From NCBI RefSeq assembly GCF_012272695.1, contig NZ_CP050902.1, positions 2,790,001-2,854,000 of the forward strand: 64,000 nt of DNA, read 5' to 3'. This stretch comes from Nocardioides sp. JQ2195. Its GTDB lineage: Bacteria; Actinomycetota; Actinomycetes; Propionibacteriales; Nocardioidaceae. Shown here piece by piece: positions 1-64,000 of this stretch; position 1 is the first letter of the stretch; each line of letters begins with the position of its first letter. The notes beneath the pieces were generated by a model. It ran no database searches and was not told the origin of the DNA. It saw only the letters and a list, made by a program, of their open reading frames with translations. A program made the translations under genes and the position numbers.

Positions 1-1188
1 GCCACCACCGGACTGGTCGGGGTCACCTCGTCCCCGACGGCGAACTCGACCGTCGGTTGCACCCGCAACACCGGCAAGCGCGACCACAAGTCGATCGCGG
101 ACACGAACGTCGCCGGGGTGCTGAAGGTCGGCACGATCACCAGCAACACCTCGAGCTACCGCAAGAACGGTCGCGTCGGCACGCTCAGCACCAACCAGGT
201 GGCTGCGGTCACGCTGGGCGACCCGAACGGCATCCGCATCGAGATCACCGGCCTGTCCACCAAGGCGAACGCCTTTGCGGGCAAGTCCGGCAAGCTGCAC
301 GCCAAGGCCACCTTCGACGCGCTGAAGATCAACGCCAAGACCGGAACCGTCCTCGACGACATCCTCGACGGCGTGGCCAACCCGTTGAACGTCCTCCTCA
401 AGGAGATCCAGAAGAACGGTGGGAGCCTGCCGATCCCGGGTCTCGGAGTGCTCAACCTCGGCGACAAGACCGAGAACGTCACCAAGAAGCACGCTCGTGC
501 CCGCGCCACCAGCCTGCGCGTGAAGCTCTACGGCCCCGACGCCGCCCCCGGCGGCGGTGACGACATCTCCGTGCGCATCGGCCGGGCCAACGCCCGCATC
601 GCCAAGGGTGTGACCTCGGGCGTGATGACCGGCAAGGGCCAGGCGATCAAGGCTTCGCTGCTCGACGGCACGGTCAAGCTCGGTCCCCTGGGCAACAAGG
701 TCCTCAAGTGCGAGGGCACCGACGGCAAGGTCCTGAAGAACTCCACCGCCGGCGTCGACCTGCTCAACGCCAACCTGCTCAAGGTCGGCGCGGTCGAGGC
801 CCTGACCTACGGCAAGCAGCGCTCCCGGAACCGGGCCACGGCCTGGACCATGGGCCGCGTCGCCAACCTGTCCCTCAAGGCAGGTGACACCGGCATCGAG
901 GTCAGCGGTGTCGTCGGCCGCGCCAACGTCAAGCGCAGGGCCAACGGCAAGCTGGTCAAGTCCATCAAGGGCAGCAAGGTCGCCGAGATCCTCATCGGCG
1001 GAGAGAAGATCGCCCTGCCCGCCCCGGGCAAGGCGGTCGAGATCCCCGGAGTCGTCAAGATCTCCTTCATGGTGAAGAAGAAGTCCAAGACCTCGATCGA
1101 GGTGACTGCGCTGCGCCTCGACCTGCTCGACGGCTCGCTCGGCACGCTCAACCTCGGCTTCGCCAAGGCACGCATCCGCAAGTCCTGA
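1..1188 (+). CDS. Secreted beta-rich surface protein, 5' truncated by the window edge
   Basis: The frame is open from base 1, so the true start and any signal peptide lie outside the window. The visible 395 residues are rich in Gly, Val, Thr and Lys. They alternate short beta-type stretches built around names such as GVLKVG, LKVGAV and ANLSLKAGD with dibasic turns. No enzyme motif is visible. Composition and rhythm resemble the secreted protein at 42510-43778, and both look like the actinobacterial 'choice-of-anchor P' proteins. That family call is inference; an exported or surface role is likely, with no function known. A strong hairpin follows the stop codon. Confidence 0.55.
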   Translation, partial: ATTGLVGVTSSPTANSTVGCTRNTGKRDHKSIADTNVAGVLKVGTITSNTSSYRKNGRVGTLSTNQVAAVTLGDPNGIRIEITGLSTKANAFAGKSGKLHAKATFDALKINAKTGTVLDDILDGVANPLNVLLKEIQKNGGSLPIPGLGVLNLGDKTENVTKKHARARATSLRVKLYGPDAAPGGGDDISVRIGRANARIAKGVTSGVMTGKGQAIKASLLDGTVKLGPLGNKVLKCEGTDGKVLKNSTAGVDLLNANLLKVGAVEALTYGKQRSRNRATAWTMGRVANLSLKAGDTGIEVSGVVGRANVKRRANGKLVKSIKGSKVAEILIGGEKIALPAPGKAVEIPGVVKISFMVKKKSKTSIEVTALRLDLLDGSLGTLNLGFAKARIRKS

Positions 1189-1197
1189 CCCGCTGAG

Positions 1198-1242
1198 ATC
1201 ACGGAAGGGACGGCCCCCGAACGGGACCGTCCCTTCCGTGAT
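1198..1242. terminator. Rho-independent-type hairpin after the first gene
   Basis: A 16-bp perfect stem (1198-1213 with 1227-1242) lies 10 bases past the stop codon at 1188. The following 1246-1322 stretch contains imperfect short repeats of a GTTCAGCCGAGCCC unit up to the convergent LCP gene. Confidence 0.75.
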
Positions 1243-1325
1243 TTCCGAGCCCGTTCAGCCGATCCCGTTCGGCCGAGCCCGTTCAGCAGCACTCGGTTCA
1301 GCCGAGCCCGTTCAGCCGAGCCCCG

Positions 1326-2225
1326 TCAGCATCTGGAGATGACTGCGTCCCGGCGAGCGTCGTTGCCGTACCTGCGAGCCTGCGCCGTGAACGGCAGGAC
1401 GACACTGGCTCCGCCGATGTTGCCGATGCTGCCGTTGACCACACAGCGGGTGATCCGGTCGGAGCGCACCGCTGCCACCGCCCGGGCAATCTTGAACAGT
1501 TCCTTGGGCGCCACCTGCGCGTCCATGTGCTTGAGCACCGCCAGCGCCCCGCGGTCGAGGAAGCCCGGCTCGGCGGCGCGACGGTGCACCTGCTCCTGGA
1601 TCGCGCGCAGCGTCTCCTGCTGGTTGGCGGAGCGGTCGAAGTCACCGCGAGGCAGTGACTTGCGCACGCGCGAGAAGGCAAGGGCACCCATCCCGTTGAG
1701 GTGTTGCCGGCCGACCCTGAACCCACGGGGGCGGAGGTAGGGATCGCTGAACGCGTGACGTGAGTCGACGCTGACCCCACCGATCGCGTCGACCATCTGG
1801 CGCAGGCCCCAGAAGCTGGCCACCATGACGTAGTCGGCCTCGACGCCGGTCAGGCCCTCGACGGCACGGGCCATCAACTGGGGTCCGCCGTAGTAGAGGC
1901 CGGTGTTGATCCGGTTGGAGCCGTGGCCGGGGATCGAGACCCAGGAGTCACGAGGGATCCCGATGCTGGTGGCAGCACCGGTGCGGGTGTTGATGCCGAC
2001 GAGCTGAATGGCGTCGGCTCGACTGCGCGTCACGTTCTGCCCCGGCCGGGCATCGGATCCGAGGGCGAGGATCCAGATGACGTCGGGCGAGAGGTCCACG
2101 GCGTGTGCCCGTTGCACCTTGACGAGGGTGGCGTCGGTCGAGTTCACCGCACCGTTCGGGACGACCAGTGCCGTGAGTGCCAGCGTCGCAGCAACGGCGA
2201 CGTTGCGGATCATGCGTCGCATCAC
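1326..2225 (-). CDS. LytR-CpsA-Psr (LCP) family protein
   Basis: LCP proteins are membrane-anchored, extracytoplasmic phosphotransferases that attach wall glycopolymers to peptidoglycan. The 299-residue product has an N-terminal hydrophobic anchor (about residues 9-25). It then shows the family signatures in order: [37 protein letters not shown] and FDRSANQQ, with the Arg/Asp residues that bind the polyprenyl pyrophosphate. The start is GTG at 2225 or the next codon, ATG at 2222; the GTG overlaps the upstream lipoprotein stop by 4 bases, so the two genes are translationally coupled. It is at the short end for the family, being mostly one catalytic domain. Confidence 0.85.
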
Positions 2226-2968
2226 TTCTTGTCCTCCTTCCGCTTCTCCTTGGCCTTCTGGGCCTTCCGGTCCTTCTTGCGTTCGGCCCCCTGGCCGGGC
2301 TTCTTCCCGTGGGCCTTCCGGTCCTTCTTGCGTTCGGCCCCCTGGCCGGGCTCGGGTATGGCGCCCTGCGACCGGCGTACGTCGTAACCGAAGACCTTCC
2401 AGCCGTTCCCGGCCTGGGTCAGCGACAGCTGGCCGCGTACCTGGACTCGTCGTTCCACGTCGCCCGAGGTGTCGAAGACCAGGCGGAACCGAGCCGTGGC
2501 ACCGGCGGCCCTGCCGTGCACCGCAAGGATGTCGACCTTCACCTTCTTGCGCACCGCCGTGACGTCATCGATCCGCGGCGCCAGCCTGGCGTTCGTCGTC
2601 TCGTCCAGGTCCTTGCGAGCCTGGACGGACAACCCCCGGGTGAAGCCGGGCCAGGCGCGACCCATGGCCTTGCGCGAGGCCTTGCGCGGGTACTCGCCAC
2701 CCAGCCACGCGGCCACGAACCACTGGTCGACCCGCTTGGCCACCTTGGCGACCACGCGCCGGTGGACCTTGCGCGGCAGCGCGCCGGTCACCTTGCCGGT
2801 GCTGGCCTTCAGCTGCACGACGCGCTCGGCCCGGCTGGATCCCGGGTCAGAAGGCCCCGGTCGGGCCGGATCGTCGGCGTCGTCATCGCCGCTGCAGGCC
2901 CCCATCGACAGGACCAGCACCAGCGCCACCAGCGCTCCCAGCGGACCTCTGCATCGCTTCTTCTCCAC
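2222..2968 (-). CDS. Lipoprotein with repeated basic C-terminal tail
   Basis: The 248-residue product starts with a lipoprotein signal: basic N-end, hydrophobic core, and lipobox LSMGAC near residue 25, so it should be lipidated and exported. After an acidic Asp/Pro/Ser linker comes a domain of about 150 residues with no motif I recognise. The last 45 residues are very rich in Lys, Arg and Glu and contain two copies of [12 protein letters not shown], encoded by a near-perfect DNA repeat at 2261-2350. It is the first gene of a two-gene unit with the LCP gene, which suggests a cell-wall role (inference). Confidence 0.7.
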
Positions 2969-3112
2969 GACTCCTCGACCTCCTCCACGGTGTGTCTCGC
3001 AACACCTTGCACGAAAGGTGCCACCGGCCTCTGCATTTGTTGCCGGGTGGGTCTAGCCTTGACGCTTGAATCGTCAACCCACAATGCCGCACTGGAAGAG
3101 GCGAACCTAGCC

Positions 3113-6100
3113 GTGGCTGAGTCCTCGCAGAACAACCCCCTCATCGACTTCGGAGCCAACGAGTGGCTCGTCGACGAGATGTATGAGCAGTACAAGAAGG
3201 ATCCGTCCAGTGTCGGCTCGGAATGGGCCGCCTACTTCAAGGGCAAGGGCGGCTCCAACGGGGCCGGTCCTGCGGCCTCGGGTGACGCCGGTCCGGCGAG
3301 CAAGCCTGCCGCTCAGGCCCCCAAGACAGCCAAGTCGTCGTCGCCGTCCCCGGCGAAGCAAGCCGACTCCCCGAAGCAGGCCGACGCCCCGGGGCAGGCA
3401 GCGGCACAGAGCCCGGCGCCCGTGGCCAAGCCGCGTGCCGTCAGCAAGCCCGCCGAGCCCGCGAAGGGCACGTCCAGCCCTGAGCCGCGCGACCCGAAGC
3501 CGGCCGAGAAGTCGGAGGCCTCCGACGAGCCCACCTACACGGTGCTGCGTGGCATCGCCTCGGCCACCGCGAAGAACATGGACGTCTCGTTGAGCGTCCC
3601 CACGGCCACCTCCGTGCGCAACGTCCCCGTCAAGCTCCTGTGGGACAACCGCACCGTGATCAACAACCACCTCAAGCGCGCGCGAGGTGGCAAGGTCTCG
3701 TTCACCCACCTCATCGGCTACGCCCTGATCAAGGCCATCAAGTCGATGCCGGAGATGAACAACTCCTACACCGAGACCAACGGCAAGCCGACCATGGTCA
3801 CCCCGGCCCACATCAACCTGGGCCTCGCCATCGACCAGCAGAAGCCCGACGGCACGCGCCAGCTCGTGGCGCCGTCCATCAAGGGCTGCGAGACGATGGA
3901 CTTCGCCGGCTTCTGGACAGCGTACGAAGCGATGATCCGCAAGGCGCGTGACAACAAGCTGACGATGGAGGACTACACCGGCACCACGATCAGCCTGACC
4001 AACGTCGGCGGCCTCGGCACCAACAACTCGGTGCCGCGACTGATGGCCGGCCAGGCCGCGATCATCGGTGTCGGCTCGATGGACTACCCGCCGGAGTTCC
4101 AGGGCGCCTCCGAGGAGACCCTGACCCGCAACGCGGTCAGCCGCATCCTGACGATCACCTCCACCTACGACCACCGCGTCATCCAGGGCGCGCAGTCGGG
4201 CGAGTTCCTGCGCCGGGTGCACCAGCTGCTGCTCGGCGAGGAGGGCTTCTACGACGAGATCTTCCAGTCGCTGCGGATCCCCTACGAGCCGATCCGTTGG
4301 TCGAGCGACATCGCCACCACGCACGACGACGACATCAGCAAGCAGGCCCGCATCCTCGAGCTGATCCACGCCTACCGCGTGCGCGGCCACATGATGGCCG
4401 ACACCGACCCCCTCGAGTACCGCCAGCGCAGCCACCCCGACCTCGAGGTGGAGTCGCACGGGCTGACCCTGTGGGACCTGGACCGCGAGTTCGCCACTGG
4501 TTCGTTCGGCGGCGAGGGCCGGCGCTTCATGAAGCTGCGCAACATCCTCGGCATCCTGCGCGACTCCTACTGCCGCACCATCGGCATCGAGTACATGCAC
4601 ATCCAGGACCCCGAGCAGCGTCGTTGGATCCAGGAGCGCGTCGAGGTGCCGCACACCAAGACGCCACGCGAGGAGCAGCTGCGCATCCTGCTCAAGCTCA
4701 ACCAGGCAGAGGCGTTCGAGACGTTCCTGCAGACCAAGTTCGTCGGCCAGAAGCGGTTCAGCCTCGAAGGTGCCGAGACCACGGTCCCGGTCATCGACGA
4801 GATCTGTGAGGCGGCCGCCGAGTCCGAGCTCGACGAGGTCACGATCGGCATGGCCCACCGTGGTCGGCTCAACGTCCTGGCCAACATCGTCGGCAAGAAG
4901 TACTCCCAGATCTTCCGCGAGTTCGAGGGCAACATCGACCCCCGCACCGTCCAGGGCTCCGGTGACGTGAAGTACCACCTCGGCGCCGAGGGCGAGTTCG
5001 TCTCCGGCAAGGGTGACCGGATCAAGGTCTCCGTGGCCGCCAACCCGTCCCACCTTGAGGCCGTCGACCCGGTCCTGGAGGGCATCGCCCGCGCCAAGCA
5101 GGACGTGCTCGACCGGGGCGCCGAGTACCCCGTGATGCCGCTCCTGGTGCACGGCGACGCGGCGTTCGCCGGTCAGGGCGTGGTTGCCGAGACGCTGAAC
5201 CTCTCGCAGCTGCGCGGCTACCGCACCGGCGGGACCATCCACCTCGTCGTCAACAACCAGGTCGGCTTCACCACCTCCCCCGGTTCGTCACGCTCGTCGC
5301 TCTACAGCACCGACGTGGCCCGCATGGTCCAGGCACCAATCTTCCACGTGAACGGTGACGACCCCGAGGCCTGCATCCGGGTGGCCCGACTGGCCTTCGA
5401 GTACCGCCAGGCGTTCCGCAAGGACGTCGTCATCGACCTGGTCTGCTACCGCCGTCGCGGCCACAACGAGGGCGACGACCCGTCGTACACCCAGCCGCTG
5501 ATGTACGACCTCATCGAGCAGAAGCGTTCCATCCGCAAGCTGTACACGGAGTCCTTGGTCGGTCGTGGCGACATCACGATCGAGGAGGCCGAGACCGTGC
5601 TGCGTGACTACCAGCAGCAGCTCGAGCGGGTCTTCACCGAGGTGCGCGAGGCAAAGAACGCCCTGCCCGACGAGTGGACCACCGTCCCCGACTATCCGGA
5701 GAAGCCGGCTGGCGAGGCGACCACCTCGGTCTCGTCCGAGGTGCTCAAGCGCATCTCCGACGCCTACATCACCCCACCGGCGGGCTTCACGGTCCACCCG
5801 AAGGTGATGCCGCAGCTCCAGCGTCGTGCCGCCGCGATCACCGACGGCCCGATCGACTGGGGCACCGGAGAGATCCTGGCCTTCGGTGCGCTCCTGATGG
5901 AGGGGCGCCCGGTGCGCCTGGCCGGCCAGGACTCGCGCCGTGGCACGTTCGTGCAGCGCTTCGCCACGATCATCGACCGCAAGAATGCCGATGAGTGGAC
6001 CCCGCTGAGCAACCTCACCGAGGACCAGGCCCGGTTCCACGTCTACGACTCGCTGCTCTCCGAGTACGCGGCCCTCGGCTTCGAGTACGGCTACTCCGTG

Positions 6101-6871
6101 GCCCGTCCGGACGCCCTGGTGCTGTGGGAGGCGCAGTTCGGTGACTTCGTGAACGGCGCCCAGACAGTGATCGACGAGTTCATCACCGCGGGCGAGGCGA
6201 AGTGGCGCCAGCAGTCCGGCGTCGTCATGCTGCTGCCGCACGGCTACGAAGGACAGGGGCCCGACCACTCCTCGGCCCGCATCGAGCGCTTCCTCACCAT
6301 GTGTGCCGAGGAGGCCTTCGTGGTGGCGCAGCCGTCGACCCCGGCGTCCTACTTCCACCTCCTGCGCCGCCACTCGCTCGGCGAGGAGCACCGTCCCCTG
6401 GTGGTGTTCACGCCGAAGTCGATGCTCAAGCGCAAGGAGGCCGCCTCCCAGCCGAGCGACTTCACCGAGGGCTCGTTCCTCCCGCTCATCGGTGACGACA
6501 CGGCAGACCCCAGCAAGGTGAACACGCTGCTGCTCTGCTCGGGCAGGGTCACCTGGGACCTGATGGTCGAGCGCTCCAAGCGCGACAACGGTGACCGCTT
6601 CGCGATCGCTCGTGTGGAACGCCTCTACCCGACCCCGTCGGAGCAGATCGCTGCCGAGGTGAAGAAGTTCCCGAACCTCAAGCAGGTCCGCTGGGTGCAG
6701 GACGAGCCGGCCAACATGGGTCCGTGGCCGCACTACAAGCTGAACGTCTGGGACGACCTCGGGCTCGACGTGCAGCCGGTGACCCGTCCGGCTTCGTCAG
6801 CGCCGTCCGTCGGTGTGGCCAAGCGTCACCAGGAGGAGCAGCGCAACCTCCTCGACGCCGCCTTCGAGTGA
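3113..6871 (+). CDS. kgd: Multifunctional 2-oxoglutarate dehydrogenase E2-E1 fusion
   Basis: This TCA-cycle enzyme (1252 residues) decarboxylates 2-oxoglutarate and supplies succinyl groups to the dehydrogenase complex. Domains in order: an E1-type N-terminal segment (residues 1-45), an Ala/Pro/Lys-rich linker (to about 140), an E2 acyltransferase core ending in DHRVIQGA with catalytic His354, and the thiamine-diphosphate E1 module with MAHRGR at 580 and GDAAFAGQG at 681. There is no lipoyl domain, as in mycobacterial and corynebacterial Kgd/OdhA, where lipoyl groups come from the partner E2. GTG at 3113 is chosen: it begins the conserved N-terminus and has GAAGAGG upstream. The frame is open far upstream but that sequence is antisense to the lipoprotein. 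Confidence 0.95.
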
Positions 6872-6877
6872 GCTGCG

Positions 6878-7054
6878 ATGTACTTCACCGACCGAGGGAT
6901 CGAGGAGCTCGAGAAGCGCCGGGGTGACGAGGAAGTCACCCTGGCGTGGTTGGCCGAGCGACTGCAGGAGTTCACCGACACGTTCCCCGAGTTCGAGGTC
7001 CCGGTGGAGCGGTTCGCCACCTGGCTCGCCCGGCTGGACGACCCGGAGGACTGA
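6878..7054 (+). CDS. DUF6104-type small protein
   Basis: This 58-residue acidic protein begins MYFTDRGIEELEKRR and starts 6 bases after the kgd stop codon, so it is probably co-transcribed with kgd. It is mostly predicted helix with conserved Trp and Glu residues (TLAWLAERL, ATWLARLDD). I recognise it as the actinobacterial DUF6104 type, for which no function is known. Linkage to kgd suggests a complex-associated or regulatory role, which is inference only. A perfect 18-bp stem terminator follows. Confidence 0.75.
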   Translation: MYFTDRGIEELEKRRGDEEVTLAWLAERLQEFTDTFPEFEVPVERFATWLARLDDPED

Positions 7055-7064
7055 GCGCGCGATC

Positions 7065-7106
7065 GAGGCGGGCCCGAGGACACGTCGTTGTCCTCGGGCC
7101 CGCCTC
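7065..7106. terminator. Strong bidirectional hairpin terminator
   Basis: An 18-bp perfect stem with a 6-base loop (CGTCGT) lies 10 bases after the small gene and before the convergent SDR gene. Confidence 0.85.
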
Positions 7107-7151
7107 GCTCTCGGAGCAGTCCGGCGCCACACCAGAAGGCTCGGGTGAGGC

Positions 7152-7853
7152 TCAGCCTCGACCCGGCGCCGTTCGGACGGTCACCTCGGGGATCGTGGCG
7201 TCCTCGGGAAGGTCGACCACGTGCAGGATGGTGGCCGCGACCGACGCGGCCGAGACGAAGGCATCCGGGTCGTAGGCAGACCCTTCCTGCTCATGGACCT
7301 TGGCCTGCATCGGAGTGGCGGTGCGCGACGGGAAGACGCTGCTGACACGCACTCCGTGGGACTGCTCCTCGGCACGCAACCCGTCGGCGAAGGCCCGGGC
7401 ACCGAACTTCGAGGCGGCGTACGCCGTCCACGCGGGGTTGGCGACCCGCCCCGAGGTGGAGTTCACCAGCAGCACGAGGCCACGCGCCGCACGCAGCGCC
7501 GGCAGGCAGATCCGGGTGAGCTCCATCGGGGCGATCAGGTTGACGTCGAGCTGGTGGCGGACCTGCTCGACCCGCTGCTCGGCAACGGGTGCCAGGTCGA
7601 CGGCGCCGGCAACGTGGAGGAGCGAGTCCAGTCGCTCCGGCAGATCGGACAGTGCGGCCTCGAGGGTGTCGGGCCGGGCCAGGTCGGCGACCACCGTCCG
7701 AGCGCGTGGGAAACGCTCGGTCAGCTCCGTGGCCCGTTCCTCGGAGCGGACCAACAACCACAGCTCGTCACCGCGGGCATGGAGCTCGGTGGCCACCGCC
7801 GCGCCGATCCCGGAGCCGGCACCGGTCACCAGGTGGGTGCGAGCGGTGTTCAC
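7152..7853 (-). CDS. Short-chain dehydrogenase/reductase (SDR)
   Basis: A 233-residue NAD(P)-dependent oxidoreductase with the classical SDR layout: dinucleotide-binding TGAGSGIG near residue 11, Asp in VVADLA, the structural HVAGA motif, Ser in VNSTSG, and the catalytic YAASK. The substrate cannot be read from sequence. It starts at GTG 7853, overlapping the stop of the upstream dehydrogenase by 4 bases, so the two enzymes form a coupled operon and may act on related carbonyl compounds. Length is typical for single-domain SDRs. Confidence 0.88.
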   Translation of the reverse strand: MNTARTHLVTGAGSGIGAAVATELHARGDELWLLVRSEERATELTERFPRARTVVADLARPDTLEAALSDLPERLDSLLHVAGAVDLAPVAEQRVEQVRHQLDVNLIAPMELTRICLPALRAARGLVLLVNSTSGRVANPAWTAYAASKFGARAFADGLRAEEQSHGVRVSSVFPSRTATPMQAKVHEQEGSAYDPDAFVSAASVAATILHVVDLPEDATIPEVTVRTAPGRG

Positions 7854-8818
7854 CTGGTGAAGACGATCTTGCCGAAGACGTCGCCGCCGGCCATCGCCGC
7901 GAACCCGTCGCGGGCGTCGGTCATCGCGATCTCCCTGTCGATCAACGGCCGTGCACCGGTCGCGTCGAGCATCGTGGTCAGCGCAGCCAGCTCGCCGCGC
8001 GTGCCCATCGTGGAGCCGATCACCTGCAGCTGCAGGAAGAAGATGCGGGTCAGCTCGGCGTCGTCGAGCTGGGGTCCGCTCGTCGTGCCGCTGATCACGA
8101 TCTTGCCCCCAGGGCGCAAGGAACGGATCGAGTGCGACCAGGTGGCCCGACCAACCGTCTCCATGACCGCGTCCACCTTGATCGGCAGTCGCTCGTTGGA
8201 CTCGAACACCTCGTGGGCACCGATCTCCAGGGCCCGGGCCCGCTTGGCCTCGTCCCGGCTGGTGGTCAGCACCTTCAGGCCGCCGGCGCGAGCGAGGGTG
8301 ATCAGGGCGGTGGCCACGCCACCGCCGGCACCCTGGACGAGCACGGTGTCACCCGGCTTCAGGTCGCCCTGGGTGAACAGCATGCGGTAGGCCGTGAGCC
8401 AGGCCGTGGGCAGGCAGGCGGCCTCGGCGAAGGACATCGACGCCGGCTTGGCCACCACGTTGCGCTTCGGCACGATCACCTTGTCGGCGAAGGTGCCCTG
8501 GTGCCGCTCGGAGAGCAACGACCGCTTCGGGTCGAACGTCTCGTCGCCCTGCCAGTCGGGGTCGGAGACCACCGCGTGCACGAGCACCTCGTTGCCGTCC
8601 TCGTCGCGACCCGCGGCGTCGCAGCCCAGGATCATCGGCAGCGACTCCTCACGCAGGCCCACGCCGCGCAACGACCAGAGGTCGTGGTGGTTGAGGGAGG
8701 CCGCCTTGACGGTCACCGTCGTCCAGCCTTCGCGAGCCACGGGGTCGGGGCGCTCCCCCACCACCAGGCCGCTCAACGGGTCATCGGACGCGAACTTCTC
8801 TGCATAGACCGCAAACAT
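7850..8818 (-). CDS. Medium-chain (zinc-type/quinone oxidoreductase-like) dehydrogenase
   Basis: A 322-residue MDR-family oxidoreductase. The GroES-like N-terminal half (SLNHHDLWSLRGVG, ILGCDAAGR) is followed by a Rossmann domain with GAGGGVATALI. The structural-zinc four-cysteine lobe is absent, which points to the quinone oxidoreductase or enoyl-reductase side of the family; the reaction is not assignable. Start ATG 8818 gives the conserved MFAVYAEKF beginning; a longer frame upstream lacks support. It lies 10 bases from malic enzyme and overlaps the SDR gene downstream. Confidence 0.85.
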   Translation of the reverse strand: MFAVYAEKFASDDPLSGLVVGERPDPVAREGWTTVTVKAASLNHHDLWSLRGVGLREESLPMILGCDAAGRDEDGNEVLVHAVVSDPDWQGDETFDPKRSLLSERHQGTFADKVIVPKRNVVAKPASMSFAEAACLPTAWLTAYRMLFTQGDLKPGDTVLVQGAGGGVATALITLARAGGLKVLTTSRDEAKRARALEIGAHEVFESNERLPIKVDAVMETVGRATWSHSIRSLRPGGKIVISGTTSGPQLDDAELTRIFFLQLQVIGSTMGTRGELAALTTMLDATGARPLIDREIAMTDARDGFAAMAGGDVFGKIVFTR

Positions 8819-8828
8819 GGTGCCAAAC

Positions 8829-10028
8829 CTAGCGAACTGAGCGAGCGACCCCGTCACGACGTGCTGCCTCGGACACCGCTGCGGCCACTGCCGGCCCGAC
8901 CCGCGGGTCGAACGGCGACGGAATGATGAGGTCCTCGGCGAGCTCGTCGCCGATCAGCTCGGCCAGGGCCTCGGCCGCGGCCAGCTTCATGCCTTCGGTG
9001 ATCGCGGTGGCGTGCACGTCGTAGGCGCCCCGGAAGATGCCGGGGAAGGCCAGGACGTTGTTGATCTGGTTCGGGTAGTCGGAGCGCCCGGTGGCCACCA
9101 CGCGGGCGTGCCGGTGGGCGACGTCCGGGTGCACCTCAGGGGTCGGGTTGGCCAGGCCGAAGATGATCGCGTCGTCGGCCATCGTGGCCACGATCTCCTC
9201 GGGCACGTTGCCGCCGGACACACCGATGTAGACGTCGGCGCCCTTCATCACGTCGGCCAGGCTCCCGGTCCGGCCGAAGTGGTCGGCCGTGTCGCGGGCC
9301 AGGTCCTTCTTGACCTGGGTGAGGTCGGACCGCTGGGAGTTCAGCACGCCCTGTCGGTCGATGACCGCGATGTCCTTGACGCCTGCCTCCAGCAGGATCC
9401 GGGTGACCGCAACGCCTGCGGCGCCGGCGCCCGAGACGACCACACGGGTGGTCTCGGCGACGCGTCCGGTCAGCTTGAGGGCGTTCTTGAGCGCAGCCAG
9501 GGCCACCACGGCGGTGCCGTGCTGGTCGTCGTGGAAGACCGGGATGTCGAGGCGGTCCTTGAGCCGCTGCTCGATCTCGAAGCATCGGGGGGCGGAGATG
9601 TCCTCGAGGTTGATGCCCCCGAAGGACGGCGCCATCCGGGCCACGGTCTCCACGATCTCGTCGACATCCGTCGTCGCCAAGCAGATCGGGATGCCGTCGA
9701 CACCACCGAACTGCTTGAACAGCACGGCCTTGCCCTCCATCACCGGCATCGCCCCGGCCGGGCCGATGTCGCCCAGCCCGAGGACGGCCGTGCCGTCGGT
9801 GACGATGGCGACCGTGTTGGGCACCCACGTGTAGTTGCGGGTCAGCTGGGGGTTCTCCGAGATCGCCTCACACACCCGGGCAACGCCCGGCGTGTAGGCC
9901 AGGGAGAGCTCGTCGGCACCGGCGAGCGCCACCTGTGAGCGGGTCTCCATCTTCCCGCCGACGTGCAGGTCGAAGACCGGATCACCCGCGAACGGGTGCT
10001 CCGTGGGTTCATTCACAGAGGCAGGCAT
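8829..10028 (-). CDS. NAD(P)-dependent malic enzyme (oxaloacetate-decarboxylating)
   Basis: Converts malate to pyruvate and CO2 with reduction of NAD(P). The 399-residue product matches the short bacterial malic enzyme type. It has the N-terminal Tyr motif [12 protein letters not shown], the metal and substrate region [18 protein letters not shown] with [10 protein letters not shown], and the nucleotide-binding GAGAAGVAV. The C-terminal part holds [10 protein letters not shown] and [11 protein letters not shown]. There is no added phosphotransacetylase domain. It is first in a leftward run with the two dehydrogenases. The 165-bp gap to sodX (10029-10193) presumably holds its promoter; I see no clear operator. 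Confidence 0.93.
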
Positions 10029-10193
10029 GACGGACTTTCGCGGAGGAGAAACGGAGTGGGCAGGCCCAGTTCGACGCGTCAGAGGTGGTTCGCGGAACTT
10101 GTCGGACCAGGGGGTCTCCCTGACTCCATATTGTCACAAGCCATCGTGCCCCTCCATCCCGTCACGCGTCGCGGACAGCGAATGAGACGCGCA

Positions 10194-10574
10194 TCACCGT
10201 CGACGCCAGGGCCACACCCGCCGGCGCCAGGGCCACACCCGCCGGCGCCAGGGCCACACCCGCCGGCGTACGACGCCCAGCACCTCGGTGGCTGGCACGA
10301 CGCCTCGATGGCGCGAGTCGATGCCAGCCGCCTGGTTGTCGCTCAGCAGCCACCAGCCCGGTGCGCCGGTGCGGGTGGCACGCTCCTCCACGGCGCGCTT
10401 CACCGCGACGGTGCCGTCCGCGAAGCGGGCCACCACGACGTCACCGGCCCGAACCCGTGCGCCGTAGGAGACCAGGAGTCGGTCGCCGTCGCGCAGCCGC
10501 GGCTCCATGGAGCGCCCACGAACCACGGCAAAGCCGATCCGCTTGTGGGCACCCGGCTGACGACGGTCATCCAT
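10194..10574 (-). CDS. sodX: Ni-superoxide dismutase maturation protease SodX
   Basis: An S26-family (LexA/signal-peptidase-like) protease that removes the SodN N-terminal extension so the nickel hook can form. The 126-residue product shows the Ser motif GRSMEPRLRDGD (Ser22) and the Lys region GTVAVKRAV (Lys59), which would form the Ser/Lys dyad. It is divergent from sodN with a 65-bp shared promoter gap, the usual arrangement. The last 24 residues are unusual: RRRVWPW three times, from a 21-bp tandem DNA repeat, so the C-terminus looks expanded and highly basic. The start ATG at 10574 fits family length. Confidence 0.88.
   Translation of the reverse strand: MDDRRQPGAHKRIGFAVVRGRSMEPRLRDGDRLLVSYGARVRAGDVVVARFADGTVAVKRAVEERATRTGAPGWWLLSDNQAAGIDSRHRGVVPATEVLGVVRRRVWPWRRRVWPWRRRVWPWRRR
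10204..10266. repeat. Three perfect 21-bp tandem repeats inside sodX
   Basis: Three identical 21-bp units (10204-10224, 10225-10245, 10246-10266) encode the RRRVWPW repeats at the SodX C-terminus. The unit length is a multiple of 3, so copy-number change keeps the frame. Confidence 0.9.
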
Positions 10575-10639
10575 GCGGAGTAGTGTCGCAGCGCAGAAGG
10601 AAATTCTCCGTTTTCCACGTCGAAGAGAGGACGCCAAGC

Positions 10640-11041
10640 ATGCTTGAGCGACTGTTCGCCCCCACCGTTGAGGTCCAGGCCCACTGCGACCTGCCCTGCG
10701 GCGTCTACGACCCCGCACAGGCCCGCATCGAGGCCGAGTCCATCAAGGCCGTCATCGGCAAGCTCGCCGACAACGACGACCCCGACTTCCGCACCCGTGC
10801 CGTGCTGATCAAGGAGGAGCGCTCCGAGCTCGTCAAGCACCACCTCTGGGTGCTGTGGACCGACTACTTCAAGCCCCCGCACTTCGAGAAGTACCCGCAG
10901 CTGCACACGCTGGTCAACGAGGCGACCAAGCTTGCCGGCGCCGGGGGCACGAAGGGCACGATGGACGTCGAGGCTGCTGACCAGCTCCTCGCCAAGATCG
11001 ACGAGATCGCCGAGATCTTCTGGGAGACCAAGAAGGCCTGA
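10640..11041 (+). CDS. sodN: Nickel-containing superoxide dismutase
   Basis: Dismutates superoxide in a hexameric cytoplasmic enzyme. The 133-residue precursor has a 14-residue leader ending VQA, then the nickel hook HCDLPCGVY. After cleavage His15 becomes residue 1, and Cys16 and Cys20 are the thiolate ligands. The mature length (119) is normal. The gene is intact even though its last 19 bases, including the stop codon, are the attachment core of element 1; the native downstream terminator is now displaced to 21052-21081. The divergent sodX gene supplies the protease. Confidence 0.96.
   Translation: MLERLFAPTVEVQAHCDLPCGVYDPAQARIEAESIKAVIGKLADNDDPDFRTRAVLIKEERSELVKHHLWVLWTDYFKPPHFEKYPQLHTLVNEATKLAGAGGTKGTMDVEAADQLLAKIDEIAEIFWETKKA
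11023..11041. repeat. attL core of element 1 (sodN 3' end)
   Basis: GGAGACCAAGAAGGCCTGA includes the sodN stop codon and recurs exactly at 20990-21008 in the same orientation. The match stops at both edges, giving a 19-bp core. Confidence 0.92.
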
Positions 11042-11070
11042 GAAGGTCCGCAGGTCGCTGACCTGCATCG

Positions 11071-12141
11071 TTAGTCACTAGACGCCGCCTCAGTCCGCAC
11101 AGAGTCCGCAAGCGGATTGAGAGCGGCGTCTAGCACGTCTCGGGTGCGATCCTCATCGCCCGGGAACAGGTGCGCGTAGGTCCGCAGGGTGATGACCGCG
11201 GACGAGTGGCCCAAGAACGTCTGCACCTGCTTGACCGACGCTCCCCCGGAGATTAGGGCCGAGGCCGCGAAGTGCCGGAAGGCGTGACTGGTCACCCCGA
11301 CGCCGGTGTCTGAGAGCAGTCGCTTCCATCGTCGGTACGTGAGCGGCTCCCCGAACTCATCGCCGAACAGCGCGCCATCGGACGGGTACGCCGCAAGGTG
11401 CGCTGCCAGCTCGTCAATCACGACCTGACCGACCGGCACGGTTCGCGCCGCTCTCCCCTTCACCGGCCCGAGCTCGTTGGACTGGAGCCGCTGCCGCTCG
11501 ACGCGGATCGTTCGCCGCAGAAAGTCGACGTCAGAGACCTGCAGCCCGAGGAGCTCCCCGATCCGCAGGCCGGAGCCGGCGAGCGTCACCACGATGGCCT
11601 GCCACCGCTCATCGAGAGCCGAGCGCACCGCCTGCACTTCCTCGAGCGTCGGGATCTCGACCTCTCCCCCGGCACCCTTGGGCAGGGTGATCCTCCGGCA
11701 CGGCGTCGACGCGATCACGCGATCCTCGACGGCCGACGAGAACACCTGGGCCATCACGTCGTAGATGTTGCGAATCGACCCGGCCGACAGCCCCTTGTCC
11801 TCGAGCGCCTTCACGAGCGCCTGGACGTGGCTCCGGCGCACCGCGGCCAGCCGATGCGTGCCGAGCGTCGGGAGGACGTGCAGCCGTAGCGCGTTGTCGA
11901 CGATTCGCCGCGTGCCGTCGCTCGAGACCTGGATGCGCTGCCACTGGTCCGCGTAGGCCTTCACTGTGGCCTTGCCCGCCTGTGGATCCACGTAGTCACC
12001 CCGGACGACCGCGGCCGTCACCGAGTCAAGCCACTGCTGGGCGTCGACCTTGCGAGCGAAGTGCCGCGCGTGTTCCTTGTCGGCCTCGTCGCGGTAGCGG
12101 GCTCTCCACTTGCCGTCGGGACGCCTCTTGACGCTAGCCAT
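11071..12141 (-). CDS. int: Tyrosine-recombinase integrase of element 1
   Basis: A 356-residue phage-type integrase. The N-terminal arm-binding region begins MASVKRRPDGKWRARYRDE, and a SAM-like core-binding domain follows. The catalytic domain has Arg in GSGLRIGELLGL, the HxxR box SHAFRHFAAS, GHSSAVITLRTYAH with the second histidine/serine pair, and the nucleophile Tyr. It starts at ATG 12141, overlapping the repressor stop by 4 bases, so int is coupled to the repressor and read leftwards toward attL, only 30 bp away. It is unlike the integrase of element 2, in keeping with a different target site. Confidence 0.95.
   Translation of the reverse strand: MASVKRRPDGKWRARYRDEADKEHARHFARKVDAQQWLDSVTAAVVRGDYVDPQAGKATVKAYADQWQRIQVSSDGTRRIVDNALRLHVLPTLGTHRLAAVRRSHVQALVKALEDKGLSAGSIRNIYDVMAQVFSSAVEDRVIASTPCRRITLPKGAGGEVEIPTLEEVQAVRSALDERWQAIVVTLAGSGLRIGELLGLQVSDVDFLRRTIRVERQRLQSNELGPVKGRAARTVPVGQVVIDELAAHLAAYPSDGALFGDEFGEPLTYRRWKRLLSDTGVGVTSHAFRHFAASALISGGASVKQVQTFLGHSSAVITLRTYAHLFPGDEDRTRDVLDAALNPLADSVRTEAASSD
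11092..11112. promoter_or_regulatory. Candidate integrase arm-site pair, left end of element 1
   Basis: AGTCCGCA-N3-AGTCCGCAAG within the int 3' end closely matches AGTCCGCA-N3-AGTCCGCGAG at 20863-20883 near the other end, in the same orientation. Paired direct repeats flanking the core are typical arm-type Int sites. Function is inferred. Confidence 0.5.
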
Positions 12142-12647
12142 CAGAGGTACGTCGTATCCGGAGTGCCGGGCTCATACCGGAAGCCCACTTTCCCACCGTC
12201 CGGCTCTAAGGCCGCCGCCGCAATCTCAGGTACCGACATCTCGAACCACTGCTTGTATGGCCCGTTCTCCAAGAGGGCTTCTGGCAACTCATCGAAGGAC
12301 TTCCCCACCGAGTCGAGGTACCTCCGCGTTCGCTCCCGGGCGGCCTCTAGTTTCACGGCCGCGAAGCCAAGGTCGGAAGCTCTCGAGCTCACGTCTCCAA
12401 GCAAGAACCGGATCGTCTGCCGATCGGTGTCCATGCTGAACTCGTCGACCGAGGTTTTCAGGATGAAGGCAAGCGATTCCGCCTCGCTGAACCTCAGCGG
12501 CCGCGTGCCCTTCTCGATCGACCACACGGTCGACTGGCTCCACTTCTCGTGACCTTCGTCAACCATTGCTGCGGCCAGCGTGGCCTGAGGCATGTCGCCA
12601 CGTATCGAGCGCACAGCTCGTCCGATTTCCTCATCGCGAGTTGTCAT
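12141..12647 (-). CDS. XRE-family (cI-like) repressor of element 1
   Basis: The 168-residue product has an N-terminal helix-turn-helix of the Cro/cI type (GDMPQATLAAAMVDEGHEKWSQSTVWSIEKG, residues about 17-50). A longer C-terminal part rich in helices follows, with no peptidase dyad visible. It is the first gene of the leftward repressor-int operon and faces the rightward early genes across a 94-bp region with a perfect inverted repeat, the expected place for its operator. ATG 12647 is preferred over an upstream TTG. It would keep the element quiescent; how it is relieved (SOS or helper factor) is not readable. Confidence 0.8.
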   Translation of the reverse strand: MTTRDEEIGRAVRSIRGDMPQATLAAAMVDEGHEKWSQSTVWSIEKGTRPLRFSEAESLAFILKTSVDEFSMDTDRQTIRFLLGDVSSRASDLGFAAVKLEAARERTRRYLDSVGKSFDELPEALLENGPYKQWFEMSVPEIAAAALEPDGGKVGFRYEPGTPDTTYL

Positions 12648-12667
12648 GCGCAACAGGCTACTACCGT

Positions 12668-12689
12668 TTCTAGTTGCCGTCCACTAGAA
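12668..12689. promoter_or_regulatory. Operator candidate between repressor and AlpA-type gene
   Basis: TTCTAGT-N8-ACTAGAA is a perfect inverted repeat in the 94-bp divergent promoter gap. Additional CTAG half-sites occur at 12700 and 12734. TCCACTAG at 12680-12687 also occurs in the iterons of the initiator gene. Confidence 0.6.
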
Positions 12690-12741
12690 CCCATGGTTAA
12701 CTAGATCCCAAGGTTGTAATTCACTGGGAAGGCTAGTCACA

Positions 12742-12930
12742 ATGGAGAAGCTCCTCCGCATCGATGACGTGGCCGCGATGACGGGCATCGCAGCGAACAC
12801 GCTCCGCTATTGGAGGGCCACCAACACCGGCCCTCGGTCGGCGAAACTCGGACGACGCATCGTCTACCGCGAGGCCGACGTGCTCGCGTGGATCGACCAG
12901 CAGTTCGAGGACGGAAGCCCGGCCGCCTGA
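12742..12930 (+). CDS. AlpA/MerR-type excisionase-like DNA-binding protein
   Basis: A 62-residue helix-turn-helix protein (LLRIDDVAAMTGIAANTLRYWRATNTGPRSAKLGRRIVYREADVLAWIDQQ) of the AlpA/excisionase type. It is the first rightward gene, directly after the operator region, and would act as a recombination directionality factor or early activator. Its TGA overlaps the next start (ATGA), beginning an unbroken chain of overlapping genes that continues to the MuF gene. Confidence 0.82.
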   Translation: MEKLLRIDDVAAMTGIAANTLRYWRATNTGPRSAKLGRRIVYREADVLAWIDQQFEDGSPAA

Positions 12931-13178
12931 TGGCCGGGACCGCATTGCCTCAGCCGTTGCCGTGCATCTGCGGCAAGGTCTGCCGTCTCCACGCCTCGCA
13001 CCGGCAGAGCATGAACGCCGACGAGATCCGCCGCCGCTACCAGCTGGAGCGGGTCACCCCGGAGGTTCGCTGCCCGCACTGTGGCGCAGCGCCCGGCCAG
13101 CCGTGCACCGTGGCCATTCCGACTCGGGGCCGAATCCCCGCGGCCCGGGCTCACCCGTCCCGCCTGGCGGCAGCATGA
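12930..13178 (+). CDS. Small zinc-finger phage protein
   Basis: The 82-residue product has a Cys/His cluster near the N-terminus (CICGKVCRLHASH) and a CPHCGAAPGQPC knuckle at about residues 48-59. This is the short zinc-binding finger common in actinophage early genes. Function is unknown; DNA or protein binding is likely. ATGA overlaps on both sides fix its start and reading in the operon. Confidence 0.65.
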   Translation: MAGTALPQPLPCICGKVCRLHASHRQSMNADEIRRRYQLERVTPEVRCPHCGAAPGQPCTVAIPTRGRIPAARAHPSRLAAA

Positions 13179-13783
13179 GCCGCAAGCCGAGCCCGCAGGG
13201 CGGCTACTGGTACGCCAGCGCGATCCGCAAGAGCGATCTACCGGGACCCGCGCGGCACGTGGCCCTGACCCTGGCAAGCGTGGCGGACAGCGCGAGCGGT
13301 CAGGTCCGCGTGTCACTCAGCGTGCTCACCGGCTACACCGGACTCGGACGCAGCACCGTGGCGCGGGCTCTCAACGTCCTCGAGGCCGGCGACTGGATCG
13401 AGAGGGACAGGCCCGCGACGTGGGAGCAGATCCAGCACCGCGAGATGACGACGTACACGACCACGATCCCGGCCGGATACCCGACCTCCACTAGTCCCGC
13501 TCTGACACTAGACAACCTCTCCACTAGTCCCAGAGCGGGACAGGGACCTGTCCCAGAGACGACCTCGACTAGTGCCAGAGCGGGACACAGATCTATAGAT
13601 CTAAGGGCGCGGGCGTCCGCTGGCGCTCCCGCTGCCGCCCGGACAAGCAGCGAGGCCCCACACCTCGAGGTCGTCGTGCCCCAGAACCTGCGCAACGCAG
13701 GACAGCCCTGCACCTGCGATCAGGCCATGACAGCCAAGGACGACCCGAGCGAATGCATCCGCTGCGCGGGGAGGGTCGCATGA
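13175..13783 (+). CDS. Replication-initiator-like protein with in-gene iterons
   Basis: The 202-residue product has a winged-helix type N-terminal domain (residues about 15-75; VSLSVLTGYTGLGRSTVARALNVLEAGDWIE) like phage replisome organisers. A Ser/Thr/Pro-rich middle (STSPALTLDNLSTSP) follows, then a C-terminal part with CTCDQ and CIRCAG cysteines. The middle is encoded by a cluster of direct repeats and an AT-rich palindrome at 13486-13602, as in lambda O where the origin lies inside the initiator gene. I infer that it binds these repeats and starts element replication; a transcriptional regulator is the alternative. ATGA overlaps on both sides. Confidence 0.55.
   Translation: MSRKPSPQGGYWYASAIRKSDLPGPARHVALTLASVADSASGQVRVSLSVLTGYTGLGRSTVARALNVLEAGDWIERDRPATWEQIQHREMTTYTTTIPAGYPTSTSPALTLDNLSTSPRAGQGPVPETTSTSARAGHRSIDLRARASAGAPAAARTSSEAPHLEVVVPQNLRNAGQPCTCDQAMTAKDDPSECIRCAGRVA
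13486..13602. promoter_or_regulatory. Candidate replication origin of element 1 (iterons plus AT-rich palindrome)
   Basis: Three ACTAGT iterons lie at 13486-13498 and 13519-13531 (CTCCACTAGTCCC) and 13564-13587 (CTCGACTAGTGCC then AGAGCGGGACA; the latter tail is shared with copy 2). GGGACAGG/CCTGTCCC arms lie between copies 2 and 3. AGATCTATAGATCT at 13589-13602 is a sharply AT-rich palindrome in GC-rich DNA. Confidence 0.5.
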
Positions 13784-13935
13784 CCTACGACCGCTACGGC
13801 GAGCCCGTCGAGGACGAGACCGGCCAGGACGACACGCACACCTGTGACAACGGATGGCTCGGTGAGGACTACGCCGGCCGCCCGATCCCCTGCCTGACCT
13901 GCAGGCCCCACCTCCAGAAGGGCTACACACGATGA
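13780..13935 (+). CDS. Small acidic Cys-containing element protein
   Basis: A 51-residue acidic product (MTYDRYGEPVEDETGQDDTH...) with a C-terminal CLTC pair. I do not recognise it. ATGA overlaps with both neighbours support expression as part of the early operon. Confidence 0.55.
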   Translation: MTYDRYGEPVEDETGQDDTHTCDNGWLGEDYAGRPIPCLTCRPHLQKGYTR

Positions 13936-14168
13936 AGGTCCAGATCCGCCGCGTCAGCAAGACGACCCGACGCCACAAGGCTGACGGCAAGGGCAGCACG
14001 CTCGACAAGGCGTTCGTTCAAGGCTTCGTCGACGGCTACTCCGTCATCTGCCGGGCAGGCAAGGGATGGGACTGCTCGTGCCTCGACGACGAGTGCGAGC
14101 ACCCCGACGCGATCGCCGACCTGCTGCACCCCGAGATGCTCGCCGAGCTCGAGGACGTCGCCGAGTGA
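13932..14168 (+). CDS. SWIM-type zinc-finger small protein
   Basis: A 78-residue protein with a basic N-terminus (KVQIRRVSKTTRRHK) and a CSC-x5-CEH pattern in WDCSCLDDECEHPDA, matching the CxC...CxH SWIM zinc-finger pattern. SWIM domains bind DNA or proteins; the role here is unknown. Start overlaps the upstream stop (ATGA) and its stop overlaps the HNH start (GTGA). Confidence 0.6.
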   Translation: MKVQIRRVSKTTRRHKADGKGSTLDKAFVQGFVDGYSVICRAGKGWDCSCLDDECEHPDAIADLLHPEMLAELEDVAE

Positions 14169-14554
14169 AGCCCTGCCTATCGTGCGGTGAGCCGAGCGAA
14201 GAGACCCGTTGCCCTGACCACCAGCGCCCCGACGAGCGCGGCACACCGGCAGAGCGCGGCTACGACTGGACGTGGCAGAAGCTCAGCAAGAGGGCACGTG
14301 CCCTGCAGCCGTGGTGCTCCGACTGCTTCACGACCGACGACCTGACCACCGACCACAGCCCGCAGGCCTGGGCACGCAAGGCAGCCGGCAAGGCCATCCG
14401 CCTCCGCGACGTCGACGTCGTGTGCCGCTCCTGCAACGCCAAGAGAGGGAGGGCCAAGCCGCTGGAGACCCAGGGGACGGGCCCCCTCGAGTCAGGTTCC
14501 ACACCCGTGGGTAAGGCGCAATCCCCGTTACACACGAGAACGGTTCTCAAGTGA
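14165..14554 (+). CDS. HNH endonuclease, terminase partner
   Basis: A 129-residue HNH nuclease with zinc CxxC pairs (KPCLSCGEPSEETRC; CSDCFTTDDLTTDH; VVCRSCNAKRGRAK) and the catalytic His of the DH motif. In HK97-like phages an HNH protein next to the terminase is needed for cos cleavage during packaging, so a packaging role is likely. The N-terminal region differs from its element 2 counterpart, but the last 17 residues and the DNA from there on are nearly identical, marking where the shared head module begins. GTG start overlaps the upstream stop. Confidence 0.82.
   Translation: MKPCLSCGEPSEETRCPDHQRPDERGTPAERGYDWTWQKLSKRARALQPWCSDCFTTDDLTTDHSPQAWARKAAGKAIRLRDVDVVCRSCNAKRGRAKPLETQGTGPLESGSTPVGKAQSPLHTRTVLK
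14536..14548. promoter_or_regulatory. Palindrome GAGAACGGTTCTC at the terminase start, element 1
   Basis: A perfect 6-bp-arm palindrome 2 bases before the terL GTG, followed by AAGTGAGG. The same site lies at 52931-52943 in element 2, and TGAGAACGATTCTCA lies at its capsid promoter (48929-48943). A shared head-gene control site is possible; it also encodes conserved HNH residues. Confidence 0.4.
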
Positions 14555-16023
14555 GGGCCGGTCCCAAGGCCGCGGTCGACGGGTCAGCGCTCCCCTGGGC
14601 ACCGCGCTCTGTAGGTGCTGCTCGGTTCGGGAAGTTCTGCGAGAGGTTCATCGTCACGCCCAAGGGGACGGGCGCTCGCAAGCCGATGAAGCCCCGGCCG
14701 TGGCAACTCGAGCTCGTGGGCTCGGTGCTCGACGCCACACCTCGACCGCGCACCGCTGGATGGATGATGCCGCGCGGACAGGGCAAGTCGACGCTGGTCG
14801 CCGCCCTCGGTCTCTACGACCTGTTCGAGGGTGAAGAGGGCGCGTCCGTCGTGGTCGCCGCCACCGACGAGCGCCAGGCCGGCATCGTGTTCAAGACAGC
14901 CGCCCGCATGGTGGAGCTGAACGAGGACCTGCAGAGCCGCTGCCAGGTATTCAAGGACCGGCTCTACATCCCCGAGCGCGGTGCCTCGTTCGTCTGCCTG
15001 CCGGCCGAGCCCAAGCGCCTCGAGGGACTCGACTACACGACGGCCATCCTCGACGAGATCGGCGTCGTCTCGCGTGACACCTATGAGGTTCTGGCCCTCG
15101 CACAGGGCAAGCGTGAGACCTCGACCCTGATCGGCATCGGCACCCCCGGCCCTGACCCGACGAACAACGTCCTGGCCGACATGCGCCAGTACGCGGCTGA
15201 GCACCCGGACGACCGCACGTTCGTCTGGCGCGAGCACTCCGCGGCCGGCTTCGAGGATCACCCCGTCGACTGCGCTCACTGCTGGGAGCTCGCCAACCCC
15301 GCGCTGGATGACTTCCTTCACCGCGACGCGATGCAGGCCCTCCTGCCGCCGAAGACCCGCGAGGCCACGTTCCGCCGCGCCCGCCTCTGCCAGCTCGTCA
15401 CCGACACCGACGGCAAGTTCCTCCCGGCCGGCGTCTGGGATGGCCTGTCCACCGGGGCCGGCGTGCCCGACGGGCGAGAGGTCGTCATCGCCCTCGACGG
15501 CTCGTTCAGCGACGACACGACCGCGCTCCTGGTGGGCACCGTGGCCGCCGAACCTCACTTCGATGTCGTGAACGTCTGGGAGCGCCCGGCCGGGGACGAC
15601 TCCTACCGCGTGCCGGTGGCCGACGTCGAGCAAGCCATCCGCGACGCCTGCAAGCGCTGGCAGGTCGTCGAGATCATCGCGGACCCGTTCCGCTGGACGC
15701 GGACCCTGCAGGCGCTGGAGTCCGAGCGGCTGCCCGTCGTGGAGTTCCCGCACTCCCCGTCACGCCTCACGGCCGCGACGACCGACCTCTACAGCGCCGC
15801 GACCAATGGCCTGATGACGCACTCAGGAGATCCCCGGCTGACCGCTCACGTCGGCGCAGCCGTCATCACCGAAGACGCCCGGGGGATGCGCCTTGCCAAG
15901 GCGTCCCGGTCCCGCAATGCCCGCAAGATCGACCTGGCCGCGTGCCTGGTCATGGCGCACTCCCGCGCCACGTGGCGAGCTACTCGCCGAGCCCGCAAGA
16001 AGACTAGGAGCTTTGCCTCATGA
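14551..16023 (+). CDS. terL: Phage terminase large subunit
   Basis: The DNA-packaging motor and nuclease that fills procapsids. The 490-residue product has Walker A PRGQGKST at 74-81, Walker B AILDE with Asp168/Glu169, and an RNase H-like nuclease domain with Asp316 in IALDGS plus the late acidic motif ARKIDLA near 463. Length is normal. GTG 14551 overlaps the HNH stop by 4 bases. Its element 2 counterpart differs at about 15 positions by eye. No small terminase gene is recognisable nearby, so DNA recognition may rest with HNH or one of the small proteins. Confidence 0.95.
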   Translation: MRAGPKAAVDGSALPWAPRSVGAARFGKFCERFIVTPKGTGARKPMKPRPWQLELVGSVLDATPRPRTAGWMMPRGQGKSTLVAALGLYDLFEGEEGASVVVAATDERQAGIVFKTAARMVELNEDLQSRCQVFKDRLYIPERGASFVCLPAEPKRLEGLDYTTAILDEIGVVSRDTYEVLALAQGKRETSTLIGIGTPGPDPTNNVLADMRQYAAEHPDDRTFVWREHSAAGFEDHPVDCAHCWELANPALDDFLHRDAMQALLPPKTREATFRRARLCQLVTDTDGKFLPAGVWDGLSTGAGVPDGREVVIALDGSFSDDTTALLVGTVAAEPHFDVVNVWERPAGDDSYRVPVADVEQAIRDACKRWQVVEIIADPFRWTRTLQALESERLPVVEFPHSPSRLTAATTDLYSAATNGLMTHSGDPRLTAHVGAAVITEDARGMRLAKASRSRNARKIDLAACLVMAHSRATWRATRRARKKTRSFAS

Positions 16024-17504
16024 CCGACCTGACAACCACTCTCCTGCAGAAGCTGGACGAGTCCACCGCGGCCTATGCCGAGCTGGACGGCTACTACTCT
16101 GGCACGCAGCCGCTGGCCTTCCTCTCCCCCGAGGCGAAGACAGCGCTGGGCACCCGGTTCGGCCGAATGGCCTCCAACATCCCGCGCCTTGCCGTGGCTG
16201 CCCTGGCCGAGCGTCTGCGGATCACCGGCTTCACCGGGGCCGACGTGTGGCCCGATTGGATCCGCAACGACCTCGACCAGCTGGCCGGCGTCGCGCACCG
16301 CGAGGCGCTCACCCTGGGCAAGTCCTACGTGATCGTGTGGGCCAACCCCGACGGCTCCCCGCGCGTCAGCATCGAGTCTGCCCGCCAGGTCGTCGCGCTC
16401 CGCGACCCCGGCACGCGCCAGATCGTCGCCGCGATCAAGCGCTGGGAGACCGGCACGACCACGGAGGCCGTGCTCTACCGTGCGGACGGGATCACCCGCC
16501 TGCGCTCCAACAGTCCCGGCGCGACCACGACCGGCTTCCAGATCGTCGAGGAGATCGACAACCCGCTCGGAGTCGTGCCCGTCGTGGCGCTGCGCAACTC
16601 GGATCGTCTGCTCGAGGACGGCGTGAGCGAGATCGAGGATCTCAAGCCCTTGGTCGACGGGCTGAACAAGTCGCTGGTCGACCTGATGACGACCTCGGAG
16701 TACGTCGGCCGCCCGCGCCGCTGGGCTACCGGCATTGAGCTCGAGGAAGACGACGAGACCGGCGACGCCGTGAACCCGATCCCCGAGGGCAACCGGGCCA
16801 TGATCTCGGAGAACCCCGACGCGAAGTTCGGGCAGCTCAACGCCGCCGACCTGGCCGGTTATGAGGCATCGGTGCGCGTGATCCTCGGTCAGATCATGGC
16901 CGTCTCCGCGCTGCCGGCGCACTACGTCGGCGTGTTCTCCGACAACCCCGCCAGCGCCGACGCGCTCCGCGCTGCAGAGGCATCCCTGACCGCACGCGCC
17001 GAGGCACGTCAGGCGACGTTCGGCCGATCGTGGGAGGACGTGGCCCGCCTCATGGTGGCAGTCCGCGAGGGCACCGACCCGACGACTGTCGAGGCGCGCG
17101 TCCGTTGGGCCGACGCCGCTACCCGCTCGGTGGCACAGGAGGCCGACGCGATCGTGAAACTGTTCGGTGCCGGGCTGCTCCCCGTCTCGACCGCGCTGGC
17201 CCGCCTGGGCTACGACACGGACCAGATTGCCGAGATCCGCAACGCTCGCCGCGGTGAGGCCCTCGACGGCGCAGGGCTCAACCTCGACGGGCTGCTCCAG
17301 GCGGAGGGCACGCCGACCAGCGGTCCCACCGAAGGCGCTGACCTCAAGGCCAAGGCCGACGCGCTGGGCATCCTGATCCGTGCCGGTGCCGAGCCCAAGT
17401 CTGCCGCCGCTCTCGTCGGCCTCTCCGGGGTCGACTTCACCGGAGCCGTGCCGGTCTCGCTGCGCCTGCCCGAGTCCGAGGCCACCGAGCTCGAGGACGC
17501 CTGA
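16020..17504 (+). CDS. Phage portal protein (SPP1 gp6-like)
   Basis: Forms the dodecameric DNA gate at one capsid vertex. The 494-residue product has the family order: helical N-terminus, beta wing (WANPDGSPRVSIESARQVVALRDP), the long stem helices (PLVDGLNKSLVDLMTTSEYVGRPRR) and the crown region near VSALPAHYVGV. It carries a C-terminal stretch of about 55 residues (after TPTSG, before LEDA) that the element 2 portal lacks. Start overlaps terL (ATGA) and stop overlaps the MuF start. Confidence 0.93.
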   Translation: MTDLTTTLLQKLDESTAAYAELDGYYSGTQPLAFLSPEAKTALGTRFGRMASNIPRLAVAALAERLRITGFTGADVWPDWIRNDLDQLAGVAHREALTLGKSYVIVWANPDGSPRVSIESARQVVALRDPGTRQIVAAIKRWETGTTTEAVLYRADGITRLRSNSPGATTTGFQIVEEIDNPLGVVPVVALRNSDRLLEDGVSEIEDLKPLVDGLNKSLVDLMTTSEYVGRPRRWATGIELEEDDETGDAVNPIPEGNRAMISENPDAKFGQLNAADLAGYEASVRVILGQIMAVSALPAHYVGVFSDNPASADALRAAEASLTARAEARQATFGRSWEDVARLMVAVREGTDPTTVEARVRWADAATRSVAQEADAIVKLFGAGLLPVSTALARLGYDTDQIAEIRNARRGEALDGAGLNLDGLLQAEGTPTSGPTEGADLKAKADALGILIRAGAEPKSAAALVGLSGVDFTGAVPVSLRLPESEATELEDA

Positions 17505-18031
17505 TGGCCTACCGCGACACCCTCAAGGCGCTAGCCGCCGAGACAGAGGCGCAGGTGCTCGCCGCCTATGCCAGCTACCTGGCCGGCCGGATGAACGAGG
17601 ATGCGTTCGTCGCGATCCTGGCCGCCTACATCGCGGCCGGCAACGTCAAGGCCTACGCGCTCGCGGATCTCTCCCTCGCCATGTCCCTCTCCGTCGAGCT
17701 GGGCACGCCCGTGGCCGCGCTCGGAGTGAGCCCGCCGGCCGATGACGCCGACCGGCTGACCAAGGCCGCTCACACGCTGCTGGCCGTCGACGAGCTCGCC
17801 ACCGGCCGCGTGGGCAGGCTGGCCCGCTCCGAGCCACTGGAGTCCGCAGCACGCGCCTACAGCGCGGCCATGAAGGAATCCCCGCACGTCGCCGGATGGG
17901 TCCGCAACGTCTCCGGTGGAGCCTGCCAGCTCTGCACCTGGTGGTGGCGCGAGGGACAAGTCTGGCCGGCCGATCACGAGATGCCCACACACAAGGGATG
18001 CACCTGCACCCCTGAACCCGTCACCGCCTGA
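17504..18031 (+). CDS. MuF-like minor head protein
   Basis: A 175-residue helical protein ending in the Cys/His signature of MuF/SPP1 gp7-type minor head proteins (ACQLCTWWW ... DHEMPTHKGCTCTP). It would sit inside the head at the portal and may be ejected with DNA. There is no fused toxin domain. Its start overlaps the portal stop by one base (TGATG). Confidence 0.85.
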   Translation: MAYRDTLKALAAETEAQVLAAYASYLAGRMNEDAFVAILAAYIAAGNVKAYALADLSLAMSLSVELGTPVAALGVSPPADDADRLTKAAHTLLAVDELATGRVGRLARSEPLESAARAYSAAMKESPHVAGWVRNVSGGACQLCTWWWREGQVWPADHEMPTHKGCTCTPEPVTA

Positions 18032-18042
18032 AAGGAAGAACC

Positions 18043-18441
18043 ATGACCGAACAGATTGCCGAGACCGAGGAAGCCCCCGAGGTCGAGACCGAAGAGACCG
18101 ACACCCCCGAGACCGACCCGGAGACGTTCCCGCTCGAGTACGTGCAGAAGCTCCGCGACGAGTCCGCGAAGTACCGCACCCGAGCACAGCGGGCCGACGA
18201 CCTCGCGCAGCGGCTCCACGTCTCACTGGTGGCCGCGAGCGGCCGCCTTGCCGACCCCGACGACCTGCCGTTCGTCGAGGCCCACATCGACGACCCCGAG
18301 GCGCTCACGGCCGCGATCGACGACCTGCTTGCCCGGAAGCCTCACCTCGTTTCGAGGACGCCTGTCGGTGACGTAGGGCAAGGTGCCACCCAAGGGGAGG
18401 CAGCCGTCGACCTCGCCGGGATGCTCCGGCGTAACGCATGA
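18043..18441 (+). CDS. Phage scaffolding protein
   Basis: A 132-residue, very acidic N-terminus (TEQIAETEEAPEVETEETD) followed by a predicted coiled coil (EYVQKLRDESAKYRTRAQRADDLAQRL) and a basic C-terminus, the usual scaffold design for procapsid assembly. It has its own ribosome-binding site AAAGGAAG, unlike the overlapping genes before it, as expected for a protein needed in quantity. No prohead protease accompanies it, so scaffold is probably released without cleavage. Confidence 0.85.
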   Translation: MTEQIAETEEAPEVETEETDTPETDPETFPLEYVQKLRDESAKYRTRAQRADDLAQRLHVSLVAASGRLADPDDLPFVEAHIDDPEALTAAIDDLLARKPHLVSRTPVGDVGQGATQGEAAVDLAGMLRRNA

Positions 18442-18455
18442 CGAAAGGGAGAACC

Positions 18456-18617
18456 GTGGCAACCAGAGCGGAATTCGAGCAGACGATGCTCGACAAGCTG
18501 ACCAAGATGGCGGAAGGCGCGAGCAACTCGACCCAACTCCTGAAGCTGGCAGAGACCTACGCCTGGCTCGTGAGTCCCGGACAGCCGCACGGCGGGGAAG
18601 TTCACGTCACCAAGTAG
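18456..18617 (+). CDS. Variable small protein between scaffold and capsid (element 1)
   Basis: A 53-residue basic helical protein starting at GTG 18456 behind AAAGGGAG; an in-frame ATG at 18438 that overlaps the scaffold stop is the alternative. I do not recognise it. Element 2 has an unrelated 75-residue protein in the same slot while both neighbours are nearly identical, so this position is swapped. A capsid-decorating or size-determining role is conceivable but unsupported. Confidence 0.6.
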   Translation: MATRAEFEQTMLDKLTKMAEGASNSTQLLKLAETYAWLVSPGQPHGGEVHVTK

Positions 18618-18730
18618 TTAAACCTCACTTGAGGTATGCTGAGAGGGACGGTCCTGGCGGCCGTCCCTCTTCGCTTCGCGGTCCTGGCGGCCGAGCGTGA
18701 CAACTTCCGCTCTCACCAAAGGACGCCATC
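18618..18730 (+). promoter_or_regulatory. Capsid-gene promoter and leader hairpin (element 1)
   Basis: The 113-bp gap holds palindrome CCTCACTTGAGG (18623-18634), a TATGCT -10-like box (18635-18640), then a 9-bp stem hairpin (18643-18669). GTCCTGGCGGCCG occurs twice (18651-18663 and 18681-18693), allowing alternative pairing. The element 2 leader keeps the same hairpin. Confidence 0.6.
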
Positions 18731-19606
18731 ATGGCCGTAGACACCAGCAACGCCGCAGAACTCACCGCCGAGCAGGTCCAGAAGGTTCTGGTCCAGCCGC
18801 TCGAGGCACAGTCCGCATTCCTCGCAGCCGGCCCCCGGATCATCGACACCGCTGGCCCGCTCCGCCTCCCGAAGATGGGGCCGGCGACCAGTCCCGGCTG
18901 GTTCGACGAGAACGCGCAGATCACGCCCGAGGTCGACCCGACGTTCGACGAGATCATGCTCCTTCCCTCGACCATGCAGAGCGTGAAGACGCTGACGCGC
19001 TTCTCCAACGAGCTGGCTCGCCAATCGGTCATCGCGCTCGACCAGGCGCTCCGTGACCGGATCGTCAAGGACGTGGCCGACACCCTCGACAAGCAGTTCC
19101 TGGGGCTCACCGGAGACGGCGTGACCAAGCCCAAGGGTCTGTTCGTCTACGCCGGCCAGTCGCTCGCCGTCGACGCCGCGGTCGGTCTCGACGACCTCCT
19201 CGACGCCGAGGCCCTCGCGCTCGGTGCGAACGTCAACCCGGACGCGCTCAAGTGGGTCATGACCTCGCGTGAGTTCATCGCGCTGCGCAAGATCAAGGCC
19301 GCGACCGGCTCGAACAACTACGTGCTGCAGCCCGACCCCACCAAGGCCGGCGGCTACACCATCTTCGGCAAGCCGGTCATCGTGACCAACCACCTGACCG
19401 ACACGACCGGCACGCCGAACACCGGCAACATGGCGCTGGTCGACTTCTCTCAGATCGTGGTTGCCCGCGACCTGGCCCCGTCGGTCAAGGTGCTCGACCA
19501 GACGTTCGGCGACTACGACCAGCAGGCCATCCGCGTGGTCGCCCGCTACGACGTGGCCGCCCTCAACGACGACGCCGTGATCGAGCTGACCGGCATCACG
19601 ATCTGA
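18731..19606 (+). CDS. HK97-type major capsid protein
   Basis: A 291-residue HK97-fold capsid protein. Visible features are an N-terminal arm (LTAEQVQKVLVQPLEAQSAFLAAG), E-loop and spine-helix region (VKTLTRFSNELARQS), and the P- and A-domain stretches (FGKPVIVTNHL, GNMALVDFSQIVVARDL, VRVVARYDVAALND type). There is no long N-terminal delta domain, consistent with the separate scaffold and missing protease. Only three substitutions separate it from the element 2 copy. It is expressed from its own leader. Confidence 0.95.
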   Translation: MAVDTSNAAELTAEQVQKVLVQPLEAQSAFLAAGPRIIDTAGPLRLPKMGPATSPGWFDENAQITPEVDPTFDEIMLLPSTMQSVKTLTRFSNELARQSVIALDQALRDRIVKDVADTLDKQFLGLTGDGVTKPKGLFVYAGQSLAVDAAVGLDDLLDAEALALGANVNPDALKWVMTSREFIALRKIKAATGSNNYVLQPDPTKAGGYTIFGKPVIVTNHLTDTTGTPNTGNMALVDFSQIVVARDLAPSVKVLDQTFGDYDQQAIRVVARYDVAALNDDAVIELTGITI

Positions 19607-19926
19607 TGACTGCGCCCACGGCGCAGAGCGTCGCGGACTTCCTTGGCCAGGGTGATGACGTGGGTTTCATCGCCCTGGCCGAGGAACACCTGCCGATGGT
19701 CACGCACATGGTCAACGCCTACACGCGCGGGAAGGGCTTCACCGACGGCATCCCCGACGATGACGTCGCGGCCGTGATCGTGTCCTCCGTGGCTCGACTG
19801 GTGGTCAACCCGGAGCAGTACGACCTCGACACCGCTGGCCCGTTCACGACGCGCTACCGCGTGTTCGACGGCTGGTCCCTGCCCGAGCTCGCGATCCTTC
19901 ACCGCTACCGCAAGAGGGCGCTGTGA
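19606..19926 (+). CDS. Head-tail connector (adaptor) protein
   Basis: A 106-residue mostly helical protein of the gp6/gp15 adaptor type that docks under the portal (VADFLGQGDDVGFIALAEEHLPMVTHMVNAYTRGKGF...). Its ATG overlaps the capsid stop (TGATG). Nearly identical to the element 2 protein. Confidence 0.82.
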   Translation: MTAPTAQSVADFLGQGDDVGFIALAEEHLPMVTHMVNAYTRGKGFTDGIPDDDVAAVIVSSVARLVVNPEQYDLDTAGPFTTRYRVFDGWSLPELAILHRYRKRAL

Positions 19927-20228
19927 GGCGCATCGTCGTCACTCACGTGCAGGTCACGGAGACCACTGACGACTACGGGAACACGGTCACGGTCGAGACG
20001 CCCGTAGATGTCCCGCGCTGCCTCCTGGCCCCGCGCTCGTCGACCGAGCGCACCGACCCACACTCACCGGCCGTCATCAGCGGGTCACAGCTCTACATGC
20101 CCGCACGCTCCACGCCCCCGGCCCCCGCGGACTACTTCCTCATCGACGGGAAGCGGTACGACGCCGAGGGAGAGCCCGGCGTCTGGCCGGGCCGAGGCAT
20201 CGAGGTAGCCGTGAAACACATTCCCTGA
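19923..20228 (+). CDS. Head closure (stopper) protein
   Basis: A 101-residue beta-rich protein (VTHVQVTETTDDYGNTVTVETPVDVP ... YFLIDGKRYDAEGEPGVWPGRGIEVAVKHIP) of the head-completion/stopper type that seals filled heads and gives tails a docking surface. GTG start overlaps the adaptor stop. It is the last structural gene: instead of tail terminator and tail tube genes, a transcription terminator follows. Confidence 0.8.
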   Translation: MRRIVVTHVQVTETTDDYGNTVTVETPVDVPRCLLAPRSSTERTDPHSPAVISGSQLYMPARSTPPAPADYFLIDGKRYDAEGEPGVWPGRGIEVAVKHIP

Positions 20229-20339
20229 CCCGGCGTCAACGTCACCCCGACGTGCTCCTATCTCGCGTCCGGGAACGATGGTGGCGAGCGGCCTTTGCGA
20301 CTTCTTTCACCGCACAGACCCACCAGCGCCAGACACAGC

Positions 20340-20375
20340 GAGACCCCCGGAGTAGTGATGTCCTCCGGGGGTCTC
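20340..20375. terminator. Bidirectional terminator ending the head operon (element 1)
   Basis: A 13-bp perfect stem (GAGACCCCCGGAG with CTCCGGGGGTCTC) with a 10-base loop lies between the head operon and the convergent cargo gene. The same hairpin lies at 47186-47219 in element 2. Confidence 0.88.
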
Positions 20376-20393
20376 CTGCTGCTCTGGGTCGGA

Positions 20394-20720
20394 TCAGGCA
20401 GTCGCCGGGCGGTACTCGGCGAGCTTGTTGCCCAACTCGCGCGCGACCTGTCCGGCCTGAGCCCAGGTCATGTTGTCGTCGATACCCTCGATGGTGAAGC
20501 CGCTCATCTCAACCATCGATCGCAGCGTGCTCACGGCGAGCGGGCCCGCGGGGTTCGATGCCTCGGGGATGAACCAGCGACGGCCGATCTTGGTGCCCTG
20601 CATGCGGCCGGCCCTGAGCTCGCCCCGGACCCACTGCGCCGACACTCGGTCGTGCTCGGTGGAGAGCCGCTCTGCCATTTCGGCGGGGTCGAGGTAGTTG
20701 GTGGTGGATACTGCGGTCAT
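20394..20720 (-). CDS. Cargo-slot gene of element 1: HTH-type small protein
   Basis: A 108-residue protein with an excisionase-like helix-turn-helix stretch (LDPAEMAERLSTEHDRVSAQWVRGELRAGRMQGTKIGRRWFIPE) and an unrecognised helical C-terminus. It is read toward the head operon from its own promoter and behind AGGAG. Promoter and leader are conserved with element 2, where an unrelated protein is encoded, so this is a swap position like satellite accessory-gene slots. A regulator, superinfection or helper-interference function is possible; none is shown. Confidence 0.65.
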   Translation of the reverse strand: MTAVSTTNYLDPAEMAERLSTEHDRVSAQWVRGELRAGRMQGTKIGRRWFIPEASNPAGPLAVSTLRSMVEMSGFTIEGIDDNMTWAQAGQVARELGNKLAEYRPATA

Positions 20721-20795
20721 GGTGCTCAACTCCTACTAGTTGGGTTCCTAGGCCCTGTCCGGTGCTCAACCACCGGGCGGGGCCGACTTGCGTCT

Positions 20796-20825
20796 GTTCT
20801 ATCCCGAGCCACCGACACCTGTCAG
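20796..20825 (-). promoter_or_regulatory. Cargo promoter, element 1
   Basis: On the minus strand, CTGACA (20820-20825), an 18-bp spacer and TAGAAC (20796-20801). The same boxes and spacing occur at 46736-46765. Just upstream lies AGAACATGCAG, also kept in both elements. Confidence 0.65.
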
Positions 20826-20862
20826 CGGAACGGCAACTCCTGCATGTTCTGTGCATGCTCGC

Positions 20863-20883
20863 AGTCCGCAGGGAGTCCGCGAG
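20863..20883. promoter_or_regulatory. Candidate integrase arm-site pair, right end of element 1
   Basis: AGTCCGCA-N3-AGTCCGCGAG, the counterpart of 11092-11112, in the same orientation. CCGCAGGTC is a second motif found near both ends (11049-11057 and 20929-20937). Confidence 0.5.
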
Positions 20884-20989
20884 AAGTTCAGCCGGGACCG
20901 TTGGCGGCCCACGACTGCCAACGCATCGCCGCAGGTCAACCGGCATTTGCCAATCAGGGCACACAATTGCCGTCAAGCGTGGCCCACAA

Positions 20990-21008
20990 GGAGACCAAGA
21001 AGGCCTGA
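20990..21008. repeat. attR core of element 1
   Basis: Second copy of the 19-bp sodN-end core. The DNA beyond it is the original downstream flank of sodN. Confidence 0.92.
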
Positions 21009-21051
21009 CGTCTCGACGGAGTCGCGCCCTCGGGGCGACGCCGTCCCGAGG

Positions 21052-21081
21052 AAGGGTGTCGCGCACCAGCGCGGCACCCTT
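21052..21081. terminator. Displaced native sodN terminator
   Basis: A 13-bp stem (one G-T pair) with ACCA loop lies 44 bases past attR. Joined at the core it would follow sodN by about 44 bases, so the insertion moved it about 10 kb from its gene. Confidence 0.7.
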
Positions 21082-21246
21082 CCCTGATTTCAGGCACGGC
21101 GCACGCACGAACGGCGTACGCCGGAAACGTCGCGGTGCCTCGTCCGCAGCGCATCAGTGGCCGGCCTTCGACCGTCAGGAGCCGACGCTCAGCACCTCGG
21201 TTCGGGACACCTCGTGGCCTGCGGCGAGCGATCGCGGAGAAGCGAT

Positions 21247-21633
21247 ATGTTGGAGCGCATGCGACCCGATGTCGAGCTCAGGCTCCCCGTAGACAGCGCC
21301 TATGTGTCCGTGCTGCGGGCCACGACCGTGAGTCTGGCCGCCAGGCTCGACTTCACCATCGATGACATCGAGGACCTGCGGATGGCCGTGGGCGAGGCCT
21401 GCGCCATGGTGCTGCCCTCCGCCGAGGAGGGATCCGACCTCGTGTGTGCGTTCTTCATGAAGAACGGGGAGGTCACCATCACCATCACGGTGCCCAGCAC
21501 CCAGACCGAGCTCCCCGAGGAGGACGGCTTCGCCTGGCAGGTGCTCAGCGCACTGACCACACACGCCGAGTTGGCGTCGGGCGACGGAGCCCTTTCCGTC
21601 TCCATGACGATGCACTCGACGGTCGCGGCCTGA
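21247..21633 (+). CDS. RsbW-like anti-sigma factor (ATP-binding)
   Basis: A 128-residue GHKL-type protein. The N box is visible (DDIEDLRMAVGEACAMVL, the Glu/Ala-Cys variant of E-x4-N), and a short C-terminal ATP-binding region follows. RsbW-type proteins bind SigB/SigF-type sigma factors and phosphorylate STAS antagonists. The sigma gene starts 2 bases after its stop codon, so it is the cognate partner. ATG 21247 behind GGAGA is chosen; ATG 21259 is possible. Confidence 0.82.
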   Translation: MLERMRPDVELRLPVDSAYVSVLRATTVSLAARLDFTIDDIEDLRMAVGEACAMVLPSAEEGSDLVCAFFMKNGEVTITITVPSTQTELPEEDGFAWQVLSALTTHAELASGDGALSVSMTMHSTVAA

Positions 21634-21634
21634 G

Positions 21635-22441
21635 ATGAGAGCCGAGAGCGGGGGAGCTCCCGACCGCATGCCACTGGCGGAGATCAAGGCGACCAGTGCG
21701 CTCCTGTTCGAGCAGGTGACGGACGAGGAGGCCAGCGAGGCGGCACGCTCCGTCGCGCGCGACGACCTGGTCCGGCTGCACCTGCCCCTCGTCGAGCACT
21801 GTGCCCGACGCTTCCGCAACCGGGGGGAGCCGTTCGAGGACCTGGTCCAGGTCGGCACGATCGGCCTGATCAAGGCGGTCGACCGTTTCGACACCGACCG
21901 GGGCGTCGAGTTCTCGACCTATGCGACCCCCACGATCATCGGTGAGATCAAGCGGCACTTCCGGGACAAGGGCTGGGCCATTCGGGTACCGCGCCGGCTC
22001 CAGGAGCTGCGCATGCAGATCAGCTCGAGCACAGCCGACCTCAACCAGTCCTTGGGCCGCTCCCCCACACCGTCGGAGCTGGCGGACGTGATCGGGTGCA
22101 CGGTCGAGGAGGTCATCGAGGGGATCGAGTCCGCCAACGCCTACTCCACGCTGTCACTCGATGCCGGCAGTGACAGCAGCGACGACGGCTCGCTGAGCAT
22201 GCTCGACACCATGGGGGTCGACGACGACGGCATCGAGCACGTCGAGCTCCGGGAGTCGCTCAAGCCGCTCCTCGAGCAGCTGCCGCCGCGCGAGAAGAAC
22301 ATCCTGATGCTGCGGTTCTTCAAGAACATGACCCAGTCGCAGATCGCGACCGAGGTCGGAGTCAGCCAGATGCATGTGTCGCGGTTGCTCACCAAGACCC
22401 TCGAGCACTTGCGCCAGGCACTGGCTGACGAGGCCCACTAG
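21635..22441 (+). CDS. SigB/SigF-family alternative sigma factor
   Basis: A 268-residue group 3 sigma factor with region 2 (DLVQVGTIGLIKAVDRFDTDRGVEFSTYATPTIIGEIKRHFRD), region 3 (VPRRLQELRMQISSSTADLNQSLGRSPTPSELAD) and region 4 (LPPREKNILMLRFFKNMTQSQIATEVGVSQMHVSRLL). It would direct stress or stationary-phase transcription under control of the RsbW-like partner just upstream. Start ATG 21635; MPLAEIK at 21668 is an alternative. Confidence 0.9.
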   Translation: MRAESGGAPDRMPLAEIKATSALLFEQVTDEEASEAARSVARDDLVRLHLPLVEHCARRFRNRGEPFEDLVQVGTIGLIKAVDRFDTDRGVEFSTYATPTIIGEIKRHFRDKGWAIRVPRRLQELRMQISSSTADLNQSLGRSPTPSELADVIGCTVEEVIEGIESANAYSTLSLDAGSDSSDDGSLSMLDTMGVDDDGIEHVELRESLKPLLEQLPPREKNILMLRFFKNMTQSQIATEVGVSQMHVSRLLTKTLEHLRQALADEAH

Positions 22442-22489
22442 CGTCAAGATCCGCGGTTCGCGCATCGAGCACCCGCGGTTCGCGCAGGG

Positions 22490-22891
22490 TCAGGACGGGT
22501 CCACGGTTCCTTCGTCGGACAGGTAGTCCATGCTGGCCGGGTTCAGCACGCCACCGAGCACGACCACCGCGACCACGGCCAGCCCGATGGCCACCGCCGT
22601 CGTCTCGCCCCCGCGAAAGCTCCAGGCCAGGCCCAGGGCCATCAGCTGGGTGAACACGACCGGGCTGCGGGCCCAGGACTCGCCCGCCCGCATCGACCAA
22701 GTGGCCCACGCGAGGAATCCGCCGTACGCCGCGAAGAACAGCGCCGTGCTCAGTCCCATGACGAGTCGACCACCCGAGAGGTGGAACAACTCGAGCATGG
22801 CGTAGGTCACAAGGCCCAGTGACTCCAGGGCCGCGAGGCCGACCGCGACCTTCAACAGCGCCGGAATCGGGGTTTCAACAGGGGTGCTCAC
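22490..22891 (-). CDS. Four-helix integral membrane protein
   Basis: A 133-residue hydrophobic protein with about four membrane segments (AVGLAALESLGLVTYAML, MGLSTALFFAAYGGFLAWATW, VVFTQLMALGLAWSF, AVAIGLAVVAVVVLGGVL) and an acidic C-terminal tail. It resembles small actinobacterial membrane proteins of unknown function. GTG 22891 starts it. The gene is convergent with the sigma gene. Confidence 0.7.
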   Translation of the reverse strand: MSTPVETPIPALLKVAVGLAALESLGLVTYAMLELFHLSGGRLVMGLSTALFFAAYGGFLAWATWSMRAGESWARSPVVFTQLMALGLAWSFRGGETTAVAIGLAVVAVVVLGGVLNPASMDYLSDEGTVDPS

Positions 22892-23070
22892 GAGGAAAAA
22901 CAGTACTTGTGACCAAAGTGACGTCGGTAAGGGGTTGTCACGGGGTTCACTTCTTGAAACTCTGTTCCGTGCGCTCGTGAACGGGTTCGCTTGACCCTGC
23001 GCGCGTACTAGAACTTTTACGTGACGGCCCACTGGCCGCCGACGACACTGAGAAGAGGGAGTCCCCCGCC

Positions 23071-23322
23071 ATGGATTGGCGCCATCGCTCCGCGTGCCTC
23101 GACGAGGACCCGGAGTTGTTCTTCCCGATCGGCAACACCGGTCCGGCCATCCTCCAGATCGAGGAGGCCAAGCAGGTGTGCCGACGCTGCGAGGTGCGCG
23201 AGCAGTGCCTTGCCTGGGCCCTCGAGGCGGGACAGGACCACGGCGTCTGGGGCGGACTCGGGGAGGACGAGCGTCGCGCGCTCAAGCGCCGCAACGCCAG
23301 GGCGCGCGTCCGCACGGCCTGA
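23071..23322 (+). CDS. whiB: WhiB1-type iron-sulfur transcription factor
   Basis: An 83-residue Wbl protein. The four cluster cysteines are Cys9, Cys37, Cys40 and Cys46, followed by the GVWGG turn and a basic C-terminus (RRALKRRNARARVR) that contacts DNA. Size and pattern fit WhiB1, which holds a NO-sensitive 4Fe-4S cluster and binds the housekeeping sigma factor. GAAGAGGGAG lies upstream of the ATG. The 150-bp upstream region is promoter-like but I cannot assign boxes with confidence. Confidence 0.92.
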   Translation: MDWRHRSACLDEDPELFFPIGNTGPAILQIEEAKQVCRRCEVREQCLAWALEAGQDHGVWGGLGEDERRALKRRNARARVRTA

Positions 23323-23360
23323 TCCGGACGACTGAGCCTGCGAGGTCGCACGGATCGACG

Positions 23361-23418
23361 GTGGTCGAGCGAGGCGCGCCGGCTGAGGAACGAAGCCGCG
23401 ACCGCCGGGTCGAGACCC
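23361..23418. repeat. REP-like dispersed repeat
   Basis: A GGTCGAGCGAG...GCGACCG...GGGTCGAGACC unit of about 58 bp between whiB and pdtaS. It shares its frame with the 123-bp tandem units at 31072-31440. This type of GGTCGAG/CGAGACC element is common in Nocardioides-like genomes. Confidence 0.6.
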
Positions 23419-23460
23419 AGTGACACGGGAGCAGACCGCCGGCAGCGACGAACGCGGGCC

Positions 23461-24933
23461 TCAGTCCACCGGAATGTCGAGGTCGACGCGGGTGCCGTGC
23501 GTCAGCGGCGGGTGCGCAGCTCCCATGGAGAGAACGCCCTCGAGCTCCGACTCGATCAGCGTGCGCACGATCGACAACCCCAGGTTGATCTCGCCGTCCA
23601 GCGAGAATCCGTCAGGGAGCCCGCGACCGTCGTCCTCGATCGAGACGTGAAGACGCCCCACCAGTCGCCGTGCCTCCACCGTGATCCGTCCGTCGTCCCC
23701 GGTCACGTAGCCGTGCTCGACGGCGTTCTGCAGCACCTCGGTGACCACTATGGCCAGCGCCGTGGCCGTCTCCGAGCTGAGCACCCCGAAGCTGCCTGAG
23801 CGCACCACACGGACGGTCTCCCCCACGGCGCTCACGTCGGTGACCATCCGCCCGAGCCGGTCGGCGATCTCGTCGAAGTCGACGTGCTCCTCGACTGCTT
23901 GGCTCAGGGTCTCGTGGACGATCGCGATCGACCCCACCCGGCGTACCGCCTCCTCCAGGGCCGCCTTCGCATCCGGGGTGTCCATGCGGCGAGCCTGCAG
24001 GCGCAGCAGCGCCGCGACCGTCTGCAGGTTGTTCTTCACCCGGTGGTGGATCTCCCGGATGGTGGCGTCCTTGGTGACCAGCTCGCGGTCGCGACGACGC
24101 AGGTCGGTGACGTCACGCAACAGGATCAGTGCGCCGATCCGCTCCCCCTGGGGCCGGAGCGGGATGCTGCGAGCGATCAGCGCCACCCCGTCACCGGTGA
24201 TCTCGGCATCCTTGTGCACGTGGCCACCCAGGACCGCGCTGAGCGTCTCCTCGTCGGGCCGCTTGCGGGGCGGCACCAGGTCGCGGGTCAGGTCCGTCAG
24301 CACGTGACCGGTGAGGTCCTCCGCGTGCCCGAGCCGGCGGTAGACGCTCAATGCGTTGGGCGACGCGTAGGTGACCAACCCGGTGACACCGACCCGGATG
24401 AACCCGTCACCCACCCGGGGCGTGTCGGCGTGGTCGCTGCGGTCCCCCGGCGCCGGGAACAGGCCCCTGCTGATCATCTGGGTGAGGTCCGCGGCCGTCT
24501 GCAGGTAGGACAGCTCCAACCGGCTCGGGGTGCGTACGCCGAGGAGGTTGGTCTTGCGCGCCACCACCGCGATCACCCGGTCACCCCGGCGCACCGGGAT
24601 GGTCTCCACGCGGATCGGGACGTCGTCGCGCCACTCCGGGTCGCCCTCACGGATCACCCGCTCCTGGGCCAGCGCCATGTCGAGCGTCGGCCTCCGGTTG
24701 ATCGGCACGAAGCTGCCGATGACGTCGTCCAGCAACGCGGTCGGCCCGGTGGTCGGGCGCATCTGACCGCCGGCCCAGAAACCCTTCCCCTCGAGATCGG
24801 GCAACCAGAGCACGAGGTCGGCGAAGGACAGGTCGGCGATGATCTGCCAGTCGGCCATCAGCCGCTGCAGCCAGTCGAGGTCCGCGGCGTCGAGATCCGT
24901 GTGCGCCTTGGCCAGTTCGTCGAGTGTGGGCAC
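23461..24933 (-). CDS. pdtaS: PdtaS-type sensor histidine kinase
   Basis: A 490-residue cytosolic kinase with no membrane segment. N-terminal GAF-like domain (residues about 1-150), central PAS domain (about 175-280), then a HisKA_2 dimerisation helix with the phosphoacceptor motif EIHHRVKNNLQTVAALLRLQ, and an HWE/HisKA_2-type ATPase domain (NAVEHGY, EDDGRGLPDGF, GLSIVRTL). PdtaS phosphorylates the ANTAR-domain RNA-binding regulator PdtaR, which is not in this window. It is convergent with whiB across a short repeat. Confidence 0.88.
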   Translation of the reverse strand: MPTLDELAKAHTDLDAADLDWLQRLMADWQIIADLSFADLVLWLPDLEGKGFWAGGQMRPTTGPTALLDDVIGSFVPINRRPTLDMALAQERVIREGDPEWRDDVPIRVETIPVRRGDRVIAVVARKTNLLGVRTPSRLELSYLQTAADLTQMISRGLFPAPGDRSDHADTPRVGDGFIRVGVTGLVTYASPNALSVYRRLGHAEDLTGHVLTDLTRDLVPPRKRPDEETLSAVLGGHVHKDAEITGDGVALIARSIPLRPQGERIGALILLRDVTDLRRRDRELVTKDATIREIHHRVKNNLQTVAALLRLQARRMDTPDAKAALEEAVRRVGSIAIVHETLSQAVEEHVDFDEIADRLGRMVTDVSAVGETVRVVRSGSFGVLSSETATALAIVVTEVLQNAVEHGYVTGDDGRITVEARRLVGRLHVSIEDDGRGLPDGFSLDGEINLGLSIVRTLIESELEGVLSMGAAHPPLTHGTRVDLDIPVD

Positions 24934-24985
24934 GGCGACACCCTATGCCTCCGCGACGCAGGCACTCGGCTGGCATGCTGGGGAC

Positions 24986-25813
24986 ATGCCTGCGTCGATC
25001 TGGGACCACGTGCTTGCACACGACCTCGAGGTCCCGACCGACCGACCGCTCGACGAGCTGACCACCGAGCTGACCATCATGCTGGGCAGCGCGGACGCCC
25101 ATCGCCGTGACGAGACCGCGCTCCGGGTGCTGGCCACCTGGATCCGCCGCGGGGTGTACGACGACCTGCTGGCCGGCCTTGGCGACGGCATGGTCGCCGG
25201 CCTCGCCATCGGGCTGGGCGAGGTCGGCACCGACACGGTCTTCCGCCGGAGCTGTTCCGCCCTGGTCCTGGCCGTGTGCCTCGACCGGAACCTGGAGGTC
25301 GCGGAGCTCTCCCCGGAGAAGGTCCTCGAGTGGGGTGACCGGTTGACGGGCTGGTTCGTCCGCGAGCAGGACCTCCGTGGCTGGGTGCCCGGCAAGGGCC
25401 GGGCCCACGCGATCGCCCACGGGGCCGACGCGGTCGGCGCCCTGGGACGCTCACCAGGTCTAGGCGTCAACGAGCTGACCGTGCTCCTCGACGTGCTGGC
25501 CGACCGGATCCTGGCCACCACCGAGCAACGACTGGTCCACGGCGAGCCGGACAGGCTCGCGGTCGCCACGTTGGAGATCCTGGGCCGTGACCTGGTGCCA
25601 CTCTCCGTGCTCGAGCCCTGGGTGGCGAGGATCGGAGCGTCCGCAGGCGGCCACGACGAGACCGCCATCGGCTTCAACGCCCATGCCTGCCTGCGCGCCC
25701 TGCACCTGCACCTGACCCTCGGGCGGCGACACCCCGCCGTTCGCGCGGACCTGGTGCTCGCGCTGGTCGACGTCCTCCGCGACCTCAACGCTGCCTACTT
25801 CGACGCCCACTGA
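24986..25813 (+). CDS. DUF2785-type protein
   Basis: A 275-residue mostly helical cytoplasmic protein with no catalytic motif. Conserved-looking segments are RRGVYDDLLAGLGDGMVAGL, FRRSCSALVLA and GWVPGKGRAHAIAHGADAVGALGRSP. I place it in DUF2785, a helical-repeat family of unknown function. ATG 24986 is the only start with a fitting N-terminus; the gene is divergent from pdtaS with 52 bp between them. Confidence 0.7.
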   Translation: MPASIWDHVLAHDLEVPTDRPLDELTTELTIMLGSADAHRRDETALRVLATWIRRGVYDDLLAGLGDGMVAGLAIGLGEVGTDTVFRRSCSALVLAVCLDRNLEVAELSPEKVLEWGDRLTGWFVREQDLRGWVPGKGRAHAIAHGADAVGALGRSPGLGVNELTVLLDVLADRILATTEQRLVHGEPDRLAVATLEILGRDLVPLSVLEPWVARIGASAGGHDETAIGFNAHACLRALHLHLTLGRRHPAVRADLVLALVDVLRDLNAAYFDAH

Positions 25814-25898
25814 CCCGCGTCCGCGCCGCGGGACGGCTCCGCCGCCTCCCGAACCGACTTCGGCCCCGTGGTTGCCGCGGGTGGTTAGTGTGACGCGC

Positions 25899-27566
25899 AT
25901 GACAGAAGCAGCGGAGCCGTCGCTCTCCGGCCACGCCGGAGAGCACGCCGTCCACGTGGCCCGGGCCCACGGCGTCGAAGCGATGTTCACCCTCTCGGGT
26001 GCGCACGTGTTCCCGATGTATGACGGGGCGGTCAAGGCCGATCCGCCGATGCGCATCGTCGACGTACGCCACGAGCAGACCGCCGCCTTCGCCGCCGAGG
26101 CGACCGGCAAGCTGACCCGGGTGCCGGGACTCGCGGTCCTGACCGCAGGGCCGGGCGTCACCAACGGCGTGAGTGCCGTCGCGCAGGCGCAGTTCGCCGG
26201 CTCCCCCATGGTCGTCGTCGGTGGGCGGGCTCCGCAGGGCCGCTGGGGCACCGGCAGCCTCCAGGAGCTCGACCAGCCGCCGATCCTCGCGCCCGTCGCG
26301 AAGCTCGCCAGGACCCTCCCCACCGCTGCCGACGTGGCCGGCGGCATGGATGAGGCGTTCACCGTCGCGGGCTCGTCCCACCGCGGACCGGTCTTCGTCG
26401 ACGTCCCCATGGATGAGTTCTTCAACACCGCCGACGTCGACTGGCACGGGCCACGACAGGTCGCGACGCAGCAGCCGGACCCGGACTCGATCTCGGCCAT
26501 CGCCGAGCTGATCGGCCACTCGCGACACCCGGTCATGGTGCTCGGCACCGATGTGTGGGCCGATCGGGCCGAGCACGCGGCGCTCGCCTTCGTCGAGCAG
26601 ATGGGGATGCCGACCATCACGAACGGCATGGGTCGCGGCGTGGTTCCCGGCGGCCACCCGCTGCTGGTGACCAAGGCCCGCGGGCAGGCGCTCGGACAGT
26701 CCGACCTGGTGATCGTGGTCGGCACTCCCCTGGACTTCCGCCTCGGCTACGGAGTGTTCGGCGGCAAGGACGGTGCCCAACCCGCCGAGGTGGTGCACAT
26801 CGCCGACTCCGAGCGGCAGGTCTCCGGGCACGCCACGCTGGCGGCGTCGGCCTTCGGTGACCTCTCGTTGACGTTCGAGGGGTTGGCGCGGGCCGTCGAC
26901 CGCGTGGTCCGCAAGCCGGACTGGACACCGTGGGTCACCAGCCTCCAGGACACCGTCCGGGCCACCGTCGAGCGCGACAGGACACTTCTCGGCGCCGAGG
27001 CCGATCCGATCCACCCGGCCCGCATCTACGGTGAGCTGGTCCCCCGGCTGGCCGACGACGCCGTGGTGATCGGGGACGGCGGGGACTTCGTCAGCTTCGC
27101 CGGGAAGTTCGTGGAGCCCCAGCGTCCGGGCGGCTGGCTGGACCCCGGGCCCTACGGTTGCCTCGGCGCGGGCCTTGGGTCGGCGATGGCGGCACGCATC
27201 GCCCGTCCGTCCTCCCAGGTGGTGCTGCTGCTCGGTGACGGTGCGGCCGGCTTCTCGCTGATGGATGTCGACTCGCTGGTGCGGCAAGACCTCCCGGTCG
27301 TGATGATCTGCGGCAACAACTCCGCCTGGGGCCTCGAGAAGGGCCCGATGCAGATGCTCTACGGCTATGACGTCGCGGCCGACCTCGCCCCGCGCACACC
27401 CTACGACGAGGTGGTCAGGGCTCTCGGCGGCGCCGGGGAGACGGTGACCGACCCCCAGCAGATCGGTGCCGCGATCGACCGGGCCTTCGCCTCCGGCGTG
27501 CCCTACCTCGTCAACGTGATCACCGACGTCGATGCCGCCTACCCCCGCAACACCTTCGGAATCTGA
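25899..27566 (+). CDS. Thiamine-diphosphate enzyme, acetolactate-synthase-like
   Basis: A 555-residue ThDP-dependent enzyme with the three-domain layout of acetolactate synthase. N-terminal PYR domain with RHEQTAAFAAEATGKLT (catalytic Glu) and TAGPGVTNGV; a central domain; C-terminal PP domain with GDGAAGFSLMDVDSLVRQDLPVVMICGNNSAWG (GDG-x-N metal site). It resembles the mycobacterial IlvG-type homologue more than the biosynthetic IlvB, and no IlvN regulatory gene is adjacent, so an isoleucine/valine role is uncertain. A GNAT gene starts 2 bases after its stop codon. Confidence 0.85.
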   Translation: MTEAAEPSLSGHAGEHAVHVARAHGVEAMFTLSGAHVFPMYDGAVKADPPMRIVDVRHEQTAAFAAEATGKLTRVPGLAVLTAGPGVTNGVSAVAQAQFAGSPMVVVGGRAPQGRWGTGSLQELDQPPILAPVAKLARTLPTAADVAGGMDEAFTVAGSSHRGPVFVDVPMDEFFNTADVDWHGPRQVATQQPDPDSISAIAELIGHSRHPVMVLGTDVWADRAEHAALAFVEQMGMPTITNGMGRGVVPGGHPLLVTKARGQALGQSDLVIVVGTPLDFRLGYGVFGGKDGAQPAEVVHIADSERQVSGHATLAASAFGDLSLTFEGLARAVDRVVRKPDWTPWVTSLQDTVRATVERDRTLLGAEADPIHPARIYGELVPRLADDAVVIGDGGDFVSFAGKFVEPQRPGGWLDPGPYGCLGAGLGSAMAARIARPSSQVVLLLGDGAAGFSLMDVDSLVRQDLPVVMICGNNSAWGLEKGPMQMLYGYDVAADLAPRTPYDEVVRALGGAGETVTDPQQIGAAIDRAFASGVPYLVNVITDVDAAYPRNTFGI

Positions 27567-27568
27567 GC

Positions 27569-28051
27569 GTGGAGATCCGACTCGCGCGATCCGACGAGCT
27601 GGTCCGCATCGGCGAGATCACGGAGACGGCGTATGCCGCGTTCACGTTGGGGCCGGCAGATCCCTACGTCGCGAAGCTGCGTGACGCAGCGAGCCGCGCC
27701 ACGGAGGCCCAGCTCTGGGTCGCGGACGACACCGGCGCCGTCCTGGGCAACGTCACCTGGTGTCCGAACGGCTCCATCTGGCGCGAGATCAGTCGTCCCG
27801 ACGAGGGGGAGTTCCGAATGCTCGCCGTTGCCCCGGAAGCGCAGGGGCGTGGCGTCGGCGAGGCGTTGGCCAGGCACTGCATCGCCCTCTCCCGGGCGGC
27901 CGGACACCGCGGCATGGTGTTGTCGTCGTTGGAGGACATGACGGCCGCGCATCGCCTCTACGGCCGGCTCGGGTTCTCCCGGCGGGCCGAGCGTGACTGG
28001 TCCCCCGCCCCGGGGGTGCAGCTGATCGCGTTCGAGCTGCCCTACGCCTGA
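27569..28051 (+). CDS. GNAT-family N-acetyltransferase
   Basis: A 160-residue acetyltransferase with the GNAT core. Motif A is LAVAPEAQGRGVGEALARHCI, whose acetyl-CoA pyrophosphate loop is Q/RGxGxA-like. Motif B is MTAAHRLYGRLGF. The substrate is unknown. GTG 27569 lies directly after the TPP-enzyme stop, so the two are co-transcribed. Confidence 0.85.
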   Translation: MEIRLARSDELVRIGEITETAYAAFTLGPADPYVAKLRDAASRATEAQLWVADDTGAVLGNVTWCPNGSIWREISRPDEGEFRMLAVAPEAQGRGVGEALARHCIALSRAAGHRGMVLSSLEDMTAAHRLYGRLGFSRRAERDWSPAPGVQLIAFELPYA

Positions 28052-28074
28052 CCCACGACCATCCGGGACCACGC

Positions 28075-28446
28075 TCAGAGCCGGGACAGGAACTTCTGCG
28101 TGTCGACGACGACCCGGGTCACCTCACCGCTGCCGACGAGCTTGCCGTTCATCCGGGCGGACACCGTGAAGCGCACGAGACGCCCGTCGACGTACGACGA
28201 GGCCGCAGCCACCACGACCTCGGCACCCACCGGGCTCGCTGCCAGGTGCTCGAGCGACATCCGGGTGCCCACCGAGGTCTCTCCCTCGCTCAGCAGGGAC
28301 TCGATCGCGACGCAGGTGACGGCTTCGCACCATGCCAGCAACCGGGGCGTGCCCAACACCTCCAACGTCCCGGACCCCACCGCCAGCGCGGTGTCGGCCG
28401 CGGTGACGGCGAAGGTGCGGGTGGCGGTCATCTCGGAAGGGGCCAT
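28075..28446 (-). CDS. Hot-dog-fold thioesterase-like protein
   Basis: A 123-residue single hot-dog domain of the FlK-like thioesterase type: TPRLLAWCEAVTCVAIESLL, then GTRMSLEHLAASPVGAEVVVAAASSYVDGRLVRFTV. It probably hydrolyses an acyl-CoA thioester; the substrate is unknown. ATG 28446 is selected because GGGGAAG lies 10 bases upstream. It is convergent with the GNAT gene. Confidence 0.75.
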   Translation of the reverse strand: MAPSEMTATRTFAVTAADTALAVGSGTLEVLGTPRLLAWCEAVTCVAIESLLSEGETSVGTRMSLEHLAASPVGAEVVVAAASSYVDGRLVRFTVSARMNGKLVGSGEVTRVVVDTQKFLSRL

Positions 28447-28490
28447 GCCGTGATTCTTCCCCATCACTGCCCCGTCCCCACGAAATGACG

Positions 28491-28521
28491 GAACCCCCTC
28501 GCCCAGGGGGCTCGGGGGTTC
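28491..28521. terminator. Terminator downstream of the bL37 gene
   Basis: GAACCCCC pairs with GGGGGTTC, with further internal GC pairing, 15 bases past the leftward bL37 stop codon. Confidence 0.7.
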
Positions 28522-28536
28522 TGCTGGCCCGAATGC

Positions 28537-28611
28537 TCAGGCGTTGGGGCGCTTGCCGTGGTTCGCGCCCTTCTTCTTGCGATCGCGGCGCTTGCGGCCT
28601 CGCTTGCTCAT
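28537..28611 (-). CDS. Ribosomal protein bL37 (24 residues)
   Basis: A 24-residue, extremely basic peptide beginning MSKRGRKRRDRKKK and ending HGKRPNA. It matches my recollection of bL37, the mini-protein seen in the mycobacterial large ribosomal subunit. It starts behind an excellent Shine-Dalgarno, AGGAGGACAC-ATG, and is followed by a terminator. It lies just downstream of sigR-rsrA. Confidence 0.85.
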   Translation of the reverse strand: MSKRGRKRRDRKKKGANHGKRPNA

Positions 28612-28678
28612 GTGTCCTCCTGGAGATCTTCGGCGGCCATTGTCGCAGCAAAGCGGCCGTCGCCGCCAATCGGCTCGG

Positions 28679-28942
28679 TCAGCGTTCGGTGATCTCGATC
28701 TGCACCTGGCGCAGCTGCACCAGCACGCGGTCACGCAGGCTGTTCGGCGCGGACTCGGAGCACGAGCGGGCAACGAGGGCCTTCACGGTGCGCTCGAGGT
28801 CGTACTTCTGGAGGCACGGGGCACACTCCTCGAGGTGGTGGCGCACCACCGAGCAGTCGGCCTCGTCGAGCTCGTTGTCGATCAGGTAGACGATGCGTTC
28901 GAGGTAGTCGGCACAGTCCTCGGCGGAGTTCGGGTCGTTCAC
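28679..28942 (-). CDS. rsrA: Zinc-containing anti-sigma factor RsrA
   Basis: An 87-residue ZAS-type redox anti-sigma factor that holds SigR until disulfide stress. The [13 protein letters not shown] segment gives the H-x3-C-x2-C zinc motif, with the additional N-terminal Cys (EDCADY). GTG 28942 overlaps the sigR stop by 4 bases, so sigma and anti-sigma are translationally coupled. Implies a mycothiol-based thiol system. Confidence 0.92.
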
Positions 28943-29580
28943 GAGTCCGCTCCCTTCGAGGCCGGGCGCACCAGGTCGTTGTCGCGGACGTAGCCGGACA
29001 ACATGTCCCGCAGCTGACGGCGGCCACGGTGCAGGCGGGACATGACCGTCCCGATCGGGGTGTCCATGATTTCTGCGATCTCCTTGTAGGGGAAGCCCTC
29101 GACGTCGGCGAGGTAGACGGCCAGGCGGAACTCCTCGGGGAGCCGCTGCAGCGCGTCCTTCACCTGCGAGTCAGGGAGGTGCTCCAGCGCCTCCATCTCG
29201 GCGGACTTGAGGCCCGTCGACGTGTGCGACTCGGCACGAGCGAGCTGCCAGTCCTCGACATCCTCAGCCATCGACTGCTGCGGCTGGCGCTGCTTCTTGC
29301 GATAGTTGTTGATGAACGTGTTGGTGAGGATCCGGTAGAGCCAGGCCTTCAGGTTCGTTCCGGGCTTGTACTGGCGGAAGGCGGAGAATGCCTTCGCGAA
29401 GGTCTCCTGGACGAGGTCTTCGGCATCGGTCGGGTTGCGGGTCATCCGCATGGCCGCTGAGTAGAGCTGGTCCAGGAAGGGCAGCGCGTCGCGCTCGAAG
29501 CGCAGTGAGCGTTCGGCGTCTGTTTCGTTGGCGAGGTCGACCTCGGACATGTCGACGTCGCTGGTGAGGGATTCAGTCAT
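28939..29580 (-). CDS. sigR: ECF sigma factor SigR (disulfide stress)
   Basis: A 213-residue ECF sigma factor. Region 2: [50 protein letters not shown]; region 4: [44 protein letters not shown]. It directs thiol-oxidative stress genes and is released from RsrA, encoded immediately downstream. ATG 29580 has GGAGGCG directly upstream; the frame stays open further upstream without support. Confidence 0.93.
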
Positions 29581-29675
29581 CGCCTCCCAGCCTACGCGGG
29601 TCGTGGGACGTTCGAGTAGTGCGAGCACGTCTGGTTCAACCGGAGGAGCGTCCCAATGATTCCCGGGACCGGGCC

Positions 29676-30314
29676 TCAACGCCCGGTGACCTCGCGCACG
29701 ATCCACTCCAGTGTGGCCTCGACGACCATCGCCGTGACGTCGGAACCGGACAGCGGGGCCGTCCGCGGGACCTTCAACGAGTGATCGGCGAAGGGCACCT
29801 CGATCAGGTTGGTGCCCTCGGGAAATTCCTCGGGCCTGCCCATCGGGTCCCGCGCCCCCTGCACCACGAGCAACGGCACCCCGACCCCCGCGAGCTCGGA
29901 ACGCCGGGTCTTCTCGGGTCGGCCCGGCGGGTGCAGCGGGAACGAGAGGGCGAGCACGCCGGCGGCGGCGAGGCCGTGCGCACAGCGGGCCGCCGAGCGG
30001 GCACCGGCCGACCGCCCACCCACGATCAACGGTGTGCGCGGCCGGATCACCCCGGCTGCCGCCCGCAGCGCCACGTCGAGCGTCGGCGGCGCCGTGGCCA
30101 CCTTCTTGCCGGCCACCTTCCACGGCTGCTCGAGCCGGTGCACCGTGATCCCCTGCCCCGGCAGCGACGCCGTCAGCGCCTCCAGGTCAGGCGTGTCGAT
30201 TCCCGCACCGGCTCCGTGGCTGAGCAACAGCGTGGCCACCGGACGGCGAGACCGTGAGGAGACCAGCCGCGCGTCGCCGTACGGCGTGGCAACGATGCGC
30301 TCGACGTTGACCAT
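29676..30314 (-). CDS. Alpha/beta-hydrolase family protein (KANL3/TEX30-like)
   Basis: A 212-residue single-domain hydrolase with an oxyanion segment [16 protein letters not shown], nucleophile elbow GGRSAGAR and a late Asp ([11 protein letters not shown]) and His (ADHSLKVPR). This is the compact dienelactone-hydrolase-like type whose substrates are unknown. Its ATG overlaps the stop of the SRAP gene (ATGA), coupling it to that DNA-repair gene. Confidence 0.8.
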
Positions 30315-31060
30315 CAGGGTGCCTCCTCCAGCGGAAGCGGCTTGATGAGGTCGGGTCCGTTGTTGCGGACGTTGCTGACCAGGGTCGAGACCGGATAGGC
30401 CTCCAGCTGGCCCGGGACCGCCGGTTCGAGCAGCGACAGCAGGTCGTCCCGGGACTTCTGCGTGGGATCCAGCCAGTCGGATCGCCGGTCCACGGGAACC
30501 ATCAGCGGCATCCTGTCGTGGATGTGGCCCAGCGAGTCCTCTGCGTCCGTGGTGATCACCGTGCACGTCCACCGGAAGCGGGCCGGGTCGTCGTCGGCCT
30601 TCGTGGGATCGCGCCAGATCTCGTAGAGGCCGGCCATCGCCAGCACCTCGCCGTCCTTGGGTCGGATGAAGAACGGCTGCTTCTTCGGCTTTCCGGCCTT
30701 GGTGAGCTCCTGCGTCGGGTACCACTCGAAGTAGCCGTCGGCCGGCAGCAGGCACCGTCTGGCCGCGAAGGCGCGACGGTAGGCCGGCTTCTCCGCCACG
30801 GTCTCCATGCGCGCGTTGATCATCCGGTTGCCGATCGACGGATCCTTGGCCCACGAGGGCACGAGCCCCCAGGTGAGCACCCGCAGCTGGCGCTGCTGCG
30901 GCCGGTCGTCCTTCTCGGGGCGCTCGAGGACGGCGTAGACCTCCTTGGTGGGCGCAACGTTGAAGTCAGCCTCGAGCGGCGCGGGAACCAGCGACTCCTG
31001 GACCTCGAACTCCTCGACCAGGTCCTCAGGCTGACGCGACGAGGCATAACGACCACACAT
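30314..31060 (-). CDS. SRAP-domain DNA-protein crosslink protein (YedK/HMCES family)
   Basis: Covalently captures abasic sites in single-stranded DNA through its N-terminal cysteine. The 248-residue product starts MCGRYA, giving Cys2 after Met removal. It has the active-site region INARMETVAEKPAYRRAFAARRCLLPADGYFEWY and GHIHDRMPLMV with the conserved His. Length is normal and it is complete. It heads a two-gene unit with the hydrolase. The region upstream is a 123-bp tandem repeat array. Confidence 0.93.
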   Translation of the reverse strand: MCGRYASSRQPEDLVEEFEVQESLVPAPLEADFNVAPTKEVYAVLERPEKDDRPQQRQLRVLTWGLVPSWAKDPSIGNRMINARMETVAEKPAYRRAFAARRCLLPADGYFEWYPTQELTKAGKPKKQPFFIRPKDGEVLAMAGLYEIWRDPTKADDDPARFRWTCTVITTDAEDSLGHIHDRMPLMVPVDRRSDWLDPTQKSRDDLLSLLEPAVPGQLEAYPVSTLVSNVRNNGPDLIKPLPLEEAP

Positions 31061-31071
31061 GCGCCGAGCCT

Positions 31072-31440
31072 AACTGTGCACGACGAAGGAGTGCACAGTC
31101 AGGACCGAGGCGGGTCGAGCGAGCCGCGCGACCGAGAACGAGGTCGCGACCGGCGGGTCGAGACACCCGGGACCGACGCAGGGCAGCAAGGCCCAACTGT
31201 GCACGACGAAGGAGCGCACAGTCAGGACCGAGGCGGGTCGAGCGAACCGCGCGACCGAGAACGAGGTCGCGACCGGCGGGTCGAGACACCCGGGACCGAC
31301 GCAGGGCAGCAAGGCCCAACTGTGCACGACGAAGGAGCGCACAGTCAGGACCGAGGCGGGTCGAGCGAACCGCGCGACCGAGAACGAGGTCGCGACCGGC
31401 GGGTCGAGACACCCGGGACCGACGCAGGGCAGCCAAGGCA
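31072..31440. repeat. Three tandem 123-bp repeats
   Basis: Units start at 31072, 31195 and 31318 and are nearly identical. Each begins with an inverted repeat CTGTGCAC ... GTGCACAG (copies 2 and 3 have one mismatch) and contains a GGTCGAG...GGGTCGAGAC REP-like part. The 408-bp gap 31061-31468 holds this array and no gene. Open frames through it arise because 123 is a multiple of 3. Confidence 0.92.
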
Positions 31441-31468
31441 ACCAGCGCCTCCGGCTGCGCGATCAGCG

Positions 31469-32251
31469 TCAGTGGCGGCAGAGCTCGTCGAGGAGCGAGG
31501 CCGCACCTGCGTCGGTCGGCGGCAGCCCCTCGATCCAGACCCGGGTCGGGTGGCCGGTCGTTGCCAGCATCGTGCGTATGAGCGCCACGCGGCGCCCCAG
31601 CCGGGCATCTCGTTCGACGACCACCACGACGCGGTTGGTGCCGGATCGGCCGATGGTCTCGGTGCCGTTGAAGACGGTTCTCACGACTTCCCCCAAGCGG
31701 GTCAGCCGGAGGGCACGTGAGAACTGGTCTTCGCCCCGGGCACCTCGACCCGGCCGATCGTCAGGGAGCTCCACGACCACGAGGGCATGGGTCTCACCCA
31801 GGTCCGCGGACCGGCGGCCGAGCTGCCCCCTGTACAGCTCGGACAGACGGCTGCGGATGTGCGCCAGGCTGGCGAGACCCGTGAGGGGATCCTCGCAGGA
31901 CAGCTGGTGCAGATAGGCCAGCGTCGACTCGCTCCAGGCCATGGACAGCGCCCGGACGTCCACGAAGGCCGGTTCCCCTCCCGTGACGAGGTGGGTCGTC
32001 CGGCTGAGCAGCTCGAGGGCCTCGTCGAGCGAGGCCCCGTCCCTGGCCAGCAGTCGTCCCGCCACCTCACAGGCCTCGGCAGAGCCAGATCCCGAGGCAA
32101 GGGCCTCCCCCACTGCCTCGAACTGAGCCGGCAACCCCTGCCGTGTCAGCTCGGACAGCTCAGCCCTTGCCCCGGAATCGTCCGTGGTGCTCCGTCGCGT
32201 CTTGGTTGCGAAGAAACCCACGGCCCTGCCCCTCCCGGTGTCATGCTCCAC
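31469..32251 (-). CDS. GGDEF-like protein lacking the catalytic motif
   Basis: The 260-residue product has an N-terminal helical region. From about residue 115 comes a stretch typical of a diguanylate cyclase entry (LSCEDPLTGLASLAHIRSRLSELYR). The GGDEF signature is missing; its place has GRSGTNRVVVVVERD. Loss of the active site suggests a sensor or binding role rather than c-di-GMP synthesis. It is divergent from the sigma-fusion gene across 177 bp, so a shared regulatory theme is possible. Confidence 0.65.
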   Translation of the reverse strand: MEHDTGRGRAVGFFATKTRRSTTDDSGARAELSELTRQGLPAQFEAVGEALASGSGSAEACEVAGRLLARDGASLDEALELLSRTTHLVTGGEPAFVDVRALSMAWSESTLAYLHQLSCEDPLTGLASLAHIRSRLSELYRGQLGRRSADLGETHALVVVELPDDRPGRGARGEDQFSRALRLTRLGEVVRTVFNGTETIGRSGTNRVVVVVERDARLGRRVALIRTMLATTGHPTRVWIEGLPPTDAGAASLLDELCRH

Positions 32252-32428
32252 GTCTCGTGACCATGGAACGGAGCCCCCGTGGGTTCATGACGCGACTTCG
32301 CAGATTTTCTCCAGAATCTTTTTCCTGCAGCCGATCGACGTGACCGAGCTCACCTGCCGGCCAGCGACTAACCTGTTTCGTGGAGCGCTTCCTGCGTCAT
32401 CAATTGCCGGTTGGATCGTTGGAGACAT

Positions 32429-34009
32429 GTGAGCACCACACTCCCCGAAGTCGAGGAACCGGGCGACGCCGAGCTGATCTCGGCCGTCCGAGGTGGTGAC
32501 GTGTCCGCCTACGGCGACCTGTTCGAGCGCCACGTGACCGCTGCCCGGCGACTCGCGCGTCAGCTCACCACTCCCTCGGACGCCGACGACCTCGTCTCCG
32601 ACGCCTTCACGAAGGTGCTCAAGGTGCTGCAGGGCGGAGGCGGACCGGATGTCGCCTTCCGCGCCTACCTGCTCACCGCCGTACGCCGCCTGCACGTCGA
32701 CAGGATCCGCGCCGGTTCGCGACTGCACACCACCGACGACATGGAGGCGTTCGACCCCGGCGTGCCGTTCCGGGACACCGCGGTCGAGGGCTTCGAGAAC
32801 GAAGCAGCCGCCAAGGCGTTCGCCTCGCTGCCCGAGCGCTGGCAGCTGGTCCTGTGGCACACCGAGGTCGAGGGTCAGAAGCCGGCCGAAGTCGCGACGA
32901 TCCTCGGCATGAGCGCCAACTCCGTGTCGGCCCTCGCCTACCGGGCCCGCGAGGGACTGCGGCAGGCCTTCCTCAACTCCCACGTGGAGGAGCTCGACAA
33001 GCCCGAGTGCCGGTGGACCCATGACCACCTCGGCGCCTACATCCGCAACGGGGTGTCGCGACGAGACGCGGCCAAGATCGAGAAGCACGTCGACGAGTGC
33101 CGCAGCTGCATGGCGATCTACCTGGAGCTGACCGAGGTGAACTCCAACCTCGGAGCACTGCTGGCCCCGCTCCTCCTCGGCACCTCCGTCGGCGCGGCCT
33201 ACCTCGCCGGGGCCGGATCGTTGGCGGCCAAGGGAGCCGTGCTGCTGTTCTTCGACCGGGCCAAGGACTTCGTCGCGGCGAACACCCAGATGGCCGCCGT
33301 GGGCGGGGTCGCGACGGTGGCCGCGGTGGCCGGTGTCTCGATCGCGGTGGCAGTCAACCAAGGAGATCGGCCGAACCAGCCCCCCGCCGCACAGATCGCG
33401 GCCCCTGACTCCACGGCACCGGCATCGCCAGGCGCCGACGCGCCCGCCAAGCGGAAGCCGAAGCCGAGCACCCCGCGGCCAGCCGTCCCGGCGGCGCCCG
33501 CCCCCGTCGCGGTGGACAGCCCCTTCCCGGTGGACAGCCCCGCCCCGGAGCCCGCCCCCACCCCGACCCCGACTCCCAGCCCGACCCCCACTCCCAACCC
33601 GAGCCCGACTCCCAGCCCGACGCCGTCACCGAGCCCGACCCCGAGGCCCACGCCCACCCCCACGCCGACGCAGGACCCCGAGGCAGACCTGACCGTCACC
33701 GCCTCCGCAGAGCAGATGGGAAGCTCCACCCTCTGGAAGGTGGCCGTCACGGTCAGCCACGGCCCCGCCACGCTGGACATCACCAGTGACAACCCGGTGG
33801 TCGTGCTCGACCTGCTCGATCCGCGGTGCAGCAGGATCGGGATCGGCACCCTCACCTGCCGGATCGACGGCGCCGGCGGCGAATCCTTCGACCTCACGGC
33901 GATGAAGGTCCTCGCTGACACCAGCCTCACCTTCACCGTCACCCCGGGTGACGGGACCGACGACGCCGACCCGGCCAACAACAGCCGAACCGTGCTGCTG
34001 TCCCGGTGA
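32429..34009 (+). CDS. ECF sigma factor fused to zinc-finger, membrane and extracellular domains
   Basis: The 526-residue product joins parts usually made as two or more proteins. Sigma region 2 is at about residues 15-90 and region 4 at about 120-180 ([23 protein letters not shown]). An anti-sigma-like zinc finger follows at about 185-225 (H-x3-CRSC). Two hydrophobic segments lie near 235-255 and 285-305. A long Pro/Thr/Ser linker spans about 350-415, and a beta-rich C-terminal domain follows. The linker could cross the wall. GTG 32429 has GGAG 6 bases upstream. This implies a sigma factor tethered to the membrane and released or modulated by an external signal (inference). Confidence 0.82.
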
Positions 34010-34037
34010 TCACCGAGCCACTCGATACCCTTCGACC

Positions 34038-35321
34038 GTGACGACACCTGATCCCTGGCCAGCACCTCGAGCTCGCGAGCCCGTGCACGCGACGATCTCC
34101 CTGCCCGGCTCGAAGTCGCTGACCAACCGGGCGCTGATCCTGGCCGCCCTGGCCGATGCTCCCTCCGTCGTACGCCGCGCACTCGTGTCCCGCGACACCG
34201 TGCTGATGGCACGTGCCCTGACCTCGTTGGGAGCCGCGATCGACACGTCGGCCGAGGACTGGCGCGTCACGCCCGGAGCGTTCACCGGGGACGTCGACGT
34301 CGACTGCGGCCTGGCCGGAACCGTCATGCGCTTCGTCCCTCCCGTTGCCGGGCTGTCCGACGGCTCGGTCTCCTTCGACGGTGACGCCCACATGCGCAAC
34401 CGGCCGGTCGGTGAGGTGCTGACCGCCCTTCGCGGCCTGGGGGTCGACGTCTCCGAGGGGAACCGACTGCCGTTCACCATCACCGGCCACGGCCGGGTGC
34501 GGGGCGGGCGTGTGGTGGTCGACGCGTCGGCGTCCTCGCAGTTCATCTCGGCCCTGCTGCTGGCCGGCGCCCGCTACGACGAAGGCGTCGACGTCCGTCA
34601 CGACGGCAAGCCGGTGCCCTCTCTCCCCCACATCGACATGACGGTGGAGATGTTGCGTGCCCACGGCGTCGACGTGGCCGACAGCGACGCCAACCGGTGG
34701 GCGGTCGCTCCCGGCCCGATCCGAGCGGTCGACCACGTCATCGAACCCGATCTGTCCAACGCGGCCCCCTTCCTGGCCCTGGCCGCGGTCACCGGCGGAT
34801 CGGTCACCGTGCGCGACTGGCCCCGGAGCACGACCCAGGCCGGTGACGCGCTGCGCGACATCCTGACCCGCATGGGGTGCACCGTCGCGCTCTCGCCGGA
34901 CGGACTGACGGTCACCGGCAACGGCCCGCTCCACGGAGTCGACCTCGACCTGCACGACGTGGGCGAGCTGACCCCCACGGTCGCCGCCCTGTGCGCCCTG
35001 GCCGACTCTCCCTCACACCTGAGGGGCATTGCCCACATCCGCGGCCACGAGACCGACAGGCTCAGTGCCCTGGCCACCGAGCTGACCGGCCTCGGAGCCG
35101 AGGTCACCGAGCATCCCGACGGGTTGTCCCTGCGTCCGACGCCCTTGGGCCCCGGTGTGTTCCACACTTATGCCGACCACCGGATGGCCCATGCGGGAGT
35201 GATCATCGCCGCCGCGGTCGACGGTGTCGCGGTGGAGGACATCGGCACCACCGCCAAGACGTTCCCCGACTTCGCCACCTTCTGGTCCGGCCTGTTCCCC
35301 GCCTCCGCCGAGGCTCCATGA
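34038..35321 (+). CDS. aroA: 3-phosphoshikimate 1-carboxyvinyltransferase (EPSP synthase)
   Basis: Sixth step of the shikimate pathway: transfers enolpyruvyl from PEP to shikimate-3-phosphate. The 427-residue product shows the family signatures [46 protein letters not shown] with the substrate Arg/Lys region, PSLPHIDMT, and the late [10 protein letters not shown] and YADHRMAHA motifs. GTG 34038 is chosen by N-terminal fit; it lies 28 bases past the sigma-fusion gene. The stop overlaps rsgA (ATGA). Confidence 0.95.
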
Positions 35322-36304
35322 GCGGCCGCTACACCGAGCACGACCTCGAGCACTACGACCGGCCACGCCGTCGGACCCGTCCGCGCACCAAGGACCGGCC
35401 GTCGTACGACGACGCGGTCGAGGCCGTGGTGATCACGGTCGACCGCGGGAGGTTCACCCTGCGCTACGACGGCCGCCGGGTGATGGCGATGAAGTCTCGG
35501 CCGCTCGGCCGCAAGGGCGTCGTGGTCGGCGACCGGGTGCGCGTGGTCGGTGACATGTCCGGCGACGACGGCAGCCTGGCGCGCATCGTCGAGGTCAAGG
35601 AGCGCACCACCACCCTGCGACGTACCGCCGACGACGATGACCCGGTCGAGCGGGTCATCGTCGCGAACGCCGCGCAGCTCGTCGTGGTCGCCGCTCTGGC
35701 CGACCCCGAGCCGCGCCCGCGCCTGATCGACCGCGCGCTGGTCGCGGCCTACGACGCGGGCATGCAACCGATCCTGTGCCTGACCAAGGCCGACCTCGCG
35801 GACCCGGAGACGCTGCTGTCGACCTATCGCTCCCTCGGTGTGCCGTACGTCGTGACCCAGCGCGGCGGCGACGTGGCAGCGGTGCGGGAGGTCCTGCACG
35901 GCACCACCAGCGTGCTGGTGGGCCACAGCGGCGTCGGCAAGTCCACCCTGGTCAACGCCCTGGTCCCGGACGCGGGGCGCGAGGTGGGCGTGGTGAACGC
36001 CGTGACCGGTCGTGGCCGGCACACCTCGACCTCGGCCTACATGCTGGCGCTCCCCGGGGACGACGGCTGGATCATCGACACCCCGGGCATCCGGTCCTTC
36101 GGCCTCGCCCATGTCGAGCCGGGCGACATCATCGGCGCCTTCCCCGATCTCGAGGAGATGACCGCGACCTGCTCCCGCGGGTGCACGCACGGCAGCGGTG
36201 AGCCCGAGTGCGGGCTCGACGAGGCGATGACGACGGGTTCCCTGGACCCCGAGCGGGTCGAGTCGTTCCGACGACTGCTCGCTTCCCGCGAGAGCGGCGA
36301 CTGA
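35318..36304 (+). CDS. rsgA: Ribosome small-subunit-dependent GTPase RsgA
   Basis: A circularly permuted GTPase for 30S maturation. In 328 residues: a basic N-terminus, OB fold (about 35-110), G4 motif LTKAD, G1 [10 protein letters not shown]3 DTPG, then the C-terminal zinc region ([15 protein letters not shown]). Motif order G4-G1-G3 is the permutation signature. Translationally coupled to aroA. Confidence 0.95.
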
Positions 36305-36337
36305 CGCCGACCGCAGGGGCAGGGCAACGAGGCCGGG

Positions 36338-36808
36338 TCAGCCCCACACGAGGCGTGCCCCGGCATCACCGGTCTGGAAGGTCATCAGGATCAACGCCAC
36401 CGCGAAGATCACCAGCATCACCATCAGGGTCCACTCGATCAGTGGCGCGTGACGCCCGCGGGCGCCGCGTCCTGAGGCCATCGCGGACGGACCGCCGAGG
36501 GCGAAGGCACTGATCAACACCACGCCCATGAAGACGATCGTCAGCCAGAACAGGATCTGGGCACGCTCTTGGTGCGGCTGGATGATCGGCTCGAGCTCGG
36601 GGCGGCTCTCGAGGAAGTCCTTCCCGGAGAAGTAGGCGAACATCACGGCGGCGAGAGCACCCGCGGAGAAGCCCACCATCGGCCAGCGGGTGTACCAGCG
36701 CCACCGCGGAACAACGGCATAGAAGGCCGACAGTCCCGCAGCGATCGGGATCAGCACCACGGCCACGTGGATGATGAGTGGGTGCGCCGGCAGGCCGTTG
36801 ATCTCCAT
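36338..36808 (-). CDS. DUF2231-type integral membrane protein
   Basis: A 156-residue protein with four membrane segments (HPLIIHVAVVLIPIAAGLSAFYAVV, MVGFSAGALAAVMFAYFSG, ILFWLTIVFMGVVLISAFAL, WTLMVMLVIFAVALILMTFQTG). The N-terminal GLPAHPLIIHV is the DUF2231 hallmark. Function is unknown; some relatives bind haem or sit with redox genes. Convergent with rsgA. Confidence 0.82.
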   Translation of the reverse strand: MEINGLPAHPLIIHVAVVLIPIAAGLSAFYAVVPRWRWYTRWPMVGFSAGALAAVMFAYFSGKDFLESRPELEPIIQPHQERAQILFWLTIVFMGVVLISAFALGGPSAMASGRGARGRHAPLIEWTLMVMLVIFAVALILMTFQTGDAGARLVWG

Positions 36809-36856
36809 GCCTGAACCCTAGGGCACGGCGCAGTCGATCCCGCAGAGGAATAGCCT

Positions 36857-37747
36857 GTGTCCATGGCCACCGACTACACCGACGACCTTCGCCTGGCGCA
36901 TGTCCTGGCCGATGATGCCGACTCGCTCACCCAGGCTCGCTTCAAGGCGCTCGACCTGCACGTGATGAGCAAGCCCGACCTCACCCCTGTCACCGACGCC
37001 GACCAGGCCGTCGAGGAGGGCATCCGGCGGACCCTGTCACGCGTCCGTTCCCGCGACGCAGTGATCGGCGAGGAGCAGGGCACCACCGGGCACAGCCAGC
37101 GACGCTGGATCGTGGACCCGATCGACGGCACCAAGAACTTCGTCCGCGGCGTCCCGGTCTGGGCCACCCTGATCTCCCTCGTGGTCGACGACGAGGTGGT
37201 GCTCGGCGTCGTCTCGGCGCCCCAGCTGCAGCGTCGCTGGTGGGCCTCGAAGGACAACGGCGCCTGGACCGGGCGATCACTGCTGAAGGCCACCCAGATC
37301 CACACCTCGGACGTACGCCGGCTCGACGACGCGTCGCTGTCCTACTCCTCGCTGTCCGGTTGGGACGAACGCGGCCGACTCGACGACTTCCTGTCGCTGG
37401 CCCGACGCTGCTGGCGCACCCGCGCGTACGGCGACTTCTGGTCCTACATGTTGGTCGCCGAGGGGGCGGTCGACATCGCCGCCGAGCCGGAGCTCGAGGT
37501 CTACGACATGGCGGCCCTCGACATCATCGTGCGCGAGGCAGGCGGGCAGTTCACCTCGCTGTCGGGCACGCCGGGCCCGTTCGGTGGCAACGCCGTGGCC
37601 AGCAATGGCCACCTGCACGAGGCGGCTCTGGCCTTCCTCGGCTCCAGCGAGGCCACCGACCCCGACACCGAGGCCAGGACCGGCGGCTCGGTGCACGACC
37701 TGCGCCAGCGACGTCGCGAACCCGTCGACGAGCCCCCACTGGGCTGA
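36857..37747 (+). CDS. hisN: Histidinol-phosphatase (inositol-monophosphatase family)
   Basis: A 296-residue Mg-dependent phosphatase for the histidine pathway in actinobacteria, also possibly active on inositol phosphates. Motifs: VIGEEQG, the metal site WIVDPIDGTKNFVRG, and VYDMAALDIIVREAGG. The GTG at 36857 lies 5 bases behind GAGGAA; ATG 36863 would give the shorter MATDYTDDL start. The C-terminal 35 residues are a basic/acidic tail beyond the fold. Confidence 0.88.
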   Translation: MSMATDYTDDLRLAHVLADDADSLTQARFKALDLHVMSKPDLTPVTDADQAVEEGIRRTLSRVRSRDAVIGEEQGTTGHSQRRWIVDPIDGTKNFVRGVPVWATLISLVVDDEVVLGVVSAPQLQRRWWASKDNGAWTGRSLLKATQIHTSDVRRLDDASLSYSSLSGWDERGRLDDFLSLARRCWRTRAYGDFWSYMLVAEGAVDIAAEPELEVYDMAALDIIVREAGGQFTSLSGTPGPFGGNAVASNGHLHEAALAFLGSSEATDPDTEARTGGSVHDLRQRRREPVDEPPLG

Positions 37748-37858
37748 CCCGGGCGCCTGCTTCGTTCCCTCCTGCCCGGCTGCTGGACAACGACCTACCA
37801 AAGCGCGCCGTCGCGCACTAGCGTGATTCCTGTCACATGAACCGACCGGGAGGTCCGC

Positions 37859-38290
37859 ATGCGCATCAACGACGTCATCCACGGCAAGCCCCGACAGGAC
37901 GTGGTCACCATCCGTCCCGACGCGACCGTCCGGGAGCTGATCAGTCTGCTGCGAGACCACAACGTGGGCGCACTCGTGGTCAGCACCGACGGCTCCTCCG
38001 TCGACGGCATCGTCTCCGAGCGAGACGTCGTACGCCGCGTCCTCGACGACGCGGACATGCTGGAGGCGCCGGTCTCGTCGATCATGACCACCCAGGTGCA
38101 GACCTGCGAGGGCACGGCCGCCGTCACCGACTTGATGCAGGTGATGACCGAGCACCGCATCCGCCACGTCCCCGTGCTCACCGACGGTGCGCTGACTGGC
38201 ATCATCTCCATCGGCGACGTGGTCAAGAGCCGCATCGGCGAGCTCGAGTTCGAGCGCGACCAACTCGACAACTACCTGCACAAGAGCTGA
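37859..38290 (+). CDS. Two-CBS-domain protein
   Basis: A 143-residue tandem CBS (Bateman) module: first CBS VVTIRPDATVRELISLLRDHNVGALVVS...GIVSERDVVRRV, second TCEGTAAVTDLMQVMTEHRIRHVPVLTDGALTGIISIGDVVKSRI. Such stand-alone modules sense adenine nucleotides; the partner is unknown. It is followed after 12 bases by the FKBP gene. Confidence 0.92.
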   Translation: MRINDVIHGKPRQDVVTIRPDATVRELISLLRDHNVGALVVSTDGSSVDGIVSERDVVRRVLDDADMLEAPVSSIMTTQVQTCEGTAAVTDLMQVMTEHRIRHVPVLTDGALTGIISIGDVVKSRIGELEFERDQLDNYLHKS

Positions 38291-38302
38291 GGAGACTTAC
38301 CT

Positions 38303-38677
38303 GTGAGCACCGAGAAGCCCGAGGTCGACTTCGTCGACCCGACGCCCCCGACCGACCTCGTGGTGACCGACCTGACCGAGGGCGACGGTCCCGAGGCGAA
38401 GTCCGGCGACACCGTCTCCGTGCACTACGTGGGCGTGGCCCACTCGACGGGTGAGGAGTTCGACGCCTCCTACAACCGGGGCACCCCCCTGCAGTTCCGC
38501 CTCGGCATCGGCCAGGTCATCTCCGGGTGGGACACCGGCGTCCAGGGCATGAAGGTCGGCGGCCGACGCCAGCTGGTCATCCCGCCCCACCTCGGCTACG
38601 GCGACCGGGGCGCCGGCGGCGTCATCAAGCCGGGCGAGACGCTGATCTTCGTCGTCGACCTCCTCGGGGTCTCCTGA
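38303..38677 (+). CDS. FKBP-type peptidyl-prolyl isomerase
   Basis: A 124-residue cytoplasmic FKBP domain without signal peptide. Signatures: GDTVSVHYVGVAHSTGEEFDASYNRG, FRLGIGQVISGWDTGVQGMKVGGRRQLVIPPHLGYGDRGAGGVIKPGETLIFVVDLL. Catalyses proline isomerisation during folding. GTG 38303 is the start. Confidence 0.94.
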   Translation: MSTEKPEVDFVDPTPPTDLVVTDLTEGDGPEAKSGDTVSVHYVGVAHSTGEEFDASYNRGTPLQFRLGIGQVISGWDTGVQGMKVGGRRQLVIPPHLGYGDRGAGGVIKPGETLIFVVDLLGVS

Positions 38678-38707
38678 CCCCACCCCGTGCGCAACGGGCC
38701 ACCATCA

Positions 38708-38768
38708 CGCAGACCGGGACGCCGGCGCCGAGAACCGCAGGTTCGCGACGCCGGCGTCCCGGTCTGCG
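38708..38768. terminator. Long-stem terminator between convergent genes
   Basis: A perfect 20-bp stem (38708-38727 with 38749-38768) and 21-base loop between the FKBP gene and the leftward S4 gene. Confidence 0.85.
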
Positions 38769-38785
38769 CGTGTCACCACGTCACG

Positions 38786-39031
38786 TCACCAAGGCAGGCC
38801 GTCGTCCGCGTCCGGATCACCAGCGGCGACTCGGGCCGTCTGGCTCGTCAGCATCACCACGTCACCGACCTGCAGCTGTCGGCCCCGCCGGGTCTCGACC
38901 TCGTCGTTCACCCGCACGAGTCCCGCTGCGATCACTGACTTCGCCTCCGCGCCGTCCTCCACGAGGTTGGCGAGCTTGAGGAACTGGCCGAGTCGGATCG
39001 ACTCGTCACGGATCGGAACGTCGATGGTCAT
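38786..39031 (-). CDS. S4-domain RNA-binding protein (YbcJ/YaaA-like)
   Basis: An 81-residue S4 domain (IRLGQFLKLANLVEDGAEAKSVIAAGLVRVNDEVETRRGRQLQVGDVV) that should bind structured RNA, probably rRNA or tRNA. ATG 39031 has GGAGGA upstream. Confidence 0.88.
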   Translation of the reverse strand: MTIDVPIRDESIRLGQFLKLANLVEDGAEAKSVIAAGLVRVNDEVETRRGRQLQVGDVVMLTSQTARVAAGDPDADDGLPW

Positions 39032-39074
39032 GCTGCGATTGTCCTCCACGTGTCGGAGGCGGTCGACCCGGAGG

Positions 39075-40334
39075 TCAGGGAATCAGGATCGTTGCCATGT
39101 GGATGAGCACCCCGACGAGGCCACCGACGATGGTGCCGTTGATACGGATGAACTGCAGGTCCCTTCCGACGTGCAGCTCGATCCGCTCGGCGGCCTCCTT
39201 CCCGTCCCACCTCTCGATGGTGTGGGTGATCACCGTGGTGAGCTCCGTGCCGTAACGCGAGACTCCGAAGACGACAGCGTCGGACAGCAGCCCGTCGAGG
39301 CGGCGTTGCAGTCGTTCGTCCGTGCTGAATCGAGCAGCGGTCCTCTCCAGCTCCGCCTGCAGACGCACCTTCAGCGGGCCACGCGGGTCCCGCAGCGCGT
39401 CCAGGAGCGCGTTGCGCAGGGCCTTCCAGAGTGAGATGCCGGTGGCGGAGAACTGGGGGTGCTCGAGGAGCCGCAGCTTGAGGTTCTCCGCGCGCTGCTG
39501 GGTCTCGTCGTTGAACAGCAGGTCCTGGCCGAGCTGCGCCAGCATGGAATCGAGGGCCGCGCGAGCACGGTGTCGTGGATCGTGCCTGATGTCGTCCAGC
39601 CAGCGCAGGGCCTCCGTGTGGATCCGCGTGGTGACCGCGTCGTTCAGCTTGGGAGGAGCCCACCAGGGCGCGCGCTCGCCGAGCACCTCGACGAAGGTGT
39701 CGTGATTGTGCTCGAGCCAGCCCGACAGCTCCTCGAGGGCCAGGTCGACCAGCCCGTGGTGCAGGTCGTCACGGACGGCCTCGACCAGGAAGGTGCCCAG
39801 GATCGGAGCGATCGGCTCCTCGCGGAAGCGGGGCACCAGGATCGCCTCGACCAGGTCGACGATGTGCTCGTCCCTGACCCGCCCGAGCGCGATGGTGGCC
39901 ACGTCGGTGACCTCCTCGACGACGCGCGCGGCGTTGGCGGGCTCGGCGGCCCAGTCACCCACCCGTCGCGTCACCTCGGCGGACGCGACGCGTTCGCGGA
40001 TGATGTCCTCCTGGAGGAAGTTCTCGCCGACGAATTCCTCGAGACCACGACCCAGCTCGTCCTTGCGCCTCGGGATCAGCGCGGTGTGCGGCACCGGGAC
40101 CCCGAGCGGGTGCCGGAACAGCGCCGTCACCGCGAACCAGTCGGCCATCGCACCGACCATGCTCGCCTCGGCGCCCGCGTTGACGAAGCCGAGCAGCCCG
40201 TCGTGGTTGCGGGTCAAGAGGTAGACAACTGCGGCGAGGAGCAGGAGACCCAGGGCCAGCCCCTTCATCCGGCGTAGGGCCCTGCGTCGTTCGTCGTCGG
40301 CCTCGGGAGCGGGAGTGATCAATGGCATCGTCAT
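39075..40334 (-). CDS. DUF445 membrane-anchored protein
   Basis: A 419-residue DUF445 protein. A hydrophobic segment near residues 27-43 is followed by GFVNAGAEASMVGAMADWFAVTALFRHPLGVPVPHTALIPRRKDELG, the family hallmark, then long helical stretches. A second hydrophobic segment lies at the C-terminus (IVGGLVGVLIHMATILI). Both ends anchored would make a periplasm- or cytoplasm-facing helical arch. Function is unknown. Confidence 0.88.
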   Translation of the reverse strand: MTMPLITPAPEADDERRRALRRMKGLALGLLLLAAVVYLLTRNHDGLLGFVNAGAEASMVGAMADWFAVTALFRHPLGVPVPHTALIPRRKDELGRGLEEFVGENFLQEDIIRERVASAEVTRRVGDWAAEPANAARVVEEVTDVATIALGRVRDEHIVDLVEAILVPRFREEPIAPILGTFLVEAVRDDLHHGLVDLALEELSGWLEHNHDTFVEVLGERAPWWAPPKLNDAVTTRIHTEALRWLDDIRHDPRHRARAALDSMLAQLGQDLLFNDETQQRAENLKLRLLEHPQFSATGISLWKALRNALLDALRDPRGPLKVRLQAELERTAARFSTDERLQRRLDGLLSDAVVFGVSRYGTELTTVITHTIERWDGKEAAERIELHVGRDLQFIRINGTIVGGLVGVLIHMATILIP

Positions 40335-40386
40335 GGCGCGTCGATTCTGTCAGGTGTTGGCCGAGCCCACCGGTAGCATTCGCGCC

Positions 40387-40785
40387 ATGCCTCGCACCGT
40401 GATCACCTTCGGCACCTTCGACGTCTTCCACGTCGGCCACCTGCGCGTCATCGAGCGCGCCGCAGAGCTGGGCGACCGTCTCGTCGTGGGGGTCTCCGCG
40501 GATGCGCTCAACGAGCGCAAGAAGGGTCGTTCCCCCGTCTTCAGCCAGGCCGAACGACTGGCGATCGTGGCCGCGCTCCGTGACGTCGACGAGGTGTTCG
40601 TGGAGGAGTCCCTCGAGCTCAAGCGTGACTACATCGTCGAGCACGGCGCCGACGTGCTCGTGATGGGCGATGACTGGAAGGGCCGGTTCGACGAGTTCTC
40701 CGACGTCTGCGAGGTCGTCTACCTGCCGCGGACGCCGGCGATCTCGACCACGGCCCTGATCGAGAAGATCTCGGGCACCGCGTGA
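40387..40785 (+). CDS. Cytidylyltransferase-family nucleotidyltransferase (TagD-like)
   Basis: A 132-residue nucleotidyltransferase with GTFDVFHVGHLRVIERA (the HxGH site) and the late RTPAISTTALIE (ISST-like) motif. Size and motifs match glycerol-3-phosphate cytidylyltransferase, which makes CDP-glycerol for wall polymers; another small polyol or ethanolamine phosphate is possible. Stop overlaps the next GTG (GTGA). Confidence 0.85.
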   Translation: MPRTVITFGTFDVFHVGHLRVIERAAELGDRLVVGVSADALNERKKGRSPVFSQAERLAIVAALRDVDEVFVEESLELKRDYIVEHGADVLVMGDDWKGRFDEFSDVCEVVYLPRTPAISTTALIEKISGTA

Positions 40786-42362
40786 CGTCGGAGTCGCGCC
40801 GTCCGCCCGCACCGTCCCCGCACCGGTCCCGCACTCTTCGCGGGCTCCTGTGCGTGGCGACGCTCGGCGCCCTCGTCCTGCCCGTCGGCCTGGCCGCCCC
40901 GGCCGGGGCCGCAAGCACCGCCTCGGCATCGGCCGCTCCGGTGATCATGCCCGACGACGATCGGGGCCAGCACGCGAAGCAGGCACTGGACCAGGCCGAG
41001 GCCACCCTCGACGGCGGTGGCAGTCTCGACGCCACCCTCGCGCTCGTCGAGGTGCAACAGACCAAGCACGACCTGTCCGGGACCGACCGCGAACGCGCCG
41101 CCAGCCTCCTGGCCCGCCCCACCGACGACGACAACCGGCCCACCGAGATCAGCTACGACGGAGAGCCGTCCGAGAGCCACTGCACGGAGCACTTCTGCAT
41201 CCACTGGGTGACCGAGGGCAAGCACGCTCCGGCCTCGGACGACGCCGACCACGACGGCCTTCCCGACTACGTCGAGACCGTTGCCACCGCGATGGAACGC
41301 GTGTGGGCCACCGAGGTGGACACCCTCGGCTATCGCTCGCCGATCAGCGACGGGACGAAGGGGAACCCCGACGGCGAGAGCCGCAAGGGACTGGTCGACG
41401 TCTATCTGGGCAACACCGGCGCCCAACAGGTCTACGGCTATGCCGTTCCCGAGGACACCACCTCCACCTCGTCCGCCTACCTCGTGCTCGACAACGACTT
41501 CGCGGAGTTCTCCGGTCGTCCGATCGACGCGCTGAAGGTCACCGCCGCCCACGAGTTCTTCCACGCCGTGCAGTTCGCCTACAGCACCATGGGTGACCGC
41601 TGGTTCATGGAGTCGACTGCGGCCTGGGTCGAGGAACGGGTCTACGACGACATCGACGACAACCGTCAGTTCCTCGCGGGCAGCACCGCTGTGCGACCCG
41701 GCAAGCCGCTGGACAGGGCGGCCAATCTCTATGCCAACTGGGTGTTCTTCGAGGCGTTGTCGCAGCGGCACGGGCCGCGAGTCGTTCGCGCCGCCTGGCA
41801 CCAGGTTGCCGTCGGACGGAACTCCATGACGGCGGTCAACACCGCCCTCACCAAGCGGGGCAGCAGCCTGGCCACCGAGTTCTCGCGCTTCGCCAGTGGA
41901 AGCAACGTGCCGCGGTTGTTCTTCGAGGAGGGCAGCAACTACGCCCGGTCGGCGGTCACACGCGCCTTCCGCCTCGGGCCGACCCGGCACAGCACGGGGA
42001 CCCATTCCTTCCGCCAGGACCACATGTCGTCACGCAACTACGTGTTCAGGCCGAGGCGGGGCACCCGCGACGGGACCAGATTGCGGATCCGACTCGCCAC
42101 GGAGTCGCACCGGGTCCGTGCCCGCCTGCTCGTGAAGTTCACGGACGGCGCCGTCAAGCGGCGCACCATCGACTTCGGCGATGCCGGTGTCGCCCGGGCC
42201 GGCGTCGCGTTCTCCCGATCCAGCGTCTCGCGCGTCGTGCTCACCCTGTCCAACACGTCGTTCCGGTACCGCTGCTTCGAGGGCACAGCGCTCACCTGCC
42301 AGGGAATCGCGCGCGACGACGACACCCTGTTCACCTACCGGGCGACGGTGCGGCGCCGATAG
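40782..42362 (+). CDS. Secreted MXAN_6640-like metalloprotease
   Basis: A 526-residue exported protein with a signal peptide (LLCVATLGALVLPVGLAAPAGAA, cleaved near residue 44). A Cys pair follows (SHCTEHFCIHW), then the zinc site AHEFFHAVQF with a downstream Glu in WFMESTAAWVEE. The C-terminal 130 residues are a beta-sandwich-like region with a Cys pair (RCFEGTALTC). Pattern and order fit the MXAN_6640 family of putative metalloproteases. Translationally coupled to the cytidylyltransferase gene. Confidence 0.75.
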   Translation: MTSESRRPPAPSPHRSRTLRGLLCVATLGALVLPVGLAAPAGAASTASASAAPVIMPDDDRGQHAKQALDQAEATLDGGGSLDATLALVEVQQTKHDLSGTDRERAASLLARPTDDDNRPTEISYDGEPSESHCTEHFCIHWVTEGKHAPASDDADHDGLPDYVETVATAMERVWATEVDTLGYRSPISDGTKGNPDGESRKGLVDVYLGNTGAQQVYGYAVPEDTTSTSSAYLVLDNDFAEFSGRPIDALKVTAAHEFFHAVQFAYSTMGDRWFMESTAAWVEERVYDDIDDNRQFLAGSTAVRPGKPLDRAANLYANWVFFEALSQRHGPRVVRAAWHQVAVGRNSMTAVNTALTKRGSSLATEFSRFASGSNVPRLFFEEGSNYARSAVTRAFRLGPTRHSTGTHSFRQDHMSSRNYVFRPRRGTRDGTRLRIRLATESHRVRARLLVKFTDGAVKRRTIDFGDAGVARAGVAFSRSSVSRVVLTLSNTSFRYRCFEGTALTCQGIARDDDTLFTYRATVRRR

Positions 42363-42509
42363 GCCCTCCTGGTCCTCGGGACCCAGCCGACGGCGTACGA
42401 CGGAACACGGACGTCGGGCGACCTCAACACTGGACTGGCCCTCGAGTGATCCCTAGAGTGCCTGTTGGGGAGCGGAACTGACTCATTGTCGACCCCAGAG
42501 GTGCTCCTG

Positions 42510-43778
42510 ATGTCCCCCCGCAGAATGTTCTCGGTCCCCGTTCTCCTCCTCATGGTCATCGGATTGTTCGCTGCCCCGTCCCAGGCCGAAGCCCCGGCGA
42601 ACGCTTCGCGCGGCTACGCCTACTACTCCGCCGCCGGCGGCACGATGGTGCGTGCGCTAGGCACCACGATCTCCTCCGACCTGACCGCACAGTCGACCAT
42701 CGCCGGCCAGGACCTGCCGAGCGCGAAGCGAAGTGCGGTCGCCGCGGTCGACGTCGACAACCTCGTGGACGTGGGAGCGGTGCACACGAAGACCCGGGCC
42801 GAGAAGGCCGGCGCCAAGGGGATCAAGCTGATCTCCACGGCCCGCACCGCGAACGTCTCGCTGCTCAACGGGCTGATCCGCGCCGAGGCCGTCGTGACGA
42901 AGAACGTCACGAAGGGCACCCCGCGGGGCCTCAAGGCCACGTCCCGGACGCGGTTCGTCGACCTCCGCATCTCCGGAGTTCGGCTGCCGGTCGACATCCC
43001 GAAGAACTTCCGGGTCCAGATTCCCGGCGTCGCCGCCGTGGTGCTCAACTCGTCGGTGACGGGCCAGAAGGACGGCGTGGTGAGCAGTCAGGGCTACGCC
43101 ATCGGCGTGTGGTTGCTGAAGGACCGCGGCCCCGCACCGCTCGGCAGCTCGATCATCCTGAACCCGACCATGTCCGCGCTCTCCGTGCCGGTGCCCGGCG
43201 ATGCTCCCGCAGTGGGGGGCGACGCCTACGGCACCAGTGCACTGATCAAGGCGACCTCGAAGGTGCGTGGGGAGGTGGGCCGCACCGGAGAGGTCGCGAC
43301 TCCCCCGATCAGCACGGGCGGACGGACCAACCAGAACCGGACGGCCGACGTCGACATCCCGGGCATCCTCCACGTCGGCGCGATCAGCTCGACGACGACG
43401 TCGACCTCGTCCGCCCACCGGGGAGAGGTCACCAACACGAACCGGATCGCCGGGCTCAACGTGCTCAACGGCCTCATCCGTGCCGACGCGATCTTCGTCA
43501 AGGCCCACTCGAAGCTGCGCGGTGAGCGTTACCGCAAGGACGAGAAGATGACGTTCGTGAACCTGGTGATCGCCGGCCAGAGGATCCCGATCGACGTCGG
43601 CAGGAACACCACCATCAAGGTGGGCAACGTCGCCAACGTGGTCGTCAACCAACGAGCCCGCACACCCAACGGCAACAAGATCCGCGGCCTCTTCGTGAAG
43701 TTGCTGCAACCGCGCTCAGGTCTCGAGGCCGGGGCACGCATCGAGATCGCCGTGGCCTCCACCAGGATCTGGCACTGA
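42510..43778 (+). CDS. Secreted choice-of-anchor-P-like beta-repeat protein
   Basis: A 422-residue exported protein with signal peptide (VPVLLLMVIGLFAAPSQA). Two related halves are visible: SLLNGLIRAEAVVTK...VDLRISGVRLPVDIPKNFRVQIPGVAAVVLN in the first and GLNVLNGLIRADAIFVKAH...VNLVIAGQRIPIDVGRNTTIKVGNVANVVVN in the second, so the protein arose by internal duplication. No enzyme motif. It resembles the partial gene at 1-1188. ATG 42510 gives the best signal peptide. Confidence 0.7.
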   Translation: MSPRRMFSVPVLLLMVIGLFAAPSQAEAPANASRGYAYYSAAGGTMVRALGTTISSDLTAQSTIAGQDLPSAKRSAVAAVDVDNLVDVGAVHTKTRAEKAGAKGIKLISTARTANVSLLNGLIRAEAVVTKNVTKGTPRGLKATSRTRFVDLRISGVRLPVDIPKNFRVQIPGVAAVVLNSSVTGQKDGVVSSQGYAIGVWLLKDRGPAPLGSSIILNPTMSALSVPVPGDAPAVGGDAYGTSALIKATSKVRGEVGRTGEVATPPISTGGRTNQNRTADVDIPGILHVGAISSTTTSTSSAHRGEVTNTNRIAGLNVLNGLIRADAIFVKAHSKLRGERYRKDEKMTFVNLVIAGQRIPIDVGRNTTIKVGNVANVVVNQRARTPNGNKIRGLFVKLLQPRSGLEAGARIEIAVASTRIWH

Positions 43779-43819
43779 TCTCCGCACCCCCAGGGTGGAA
43801 GCGGTCGGCCCCGGTCGAG

Positions 43820-44491
43820 CTACTCGACCGGGCCGGCCGCCATTCTCGTCGAGCGGACGAAGTGCTGCTCGAGCTGGGGCGCGGCGTCGTGCAGTCGACC
43901 GCGCTGCCAGAGGTGGTGGACCAGCACCGCCGCGAGCACGGCCCCGATCGTGCCGAGGGCGAGGTCGCCCAAGGTGTCGGTGTAGGCGGCCCGGCGCTCC
44001 CACGACTTGCTCAGGAACGCGGCGTACTCAGCCAGCTCCCACACCACGGCGCCCGTCACGCCGACGGCCAGTGACCGCTCGATCGTGGCGCCCAGGCCGG
44101 AGGTGTGGTGCATCGTGAGCAGGATGACGGCGGCAGTGATGACGCCGGTGTTGAAGAAGTGCATCCAGTCGTCGAACCAGACGATCGTGTCGTAGAGATC
44201 CATCCGGTTGCCGAGGATGTCGGAGAAGCAGGTGAGGGTGATCATCAGGTCGGCCAGCCAGGGGAACGATGCTCGTTCCTTCCACCAGACCGACCAGATC
44301 ACCGGGACCGTGAAGGCCAGCATCGGGTAGGCGATCGCCCGCGCTCCGGCCCCCTTGTCCTTCATGTTGCCCATCTCGGGGTCGATGAACGCCACGACCA
44401 GCATCAGCAGGAGGGCGGCCTTGGCCGCGACGTCCAGGCCACGAACCAGGCCGGGCGTCTCGTGCCGGGTCACCGTCGAGGTCGCGTCCAT
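43820..44491 (-). CDS. Multi-pass membrane protein (DUF2238-like)
   Basis: A 223-residue protein with about six membrane segments (KAALLLMLVVAFIDP, AYPMLAFTVPVIWSVWW, WLADLMITLTCFSDILG, MHFFNTGVITAAVILLTMHH, SLAVGVTGAVVWELAEYAAFL, LGDLALGTIGAVLAAVLVHHLW). WFDDWMHFFN and WELAEYA are motifs seen in DUF2238 proteins. Function is unknown. A longer start exists but ATG 44491 fits. Confidence 0.72.
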   Translation of the reverse strand: MDATSTVTRHETPGLVRGLDVAAKAALLLMLVVAFIDPEMGNMKDKGAGARAIAYPMLAFTVPVIWSVWWKERASFPWLADLMITLTCFSDILGNRMDLYDTIVWFDDWMHFFNTGVITAAVILLTMHHTSGLGATIERSLAVGVTGAVVWELAEYAAFLSKSWERRAAYTDTLGDLALGTIGAVLAAVLVHHLWQRGRLHDAAPQLEQHFVRSTRMAAGPVE

Positions 44492-44589
44492 TCCCACGAT
44501 CCTATTCGGTGCTCCGCGACGTGGCCGACTCACCCTTCGGTGCCCCTCCCGCAAGGGTCACCGGCCGCTGGTCACGCCCACGCCGACAC

Positions 44590-45252
44590 TCAGCGTCGGG
44601 TCGCCCGGATCACCGAGTCACGCACGGTGACCGGTTGCCGGTCGGGCCCCTCGACGCTGCGCTCGCGGACCTCGGCCAGCACCGTCCATGCCTCCGGGTC
44701 GAGCGCTGGCACGAGGTCGTCCGGGGTGAACATCGCGTCGTTCATCCGCCAGCGCAGACCGGTCTCCGCGTCCTCCGGGTGATGTCCGACGACCAGCAGC
44801 GTGCCACCCGGGGCGACCGTCTCGGCAAGGCGGCGGGTCACCTCCACCATCCCGCCGTCGGGCTGGTGCAGGAACTGCGAGGTGACCAGGTCGTAGTCCG
44901 AGCCGAGGTCGTCCTTGCGTACGTCGGCATGCAGCCACTCGATGCGATGGGCGACGGCTTCGTTCTCGGCGTGGGCGGCCGCACGGGCCAGCCCGAGCAC
45001 CGAGAAGTCGAGCGCGGCGACCTGCCACTTCTGCTGGGCCAGCCAGATCGCGTCTCCGCCCTCACCACAACCGACGTCGAGTGCGCGTCCGGGGGCGAGG
45101 CCGGATGCCTCGGCCACGAGCTGTGGATTCGGGTTGCCGCTCCACAGGTCGTCCTTGGCGCCGTAGCGTTCCTCCCAGGAGGGCTGCTCGAACAGCTCTC
45201 GGAACTCCTCGTCGGTGAGTGGTTCCCGGTGGTCGTGTCCGTGCCCTGCCAT
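44590..45252 (-). CDS. SAM-dependent methyltransferase
   Basis: A 220-residue class I methyltransferase with motif I ALDVGCGEGGDAIWLAQ and post-motif ALDFSVLGLA. The N-terminus (EFRELFEQPSWEERYGAKDDLWSGNPNPQLV) resembles thiopurine/tellurite-resistance-type methyltransferases. Substrate unknown. ATG 45252 sits behind GGAGGAGACGAG. Confidence 0.85.
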   Translation of the reverse strand: MAGHGHDHREPLTDEEFRELFEQPSWEERYGAKDDLWSGNPNPQLVAEASGLAPGRALDVGCGEGGDAIWLAQQKWQVAALDFSVLGLARAAAHAENEAVAHRIEWLHADVRKDDLGSDYDLVTSQFLHQPDGGMVEVTRRLAETVAPGGTLLVVGHHPEDAETGLRWRMNDAMFTPDDLVPALDPEAWTVLAEVRERSVEGPDRQPVTVRDSVIRATRR

Positions 45253-45282
45253 CTCGTCTCCTCCTCGATCGCCGCGGGTCAT

Positions 45283-45615
45283 TCACTTCGCCGGCAGTGT
45301 GCCGGCGAAGGCCCACCCCTCGTCCACCCAACGAGCCAGGTCCTCGGCTCGTTCCAGCGCGACGGCGTCGGCCTCCACCCAGCCGTTCAGCTCCCGCGCC
45401 TTCATCACCATGCGTCGAACGCCGGGGGCGGTGATCAGCTCCTCGGCGCGATCCGGGTCCACACGCACCATCATCTGTCCGTGGTTGGTCGCGGCCACGG
45501 CCATGTTGCCGTTGCGGAGGAAGGCGAGCCCGCCGAACATCCGTTTCTCGCTGCAGCCCTGTGCTCCAGCAAGAGCGTGCCGGATCCGCTCGGCCAGCTC
45601 CTCGTCGTACGCCAT
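45283..45615 (-). CDS. TfoX/Sxy N-terminal-domain protein
   Basis: A 110-residue single TfoX-N domain (EKRMFGGLAFLRNGNMAVAATNHGQMMVRVDPDRAEEL...MKARELNGWVEAD). In proteobacteria the larger TfoX/Sxy controls competence; short actinobacterial forms are of unknown role. Lies 30 bases upstream of the methyltransferase in the same direction. Confidence 0.82.
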   Translation of the reverse strand: MAYDEELAERIRHALAGAQGCSEKRMFGGLAFLRNGNMAVAATNHGQMMVRVDPDRAEELITAPGVRRMVMKARELNGWVEADAVALERAEDLARWVDEGWAFAGTLPAK

Positions 45616-45721
45616 CGTGTCTCCCTCATCCGGTCCGCGTCACGGGGCAGCCGGGTCTCCCCCGACGCTAGCGCGTCACACCATTCCGCTCGAGCTGACG
45701 CGCAGCCGCTAGCCTGCCACC

Positions 45722-46408
45722 GTGCCGATCCTGCGAACCCTCCTGAGCCCATCGCTCCACGCCCTTCGACGTGCCGTCGAATGGGTCGGCGAGATCACCC
45801 CCGGCACCAGGGCGGCGAGCCGGTTCGCCAGCTTCGGCGAGGCCAGTCTGATTGCGTTCCCGCAGGCCACCATCTTCGGCGAGCGAGGCATCCACATCGG
45901 CAGCAGGACTCTGATCGGCCGCTCCTGCACACTCACCCTGGGGTATGGCCCCGGGAACCACGAGCTGCCCTCGCACGGGCTCGTCATCGGCGACCGTTGC
46001 GTGTTCGGCACGAGGAGCACAGTCACCGCCCACGAGAGCATCGCGATCGGTGACGACGTCTGGTTCGGCCAGGGGGTGTTCGTCTCCGACGCCAGCCACG
46101 GCTACCAGGACCCCGAGACACCGATCGGCAACCAGCTGGGCCAGCACCAGCCGGTCTCGATCGGCTCCGGCTCCTGGATCGGGCACCAGGCGATCATCCT
46201 GCCCGGCGCCTCCATCGGTCGCAATGTCGTGGTCGCCGCAGGCTCCGTGGTGCGAGGCGACGTCCCCGACCACGCGATCGTCGCAGGCGTGCCTGCCCGC
46301 GTCGTACGCCGCCTCGAGCCGGGCATCGGCTGGGTCGGCAAGGGCGACGACGTCCGTCCCGCCTGGTCCACCGAGGACGTGACACGAATGCTCGCCGGCG
46401 AGGTCTGA
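45722..46408 (+). CDS. Left-handed beta-helix acyltransferase
   Basis: A 228-residue LbetaH acyltransferase with hexapeptide repeats (IHIGSRTLIGRSCTL, LVIGDRCVFGTRSTVTAHESIAIGDDVWFGQGVFV, VSIGSGSWIGHQAIILPGASIGRNVVVAAGSVVRGDVPDHAIVAGVPARVVRRL). It closely follows the maltose/galactoside acetyltransferase type; the acceptor is unknown. GTG 45722 is the start. Confidence 0.88.
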   Translation: MPILRTLLSPSLHALRRAVEWVGEITPGTRAASRFASFGEASLIAFPQATIFGERGIHIGSRTLIGRSCTLTLGYGPGNHELPSHGLVIGDRCVFGTRSTVTAHESIAIGDDVWFGQGVFVSDASHGYQDPETPIGNQLGQHQPVSIGSGSWIGHQAIILPGASIGRNVVVAAGSVVRGDVPDHAIVAGVPARVVRRLEPGIGWVGKGDDVRPAWSTEDVTRMLAGEV

Positions 46409-46480
46409 CGCGCTGGACCGGGCTGCTGATCGCGGATCCCGTGCACGGCCTGCACGGTGGTCGTGGATCCGCCCAATGAG

Positions 46481-46521
46481 AACCGGCCCCGACCTGCGTC
46501 TCCGCAGCTCAGGGCCGGCTT
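46481..46521. terminator. Hairpin after the acyltransferase gene
   Basis: AACCGGCCC pairs with GGGCCGGCTT around an inner CTGCG/CGCAG stem, 7 bases before the left att repeat of element 2. Confidence 0.6.
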
Positions 46522-46527
46522 CCTTCG

Positions 46528-46570
46528 GTCGGGCTGACAGGATTTGAACCTGCGACCCCTTGACCCCCAG
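46528..46570. repeat. Left att repeat of element 2 (partial tRNA-Pro copy)
   Basis: 43 bp identical to 56712-56754, covering the tRNA from the anticodon loop to the discriminator. It lacks the 5' half, so it is not a tRNA gene. Confidence 0.93.
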
Positions 46571-46589
46571 GCATCGGCAGCGTGTCCGC

Positions 46590-46661
46590 TGATGTTCGCC
46601 AATATCTCCAATCCCCTTACAGGGTTGACGATTGGACGTTCACGGACTTTGGCGAATATCA
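46590..46661. promoter_or_regulatory. Inverted repeat near the left end of element 2
   Basis: TGATGTTCGCCAA (46590-46602) and TTGGCGAATATCA (46649-46661) are 13-bp arms with one mismatch, close to the att repeat. An integrase or accessory-protein site is likely. The 270 bp from 46571 to 46840 otherwise hold the arm-site candidate and the cargo promoter. Confidence 0.45.
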
Positions 46662-46673
46662 GCAATCTGGGTC

Positions 46674-46698
46674 GATAGGGTGACTCATAAGGTGACTT
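46674..46698. promoter_or_regulatory. Candidate integrase arm sites, left end of element 2
   Basis: GATAGGGTGACTCATA followed by AGGTGACTT contains two GTGACT repeats. It recurs with two changes at 56639-56663 beside the integrase stop codon, in the same orientation. Confidence 0.55.
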
Positions 46699-46735
46699 CG
46701 CGGAATATGCAGAACATGCAGAAGGTCCGATTCCG

Positions 46736-46765
46736 CTGACAAGCGTCGGCGGCTCGGGGTAGAAC
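46736..46765 (+). promoter_or_regulatory. Cargo promoter, element 2
   Basis: CTGACA, 18-bp spacer, TAGAAC, matching the element 1 promoter at 20796-20825. Conserved leader DNA follows, including AACTAGTAGGAG ahead of the start codon. Confidence 0.65.
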
Positions 46766-46840
46766 TAACACAAGCGGCCCCGCCCGGTGCTACCAACACC
46801 GGACAGGGCCTAGGCACCCAACTAGTAGGAGTTGAGCACC

Positions 46841-47167
46841 ATGACCACATCATCTATCACCACCACCGCGCACGACCGCGATTGCGGAGATTGGGACTCG
46901 TGCCCGCGGCACGGCAGCACCAGGACGCACACACCCACCGAGTACGGCACTGCCGGCTCGGCGTACAGGGTTATCCGTGAGGTGCTCGAGCTCACGATCG
47001 AGGACGTCGCCAGTATGTGCGAGAGCAACGAGCTCGCAGGCTGGGCGACCGTCGACGGCCTGACTCGCATCGAACAGGGTGCCGTTCCGGTGCCTGCCTT
47101 CTCTGCGGCTCTCTGTCAGTTCTACGCGGACCAGCTCCGGGCTGCTCACGACCGAGCGGACGACTGA
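46841..47167 (+). CDS. Cargo-slot gene of element 2: small HTH-like protein
   Basis: A 108-residue protein. The N-terminus has a small Cys/His cluster (HDRDCGDWDSCPRHGS). The middle looks like a Cro/XRE-type helix-turn-helix (AYRVIREVLELTIEDVASMCESNELAGWATVDGLTRIEQG). It shares promoter, leader and AGGAG ribosome-binding site with the element 1 cargo gene but not protein sequence. It may be a regulator or an interference factor; unproven. Confidence 0.62.
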   Translation: MTTSSITTTAHDRDCGDWDSCPRHGSTRTHTPTEYGTAGSAYRVIREVLELTIEDVASMCESNELAGWATVDGLTRIEQGAVPVPAFSAALCQFYADQLRAAHDRADD

Positions 47168-47185
47168 CCGCTCCCAAACGCAGCA

Positions 47186-47219
47186 AGACCCCCGGAGGAC
47201 ATCACTACTCCGGGGGTCT
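47186..47219. terminator. Bidirectional terminator ending the head operon (element 2)
   Basis: AGACCCCCGGAG pairs perfectly with CTCCGGGGGTCT around a 10-base loop, the counterpart of 20340-20375. Confidence 0.88.
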
Positions 47220-47326
47220 CGCTGTGTCTGGCGCTGGCAGGGTCTCTGCGGTCGAAAGGTTAAGAGCCGCTCTCCTGCCATCGTTCCGAGCCGCTGCACT
47301 CAACGGTCGGTGACGTTCACGCCGGG

Positions 47327-47632
47327 TCAGGGAATGTGCTTCACGGCGACCTCTATCCCGCGGCCGGACCAGACGCCGGCCTCTCCCTCGGCCTCGTACC
47401 GCTTCCCGTCGATGAGGAAGTGATCCGCGGCGACAGGGGGTGTGGAGCGTGCGGGCATGTAGAGCTGTGACCCGCTGATGACGGCCGGTGCATGCGGGTC
47501 GCTGCGCTCGCTCGACGCGCGCGGGGCCAGGAGGCAGCCGGGGACGTCGACGGGGGTCTCGACGGTCTCGGTGTTGCCGTAGTCGTCGGTGATCGTGGTG
47601 ACCTGCACGTGTGTCACCACGAGCCGCCTCAT
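47327..47632 (-). CDS. Head closure (stopper) protein, element 2
   Basis: A 101-residue copy of the element 1 stopper with scattered substitutions (RRLVVTHVQVTTITDDYGNTETVETPVDVPGCLLAP...). It ends the head operon; no tail gene follows before the terminator. ATG start overlaps the adaptor stop by 4 bases. Confidence 0.8.
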   Translation of the reverse strand: MRRLVVTHVQVTTITDDYGNTETVETPVDVPGCLLAPRASSERSDPHAPAVISGSQLYMPARSTPPVAADHFLIDGKRYEAEGEAGVWSGRGIEVAVKHIP

Positions 47633-47949
47633 AGCGCCCTCTTGCGGTAGCGGTGGAGGACTGCCAGCTCAGGCAGGGACCAGCCGTCGAACACGCGGTA
47701 GCGCGTCGTGAACGGGCCAGCGGTGTCGAGATCGTACTGCTCCGGGTTGACCACCAGTCGAGCCACGGAGGACACGATCACGGCCGCGACGTCATCGTCT
47801 GGAATGCCGTCGGTGAAGCCCTTCCCGCGCGTGTAGGCGTTGACCATGTGCGTGACCATCGGCAGGTGTTCCTCGGCCAGGGCGATGAAACCCACGTCAT
47901 CACCCTGGCCAAGGAAGTCCGCGACGGTCTGCGCCGTGGGCGCAGCCAT
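47629..47949 (-). CDS. Head-tail connector (adaptor) protein, element 2
   Basis: A 106-residue protein differing from its element 1 counterpart at only a few positions (APTAQTV for APTAQSV; LAVLHRY for LAILHRY). It would attach below the portal. Start overlaps the capsid stop. Confidence 0.82.
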   Translation of the reverse strand: MAAPTAQTVADFLGQGDDVGFIALAEEHLPMVTHMVNAYTRGKGFTDGIPDDDVAAVIVSSVARLVVNPEQYDLDTAGPFTTRYRVFDGWSLPELAVLHRYRKRAL

Positions 47950-48824
47950 CAGATCGTGATGCCGGTCAGCTCGATCACGGCGTCGTCGTTGAGGGCGGCA
48001 ACGTCGTAGCGGGCAACCACGCGGATGGCCTGCTGGTCGTAGTCGCCGAACGTCTGGTCGAGCACCTTGACCGAGGGGGCCAGGTCGCGGGCAACCACGA
48101 TCTGGGAGAAGTCGACCAGTGCCATGTTGCCGGTGTTCGGCGTGCCGGTCGTGTCGGTCAGGTGGTTGGTCACGATGACCGGCTTGCCGAAGATGGTGTA
48201 GCCGCCGGACTTGGTGGGGTCAGGCTGCAGCACGTAGTTGTTCGAGCCGGTGGCGGCCTTGATCTTGCGGAGAGCGATGAACTCACGCGAGGTCATGACC
48301 CACTTGAGCGCGTCCGGGTTGACGTTCGCACCGAGCGCGAGGGCCTCGGCGTCGAGGAGGTCGTCGAGACCGACCGCTGCGTCGACGGCGAGCGACTGGC
48401 CGGCGTAGACGAACAGACCCTTGGGCTTGGTCACGCCGTCTCCGGCGAGGCCCAGGAACTGCTTGTCGAGGGTGTCGGCCACGTCCTTGACGATCCGGTC
48501 GCGGAGCGCCTGGTCGAGCGCGATGACGGACTGGCGGGCCAGCTCGTTGGAGAAGCGCGTCAGCGTCTTCACGCTCTGCATGGTCGAGGGGAGCAGCATG
48601 ATCTCGTCGAACGTCGGGTCGACCTCGGGCGTGATCTGTGCGTTCTCGTCGAACCAGCCGGGACTGGTCGCGGGGCCCATCTTCGGGAGACGGAGCGGGC
48701 CGGCGGTGTCGATGATCCGGGGGCCGGCTGCGAGGAAGGCGGACTGCGCCTCGAGCGGCTGGACCAGAACCTTCTGGACCTGCTCGGCGGTGAGTTCTGC
48801 GGCGGTACTGGTGTCTACGGCCAT
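47949..48824 (-). CDS. HK97-type major capsid protein, element 2
   Basis: A 291-residue HK97-fold capsid protein identical to the element 1 copy except at three positions (TSTAA/TSNAA, GLAGDG/GLTGDG, TKSGG/TKAGG). ATG 48824 matches the element 1 start; the frame is open into the leader but that part is non-coding in element 1. Mixed procapsids from both elements would be expected if both are expressed together. Confidence 0.95.
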   Translation of the reverse strand: MAVDTSTAAELTAEQVQKVLVQPLEAQSAFLAAGPRIIDTAGPLRLPKMGPATSPGWFDENAQITPEVDPTFDEIMLLPSTMQSVKTLTRFSNELARQSVIALDQALRDRIVKDVADTLDKQFLGLAGDGVTKPKGLFVYAGQSLAVDAAVGLDDLLDAEALALGANVNPDALKWVMTSREFIALRKIKAATGSNNYVLQPDPTKSGGYTIFGKPVIVTNHLTDTTGTPNTGNMALVDFSQIVVARDLAPSVKVLDQTFGDYDQQAIRVVARYDVAALNDDAVIELTGITI

Positions 48825-48940
48825 GACGGCTGTCCTAACGTGAGAGCGGAAGTTGTCACGCTCGGCCGCCAGGACCGCGAAGCGAAGAGGGACGGCCACC
48901 AGGACCGTCCCTCTCAGGGTATCACACTTGAGAACGATTC
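48825..48940 (-). promoter_or_regulatory. Capsid-gene promoter and leader hairpin (element 2)
   Basis: Holds the same GAGGGACGG/CCGTCCCTC hairpin and the GGTCCTGGCGGCC duplication as element 1, after a GATACCCT -10-like stretch. The upstream palindrome is TGAGAACGATTCTCA (48929-48943), overlapping the end of the preceding gene. Confidence 0.6.
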
Positions 48941-49168
48941 TCAGGTGCGAGTCGGGAAGCCCCAGCCGTTGCGCGTGGTCCCGTCATCGTCGCGAGTCGT
49001 GGTGTTCTGCGGATTGAGCCTCGAGAGCTCCTCGGAGATCGAGAGCAGCGCCAACACCTCGGCCGCCTTCAATCGTTGGTCGACCGTCAACTCGTCGAGG
49101 TGGTCACCGATGTAGTCATCGCCGGTCACGCTGTTGAGTACGGGCCACACATTGTTGTAGGTGCTCAT
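48941..49168 (-). CDS. Variable small protein between scaffold and capsid (element 2)
   Basis: A 75-residue acidic helical protein (MSTYNNVWPVLNSVTGDDYIGDHLDELTVDQRLKAAEVLALLSISEEL...). I do not recognise it and it is unrelated to the 53-residue protein in the same slot of element 1, although scaffold and capsid on either side are nearly identical. Confidence 0.62.
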   Translation of the reverse strand: MSTYNNVWPVLNSVTGDDYIGDHLDELTVDQRLKAAEVLALLSISEELSRLNPQNTTTRDDDGTTRNGWGFPTRT

Positions 49169-49181
49169 GGTTTCCCTTTCG

Positions 49182-49598
49182 TCATGCGTTGCGCCGGAGC
49201 ATCCCGGCTAGGTCGACGGTCGCCTCCCCTTGGGTGGCACCTTGCCCTACGTCACCGACAGGTGTCCTCGAAACGAGGTGAGGCTTGCGGGTCAGGAGAT
49301 CGTCAATCGCGGCCGTGAGCGCCTCGGGGTCGTCGATGTGGGCCTCGTTGAACGGCAGGTCGTCGGGGTCGGCCAGCCGGCCGCTGGCGGCCACCAGTGA
49401 GACGTGGAGCCGCTGCGCGAGGTCGTCGGCCCGCTGGGCTCGGGTGCGGTACTTCGCGGACTCGTCGCGGAGCTTCTGCACGTACTCGAGCGGGAACGTC
49501 TCCGGGTCGGTCTCGGGGGTCTCGGTCTCCTCGGTCTCGACTACCGGCTCGGTGCTGAGCTCGATGACTTCCTCGGTCTCGGCAATCTGTTCGGTCAT
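49182..49598 (-). CDS. Phage scaffolding protein, element 2
   Basis: A 138-residue scaffold with an acidic N-terminus six residues longer than in element 1 (IELSTEPVV region inserted), the same coiled coil and a nearly identical C-terminus. Own ribosome-binding site GAGAGAGGAAG. Confidence 0.85.
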   Translation of the reverse strand: MTEQIAETEEVIELSTEPVVETEETETPETDPETFPLEYVQKLRDESAKYRTRAQRADDLAQRLHVSLVAASGRLADPDDLPFNEAHIDDPEALTAAIDDLLTRKPHLVSRTPVGDVGQGATQGEATVDLAGMLRRNA

Positions 49599-49612
49599 GG
49601 TTGCTTCCTCTC

Positions 49613-50140
49613 TCAGGCGGTGACGGGTTGTGGGGTGCAGGTGCATCCCTTGTGTGTGGGCATTTCGTGATCGGCCGGCCAGACTTGGCCCTCGCGCCAC
49701 CACCAGGTGCAGAGCTGGCAGGCTCCACCGGAGACGTTGCGGACCCAGCCGGCGACGTGCGGGGACTTGTTCATGGCTGCGCTGTAGGCGCGCGCTGCGG
49801 CCTCGAGCGGCTCGGAGCGGGCCAGACGTCCTACTCGCGCGGTGGCCAGCTCGTCGACGGCCAGGAGCGTGTGCGCGGCCTTGGCGAGCCGGTCGGCGTC
49901 ATCGGCTGGCGGGCTCACTCCGAGAGCGGCGACGGGCGTTCCCAGCTCGACGGACAGCGACATGGCCAGCGAGAGATCCGCGAGTGAGTACGCCTTGACG
50001 TTGCCGGCCGCGATGTAGGCGGCCAGGATCGCGACGAACGCTTCGGCGTTCATCCGGCCGGCCAGGAAGGCAGCGTAGGCGGCGAGCACCTGCGCCTCGG
50101 TCTCGGCGGCCAGCGCCTTGAGGCTGTCGCGGTAGGCCAT
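49613..50140 (-). CDS. MuF-like minor head protein, element 2
   Basis: A 175-residue protein with the same C-terminal Cys/His signature (CQLCTWWW ... HKGCTCTP) and length as in element 1. Start overlaps the portal stop by one base. Confidence 0.85.
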   Translation of the reverse strand: MAYRDSLKALAAETEAQVLAAYAAFLAGRMNAEAFVAILAAYIAAGNVKAYSLADLSLAMSLSVELGTPVAALGVSPPADDADRLAKAAHTLLAVDELATARVGRLARSEPLEAAARAYSAAMNKSPHVAGWVRNVSGGACQLCTWWWREGQVWPADHEMPTHKGCTCTPQPVTA

Positions 50141-51459
50141 CAGGCGTCCTCGAGGCCACTGGTCGGCGTGCCCTCGGTCTGGAGCAGTCCGTCGAGGTTG
50201 AGCCCTGCGCCGTCGAGGGCCTCCGCGCGGCGGGCGTTGCGGATCTCGGCAATCTGGTCTGTGTCGTAGCCGAGACGGGCCAGCGCGGTCGAGGCAGGCA
50301 GGAGACCGGCACCGTACAACTTAACGATGGCGTCGGCCTCCTGCGCCACCGAGCGGGTGGCAGCGTCGGCCCACTGGACGCGGACGTCGACGGTCGTCGG
50401 GTCGGTGCCCTCGCGGACTCCCACCATGAGGCGGGCCACGTCCTCCCAGGCGCGGCCGAACGTCGCCTGACGGGCCTCGGCGCGTGCGGTCAGGGATGCC
50501 TCGGCGGCGCGGAGGGCGTCGGCGCTGGCGGGGTTGTCGGAGAAGACGCCGACGTAGTGAGCGGGCAGAGCGGAGACTGCCATGATCTGACCGAGCAGCA
50601 CTCGAGCGGAAGCCTCATAGCCGCCGAGATCTGCGGAGGGGAGTTGTCCGAACTTCGCGTCGGGGTTCTCCGAGATCATCGCCCGATTGCCCTCGGGGAT
50701 CGGGTTCACGGCCTCCCCGCTCTCCTCGTCCTCTTCCAGCTCGATTCCCACCGCGAAGCGTCGAGGGCGACCGACGTACTCCGAGGTCGTCATCATGTCG
50801 ACCAGCGACTTGTTGAGTCCGTCGACCAGCGGCTTGAGGTCCTCGAGCTCGCTCACGCCGTCGTCGAGGAGCCGGTCGGAGTTGCGCAGCGCGACGACGG
50901 GCACCTGACCGAGCGGGTTGTCGATCTCTTCCACGGTGTGGAATCCGGTCGTGGTCGCACCGGGGTTGTTCGATCGCAGGCGGGTGATCCCGTCCGGGCG
51001 GTACAGGACAGCCTCGGTCGTGGTGCCGGTCTCCCAGCGCTTGAGGGCGGCGACAATCTGGCGGGTGCCGGGATCGCGGAGGGCGACCACCTGGCGGGCG
51101 GACTCGATGCTGACTCGCGGTGAGCCGTCCGGGTTGGCCCACACGATCACGTAGGAGCGGCCCAGCGTGAGGGCCTCGCGGTGCGCGACGCCGGCCATCT
51201 GGTCGAGATCATTTCGGATCCAATCCGGCCACACGTCGGCACCGGCAAACCCGGTGATCCGCAGGCGCTCGGCCAGGGCAGCGACGGCAAGGCGCGGGAT
51301 GTTCGAGGCCATCCGCCCGAACCGGGTGCCCAGCGCTGTCTTCGCCTCGGGAGAGAGGAAGGCGAGCGGCTGCGTGCCGGAGTAGTAGCTGTCAAGCTCG
51401 GCATAGGTGGCTGTGTTCTCGTCCAGCTTCTGCAGGAGAGTGGTCGTCAGGTCGGTCAT
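50140..51459 (-). CDS. Phage portal protein (SPP1 gp6-like), element 2
   Basis: A 439-residue portal, colinear and highly similar to element 1 up to TPTSG. There it jumps directly to LEDA and stops, so about 55 residues present in element 1 are absent. The portal core (wing, stem, crown) is intact, so the missing tail is probably dispensable or modulates contents. Start overlaps terL (ATGA). Confidence 0.93.
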   Translation of the reverse strand: MTDLTTTLLQKLDENTATYAELDSYYSGTQPLAFLSPEAKTALGTRFGRMASNIPRLAVAALAERLRITGFAGADVWPDWIRNDLDQMAGVAHREALTLGRSYVIVWANPDGSPRVSIESARQVVALRDPGTRQIVAALKRWETGTTTEAVLYRPDGITRLRSNNPGATTTGFHTVEEIDNPLGQVPVVALRNSDRLLDDGVSELEDLKPLVDGLNKSLVDMMTTSEYVGRPRRFAVGIELEEDEESGEAVNPIPEGNRAMISENPDAKFGQLPSADLGGYEASARVLLGQIMAVSALPAHYVGVFSDNPASADALRAAEASLTARAEARQATFGRAWEDVARLMVGVREGTDPTTVDVRVQWADAATRSVAQEADAIVKLYGAGLLPASTALARLGYDTDQIAEIRNARRAEALDGAGLNLDGLLQTEGTPTSGLEDA

Positions 51460-52928
51460 GAGGCGAAGCTCCTAGTCTTCTTGCGGGATCGGCGAGAGGC
51501 TCGCCAGGTGGCGCGGGAGTGCGCCATGACCAGGCACGCGGCCAGGTCGATCTTGCGGGCATTGCGGGACCGGGACGCCTTGGCGAGGCGCATCCCTCGG
51601 GCGTCTTCGGTAATGACGGCTGCGCCGACGTGAGCGGCCAGCCGGGCGTCTCCTGAGTGCGTCATCGCGCCATTGGTCGCGGCGCTGTAGAGGCTGGTCG
51701 TCGCGGCCGTGAGACGGCTCGGGGAGTGCGGGAACTCCACGACGGGCAGCCGCTCGGACTCCAGCGCCTGCAGCGTCCTTTGCCACCTGAACGGGTCCGC
51801 GATGATCTCGACGACCTGCCAGCGCTTGCAGGTGTCGCGGATGGCCTGCTCGACGTCGGCCACCGGCACCCGGTAGGAGTCATCCCCGGCCGGACGCTCC
51901 CACACGTTCACGACATCGAAGTGAGGTTCGGCGGCCACGGTGCCCACGAGCAGCGCGGTCGTGTCGTCGGAGAACGAGCCGTCGAGGGCGATGACGACCT
52001 CTCGCCCGTCGGGCACGCCGGCCCCGGTGGACAGACCATCCCAGACGCCGGGCGGGAGGAACTTGCCGTCGGTGTCGGTGACGAGTTGGCAGAGACGAGC
52101 ACGACGGAACGTGGCTTCTCTTGTCTTCGGCGGCAGGAGAGCTTGCATCGCGTCGCGGTGCAGGAAGTCATCCAGTGCCGGGTTGGCGATCTCCCAGCAG
52201 TGAGCGCAGTCGACGGGGTGATCCTCAAAGCCGGCCGCGGAGTGCTCGCGCCAGACGAACGTGGGGTCGTCGGGGTGCTCGGCTCCGTATTGGCGCATGT
52301 CGGCCAGCACGTTGTTCGTGGGGTCGGGGCCCGGGGTGCCGATGCCGATCAGGGTCGAGGTCTCTCGCTTGCCTTGTGCGAGGGTCAGAACCTCATAGGT
52401 GTCGCGCGAGACGACGCCGATCTCGTCGAGGATGGCGGTCGTGTAGTCGAGACCCTCCAGGCGCTTGGGCTCGGCCGGCAGGCAGACGAACGAGGCACCG
52501 CGCTCGGGGATGTAGAGCCGGTCCTTGAACACCTGGCATCGGCTCTGCAGATCCTCGTTCAGCTCCACCATGCGGGCGGCCGTCTTGAACACGATCCCGG
52601 CCTGGCGCTCGTCGGTGGCAGCGACCACGACGGACGCGCCCTCTTCACCCTCGAACAGGTCGTAGAGACCGAGCGCGGCCACCAGCGTCGACTTGCCCTG
52701 TCCGCGCGGCATCATCCATCCAGCGGTGCGCGGTCGAGGCGTGGCGTCGAGCACCGAGCCCACGAGCTCGAGCTGCCACGCTCGGGGCTTCATCGGCTTC
52801 CGAGCGCCCGTCCCCTTGGGCGTGACGATGAACCTCTCGCAGAACTTTCCGAACCGAGCAGCACCTAGAGAACGCGGTGCCCAGGGCAGCGCAGAACCGT
52901 CGACCGCGGCCTTGGGACCGGCCCTCAC
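51456..52928 (-). CDS. terL: Phage terminase large subunit, element 2
   Basis: A 490-residue packaging ATPase/nuclease with the same Walker A (PRGQGKST), Walker B (LDE) and nuclease residues as element 1. About 15 substitutions separate the two by eye, none in a catalytic motif. GTG start overlaps the HNH stop and lies next to the GAGAACCGTTCTC palindrome (52931-52943). Confidence 0.95.
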   Translation of the reverse strand: MRAGPKAAVDGSALPWAPRSLGAARFGKFCERFIVTPKGTGARKPMKPRAWQLELVGSVLDATPRPRTAGWMMPRGQGKSTLVAALGLYDLFEGEEGASVVVAATDERQAGIVFKTAARMVELNEDLQSRCQVFKDRLYIPERGASFVCLPAEPKRLEGLDYTTAILDEIGVVSRDTYEVLTLAQGKRETSTLIGIGTPGPDPTNNVLADMRQYGAEHPDDPTFVWREHSAAGFEDHPVDCAHCWEIANPALDDFLHRDAMQALLPPKTREATFRRARLCQLVTDTDGKFLPPGVWDGLSTGAGVPDGREVVIALDGSFSDDTTALLVGTVAAEPHFDVVNVWERPAGDDSYRVPVADVEQAIRDTCKRWQVVEIIADPFRWQRTLQALESERLPVVEFPHSPSRLTAATTSLYSAATNGAMTHSGDARLAAHVGAAVITEDARGMRLAKASRSRNARKIDLAACLVMAHSRATWRASRRSRKKTRSFAS

Positions 52929-53308
52929 TTGAGAACCGTTCTCGTGTGTAACGGGGATTGCGCCTTACCCACGGGTGCGGAACCCGTCTCGAGGGGCTCC
53001 CTCCCCTGGGGTCGCGCTCGTCCCCGCTTGCTGTTGCAGGGGCGGCAGAGCGTGCCGCCGGTGTGCTTGGGCAGGATCGGCAGGCGTGCCTCGTAGCGTC
53101 GCCACGTCTCTTCGGTGTGCTCGACGGTCAGGTCTTCGGTGCTGCCACAGTCACCACAGAAGGGCATCATCCTGCGGACTCGTCGGGAGAGCTTTTCCCA
53201 GGCGTATCCGTAGCCGCGCTCTGCTCGGGTGCCGCGCTCGTCGGGGCGCTGGTGCTCCAGGCAGCGGGTCTGCTCGCTGGGCTCACCGCAGATCAGGCAC
53301 GGCTTCAT
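52925..53308 (-). CDS. HNH endonuclease, element 2
   Basis: A 127-residue HNH protein with CLICGEPSEQTRC, CGDCGSTEDLTVEH and LCRPCNSKRGRAR. The start (KPCL.CGEPSE.TRC) and the C-terminus (VGKAQSPLHTRTVLK) match element 1, but the nuclease core differs strongly, so a recombination joint lies within or near this gene. Packaging role inferred from its position next to terL. Confidence 0.82.
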   Translation of the reverse strand: MKPCLICGEPSEQTRCLEHQRPDERGTRAERGYGYAWEKLSRRVRRMMPFCGDCGSTEDLTVEHTEETWRRYEARLPILPKHTGGTLCRPCNSKRGRARPQGREPLETGSAPVGKAQSPLHTRTVLK

Positions 53309-53562
53309 CGGCCGGACTCATCCCGCGGCGCTGACACTTCGGACTGTAGGCACTTGAGGAACAGGTCGACGCGTCGCGGGTCGTGGGCAACAAGCTCCAT
53401 GATGTTGGCGATGTAGAGGCTTGCGAGTGCCTCCACCATCTCCACGGGCTCGCAGGCCATCGCCACGGCGGTTAGTCCGTCAGTGTCATTGTTCAGCCGG
53501 CAGCGGGTGAAGGCGATCGCATCGAGGAAGGCGTCCCGGTTGATGTCGGTGGAGCTGGTCAT
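53305..53562 (-). CDS. Small helical element protein
   Basis: An 85-residue helical acidic protein (AFLDAIAFTRCRLNNDTDGLTAVAMACEPVEMVEALASLYIANIMELV...). I do not recognise it; there is no counterpart in element 1. Overlaps the HNH start and the initiator-like gene stop. Confidence 0.6.
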   Translation of the reverse strand: MTSSTDINRDAFLDAIAFTRCRLNNDTDGLTAVAMACEPVEMVEALASLYIANIMELVAHDPRRVDLFLKCLQSEVSAPRDESGR

Positions 53563-54107
53563 GAGGCGGGCCTTTCGGGTGCAGGTCGTTGGGTGGTTGC
53601 GGGGGACAGAACAAGAGAGAGGGGGTTACGCTCCGAACGGCTCACTGAGTGAGGGGTTTGGGCCTCGAACGGCTCACTCAGGGTTGAAGAACGAGAGTCG
53701 AACGGCTCACTGAGTGAGTTGTTTGCGTTCTTCCGGCGTCGCTTGACGTGGATCGGGCAGGGGCTCGCGGTGCCGTGTGAGCCCTTCTTGATCGCGTGTG
53801 CCGGGACGACGAGACAGCCCCAGAACGAGTCAGCGGCCAGCCACCCGTAGGCGATCGCTTCACCGATGACGCGGGCCACGTTGCGGTGTGGCTGGATCTC
53901 TCCGGTGGTCGCGTCGACCCGACCAAGGATGAGCGCGACCTCACCACGCTTGAACCGTGCGTGACCGTTGTCGGTGTGGCTGGAGTAGGCCAGTGCCGTG
54001 ACGCGCAACCAGTGAGGGAGTCGCGGGTCTCCGGCACGGGATGCCCACTCGTCCTGATAGTGGCGTGCCCACGGTCGGGACTCGGTGGTTGGCGGTGGTC
54101 GCTTCAC
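53559..54107 (-). CDS. Replication-initiator-like protein with in-gene iterons, element 2
   Basis: A 182-residue protein. The N-terminal 100 residues form a winged-helix-like domain (LPHWLRVTALAYSSHTDNGHARFKRGEVALILG ... NVARVIGEAIAYGWLAAD). The basic stretch KRRRKNANN follows, then a C-terminal part made by iterons (SLSEPF, TLSEPF, SVSRSERN). Like its positional counterpart in element 1 it carries direct repeats inside the gene, but neither protein nor repeats are related. Initiator function inferred. GTG 54107 overlaps the upstream stop. Confidence 0.55.
   Translation of the reverse strand: MKRPPPTTESRPWARHYQDEWASRAGDPRLPHWLRVTALAYSSHTDNGHARFKRGEVALILGRVDATTGEIQPHRNVARVIGEAIAYGWLAADSFWGCLVVPAHAIKKGSHGTASPCPIHVKRRRKNANNSLSEPFDSRSSTLSEPFEAQTPHSVSRSERNPLSLVLSPATTQRPAPERPAS
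53634..53718. promoter_or_regulatory. Candidate replication origin of element 2 (three iterons)
   Basis: CGAACGGCTCACTGAGTGAG at 53634-53653 and 53699-53718, and a shorter copy CGAACGGCTCACTCAGG at 53666-53682. Starts are 32 and 33 bp apart, about three helical turns. CTCACTGAGTGAG inside each full copy is itself a palindrome. Confidence 0.52.
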
Positions 54108-54385
54108 CAGATGACCCCCTGCCGCTCGGTCCTGTCGACGTTGGCGGGCTCGGTCTCGGTGAGGTCGAGCTCTTCCTGGTCGTGATGCTCCACCGGAACG
54201 AAGACGTTCCTGCCCTCGAGCTGGTCAAGCACGCGGTTCCCGACATCGGTCGAGGTTGCCCAGGCGTCGCGGAGCTTGGACCAGACCGGCGACGAGTCAC
54301 CACAGACAGCGAGACGACGACGGGCCTCGTTCTTCGGGCCGATCAGGTACGCCGTTTGGTGGTCAAAAATCACGCGCCAGGTCAC
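54104..54385 (-). CDS. Element 2 early protein of unknown function
   Basis: A 93-residue protein (TWRVIFDHQTAYLIGPKNEARRRLAVCGDSSPVWSKLRDAWATSTDVGNRVLDQLEGRNVFVPV...) with an acidic C-terminus. Not recognised. GTG 54385 overlaps the upstream stop (GTGA), which decides the start although a longer frame is open. Confidence 0.58.
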   Translation of the reverse strand: MTWRVIFDHQTAYLIGPKNEARRRLAVCGDSSPVWSKLRDAWATSTDVGNRVLDQLEGRNVFVPVEHHDQEELDLTETEPANVDRTERQGVIW

Positions 54386-54567
54386 GCGGCACCGCCGTAG
54401 GCCGGGTGCCCTGCGATATGCCAGCGCACGGCCTCGCGCTTGCAGAGCTGCCCAATCTCGAGCGTCGAGCACGGGCAGTGCGATCCAGTCGGCGCGGGCT
54501 TGTCGGTGATGCAGTCCTCACCGTCAGCGGGGCGGCACCCGCACGGACAACCGATGCGGGCGGTCAT
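54382..54567 (-). CDS. Cysteine-rich small element protein
   Basis: A 61-residue protein with seven cysteines (IGCPCGC, EDC, HCPCS, LCKR), probably zinc-binding, analogous in position to the zinc-finger gene of element 1. ATG overlaps the upstream stop (ATGA). Confidence 0.58.
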   Translation of the reverse strand: MTARIGCPCGCRPADGEDCITDKPAPTGSHCPCSTLEIGQLCKREAVRWHIAGHPAYGGAA

Positions 54568-54776
54568 CAGAGCCCCGCCTTGGTTACCTTGTGGATCGCA
54601 TCGTTCGCCGTGGGGTCGGGGTGCTCGGCCTTCCACGGCCCGCGCTCGTCCCGCTGCTCGCGTGAGCGGCGCGCCTTGCGAGCCTTGCGAATCACGGCCG
54701 GGTGCAGGCCGGTGGTGGTGACGAGCTCGTCGAAACTCGGGGATTGCGCGGGCACCCGGCCCGCCTGCGAGGTCAA
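54567..54776 (-). CDS. Basic small element protein
   Basis: A 69-residue basic protein (DELVTTTGLHPAVIRKARKARRSREQRDERG...) with a short helix-turn-helix-like stretch. The likely start is TTG 54776, which overlaps the excisionase-type gene stop as TTGA; no ATG or GTG fits. Unrecognised. Confidence 0.5.
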   Translation of the reverse strand: MTSQAGRVPAQSPSFDELVTTTGLHPAVIRKARKARRSREQRDERGPWKAEHPDPTANDAIHKVTKAGL

Positions 54777-54985
54777 GATGCCACCTGCCGCGCAACGAAG
54801 GCGACCAGGGAATCGTGAGTGACCAGACGACGCCGGCCGATCTTGATCCCCTTGATCTCGTCCGTCTCGAGCAGCTTGTAGACCGTCGAGCGACCACACC
54901 GGAGCCAGTCGGCGGCCTCGGGGATGTCATGCACAAGCGGCGGCGCGGGGGTTGTGCTGGTGCTGGGGTGGTCGGATACCGTCAT
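54773..54985 (-). CDS. Excisionase-type HTH protein, element 2
   Basis: A 70-residue protein with an N-terminal Pro/Thr-rich tail and a HTH_17 excisionase domain (VHDIPEAADWLRCGRSTVYKLLETDEIKGIKIGRRRLVTHDSLVAFVAR). It is the first gene of the leftward operon and divergent from int, as expected for a recombination directionality factor. Confidence 0.82.
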   Translation of the reverse strand: MTVSDHPSTSTTPAPPLVHDIPEAADWLRCGRSTVYKLLETDEIKGIKIGRRRLVTHDSLVAFVARQVAS

Positions 54986-55482
54986 GGCGGTTCACTCCTA
55001 GTAGTGGATCGGAGCGGGATGAGGGCGTTCGTTCTTGGCGGTTCGGCCGCCTTCATCTCGCGGAACTCGGTTCGTCTGGTGCTGCCGACGTCCGGTGGTG
55101 GTTACACGGTTGTGGTTCTCATTAAGGATGCACACCGTTCCCGACAGTGGGAAGCCCGCTTCCACAGGGCACTTGGGGATAACTCACGTTTCCGCAGGTC
55201 AGAGCGCATGTGCAGATTGTCGACGTAAGGGGCTACGGGGCTGTTGTCCCCAACTCACTTGGGGATAACTCACGTTTCCGCAGGTCAGAGCCATATGCAG
55301 ATTCGGCGTCCATCTTGATCCGGTTGACTCATTTGTGGACAGGCGTCTGTGCAGATTGTCGACGTTCTTGTAGTCGGCGTACATCTTGATCCGGTGTACA
55401 CATTGCGCAGGGCGTTGAGGTACGTGTCGAGACTTCGCCAAATGACCCCGGGAACAGGTCAAGGGGTCATACACTGGCGAAC
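54986..55482. promoter_or_regulatory. Repeat-rich control region between excisionase-type gene and integrase
   Basis: 497 bp without a credible gene. A 36-bp perfect direct repeat occurs at 55170-55205 and 55256-55291. GTGCAGATTGTCGACGT occurs at 55210-55226 and 55349-55365. CATCTTGATCCGGT occurs at 55311-55324 and 55382-55395. Element 1 has a repressor gene and 94 bp here instead. Confidence 0.7.
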
Positions 55483-56643
55483 ATGACCACACAGTCACGA
55501 CGACCCAAGGGCGAAGGCAGCATCTTTCAGCGGGCGGACGGAAGGTGGATCGGCCGCATTACCTACGACGACCCGGCGACCGGACTCCGGAAGCGTTCCC
55601 AGGTCTCAGGCGACACGAAGAAGGCGGCGTCGGATGCGTTGAAGAAGATCCGTGAGCGCGTCGAGAAGAAGCAGCCACCGAGGGACGATACGGCCACGTT
55701 CGGATCGTTCGCGGAGCAGTGGATCTCGTCGTCCCTCGAGGTCTCCGACCGGAAGCAGTCGACCAAGACGTTGTACGCCGGTCTCACCCGCTCGCACGTC
55801 ATCGACTCCGATCTCGGCCGCTCCCCCATGAACAGGATCAAGGCGTCGACCGTCGAGCGGTTCATCACCCAACTACGCGGCAAGGGGTTGTCGGACTCGA
55901 CCGTGCGGCAGGTCTACACGGTGGCTCGCGGCATCGGGGACGCGGCCGTGCGGGATCGGCTGATCACCGAGAACCCGTTCGGCCAGGTGAAGCGGCCCAA
56001 GGTCGAGCACCGGGAAGCGGCAGTCCTGACCGTCGAGGAGGCTCGCGTGCTCGTCACGGAGGCGGGCGGGTCGCGCTACGCGCTGCTGTTCGAGCTGCTG
56101 ATCAACACTGGCCTACGACGCGGAGAGGCTCTGGCGCTCAAGTGGTCGGACGTCGACCTCGAGGGGCGAACCGCTCGGGTGCGGAAGACGCTGGTCCGCC
56201 AGGGCGGCGACCTGATCCGCACGGCTCCGAAGTCGAAGAAGTCTGATCGGACAATCCCTCTCTCGGCAGCGGCCCTCGACGTGCTGCGACGGACGAAGAA
56301 GCGCAACGCGGAGGACAGGCTCAAGGCGGGCAGCAAGTGGCACGAGACGGGCTACGTGTTCGTCACCGAGTTCGGGGAGCCGTGCGACCCTCGCAACGCG
56401 CTACGGGCTCTGCAGGTGGCAGCAGAGCGGGCGGACCTGCCGGGTGTTGGCCTGCACACGCTCCGGCACACGGCGGCAACGATGATGCTGAACGCCGGCA
56501 TCCCGATGGCGACCGTCTCGCGGATCATGGGGCACGCCTCGATCGCCGTCACCGTCGACCTGTACGGCCACGTCTCCCCCGACGTCGCGCGGGATGCGTT
56601 CGACGCTCTCGGGGCCGCTTGGACGGCCAGCGCGGACGGATAG
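55483..56643 (+). CDS. int: Tyrosine-recombinase integrase of element 2
   Basis: A 386-residue integrase with arm-binding N-terminus (GEGSIFQRADGRWIGRITYDDPATGLRKR), core-binding domain and catalytic domain. Arg lies in INTGLRRGEALALKWSDVD, the HxxR box is GLHTLRHTAATMM, then GHASIAVT, and the nucleophile is in VDLYGHV. It reads toward the tRNA-Pro att site 69 bp away. It has no close similarity to the element 1 integrase beyond family motifs. Transcribed alone, without a repressor gene. Confidence 0.95.
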   Translation: MTTQSRRPKGEGSIFQRADGRWIGRITYDDPATGLRKRSQVSGDTKKAASDALKKIRERVEKKQPPRDDTATFGSFAEQWISSSLEVSDRKQSTKTLYAGLTRSHVIDSDLGRSPMNRIKASTVERFITQLRGKGLSDSTVRQVYTVARGIGDAAVRDRLITENPFGQVKRPKVEHREAAVLTVEEARVLVTEAGGSRYALLFELLINTGLRRGEALALKWSDVDLEGRTARVRKTLVRQGGDLIRTAPKSKKSDRTIPLSAAALDVLRRTKKRNAEDRLKAGSKWHETGYVFVTEFGEPCDPRNALRALQVAAERADLPGVGLHTLRHTAATMMLNAGIPMATVSRIMGHASIAVTVDLYGHVSPDVARDAFDALGAAWTASADG

Positions 56644-56663
56644 GGTGACTCATAGAGTGACTT
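56639..56663. promoter_or_regulatory. Candidate integrase arm sites, right end of element 2
   Basis: GATAGGGTGACTCATA then GAGTGACTT, starting in the last codons of int, matches 46674-46698 at the other end except at two positions. Confidence 0.55.
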
Positions 56664-56670
56664 ACGCGAA

Positions 56671-56704
56671 AGAGGCGGCTCCGGATTTCTCCGAAACCGC
56701 CTCT
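56671..56704. terminator. Hairpin terminator after the element 2 integrase
   Basis: AGAGGCGG pairs with CCGCCTCT and CCGGA with TCCG(A) around a TTTC loop, between int and the tRNA. Confidence 0.7.
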
Positions 56705-56711
56705 GACCTGC

Positions 56712-56786
<75 letters not shown>

Positions 56787-56933
56787 AAGCTCGCGTCGAT
56801 CCGTGCGAGCCGGATGAACACTATCGCAACCCTGCGCCGACATTGAATTCGGGTGACCCACGGCGATCCGGTGCGGCCACCGAACCGCGGGCCACCGGTC
56901 TAAAGTAGAAGTATTCCTACGATAGAGGGCAGC

Positions 56934-57893
56934 ATGGTCACTGCATTCGTCTTCTCCGGCGGCGGGAGCTTGGGCGCCGTCCAGGTGGGGGCGCTCCGCG
57001 CACTCACCCAACGTGGCATCACCCCTGACCTGCTGGTCGGGACCTCTGCCGGCTCACTCAACGCGGCGTTCGTGGCCATCCACGGCACCAGGGAGCCGGC
57101 CCTCCTCGAGCTCGAACGACTGTGGACCGGCCTGCACCGTCGAGATGTCTTCCCGCTGCAGCCGGCGCGCGGGTTGATGGCCGTGCTCGGGCGATCTCCG
57201 TCGGTGTTCTCCCCCGCCCCGCTCGCCCGGTTCCTCCGGGCCCAGCTGGGCGAGGCCACCTTCGACGGGACCGCCATCGACCTGCACGTGGTCACCGCCG
57301 ATGTCCTCTCCGGTGAGACCGTCCTGATCTCCGACGGCAGCGTGGCCGAGGCGTTGCTGGCCAGCTGCGCCATTCCAGGCGTCCATCCCCCCGTGCTGCG
57401 GGGCACACGCTGGCTCTGTGACGGTGCCGTGGCCAACGACTCCGGCATCTCCCAGGCCATCGCTCTCGGCGCACACCACGTCTATCTCATCCCCGGTGGA
57501 ACCAGCTGTGCCCTGGCGAGGCCCGAGACCCATCCCGTGGGCGCAGCCCTGCACGCGCTCACGCTGCTGCTGCACCAACGCGCGTTGCTCGAGACCCAGC
57601 TGTTCAGCACGGCGACCGATCTGCACGTGCTTCCACCCCTGTGCCCGCTGCACGTGTCGAGTGCCGACTTCAGCCGGGCCGAGTACCTGATCGAACGATC
57701 CGCCGCGGCCACCGGGAGGTGGCTCGACGAAGGAATGGACCAGCTGCCGGGCTCCCGGGTGTTGTCGCTGCACACCCACCCGGAAGCGATCAGCCCGGAA
57801 GAGATCAGCGCTTGCGCTTCTCGCGCGGACGGACCGACAGCTCGATCGGGGTGCCCACGAAGCCGAACTCCTCGCGCAGGCGACGCTCGATGA
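56934..57893 (+). CDS. Patatin-like phospholipase
   Basis: A 319-residue patatin-domain hydrolase: oxyanion loop [11 protein letters not shown], nucleophile elbow GTSAGS with catalytic Ser, and Asp in DGAVAND. It should deacylate lipids; the substrate is unknown. The last 89 bases overlap, tail to tail, the 3' end of der on the other strand, and the C-terminal 30 residues are low-complexity, so this end may be a recent read-through extension. Confidence 0.85.
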
Positions 57894-59169
57894 ACCGCTC
57901 GTAGCCCGCATCCAGCTTCCCGCTGGTGAACAGGATGAACGTCGGCGGCGCGGTCTGGGCCTGGGTGCCGAACAGGATCTTCGGCTGCTTGCCGCCACGC
58001 ACCGGGTGTGGGTGCTCGGCCACGAGACGCCCGAGGAAGGCGTTGAGCTGTCCGGTGGAGATGCGGGTCTCCCAGCCCTCCAGTGCTCGGTCGAGTGCCG
58101 GGACGAGCCGGTCGACGTGCCAGCCGGTGCGGGCGGTGATGTTGATCCGCGGTGCCCACTGCACCTGCACCAGCTCACGCTCGATCTCGCGGTCGAGGTA
58201 GTAACGACGCTCCTCGTCGACCAGGTCCCACTTGTTGAACGCGATCACCAACGCCCGGCCGGTGTCGCGGACCGTCTGGATGATGCGGACGTCCTGCTCG
58301 GAGAGGGACTCGGAGCCATCCACCACCAGCACGGCGACCTCGGCGCGCTCGATGGCGCCGGCGGTGCGCAGGGACGCGTAGTACTCGTGGCCCGAGGCGG
58401 ACTTCACGCGCTTGCGGATGCCCGCGGTGTCGATGAAGCGCCAATCGCGGCCACCGAGGGTGATCAGCTCGTCGACCGGGTCGACGGTGGTGCCTGCGAC
58501 GTTGTCCACCACGACCCGTTCGGAGCCGGCCAGCTTGTTGAGCAGCGACGACTTGCCGACGTTGGGCTTGCCGACCAGTGCGATGCGGCGCGGGCCGCCC
58601 ATCTCGCCGTACGACTCCTCAGGGGTCTCCGGCAGCGCCTTGAGGACCGCGTCGAGCAGGTCGCCCGAGCCGCGCCCGTGCATGGCCGAGACCGGGAAGG
58701 GCTCACCCAGGCCCAGGTTCCACAGCCCGAAGGCCTCGGCCTCGGTGCGCTGGTCGTCGACCTTGTTCGCGGCCAGCACCACGGGCTTCTTCGACTGGCG
58801 CAGGATCTTCACCACGGCTTCGTCGGCATCGGTGATGCCCACGGTCGCGTCGACCACGAACAGCACCGCATCGGCCAGCGAGACGGCAATCTCGGCCTGC
58901 GCGGCGATGCGCTCGGCAAGCCCACGGGCGTCGGGGTCCCAACCACCGGTGTCGACCACGGTGAAGGCGCGCCCGTTCCAGGAGGCGTCGTAGGAGACCC
59001 GGTCACGGGTCACGCCGGGACGGTCCTCGACGACGGCCTCACGACGGCCGATGATGCGATTCACCAAGGTGGACTTGCCGACGTTCGGGCGTCCGACCAC
59101 GGCGAGCACCGGCACGGGCCCCAAGATGTCGGGGTCGCCGGGGGCTGGTGCGTCGTACTCGCTCATCAT
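57805..59169 (-). CDS. der: Ribosome-assembly GTPase Der (EngA)
   Basis: A 454-residue double GTPase for 50S maturation. First G domain [24 protein letters not shown]; second G domain [26 protein letters not shown]; then a KH-like domain. ATG 59169 overlaps the acyltransferase stop (ATGA); ATG 59166 is the next codon. Last gene of the aroH-tyrA-cmk-plsC-der run. Confidence 0.96.
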
Positions 59170-59918
59170 GCTCCTTGTTCGACCACGCCGGTGGGCGGGT
59201 CGTCATCGATGTTCTGCTGCCCCACGGGCAGCGGCCCGGGGAGGTGCCGCCCGGTCAGGGCCAGGGCGTCGTCCAGCTGGGCGATCATGTGCTGCCGTAG
59301 CAACAACGAGGACCGCGTGACTTGTTCCCGGGTGCGCGGCCAGGGCACCTGCTCGACCCGGAACGGTTCACCGTAGACGATGTCGACCGTCGCTCCCCTG
59401 GCTGGCAACGCGCTGCTCCCCGCACCCGGCGCGCGGGTGCCGATCATGCTCACCGGCACGATCGGCGCCCCTGACACCAGTCCGAGGTACGCGGCTCCCG
59501 CGTGGAAGCGCCTGAAGTCGCCGGGTCCGCGGCTGCCCTCGGGGAAGATGCCGGCGGCCCGTCCCGCGCGCAGCACGGCCAGGCAGGTCTTGATCGCCGA
59601 CGGGTCGGCGGTGAACCGGTTCAACGGGATCTGGCCCGCGCCGCGCAGGAATCCGCCGAGCCTCCCCTCGAACATCTCGACCTTGGTCAGCGCGTGCACG
59701 GGGCGGGGGCTGAAGATGGCGAGCAGCGGGCCGTCGGCCACGCCCACGTGGTTGGAGGCGAAGATGACGGGGCCGCTGACCGGCGCCCGGTCCGCGTGGT
59801 GGACCCGCACCGCGAAGCGACGCCTGACGATGAAGCTGGCCAGTGGCCGCAGCCCGTGCAACATCAATCGACGTGGCAGGGCCACCGCCGTCGTGTCAGG
59901 CAGGAACGAGCGTGTCAT
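59166..59918 (-). CDS. 1-acyl-sn-glycerol-3-phosphate acyltransferase
   Basis: A 250-residue PlsC-type acyltransferase for phosphatidate synthesis at the membrane. The NHVGVADG segment replaces the canonical NHxxxxD motif with correct spacing (N-H-x4-D), and FPEGSRGPG is the second conserved block. Start ATG 59918 overlaps the cmk stop; a longer frame lies inside cmk and is rejected. Confidence 0.88.
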
Positions 59919-60586
59919 CACACCTGGCCCTGGGCTGCCCCCACCAGCTCGACCACCTGGTCGATGACCTCGTCGAGGGTGAAGGGCGTGGTGTCGATGT
60001 GGCGCGCACCGTCGGCCATCACCAGGGGTGCAGCGGCTCGCCCGGAGTCGATCCTGTCGCGAGCCAGCAGGGACTGCTCGGTGGCGGCCAGGTCGGAGCC
60101 GCCCTCCTCGGCCGCACGGCGCATGGCGCGGGCGGCCGGGTCTGCGGTCAGGTAGAGCTTGACCTCGGCCTGCGGCCACACGACCGAGCCGATGTCGCGG
60201 CCCTCGACGACGATCCCGCCGGTGTCGATGGCCTCACGCTGCAACGCCAACAGACGTGCGCGCACCTCGGGGACTGCGCTGACCGGGCTCACCGAGCCGG
60301 TGACGTCCTCGCCGCGGATCGCCTCGGCCACGTCTGTGCCGTCGACGCTGATGGTCGGCGCCGACGGGTCCGTGCCGGACACGATGTCCGGCTCCTGGGC
60401 GTGCGCAGCGACCGCAGCGACGTCATGGACGTCGATCTCGTGCTCGAGCATCCACCACGTCATCGCCCGGAACATCGCACCGGTGTCGAGGTAGCGTAGG
60501 CCCAACCGGGCCGCGACCCCGCGCGAGGTGCTCGACTTGCCCGACCCAGAGGGTCCGTCGATGGCGACGACGACGGTGCTGCTCAC
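59918..60586 (-). CDS. cmk: Cytidylate kinase
   Basis: Phosphorylates CMP/dCMP. A 222-residue product with the P-loop DGPSGSGKSS near residue 10, YLDTGAMFRAMTWW, VVEGRDIGSVVWP and the lid region RDRIDSGRAAAPL. Position between tyrA and plsC-der is the conserved actinobacterial order. Confidence 0.95.
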   Translation of the reverse strand: MSSTVVVAIDGPSGSGKSSTSRGVAARLGLRYLDTGAMFRAMTWWMLEHEIDVHDVAAVAAHAQEPDIVSGTDPSAPTISVDGTDVAEAIRGEDVTGSVSPVSAVPEVRARLLALQREAIDTGGIVVEGRDIGSVVWPQAEVKLYLTADPAARAMRRAAEEGGSDLAATEQSLLARDRIDSGRAAAPLVMADGARHIDTTPFTLDEVIDQVVELVGAAQGQV

Positions 60587-60652
60587 GGGATCCCGCTTCC
60601 TTCTGGTCGATGTGGGCCGGGAGTAGCCTACCGTTCAGCAGCACTGGACGGG

Positions 60653-61726
60653 CTATCGGTGAATGTCCCACTTGCGCTCGGCCAGGGCGTCGGCCAGGTG
60701 CTCCGCGCGGGCCACGCTGACCACCAGCTCGACCAGACCGACCGGGCGGCCCGGGTCGTGGTCGATGCGGATGTCCTCGATGTTGACGCCGATCTCACCG
60801 GCGTCGGCGAAGAGGCGGGCCAGCTCGCCCGGGTGGTCGGGCACGGCGACGAAGACGCTGCTCATCGGTCGCGGCGGGCCACCGTGCTTGCCCGGGATCG
60901 CCCGGGTGCCCGTGACACCCTCGGCGAGCAGGGCACCGAGCGCACTGCGCTCCCCCGACGCGATGGCGTCACGGAAGGCGCCCACCCGGGCTTCGACCTC
61001 GTCGAGGAGCGCCAGGACGGCGGACGAGTTGGCCGCGATGATCTGTTGCCACAGGCGCGGGTCCCCGGCCGCGATGCGGGTGACGTCTCGCACGCCCTGT
61101 CCCGACAGCGCGAGGTGTCCGTCGGGTGCGTGGACGAGCCGCTCCGCCACGATCGAGGCCATCAGGTGCGGCAGGTGGGACGTGCGGGCCACGGCCTGGT
61201 CGTGTTCCTCAGGCGTCAGCTCCAGGGGCACTCCGCCACACGCCTCGACCAGCTCGCGCACCAGGCCCACGGCGTCGGCATCGGCCTGCTCGTGCACGGC
61301 GATCGCCCAGGGACGGCCCTCGAACAGGGTGGCCGACGCAGCCAGCGGACCGGAGCGCTCGCTGCCGGCCATCGGGTGGCTGCCGACATAGCGGCGAACG
61401 TCGGCCGGTGCGGTCGCCAGCACCTCCGCCAGCGGCTGTGACTTGATGCTGCCGACGTCGGTCACCACGGCGTCCATCGCACGCAGCTGTTCGGCGATCA
61501 ACGTGCCGAGGTGGTCGGGCGGCACGGCCACGACCACGAGCTGCACAGGTTGGCCGTCGTACGCCCGTCCCGCGCCGAGCCCACTGGCGGTGCGGAGGTG
61601 CTCGGTGGAGGTGTCAGTGAGCAGGACCTCGAGTCCGGCCTTGCGGCAGGCGAGGGCCACCGAGGTGCCGAGCAGCCCGGCCCCGACCACCAGGACCGGC
61701 CCGCGCAACGACGGAGCGTCAGTCAT
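60653..61726 (-). CDS. tyrA: Prephenate dehydrogenase
   Basis: Tyrosine pathway enzyme: NAD-dependent oxidative decarboxylation of prephenate. The 357-residue product has a Rossmann nucleotide site VVGAGLLGTSVALACRKAG, the active-site GSHPMAGSERSGP and HLPHLMAS regions, and a C-terminal ACT domain (VFVAVPDHPGELARLFADAGEIGVNIEDIRI) that should bind tyrosine for feedback control. Overlaps aroH by 8 bases; a GTG 6 bases upstream is an alternative start. Confidence 0.93.
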   Translation of the reverse strand: MTDAPSLRGPVLVVGAGLLGTSVALACRKAGLEVLLTDTSTEHLRTASGLGAGRAYDGQPVQLVVVAVPPDHLGTLIAEQLRAMDAVVTDVGSIKSQPLAEVLATAPADVRRYVGSHPMAGSERSGPLAASATLFEGRPWAIAVHEQADADAVGLVRELVEACGGVPLELTPEEHDQAVARTSHLPHLMASIVAERLVHAPDGHLALSGQGVRDVTRIAAGDPRLWQQIIAANSSAVLALLDEVEARVGAFRDAIASGERSALGALLAEGVTGTRAIPGKHGGPPRPMSSVFVAVPDHPGELARLFADAGEIGVNIEDIRIDHDPGRPVGLVELVVSVARAEHLADALAERKWDIHR

Positions 61727-62117
61727 CCGCACCGGACTCGTCGGGCACCTCGCGCACCCGGGTCAGGTCGCGACGAAGGTTCGCGGCGCCGTGCAGGTAG
61801 ACATGGGTGATGTCGGCACGAGGCAGGTCGGTCTCGATGTGCGCCATCATGCGCACCACCCGCGGCATGGAGCCCTCGATCTCGAGCTCGCGGGCGCAGA
61901 TCAACGGGATCTCGCCGAAACCCAGGCGCCTGGCGGCATACGCAGGGAACTCGGAGTTGAGGTCGTCGGTCGCGGTGAAGATGACCGAGATGAAGTCGTC
62001 GACGACGAGACCGTTGGAGGTCATCACGTCCTGGACCATCTCGGCGACCCGTTCGAGCATGTGGTCGCGGACGTCCTCCTCGAGCTGCGTAGCTCCACGC
62101 ACGGCTCGTACGGCCAC
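61719..62117 (-). CDS. aroH: Chorismate mutase, AroH type
   Basis: Converts chorismate to prephenate, the substrate of the tyrA product encoded next. A 132-residue AroH-fold trimer subunit with AVRAVRGATQLEED, DFISVIFTATDDLNSEFPA and HVYLHGAANLRRDL, containing the active-site Arg, Glu and Tyr. GTG 62117 lies 8 bases behind AGAGGA. Confidence 0.9.
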   Translation of the reverse strand: MAVRAVRGATQLEEDVRDHMLERVAEMVQDVMTSNGLVVDDFISVIFTATDDLNSEFPAYAARRLGFGEIPLICARELEIEGSMPRVVRMMAHIETDLPRADITHVYLHGAANLRRDLTRVREVPDESGADD

Positions 62118-62176
62118 GATGATGTCCTCTCCAGAGCGAATCCTTGCCCGCACAGGCTAGTACGCCGCCCACCCCG

Positions 62177-62572
62177 TCACGTCGGCTGGTAGCTGCCGAA
62201 CGACCACATGTTGCCCTCGGGGTCGGCCACCGTTCCGCCACGCCCGCCGTAGTCCTCGTCCTTCATCTCACGGATGACGGTCGCCCCGGCGGCGACGGCG
62301 GCGTCGAAGAGTGCGTCGGGATCGTCGCTCACCAGGTAGCAGGCGGCCATCCCCGGCTGTGAGGATCCGACGGAGTCGTCGCGCACGGCACCGAACATGA
62401 TGCCCCCACCACCCGACCAGAGCCATTCGGCGTGCACCACGACCGGCGGGTCGGACTCGTCGCGGTAGGTCGCGTGCTCGGTGAACCCGATCGCGCCCAA
62501 CCACGCCATCATCGTCTCCGGGTCGCGCAGGGTCAGGGTCTGCCAGTGCTTGATGTCAGCTGCTGAGGTCAT
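62177..62572 (-). CDS. VOC (glyoxalase/bleomycin-resistance) family protein
   Basis: A 131-residue VOC domain (PETMMAWLGAIGFTEHATYRD, GGGGIMFGAV, VIREMKDEDYGGRGGTVADPEGNMWSFGSY). The final Glu of DPEGNMW fits a metal-binding position. Activity unknown. ATG 62572 has GGAGAG upstream. Confidence 0.85.
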   Translation of the reverse strand: MTSAADIKHWQTLTLRDPETMMAWLGAIGFTEHATYRDESDPPVVVHAEWLWSGGGGIMFGAVRDDSVGSSQPGMAACYLVSDDPDALFDAAVAAGATVIREMKDEDYGGRGGTVADPEGNMWSFGSYQPT

Positions 62573-62597
62573 CACGCTCTCCTGGGTCGTCGGACCC

Positions 62598-63419
62598 TCA
62601 GGTTGCCGCAGTCTCCAGGGCCACGTCTTGGACGAATGGGAACTCCTCGCGAGCCCATGCCGTGGGGGTGCACCCGGCCAGCGCCACCCACTCCCGGGTG
62701 AGGTGTGACTGGTCGGCGTATCCGCACTCGCTCGCCACCCGGGCCAGCGAGCCGTCACCCGTGGCCAGTCGCCGTCCCCATCGCTGTCGGCTGGCCGCGA
62801 AGCGAGCGATCCGCTGGAACTCCTTCGGTCCGATGCCGCACTCGGCCCGGAACAACGTGGACAGTCGACGTCGGCTGTAGCCGGCCTCCTCGGACACCCT
62901 GCCCACGGGTGCCCCGCGAGTCAGGGCGGCGAGGGCAAGGCCCACCTCTGCGCGGGGCGCGGGCGCGCCCGTCTCGACCAGTGCCTCGACCAGGCGTCGC
63001 TCCACCAACCTGCTCCGTTCACGTGCGTCAAGGATGCCGTGCAGCTCCTCGGGAAGCCGGGAGAGCGGCGCGGGCAGGTCGCTGCCGAGGTCGTCGAGGT
63101 CGAGCAGCTCCCCCGACACCTCACCGATCGGTAGGCCGAGCAGGGCCCGGCTGCCGAGCGGCGTGATGGCGATCTGGATGCCCGCTTGGCGCAGGCCGTG
63201 ATGGATGTGTGCCGGGCCGGTGTGCAGGCCCGAGACCGACGACCAGCCGCTGCGGTGGGTCTCGGGGGCGTCGGCCCAGGAGACCTCGAGCGGGTCGCCC
63301 ACGGGCAGCACGAACGTCAAGGTCGGCGCAGGAAGCCCGCGGTGGATCCCGGGCGCCGGCATGGTGATGTCGTACGCCGTCAGCGAGGCGACGTACGGCT
63401 CCAGGACCTCGGCAACCAT
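62598..63419 (-). CDS. AraC-family transcriptional regulator
   Basis: A 273-residue regulator: N-terminal sensing domain (about 1-150) and C-terminal double helix-turn-helix (VGRVSEEAGYSRRRLSTLFRAECGIGPKEFQRIARFAASRQRW ... SLARVASECGYADQSHLTREWVALAGCTPTAW). It is 25 bases upstream of the VOC gene in the same direction and may regulate it. Confidence 0.88.
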   Translation of the reverse strand: MVAEVLEPYVASLTAYDITMPAPGIHRGLPAPTLTFVLPVGDPLEVSWADAPETHRSGWSSVSGLHTGPAHIHHGLRQAGIQIAITPLGSRALLGLPIGEVSGELLDLDDLGSDLPAPLSRLPEELHGILDARERSRLVERRLVEALVETGAPAPRAEVGLALAALTRGAPVGRVSEEAGYSRRRLSTLFRAECGIGPKEFQRIARFAASRQRWGRRLATGDGSLARVASECGYADQSHLTREWVALAGCTPTAWAREEFPFVQDVALETAAT

Positions 63420-63561
63420 GTCCCCCACGCTACGCCGCGAGAGCGTCGCCCGGCGAGGCACGAGGCCGCCGGTGGGGGTCACCTGCGGGCATGGGCGGGG
63501 CGCGCACCCGGTCTCGACGTGGGCGACCACGCAGACTGGGTGACGCCGGCCCCGGCTCGGG

Positions 63562-64000
63562 CTACAGCTTGGCGGCGTCGAGCAGGGCCCCGAGCTCGTC
63601 CGGCGTGAGCTCGCGCATCGTGCCGAGCTTGAGGGTCTGCAGCAGCACCGGTCCGATCGCGGTCCGGGTCAGGTTGCGCACGGGATGCCCGAGGTGGTCG
63701 AGCAGGCGCCGCACGATCCGGTTCCGACCTTCGTGAATCGTCAGCTCGATGATGCTGCGCCCCTTGGCACCACCCTGCCCGGTGCGCATGATGCGCGCCC
63801 GCGAAACCTCCACGGGCCCGTCGTCGAGGGTGACTCCGGCCAGCAGCTGGGTGATGGTCTCCTTGGTGGCCTCGCCCTCGACCTCGGCGACGTAGGTCTT
63901 CTGCAGCTCGTACGACGGGTGGGCAACCTTCTGGGCGAAGTCGCCGTCGTTGGTCAGCAGGATCAGGCCCGAGGTGTCGGTGTCGAGACGACCGACGTGG
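63562..64000 (-). CDS. rluB: Ribosomal large-subunit pseudouridine synthase, partial (RluB type)
   Basis: The 5' part lies beyond the window; 145 C-terminal residues are visible. They begin at the catalytic motif GRLDTDTSGLILLTNDGDFAQ with the catalytic Asp, followed by HPSYELQKTYVAEVEG, then VSRARIM and NRIVRRLLDHLGHPVRNLTRTAIGP. This is the RsuA/RluB/E/F family, modifying 23S rRNA near position 2605. Gene order (rluB before the aroH-cmk-der run) fits actinobacteria. Confidence 0.9.
   Translation of the reverse strand, partial: HVGRLDTDTSGLILLTNDGDFAQKVAHPSYELQKTYVAEVEGEATKETITQLLAGVTLDDGPVEVSRARIMRTGQGGAKGRSIIELTIHEGRNRIVRRLLDHLGHPVRNLTRTAIGPVLLQTLKLGTMRELTPDELGALLDAAKL

Follow-up and report, generated by a model that had tools for sequence, protein, structure and literature searches.

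What is conserved in front of two unrelated genes that occupy the same slot in two related mobile elements, and on which strand does it act? The window, the whole 64-kb stretch of DNA analysed here, contains both elements, each with a small gene near one end. The features at issue are as follows.

11023..21008, unstranded: element A, with an integrase and a capsid/terminase operon, without tail genes; 19-bp direct repeat GGAGACCAAGAAGGCCTGA at both ends
46528..56757, unstranded: element B, of the same kind as A, in tRNA-Pro; 46-bp direct repeat, 98% identical
20394..20720, minus strand: slot gene A, for an excisionase-like HTH_17 protein of 108 aa; start codon at 20718-20720
46841..47167, plus strand: slot gene B, 108 aa, orphan with a weak HTH_31 match
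47188..47221, unstranded: conserved inverted-repeat terminator that separates slot gene B from the head operon; A has its copy at ~20344-20377

Exchanged genes behind a conserved 5' block

Each element is ~10 kb long and carries an integrase, a small HTH gene, and HNH, terminase, portal, capsid and connector genes; no tail genes are recognisable in either by reading of the ORFs and annotation. Both combine an integrase and head/packaging genes with an absence of tail genes, the gene content of capsid-forming phage satellites (cfPICI-like), and are satellite-like in this sense. The 19-bp repeats of element A lie at the 3' end of a host gene. Both elements reside in one genome, and their capsid gene is common to 18 loci in bacterial genomes and 39 loci in viral contigs.

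The slot is held in each element by a convergent 108-aa gene at the end far from the integrase. The start codons are ATG at 20720 (A) and 46841 (B); an upstream TTG is a wrong start. The slot A protein matches the excisionase-like family PHROG 1840 (E=1.2e-5) and has no match to a PADLOC model, and homologues of the slot B protein are absent from 196 genomes of the genus. The two proteins share no significant similarity (best 16.5 bits), and their predicted structures, which are of low confidence (pLDDT 58.7 and 70.5, pTM 0.39 and 0.47), were not used. Element A has a second HTH_17-like ORF, found by eye at 12742-12930.

Alignment of the two slots gives near-identity across CTGACA...TAGAAC, the leader, AGTAGGAG and ATGACC. 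Identity fades a few codons into the gene and resumes at the common head-operon terminator AGACCCCCGGAGGACATCACTACTCCGGGGGTCT; the leaders match at 86% over 140 nt. The first-pass annotation had described this slot as one where genes are exchanged behind a conserved control region, and the near-identical 5' sequence in front of unrelated proteins bears it out. It had also stated that finding one of these two genes in every related element would count against the idea; clearly, the slot is more varied than that, since a related element (L023) carries a DUF6907-like gene there. In this relative, whose major capsid protein is 74% identical, the convergent DUF6907-like gene is accompanied by a second small gene. 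The two lie ~200-680 nt past the last recognised connector match, and the contig stops before any leader.

Is the conserved part a promoter? The shared block includes a plausible one for each gene.

46736..46765, plus strand: CTGACA-N18-TAGAAC, likely sense promoter of slot gene B; elsewhere seen only in A
20796..20825, minus strand: CTGACA-N18-TAGAAC, likely sense promoter of slot gene A, from the slot alignment

The earlier report of this conserved promoter holds for A and B, where it is near-identical, but the boxes are weak (a consensus promoter scan did not detect them) and are not shared outside these elements. BLAST matches beyond A and B begin mostly at the leader rather than at the promoter. 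Repeated AGAACATGCAG motifs 5' of the promoter (46703-46723 and 20840-20858) were likewise seen only in A and B and are a possible operator. The B leader matches other genomes of the genus at loci unrelated to the two elements. Conservation of the A/B block is thus far beyond chance, because the same leader is found in dozens of other genomes. The conserved core is 46776-46854 in B and 20707-20784 in A, and comprises a module of two hairpins plus codons 3-5 of the gene. What is shared beyond A and B is this module, with the antisense strand as its functional strand, and not a promoter as first supposed.

It is accordingly very improbable that the block is simply a conserved promoter ahead of a slot for anti-phage or helper-control cargo genes, the role first proposed. 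The slot does adjoin the att site, and both products are small and possibly DNA-binding. On the other hand, the sole PADLOC defence match among 95 module genes is one homing endonuclease, slot A is excisionase-like, slot B has a weak HTH_31 match and no homologue in the 196 genomes of the genus, the boxes are not shared beyond A and B, and the module occurs far outside satellites. The module is also not a trait of the satellite family, as 57 related satellite loci match only weakly; weak matches near the slot in two of these relatives (L046 and L048) are ordinary terminators.

Two covarying hairpins and the strand that carries them

The hairpins (H1 and H2 on the sense strand, H1' and H2' on the antisense strand) and the signals around them, as parts of a predicted antisense RNA, are placed as follows.

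46849..46854, minus strand: -10 box of the B antisense RNA, GATGAT, within codons 3-5 of the slot gene
46813..46840, minus strand: hairpin H2' of the B antisense RNA, 11 bp; its loop complements the Shine-Dalgarno sequence
46776..46810, minus strand: hairpin H1' of the B antisense RNA, 16 bp, predicted terminator; a terminator scan flags this strand
46764..46775, minus strand: T-rich tail past H1' of B
20707..20712, plus strand: -10 box of the A antisense RNA, GATACT, within codons 3-5 of the slot gene
20721..20748, plus strand: hairpin H2' of the A antisense RNA, from the fold
20751..20784, plus strand: hairpin H1' (terminator) of the A antisense RNA, from the fold
20785..20800, plus strand: T-rich tail GACTTGCGTCTGTTCT past H1' of A

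Both stems covary strongly. In an alignment of 55 sequences, which is model-fitted and so leans toward its own structure, 17 of the 20 pairs change on both sides, above all 500 shuffles; cells with double-sided changes number 141 (32 in shuffles), and 91% of cells are paired, against 28-54% for slid pairings. An alignment-free test, in which H2 arms were swapped between copies, agrees with this despite the leaning of the alignment: 42 of the 55 sequences form at least 4 bp, whereas 1000 swaps averaged 20 and never exceeded 32. The sequence of the H2 stem itself differs freely between copies.

There are arguments for placing this structure in the leader of the sense mRNA. H1 and H2 fall exactly between the promoter and the start codon, with the Shine-Dalgarno sequence in the H2 loop, and start-associated repeats (SAS/ESAS) are known in phages, namely cluster K mycobacteriophages (PMC3203893) and cluster EF Microbacterium phages (PMC7302621). 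On this reading, H1 would stabilise the 5' end of the mRNA and H2 would present the Shine-Dalgarno sequence, raising or regulating translation. The reading was accepted at first and was then overturned by four features that favour the opposite strand, namely the asymmetry of wobble pairs, strand stability, the -10 box and the T-rich tail. We now regard it as unlikely.

First, departures from Watson-Crick pairing within the stems are, on the sense strand, 77 A.C and 14 G.U (p=1e-11, kinship ignored), and the 77 A.C therefore correspond to G.U wobbles on the antisense strand. Among the six-base loops of H1 (n=69), C.A occurs 48 times and U.G 11 times, beyond every shuffle. Second, the antisense RNA is predicted to be the more stable of the two in 95 of 99 copies, with mean differences of 12.6 and 9.0 kcal/mol in two sets, and in all 12 copies from phages and alphaproteobacterial plasmids, by 12.2 kcal/mol. 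The 99-copy set includes sequences used to build the model, and the 12-copy set lies mostly outside it (two phage copies are in both), with a start-codon coordinate that is a few nt off for several alphaproteobacterial copies and phage Squiddly. For the copies in the window, the antisense strand folds at -47.4 (z -5.9) for B and -44.4 (z -5.3) for A, and the sense strand at -28.0 (z -2.4) and -32.2 (z -3.3). Selection for structure thus falls on the antisense strand, and conservation of the stems on the sense strand may partly serve the mRNA too.

Third, the antisense strand has a -10-like hexamer (GATGAT, GAAGAT, GATACT, TAGCGT, TAGGGT and others) at +6 to +10 in 80 of the 99 copies. A strong hexamer is present in 49% of copies and at 1.7% of 178 control gene starts, with the best hexamer chosen within the range in both sets, so that the statistics of position depend on the control set; about half of the copies have no strong match. 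The hexamer occurs in all three reading frames: codons 3-5 are low in GC and conserved, and their amino acids and reading frame differ between genes. No -35 box of an antisense promoter was detected among the module copies. Fourth, the A-rich stretch 5' of H1 on the sense strand is, read on the antisense strand, a T-rich tail 3' of H1'. The 12 nt beyond H1 contain on average 3.4 T on the antisense side and 1.5 on the sense side, and four or more T are found in 50% and 0% of cases, respectively. The tail is weak by E. coli standards. Together, H1' and the T-rich tail form a predicted terminator-like end after the region of complementarity, on the antisense side only.

The bottom strand might instead act as single-stranded DNA, either as an Frpo-like promoter on conjugative entry or as a recombination site for cassette exchange. 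G.T wobbles in DNA would favour the bottom strand too, and module genes are often mobile, five of them being tyrosine recombinases. However, the run from -10 box through both hairpins to T-rich tail is the layout of an RNA gene, the module is also found in tailed phages, whose DNA enters the cell double-stranded, and it mostly occurs as single copies, not as arrays. This alternative seems to us quite improbable.

Distribution of the module and the genes behind it

How widespread is the module? The searches, whose E-values come from a shortened calibration, covered samples of the order, class and phylum that overlap, and the copies are related, so that counts overstate independent events. Model R1 finds ~50 places with E < 1e-5 in 215 genomes of the genus. 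Model R3, which includes both stems, finds the module in 36 of 245 genomes of the order, in 110 of 345 genomes of the class (39 of 126 genera, up to 9 copies per genome, E<=0.001) and, at a stricter limit, in 14 of 198 genomes of the phylum. The module also precedes the integrase genes of the Gordonia phages Utz, LonelyBoi and Kiko and is found on Streptomyces plasmids. Further copies lie on plasmids of Komagataeibacter, Acetobacter, Roseomonas, Shinella, Pseudorhizobium, Peteryoungia, Neorhizobium and Rhizobium, and Shinella zoogloeoides has an exact match to 44 nt of an IMG/VR contig (L196). Gordonia phage Squiddly (L251) has the module at the left end of its genome, ahead of an unannotated reading frame that starts at about nt 110. 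On three Rhizobiaceae plasmids (L253, L254 and L255), the module precedes an ORF of 47-54 aa, whose sequence is similar in part between them, and a longer ORF comes next; this looks like a leader-peptide arrangement.

The 99 module copies precede proteins (median 114 aa; start codons assigned by rule) that fall into 62 sequence clusters, 55 of them with a single member. Matches include DUF6907, tyrosine integrases, WhiB, HTH_17, GntR, NUMOD4/HNH and a histidine-kinase-like ATPase. By sequence, then, the module is associated with ~60 unrelated genes in actinobacteria, their phages and their plasmids, with relatives on alphaproteobacterial plasmids, and the best explanation would be that the coding sequence behind it is exchangeable while the controller persists. 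Known Pfam families number 64 in 150 ORFs of module neighbourhoods and 134 in 123 control ORFs; this lower number is no more than suggestive of a mobile-element neighbourhood.

A candidate antisense controller and its known counterparts

What would the module do? The conserved block is probably a portable cis-antisense RNA module of ~75 nt that represses its own gene. The layout described above suggests that the RNA is transcribed from a promoter on the other strand whose -10 box falls in codons 3-5, so that the ~75-nt transcript would begin at about the start codon. It would run through the complement of the ribosome-binding site, fold H2' with an anti-Shine-Dalgarno loop, and finish at the GC-rich H1' and T-rich tail, 5' of the ribosome-binding site. 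Such an RNA would be complementary throughout to its own gene's mRNA around the translation start, where H2 would display the Shine-Dalgarno sequence in a matching loop. By analogy with characterised antisense RNAs, loop-loop contact followed by duplex formation would prevent ribosome binding and silence the gene.

Alternatively, other mRNAs could be the main targets of this RNA, reached in trans by its anti-Shine-Dalgarno loop, with the overlap with its own gene secondary. The H2' loop has a CUCC-like sequence, as expected of any complement of a Shine-Dalgarno sequence, and co-resident copies resemble each other. The free variation of the H2 stem favours self-targeting specificity, and we give a mainly trans-acting role very little weight. 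Under the preferred cis-antisense reading, some cross-action would still occur: H2' is near-identical in A and B, so their predicted RNAs are likely to silence each other's genes.

A naive cell would hold no antisense RNA, and we therefore propose brief expression followed by silencing. A far more tentative extension, which we think doubtful, is that a single ancestral controller has spread over at least two phyla independently of the genes it controls, placed by mobile elements ahead of new genes and giving a pulse of expression on entry and then silencing, with trans-silencing of incoming relatives amounting to RNA-based immunity between elements such as A and B. If the module works as proposed, it would act on accessory genes as a general layer of control that current annotation overlooks, found in roughly one in three of the sampled genomes of the class. 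It would also give a way into the study of many genes whose function is unknown, DUF6907 among others. Repeats around unrelated start codons in phages and other elements, a long-standing puzzle, would become directly testable.

As far as the openly licensed literature shows, the module is apparently undescribed. Within the phylum, the closest case with experimental data is scr4677 of Streptomyces coelicolor, which, like the predicted module RNA, is an antisense RNA of ~70 nt beside a start codon. It lies just 5' of the start of SCO4676, by a small regulatory gene, and its overexpression modestly lowers the SCO4676-specific transcript (PMC3896431). This RNA starts 14 nt 5' of the start codon, its authors expected no cover of the ribosome-binding site, and it is described at a single locus (PMC3896431). 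SAS/ESAS repeats resemble the module in being repeated 5' of unrelated starts, with AGGAG between short arms and an inverted repeat further upstream. They differ from it in sequence: the 13-bp GGGATAGGAGCCC that SAS has near the start codon is absent from the module copies. The ESAS authors obtained no evidence that the repeats pair as RNA (PMC7302621). Identity of the two was rejected, as model R3 finds no SAS site in phage TM4 (L287). Directly 5' of the SAS at 10711 in that phage is a strong hairpin with GGGCCGGTG..CACCGGCCC arms, in a layout that resembles the module. The MRSC-65-2 repeat (PMC11109978) was also set aside because, unlike the module, it is a single long stem.

Among Rfam 15 families, none matches the module at its cutoff. 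The best match for the antisense strand of the phage Utz copy is to the full length of ctRNA_pGA1 (RF00236; 23.9 bits, E=0.0034); this and a second match of 11.9 bits are below the 45-bit gathering cutoff. The copy on Rhizobiaceae plasmid NT26_p1 (L253) has better sub-threshold matches on the sense strand. Weak matches to the scr4677 family (RF02673) fall at the same place, on the sense strand, in that copy and two others (L187 and L188), at 14-21 bits (at most 21.2, below the 41-bit gathering cutoff).

Individual examples of mobile-element genes under antisense control are known. IS10 RNA-OUT, P22 sar and the plasmid ctRNAs are antisense RNAs that silence a gene by covering its translation start, and each is tied to one gene or replicon family. 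The predicted module RNA has the same form, a short, structured RNA from the opposite strand that lies over the ribosome-binding site and ends at an intrinsic terminator. The difference is that the module architecture is found on dozens of unrelated genes. Hence, the principle is that of RNA-OUT, sar and the ctRNAs, and what is new is its modular use over many unrelated genes and its taxonomic range.
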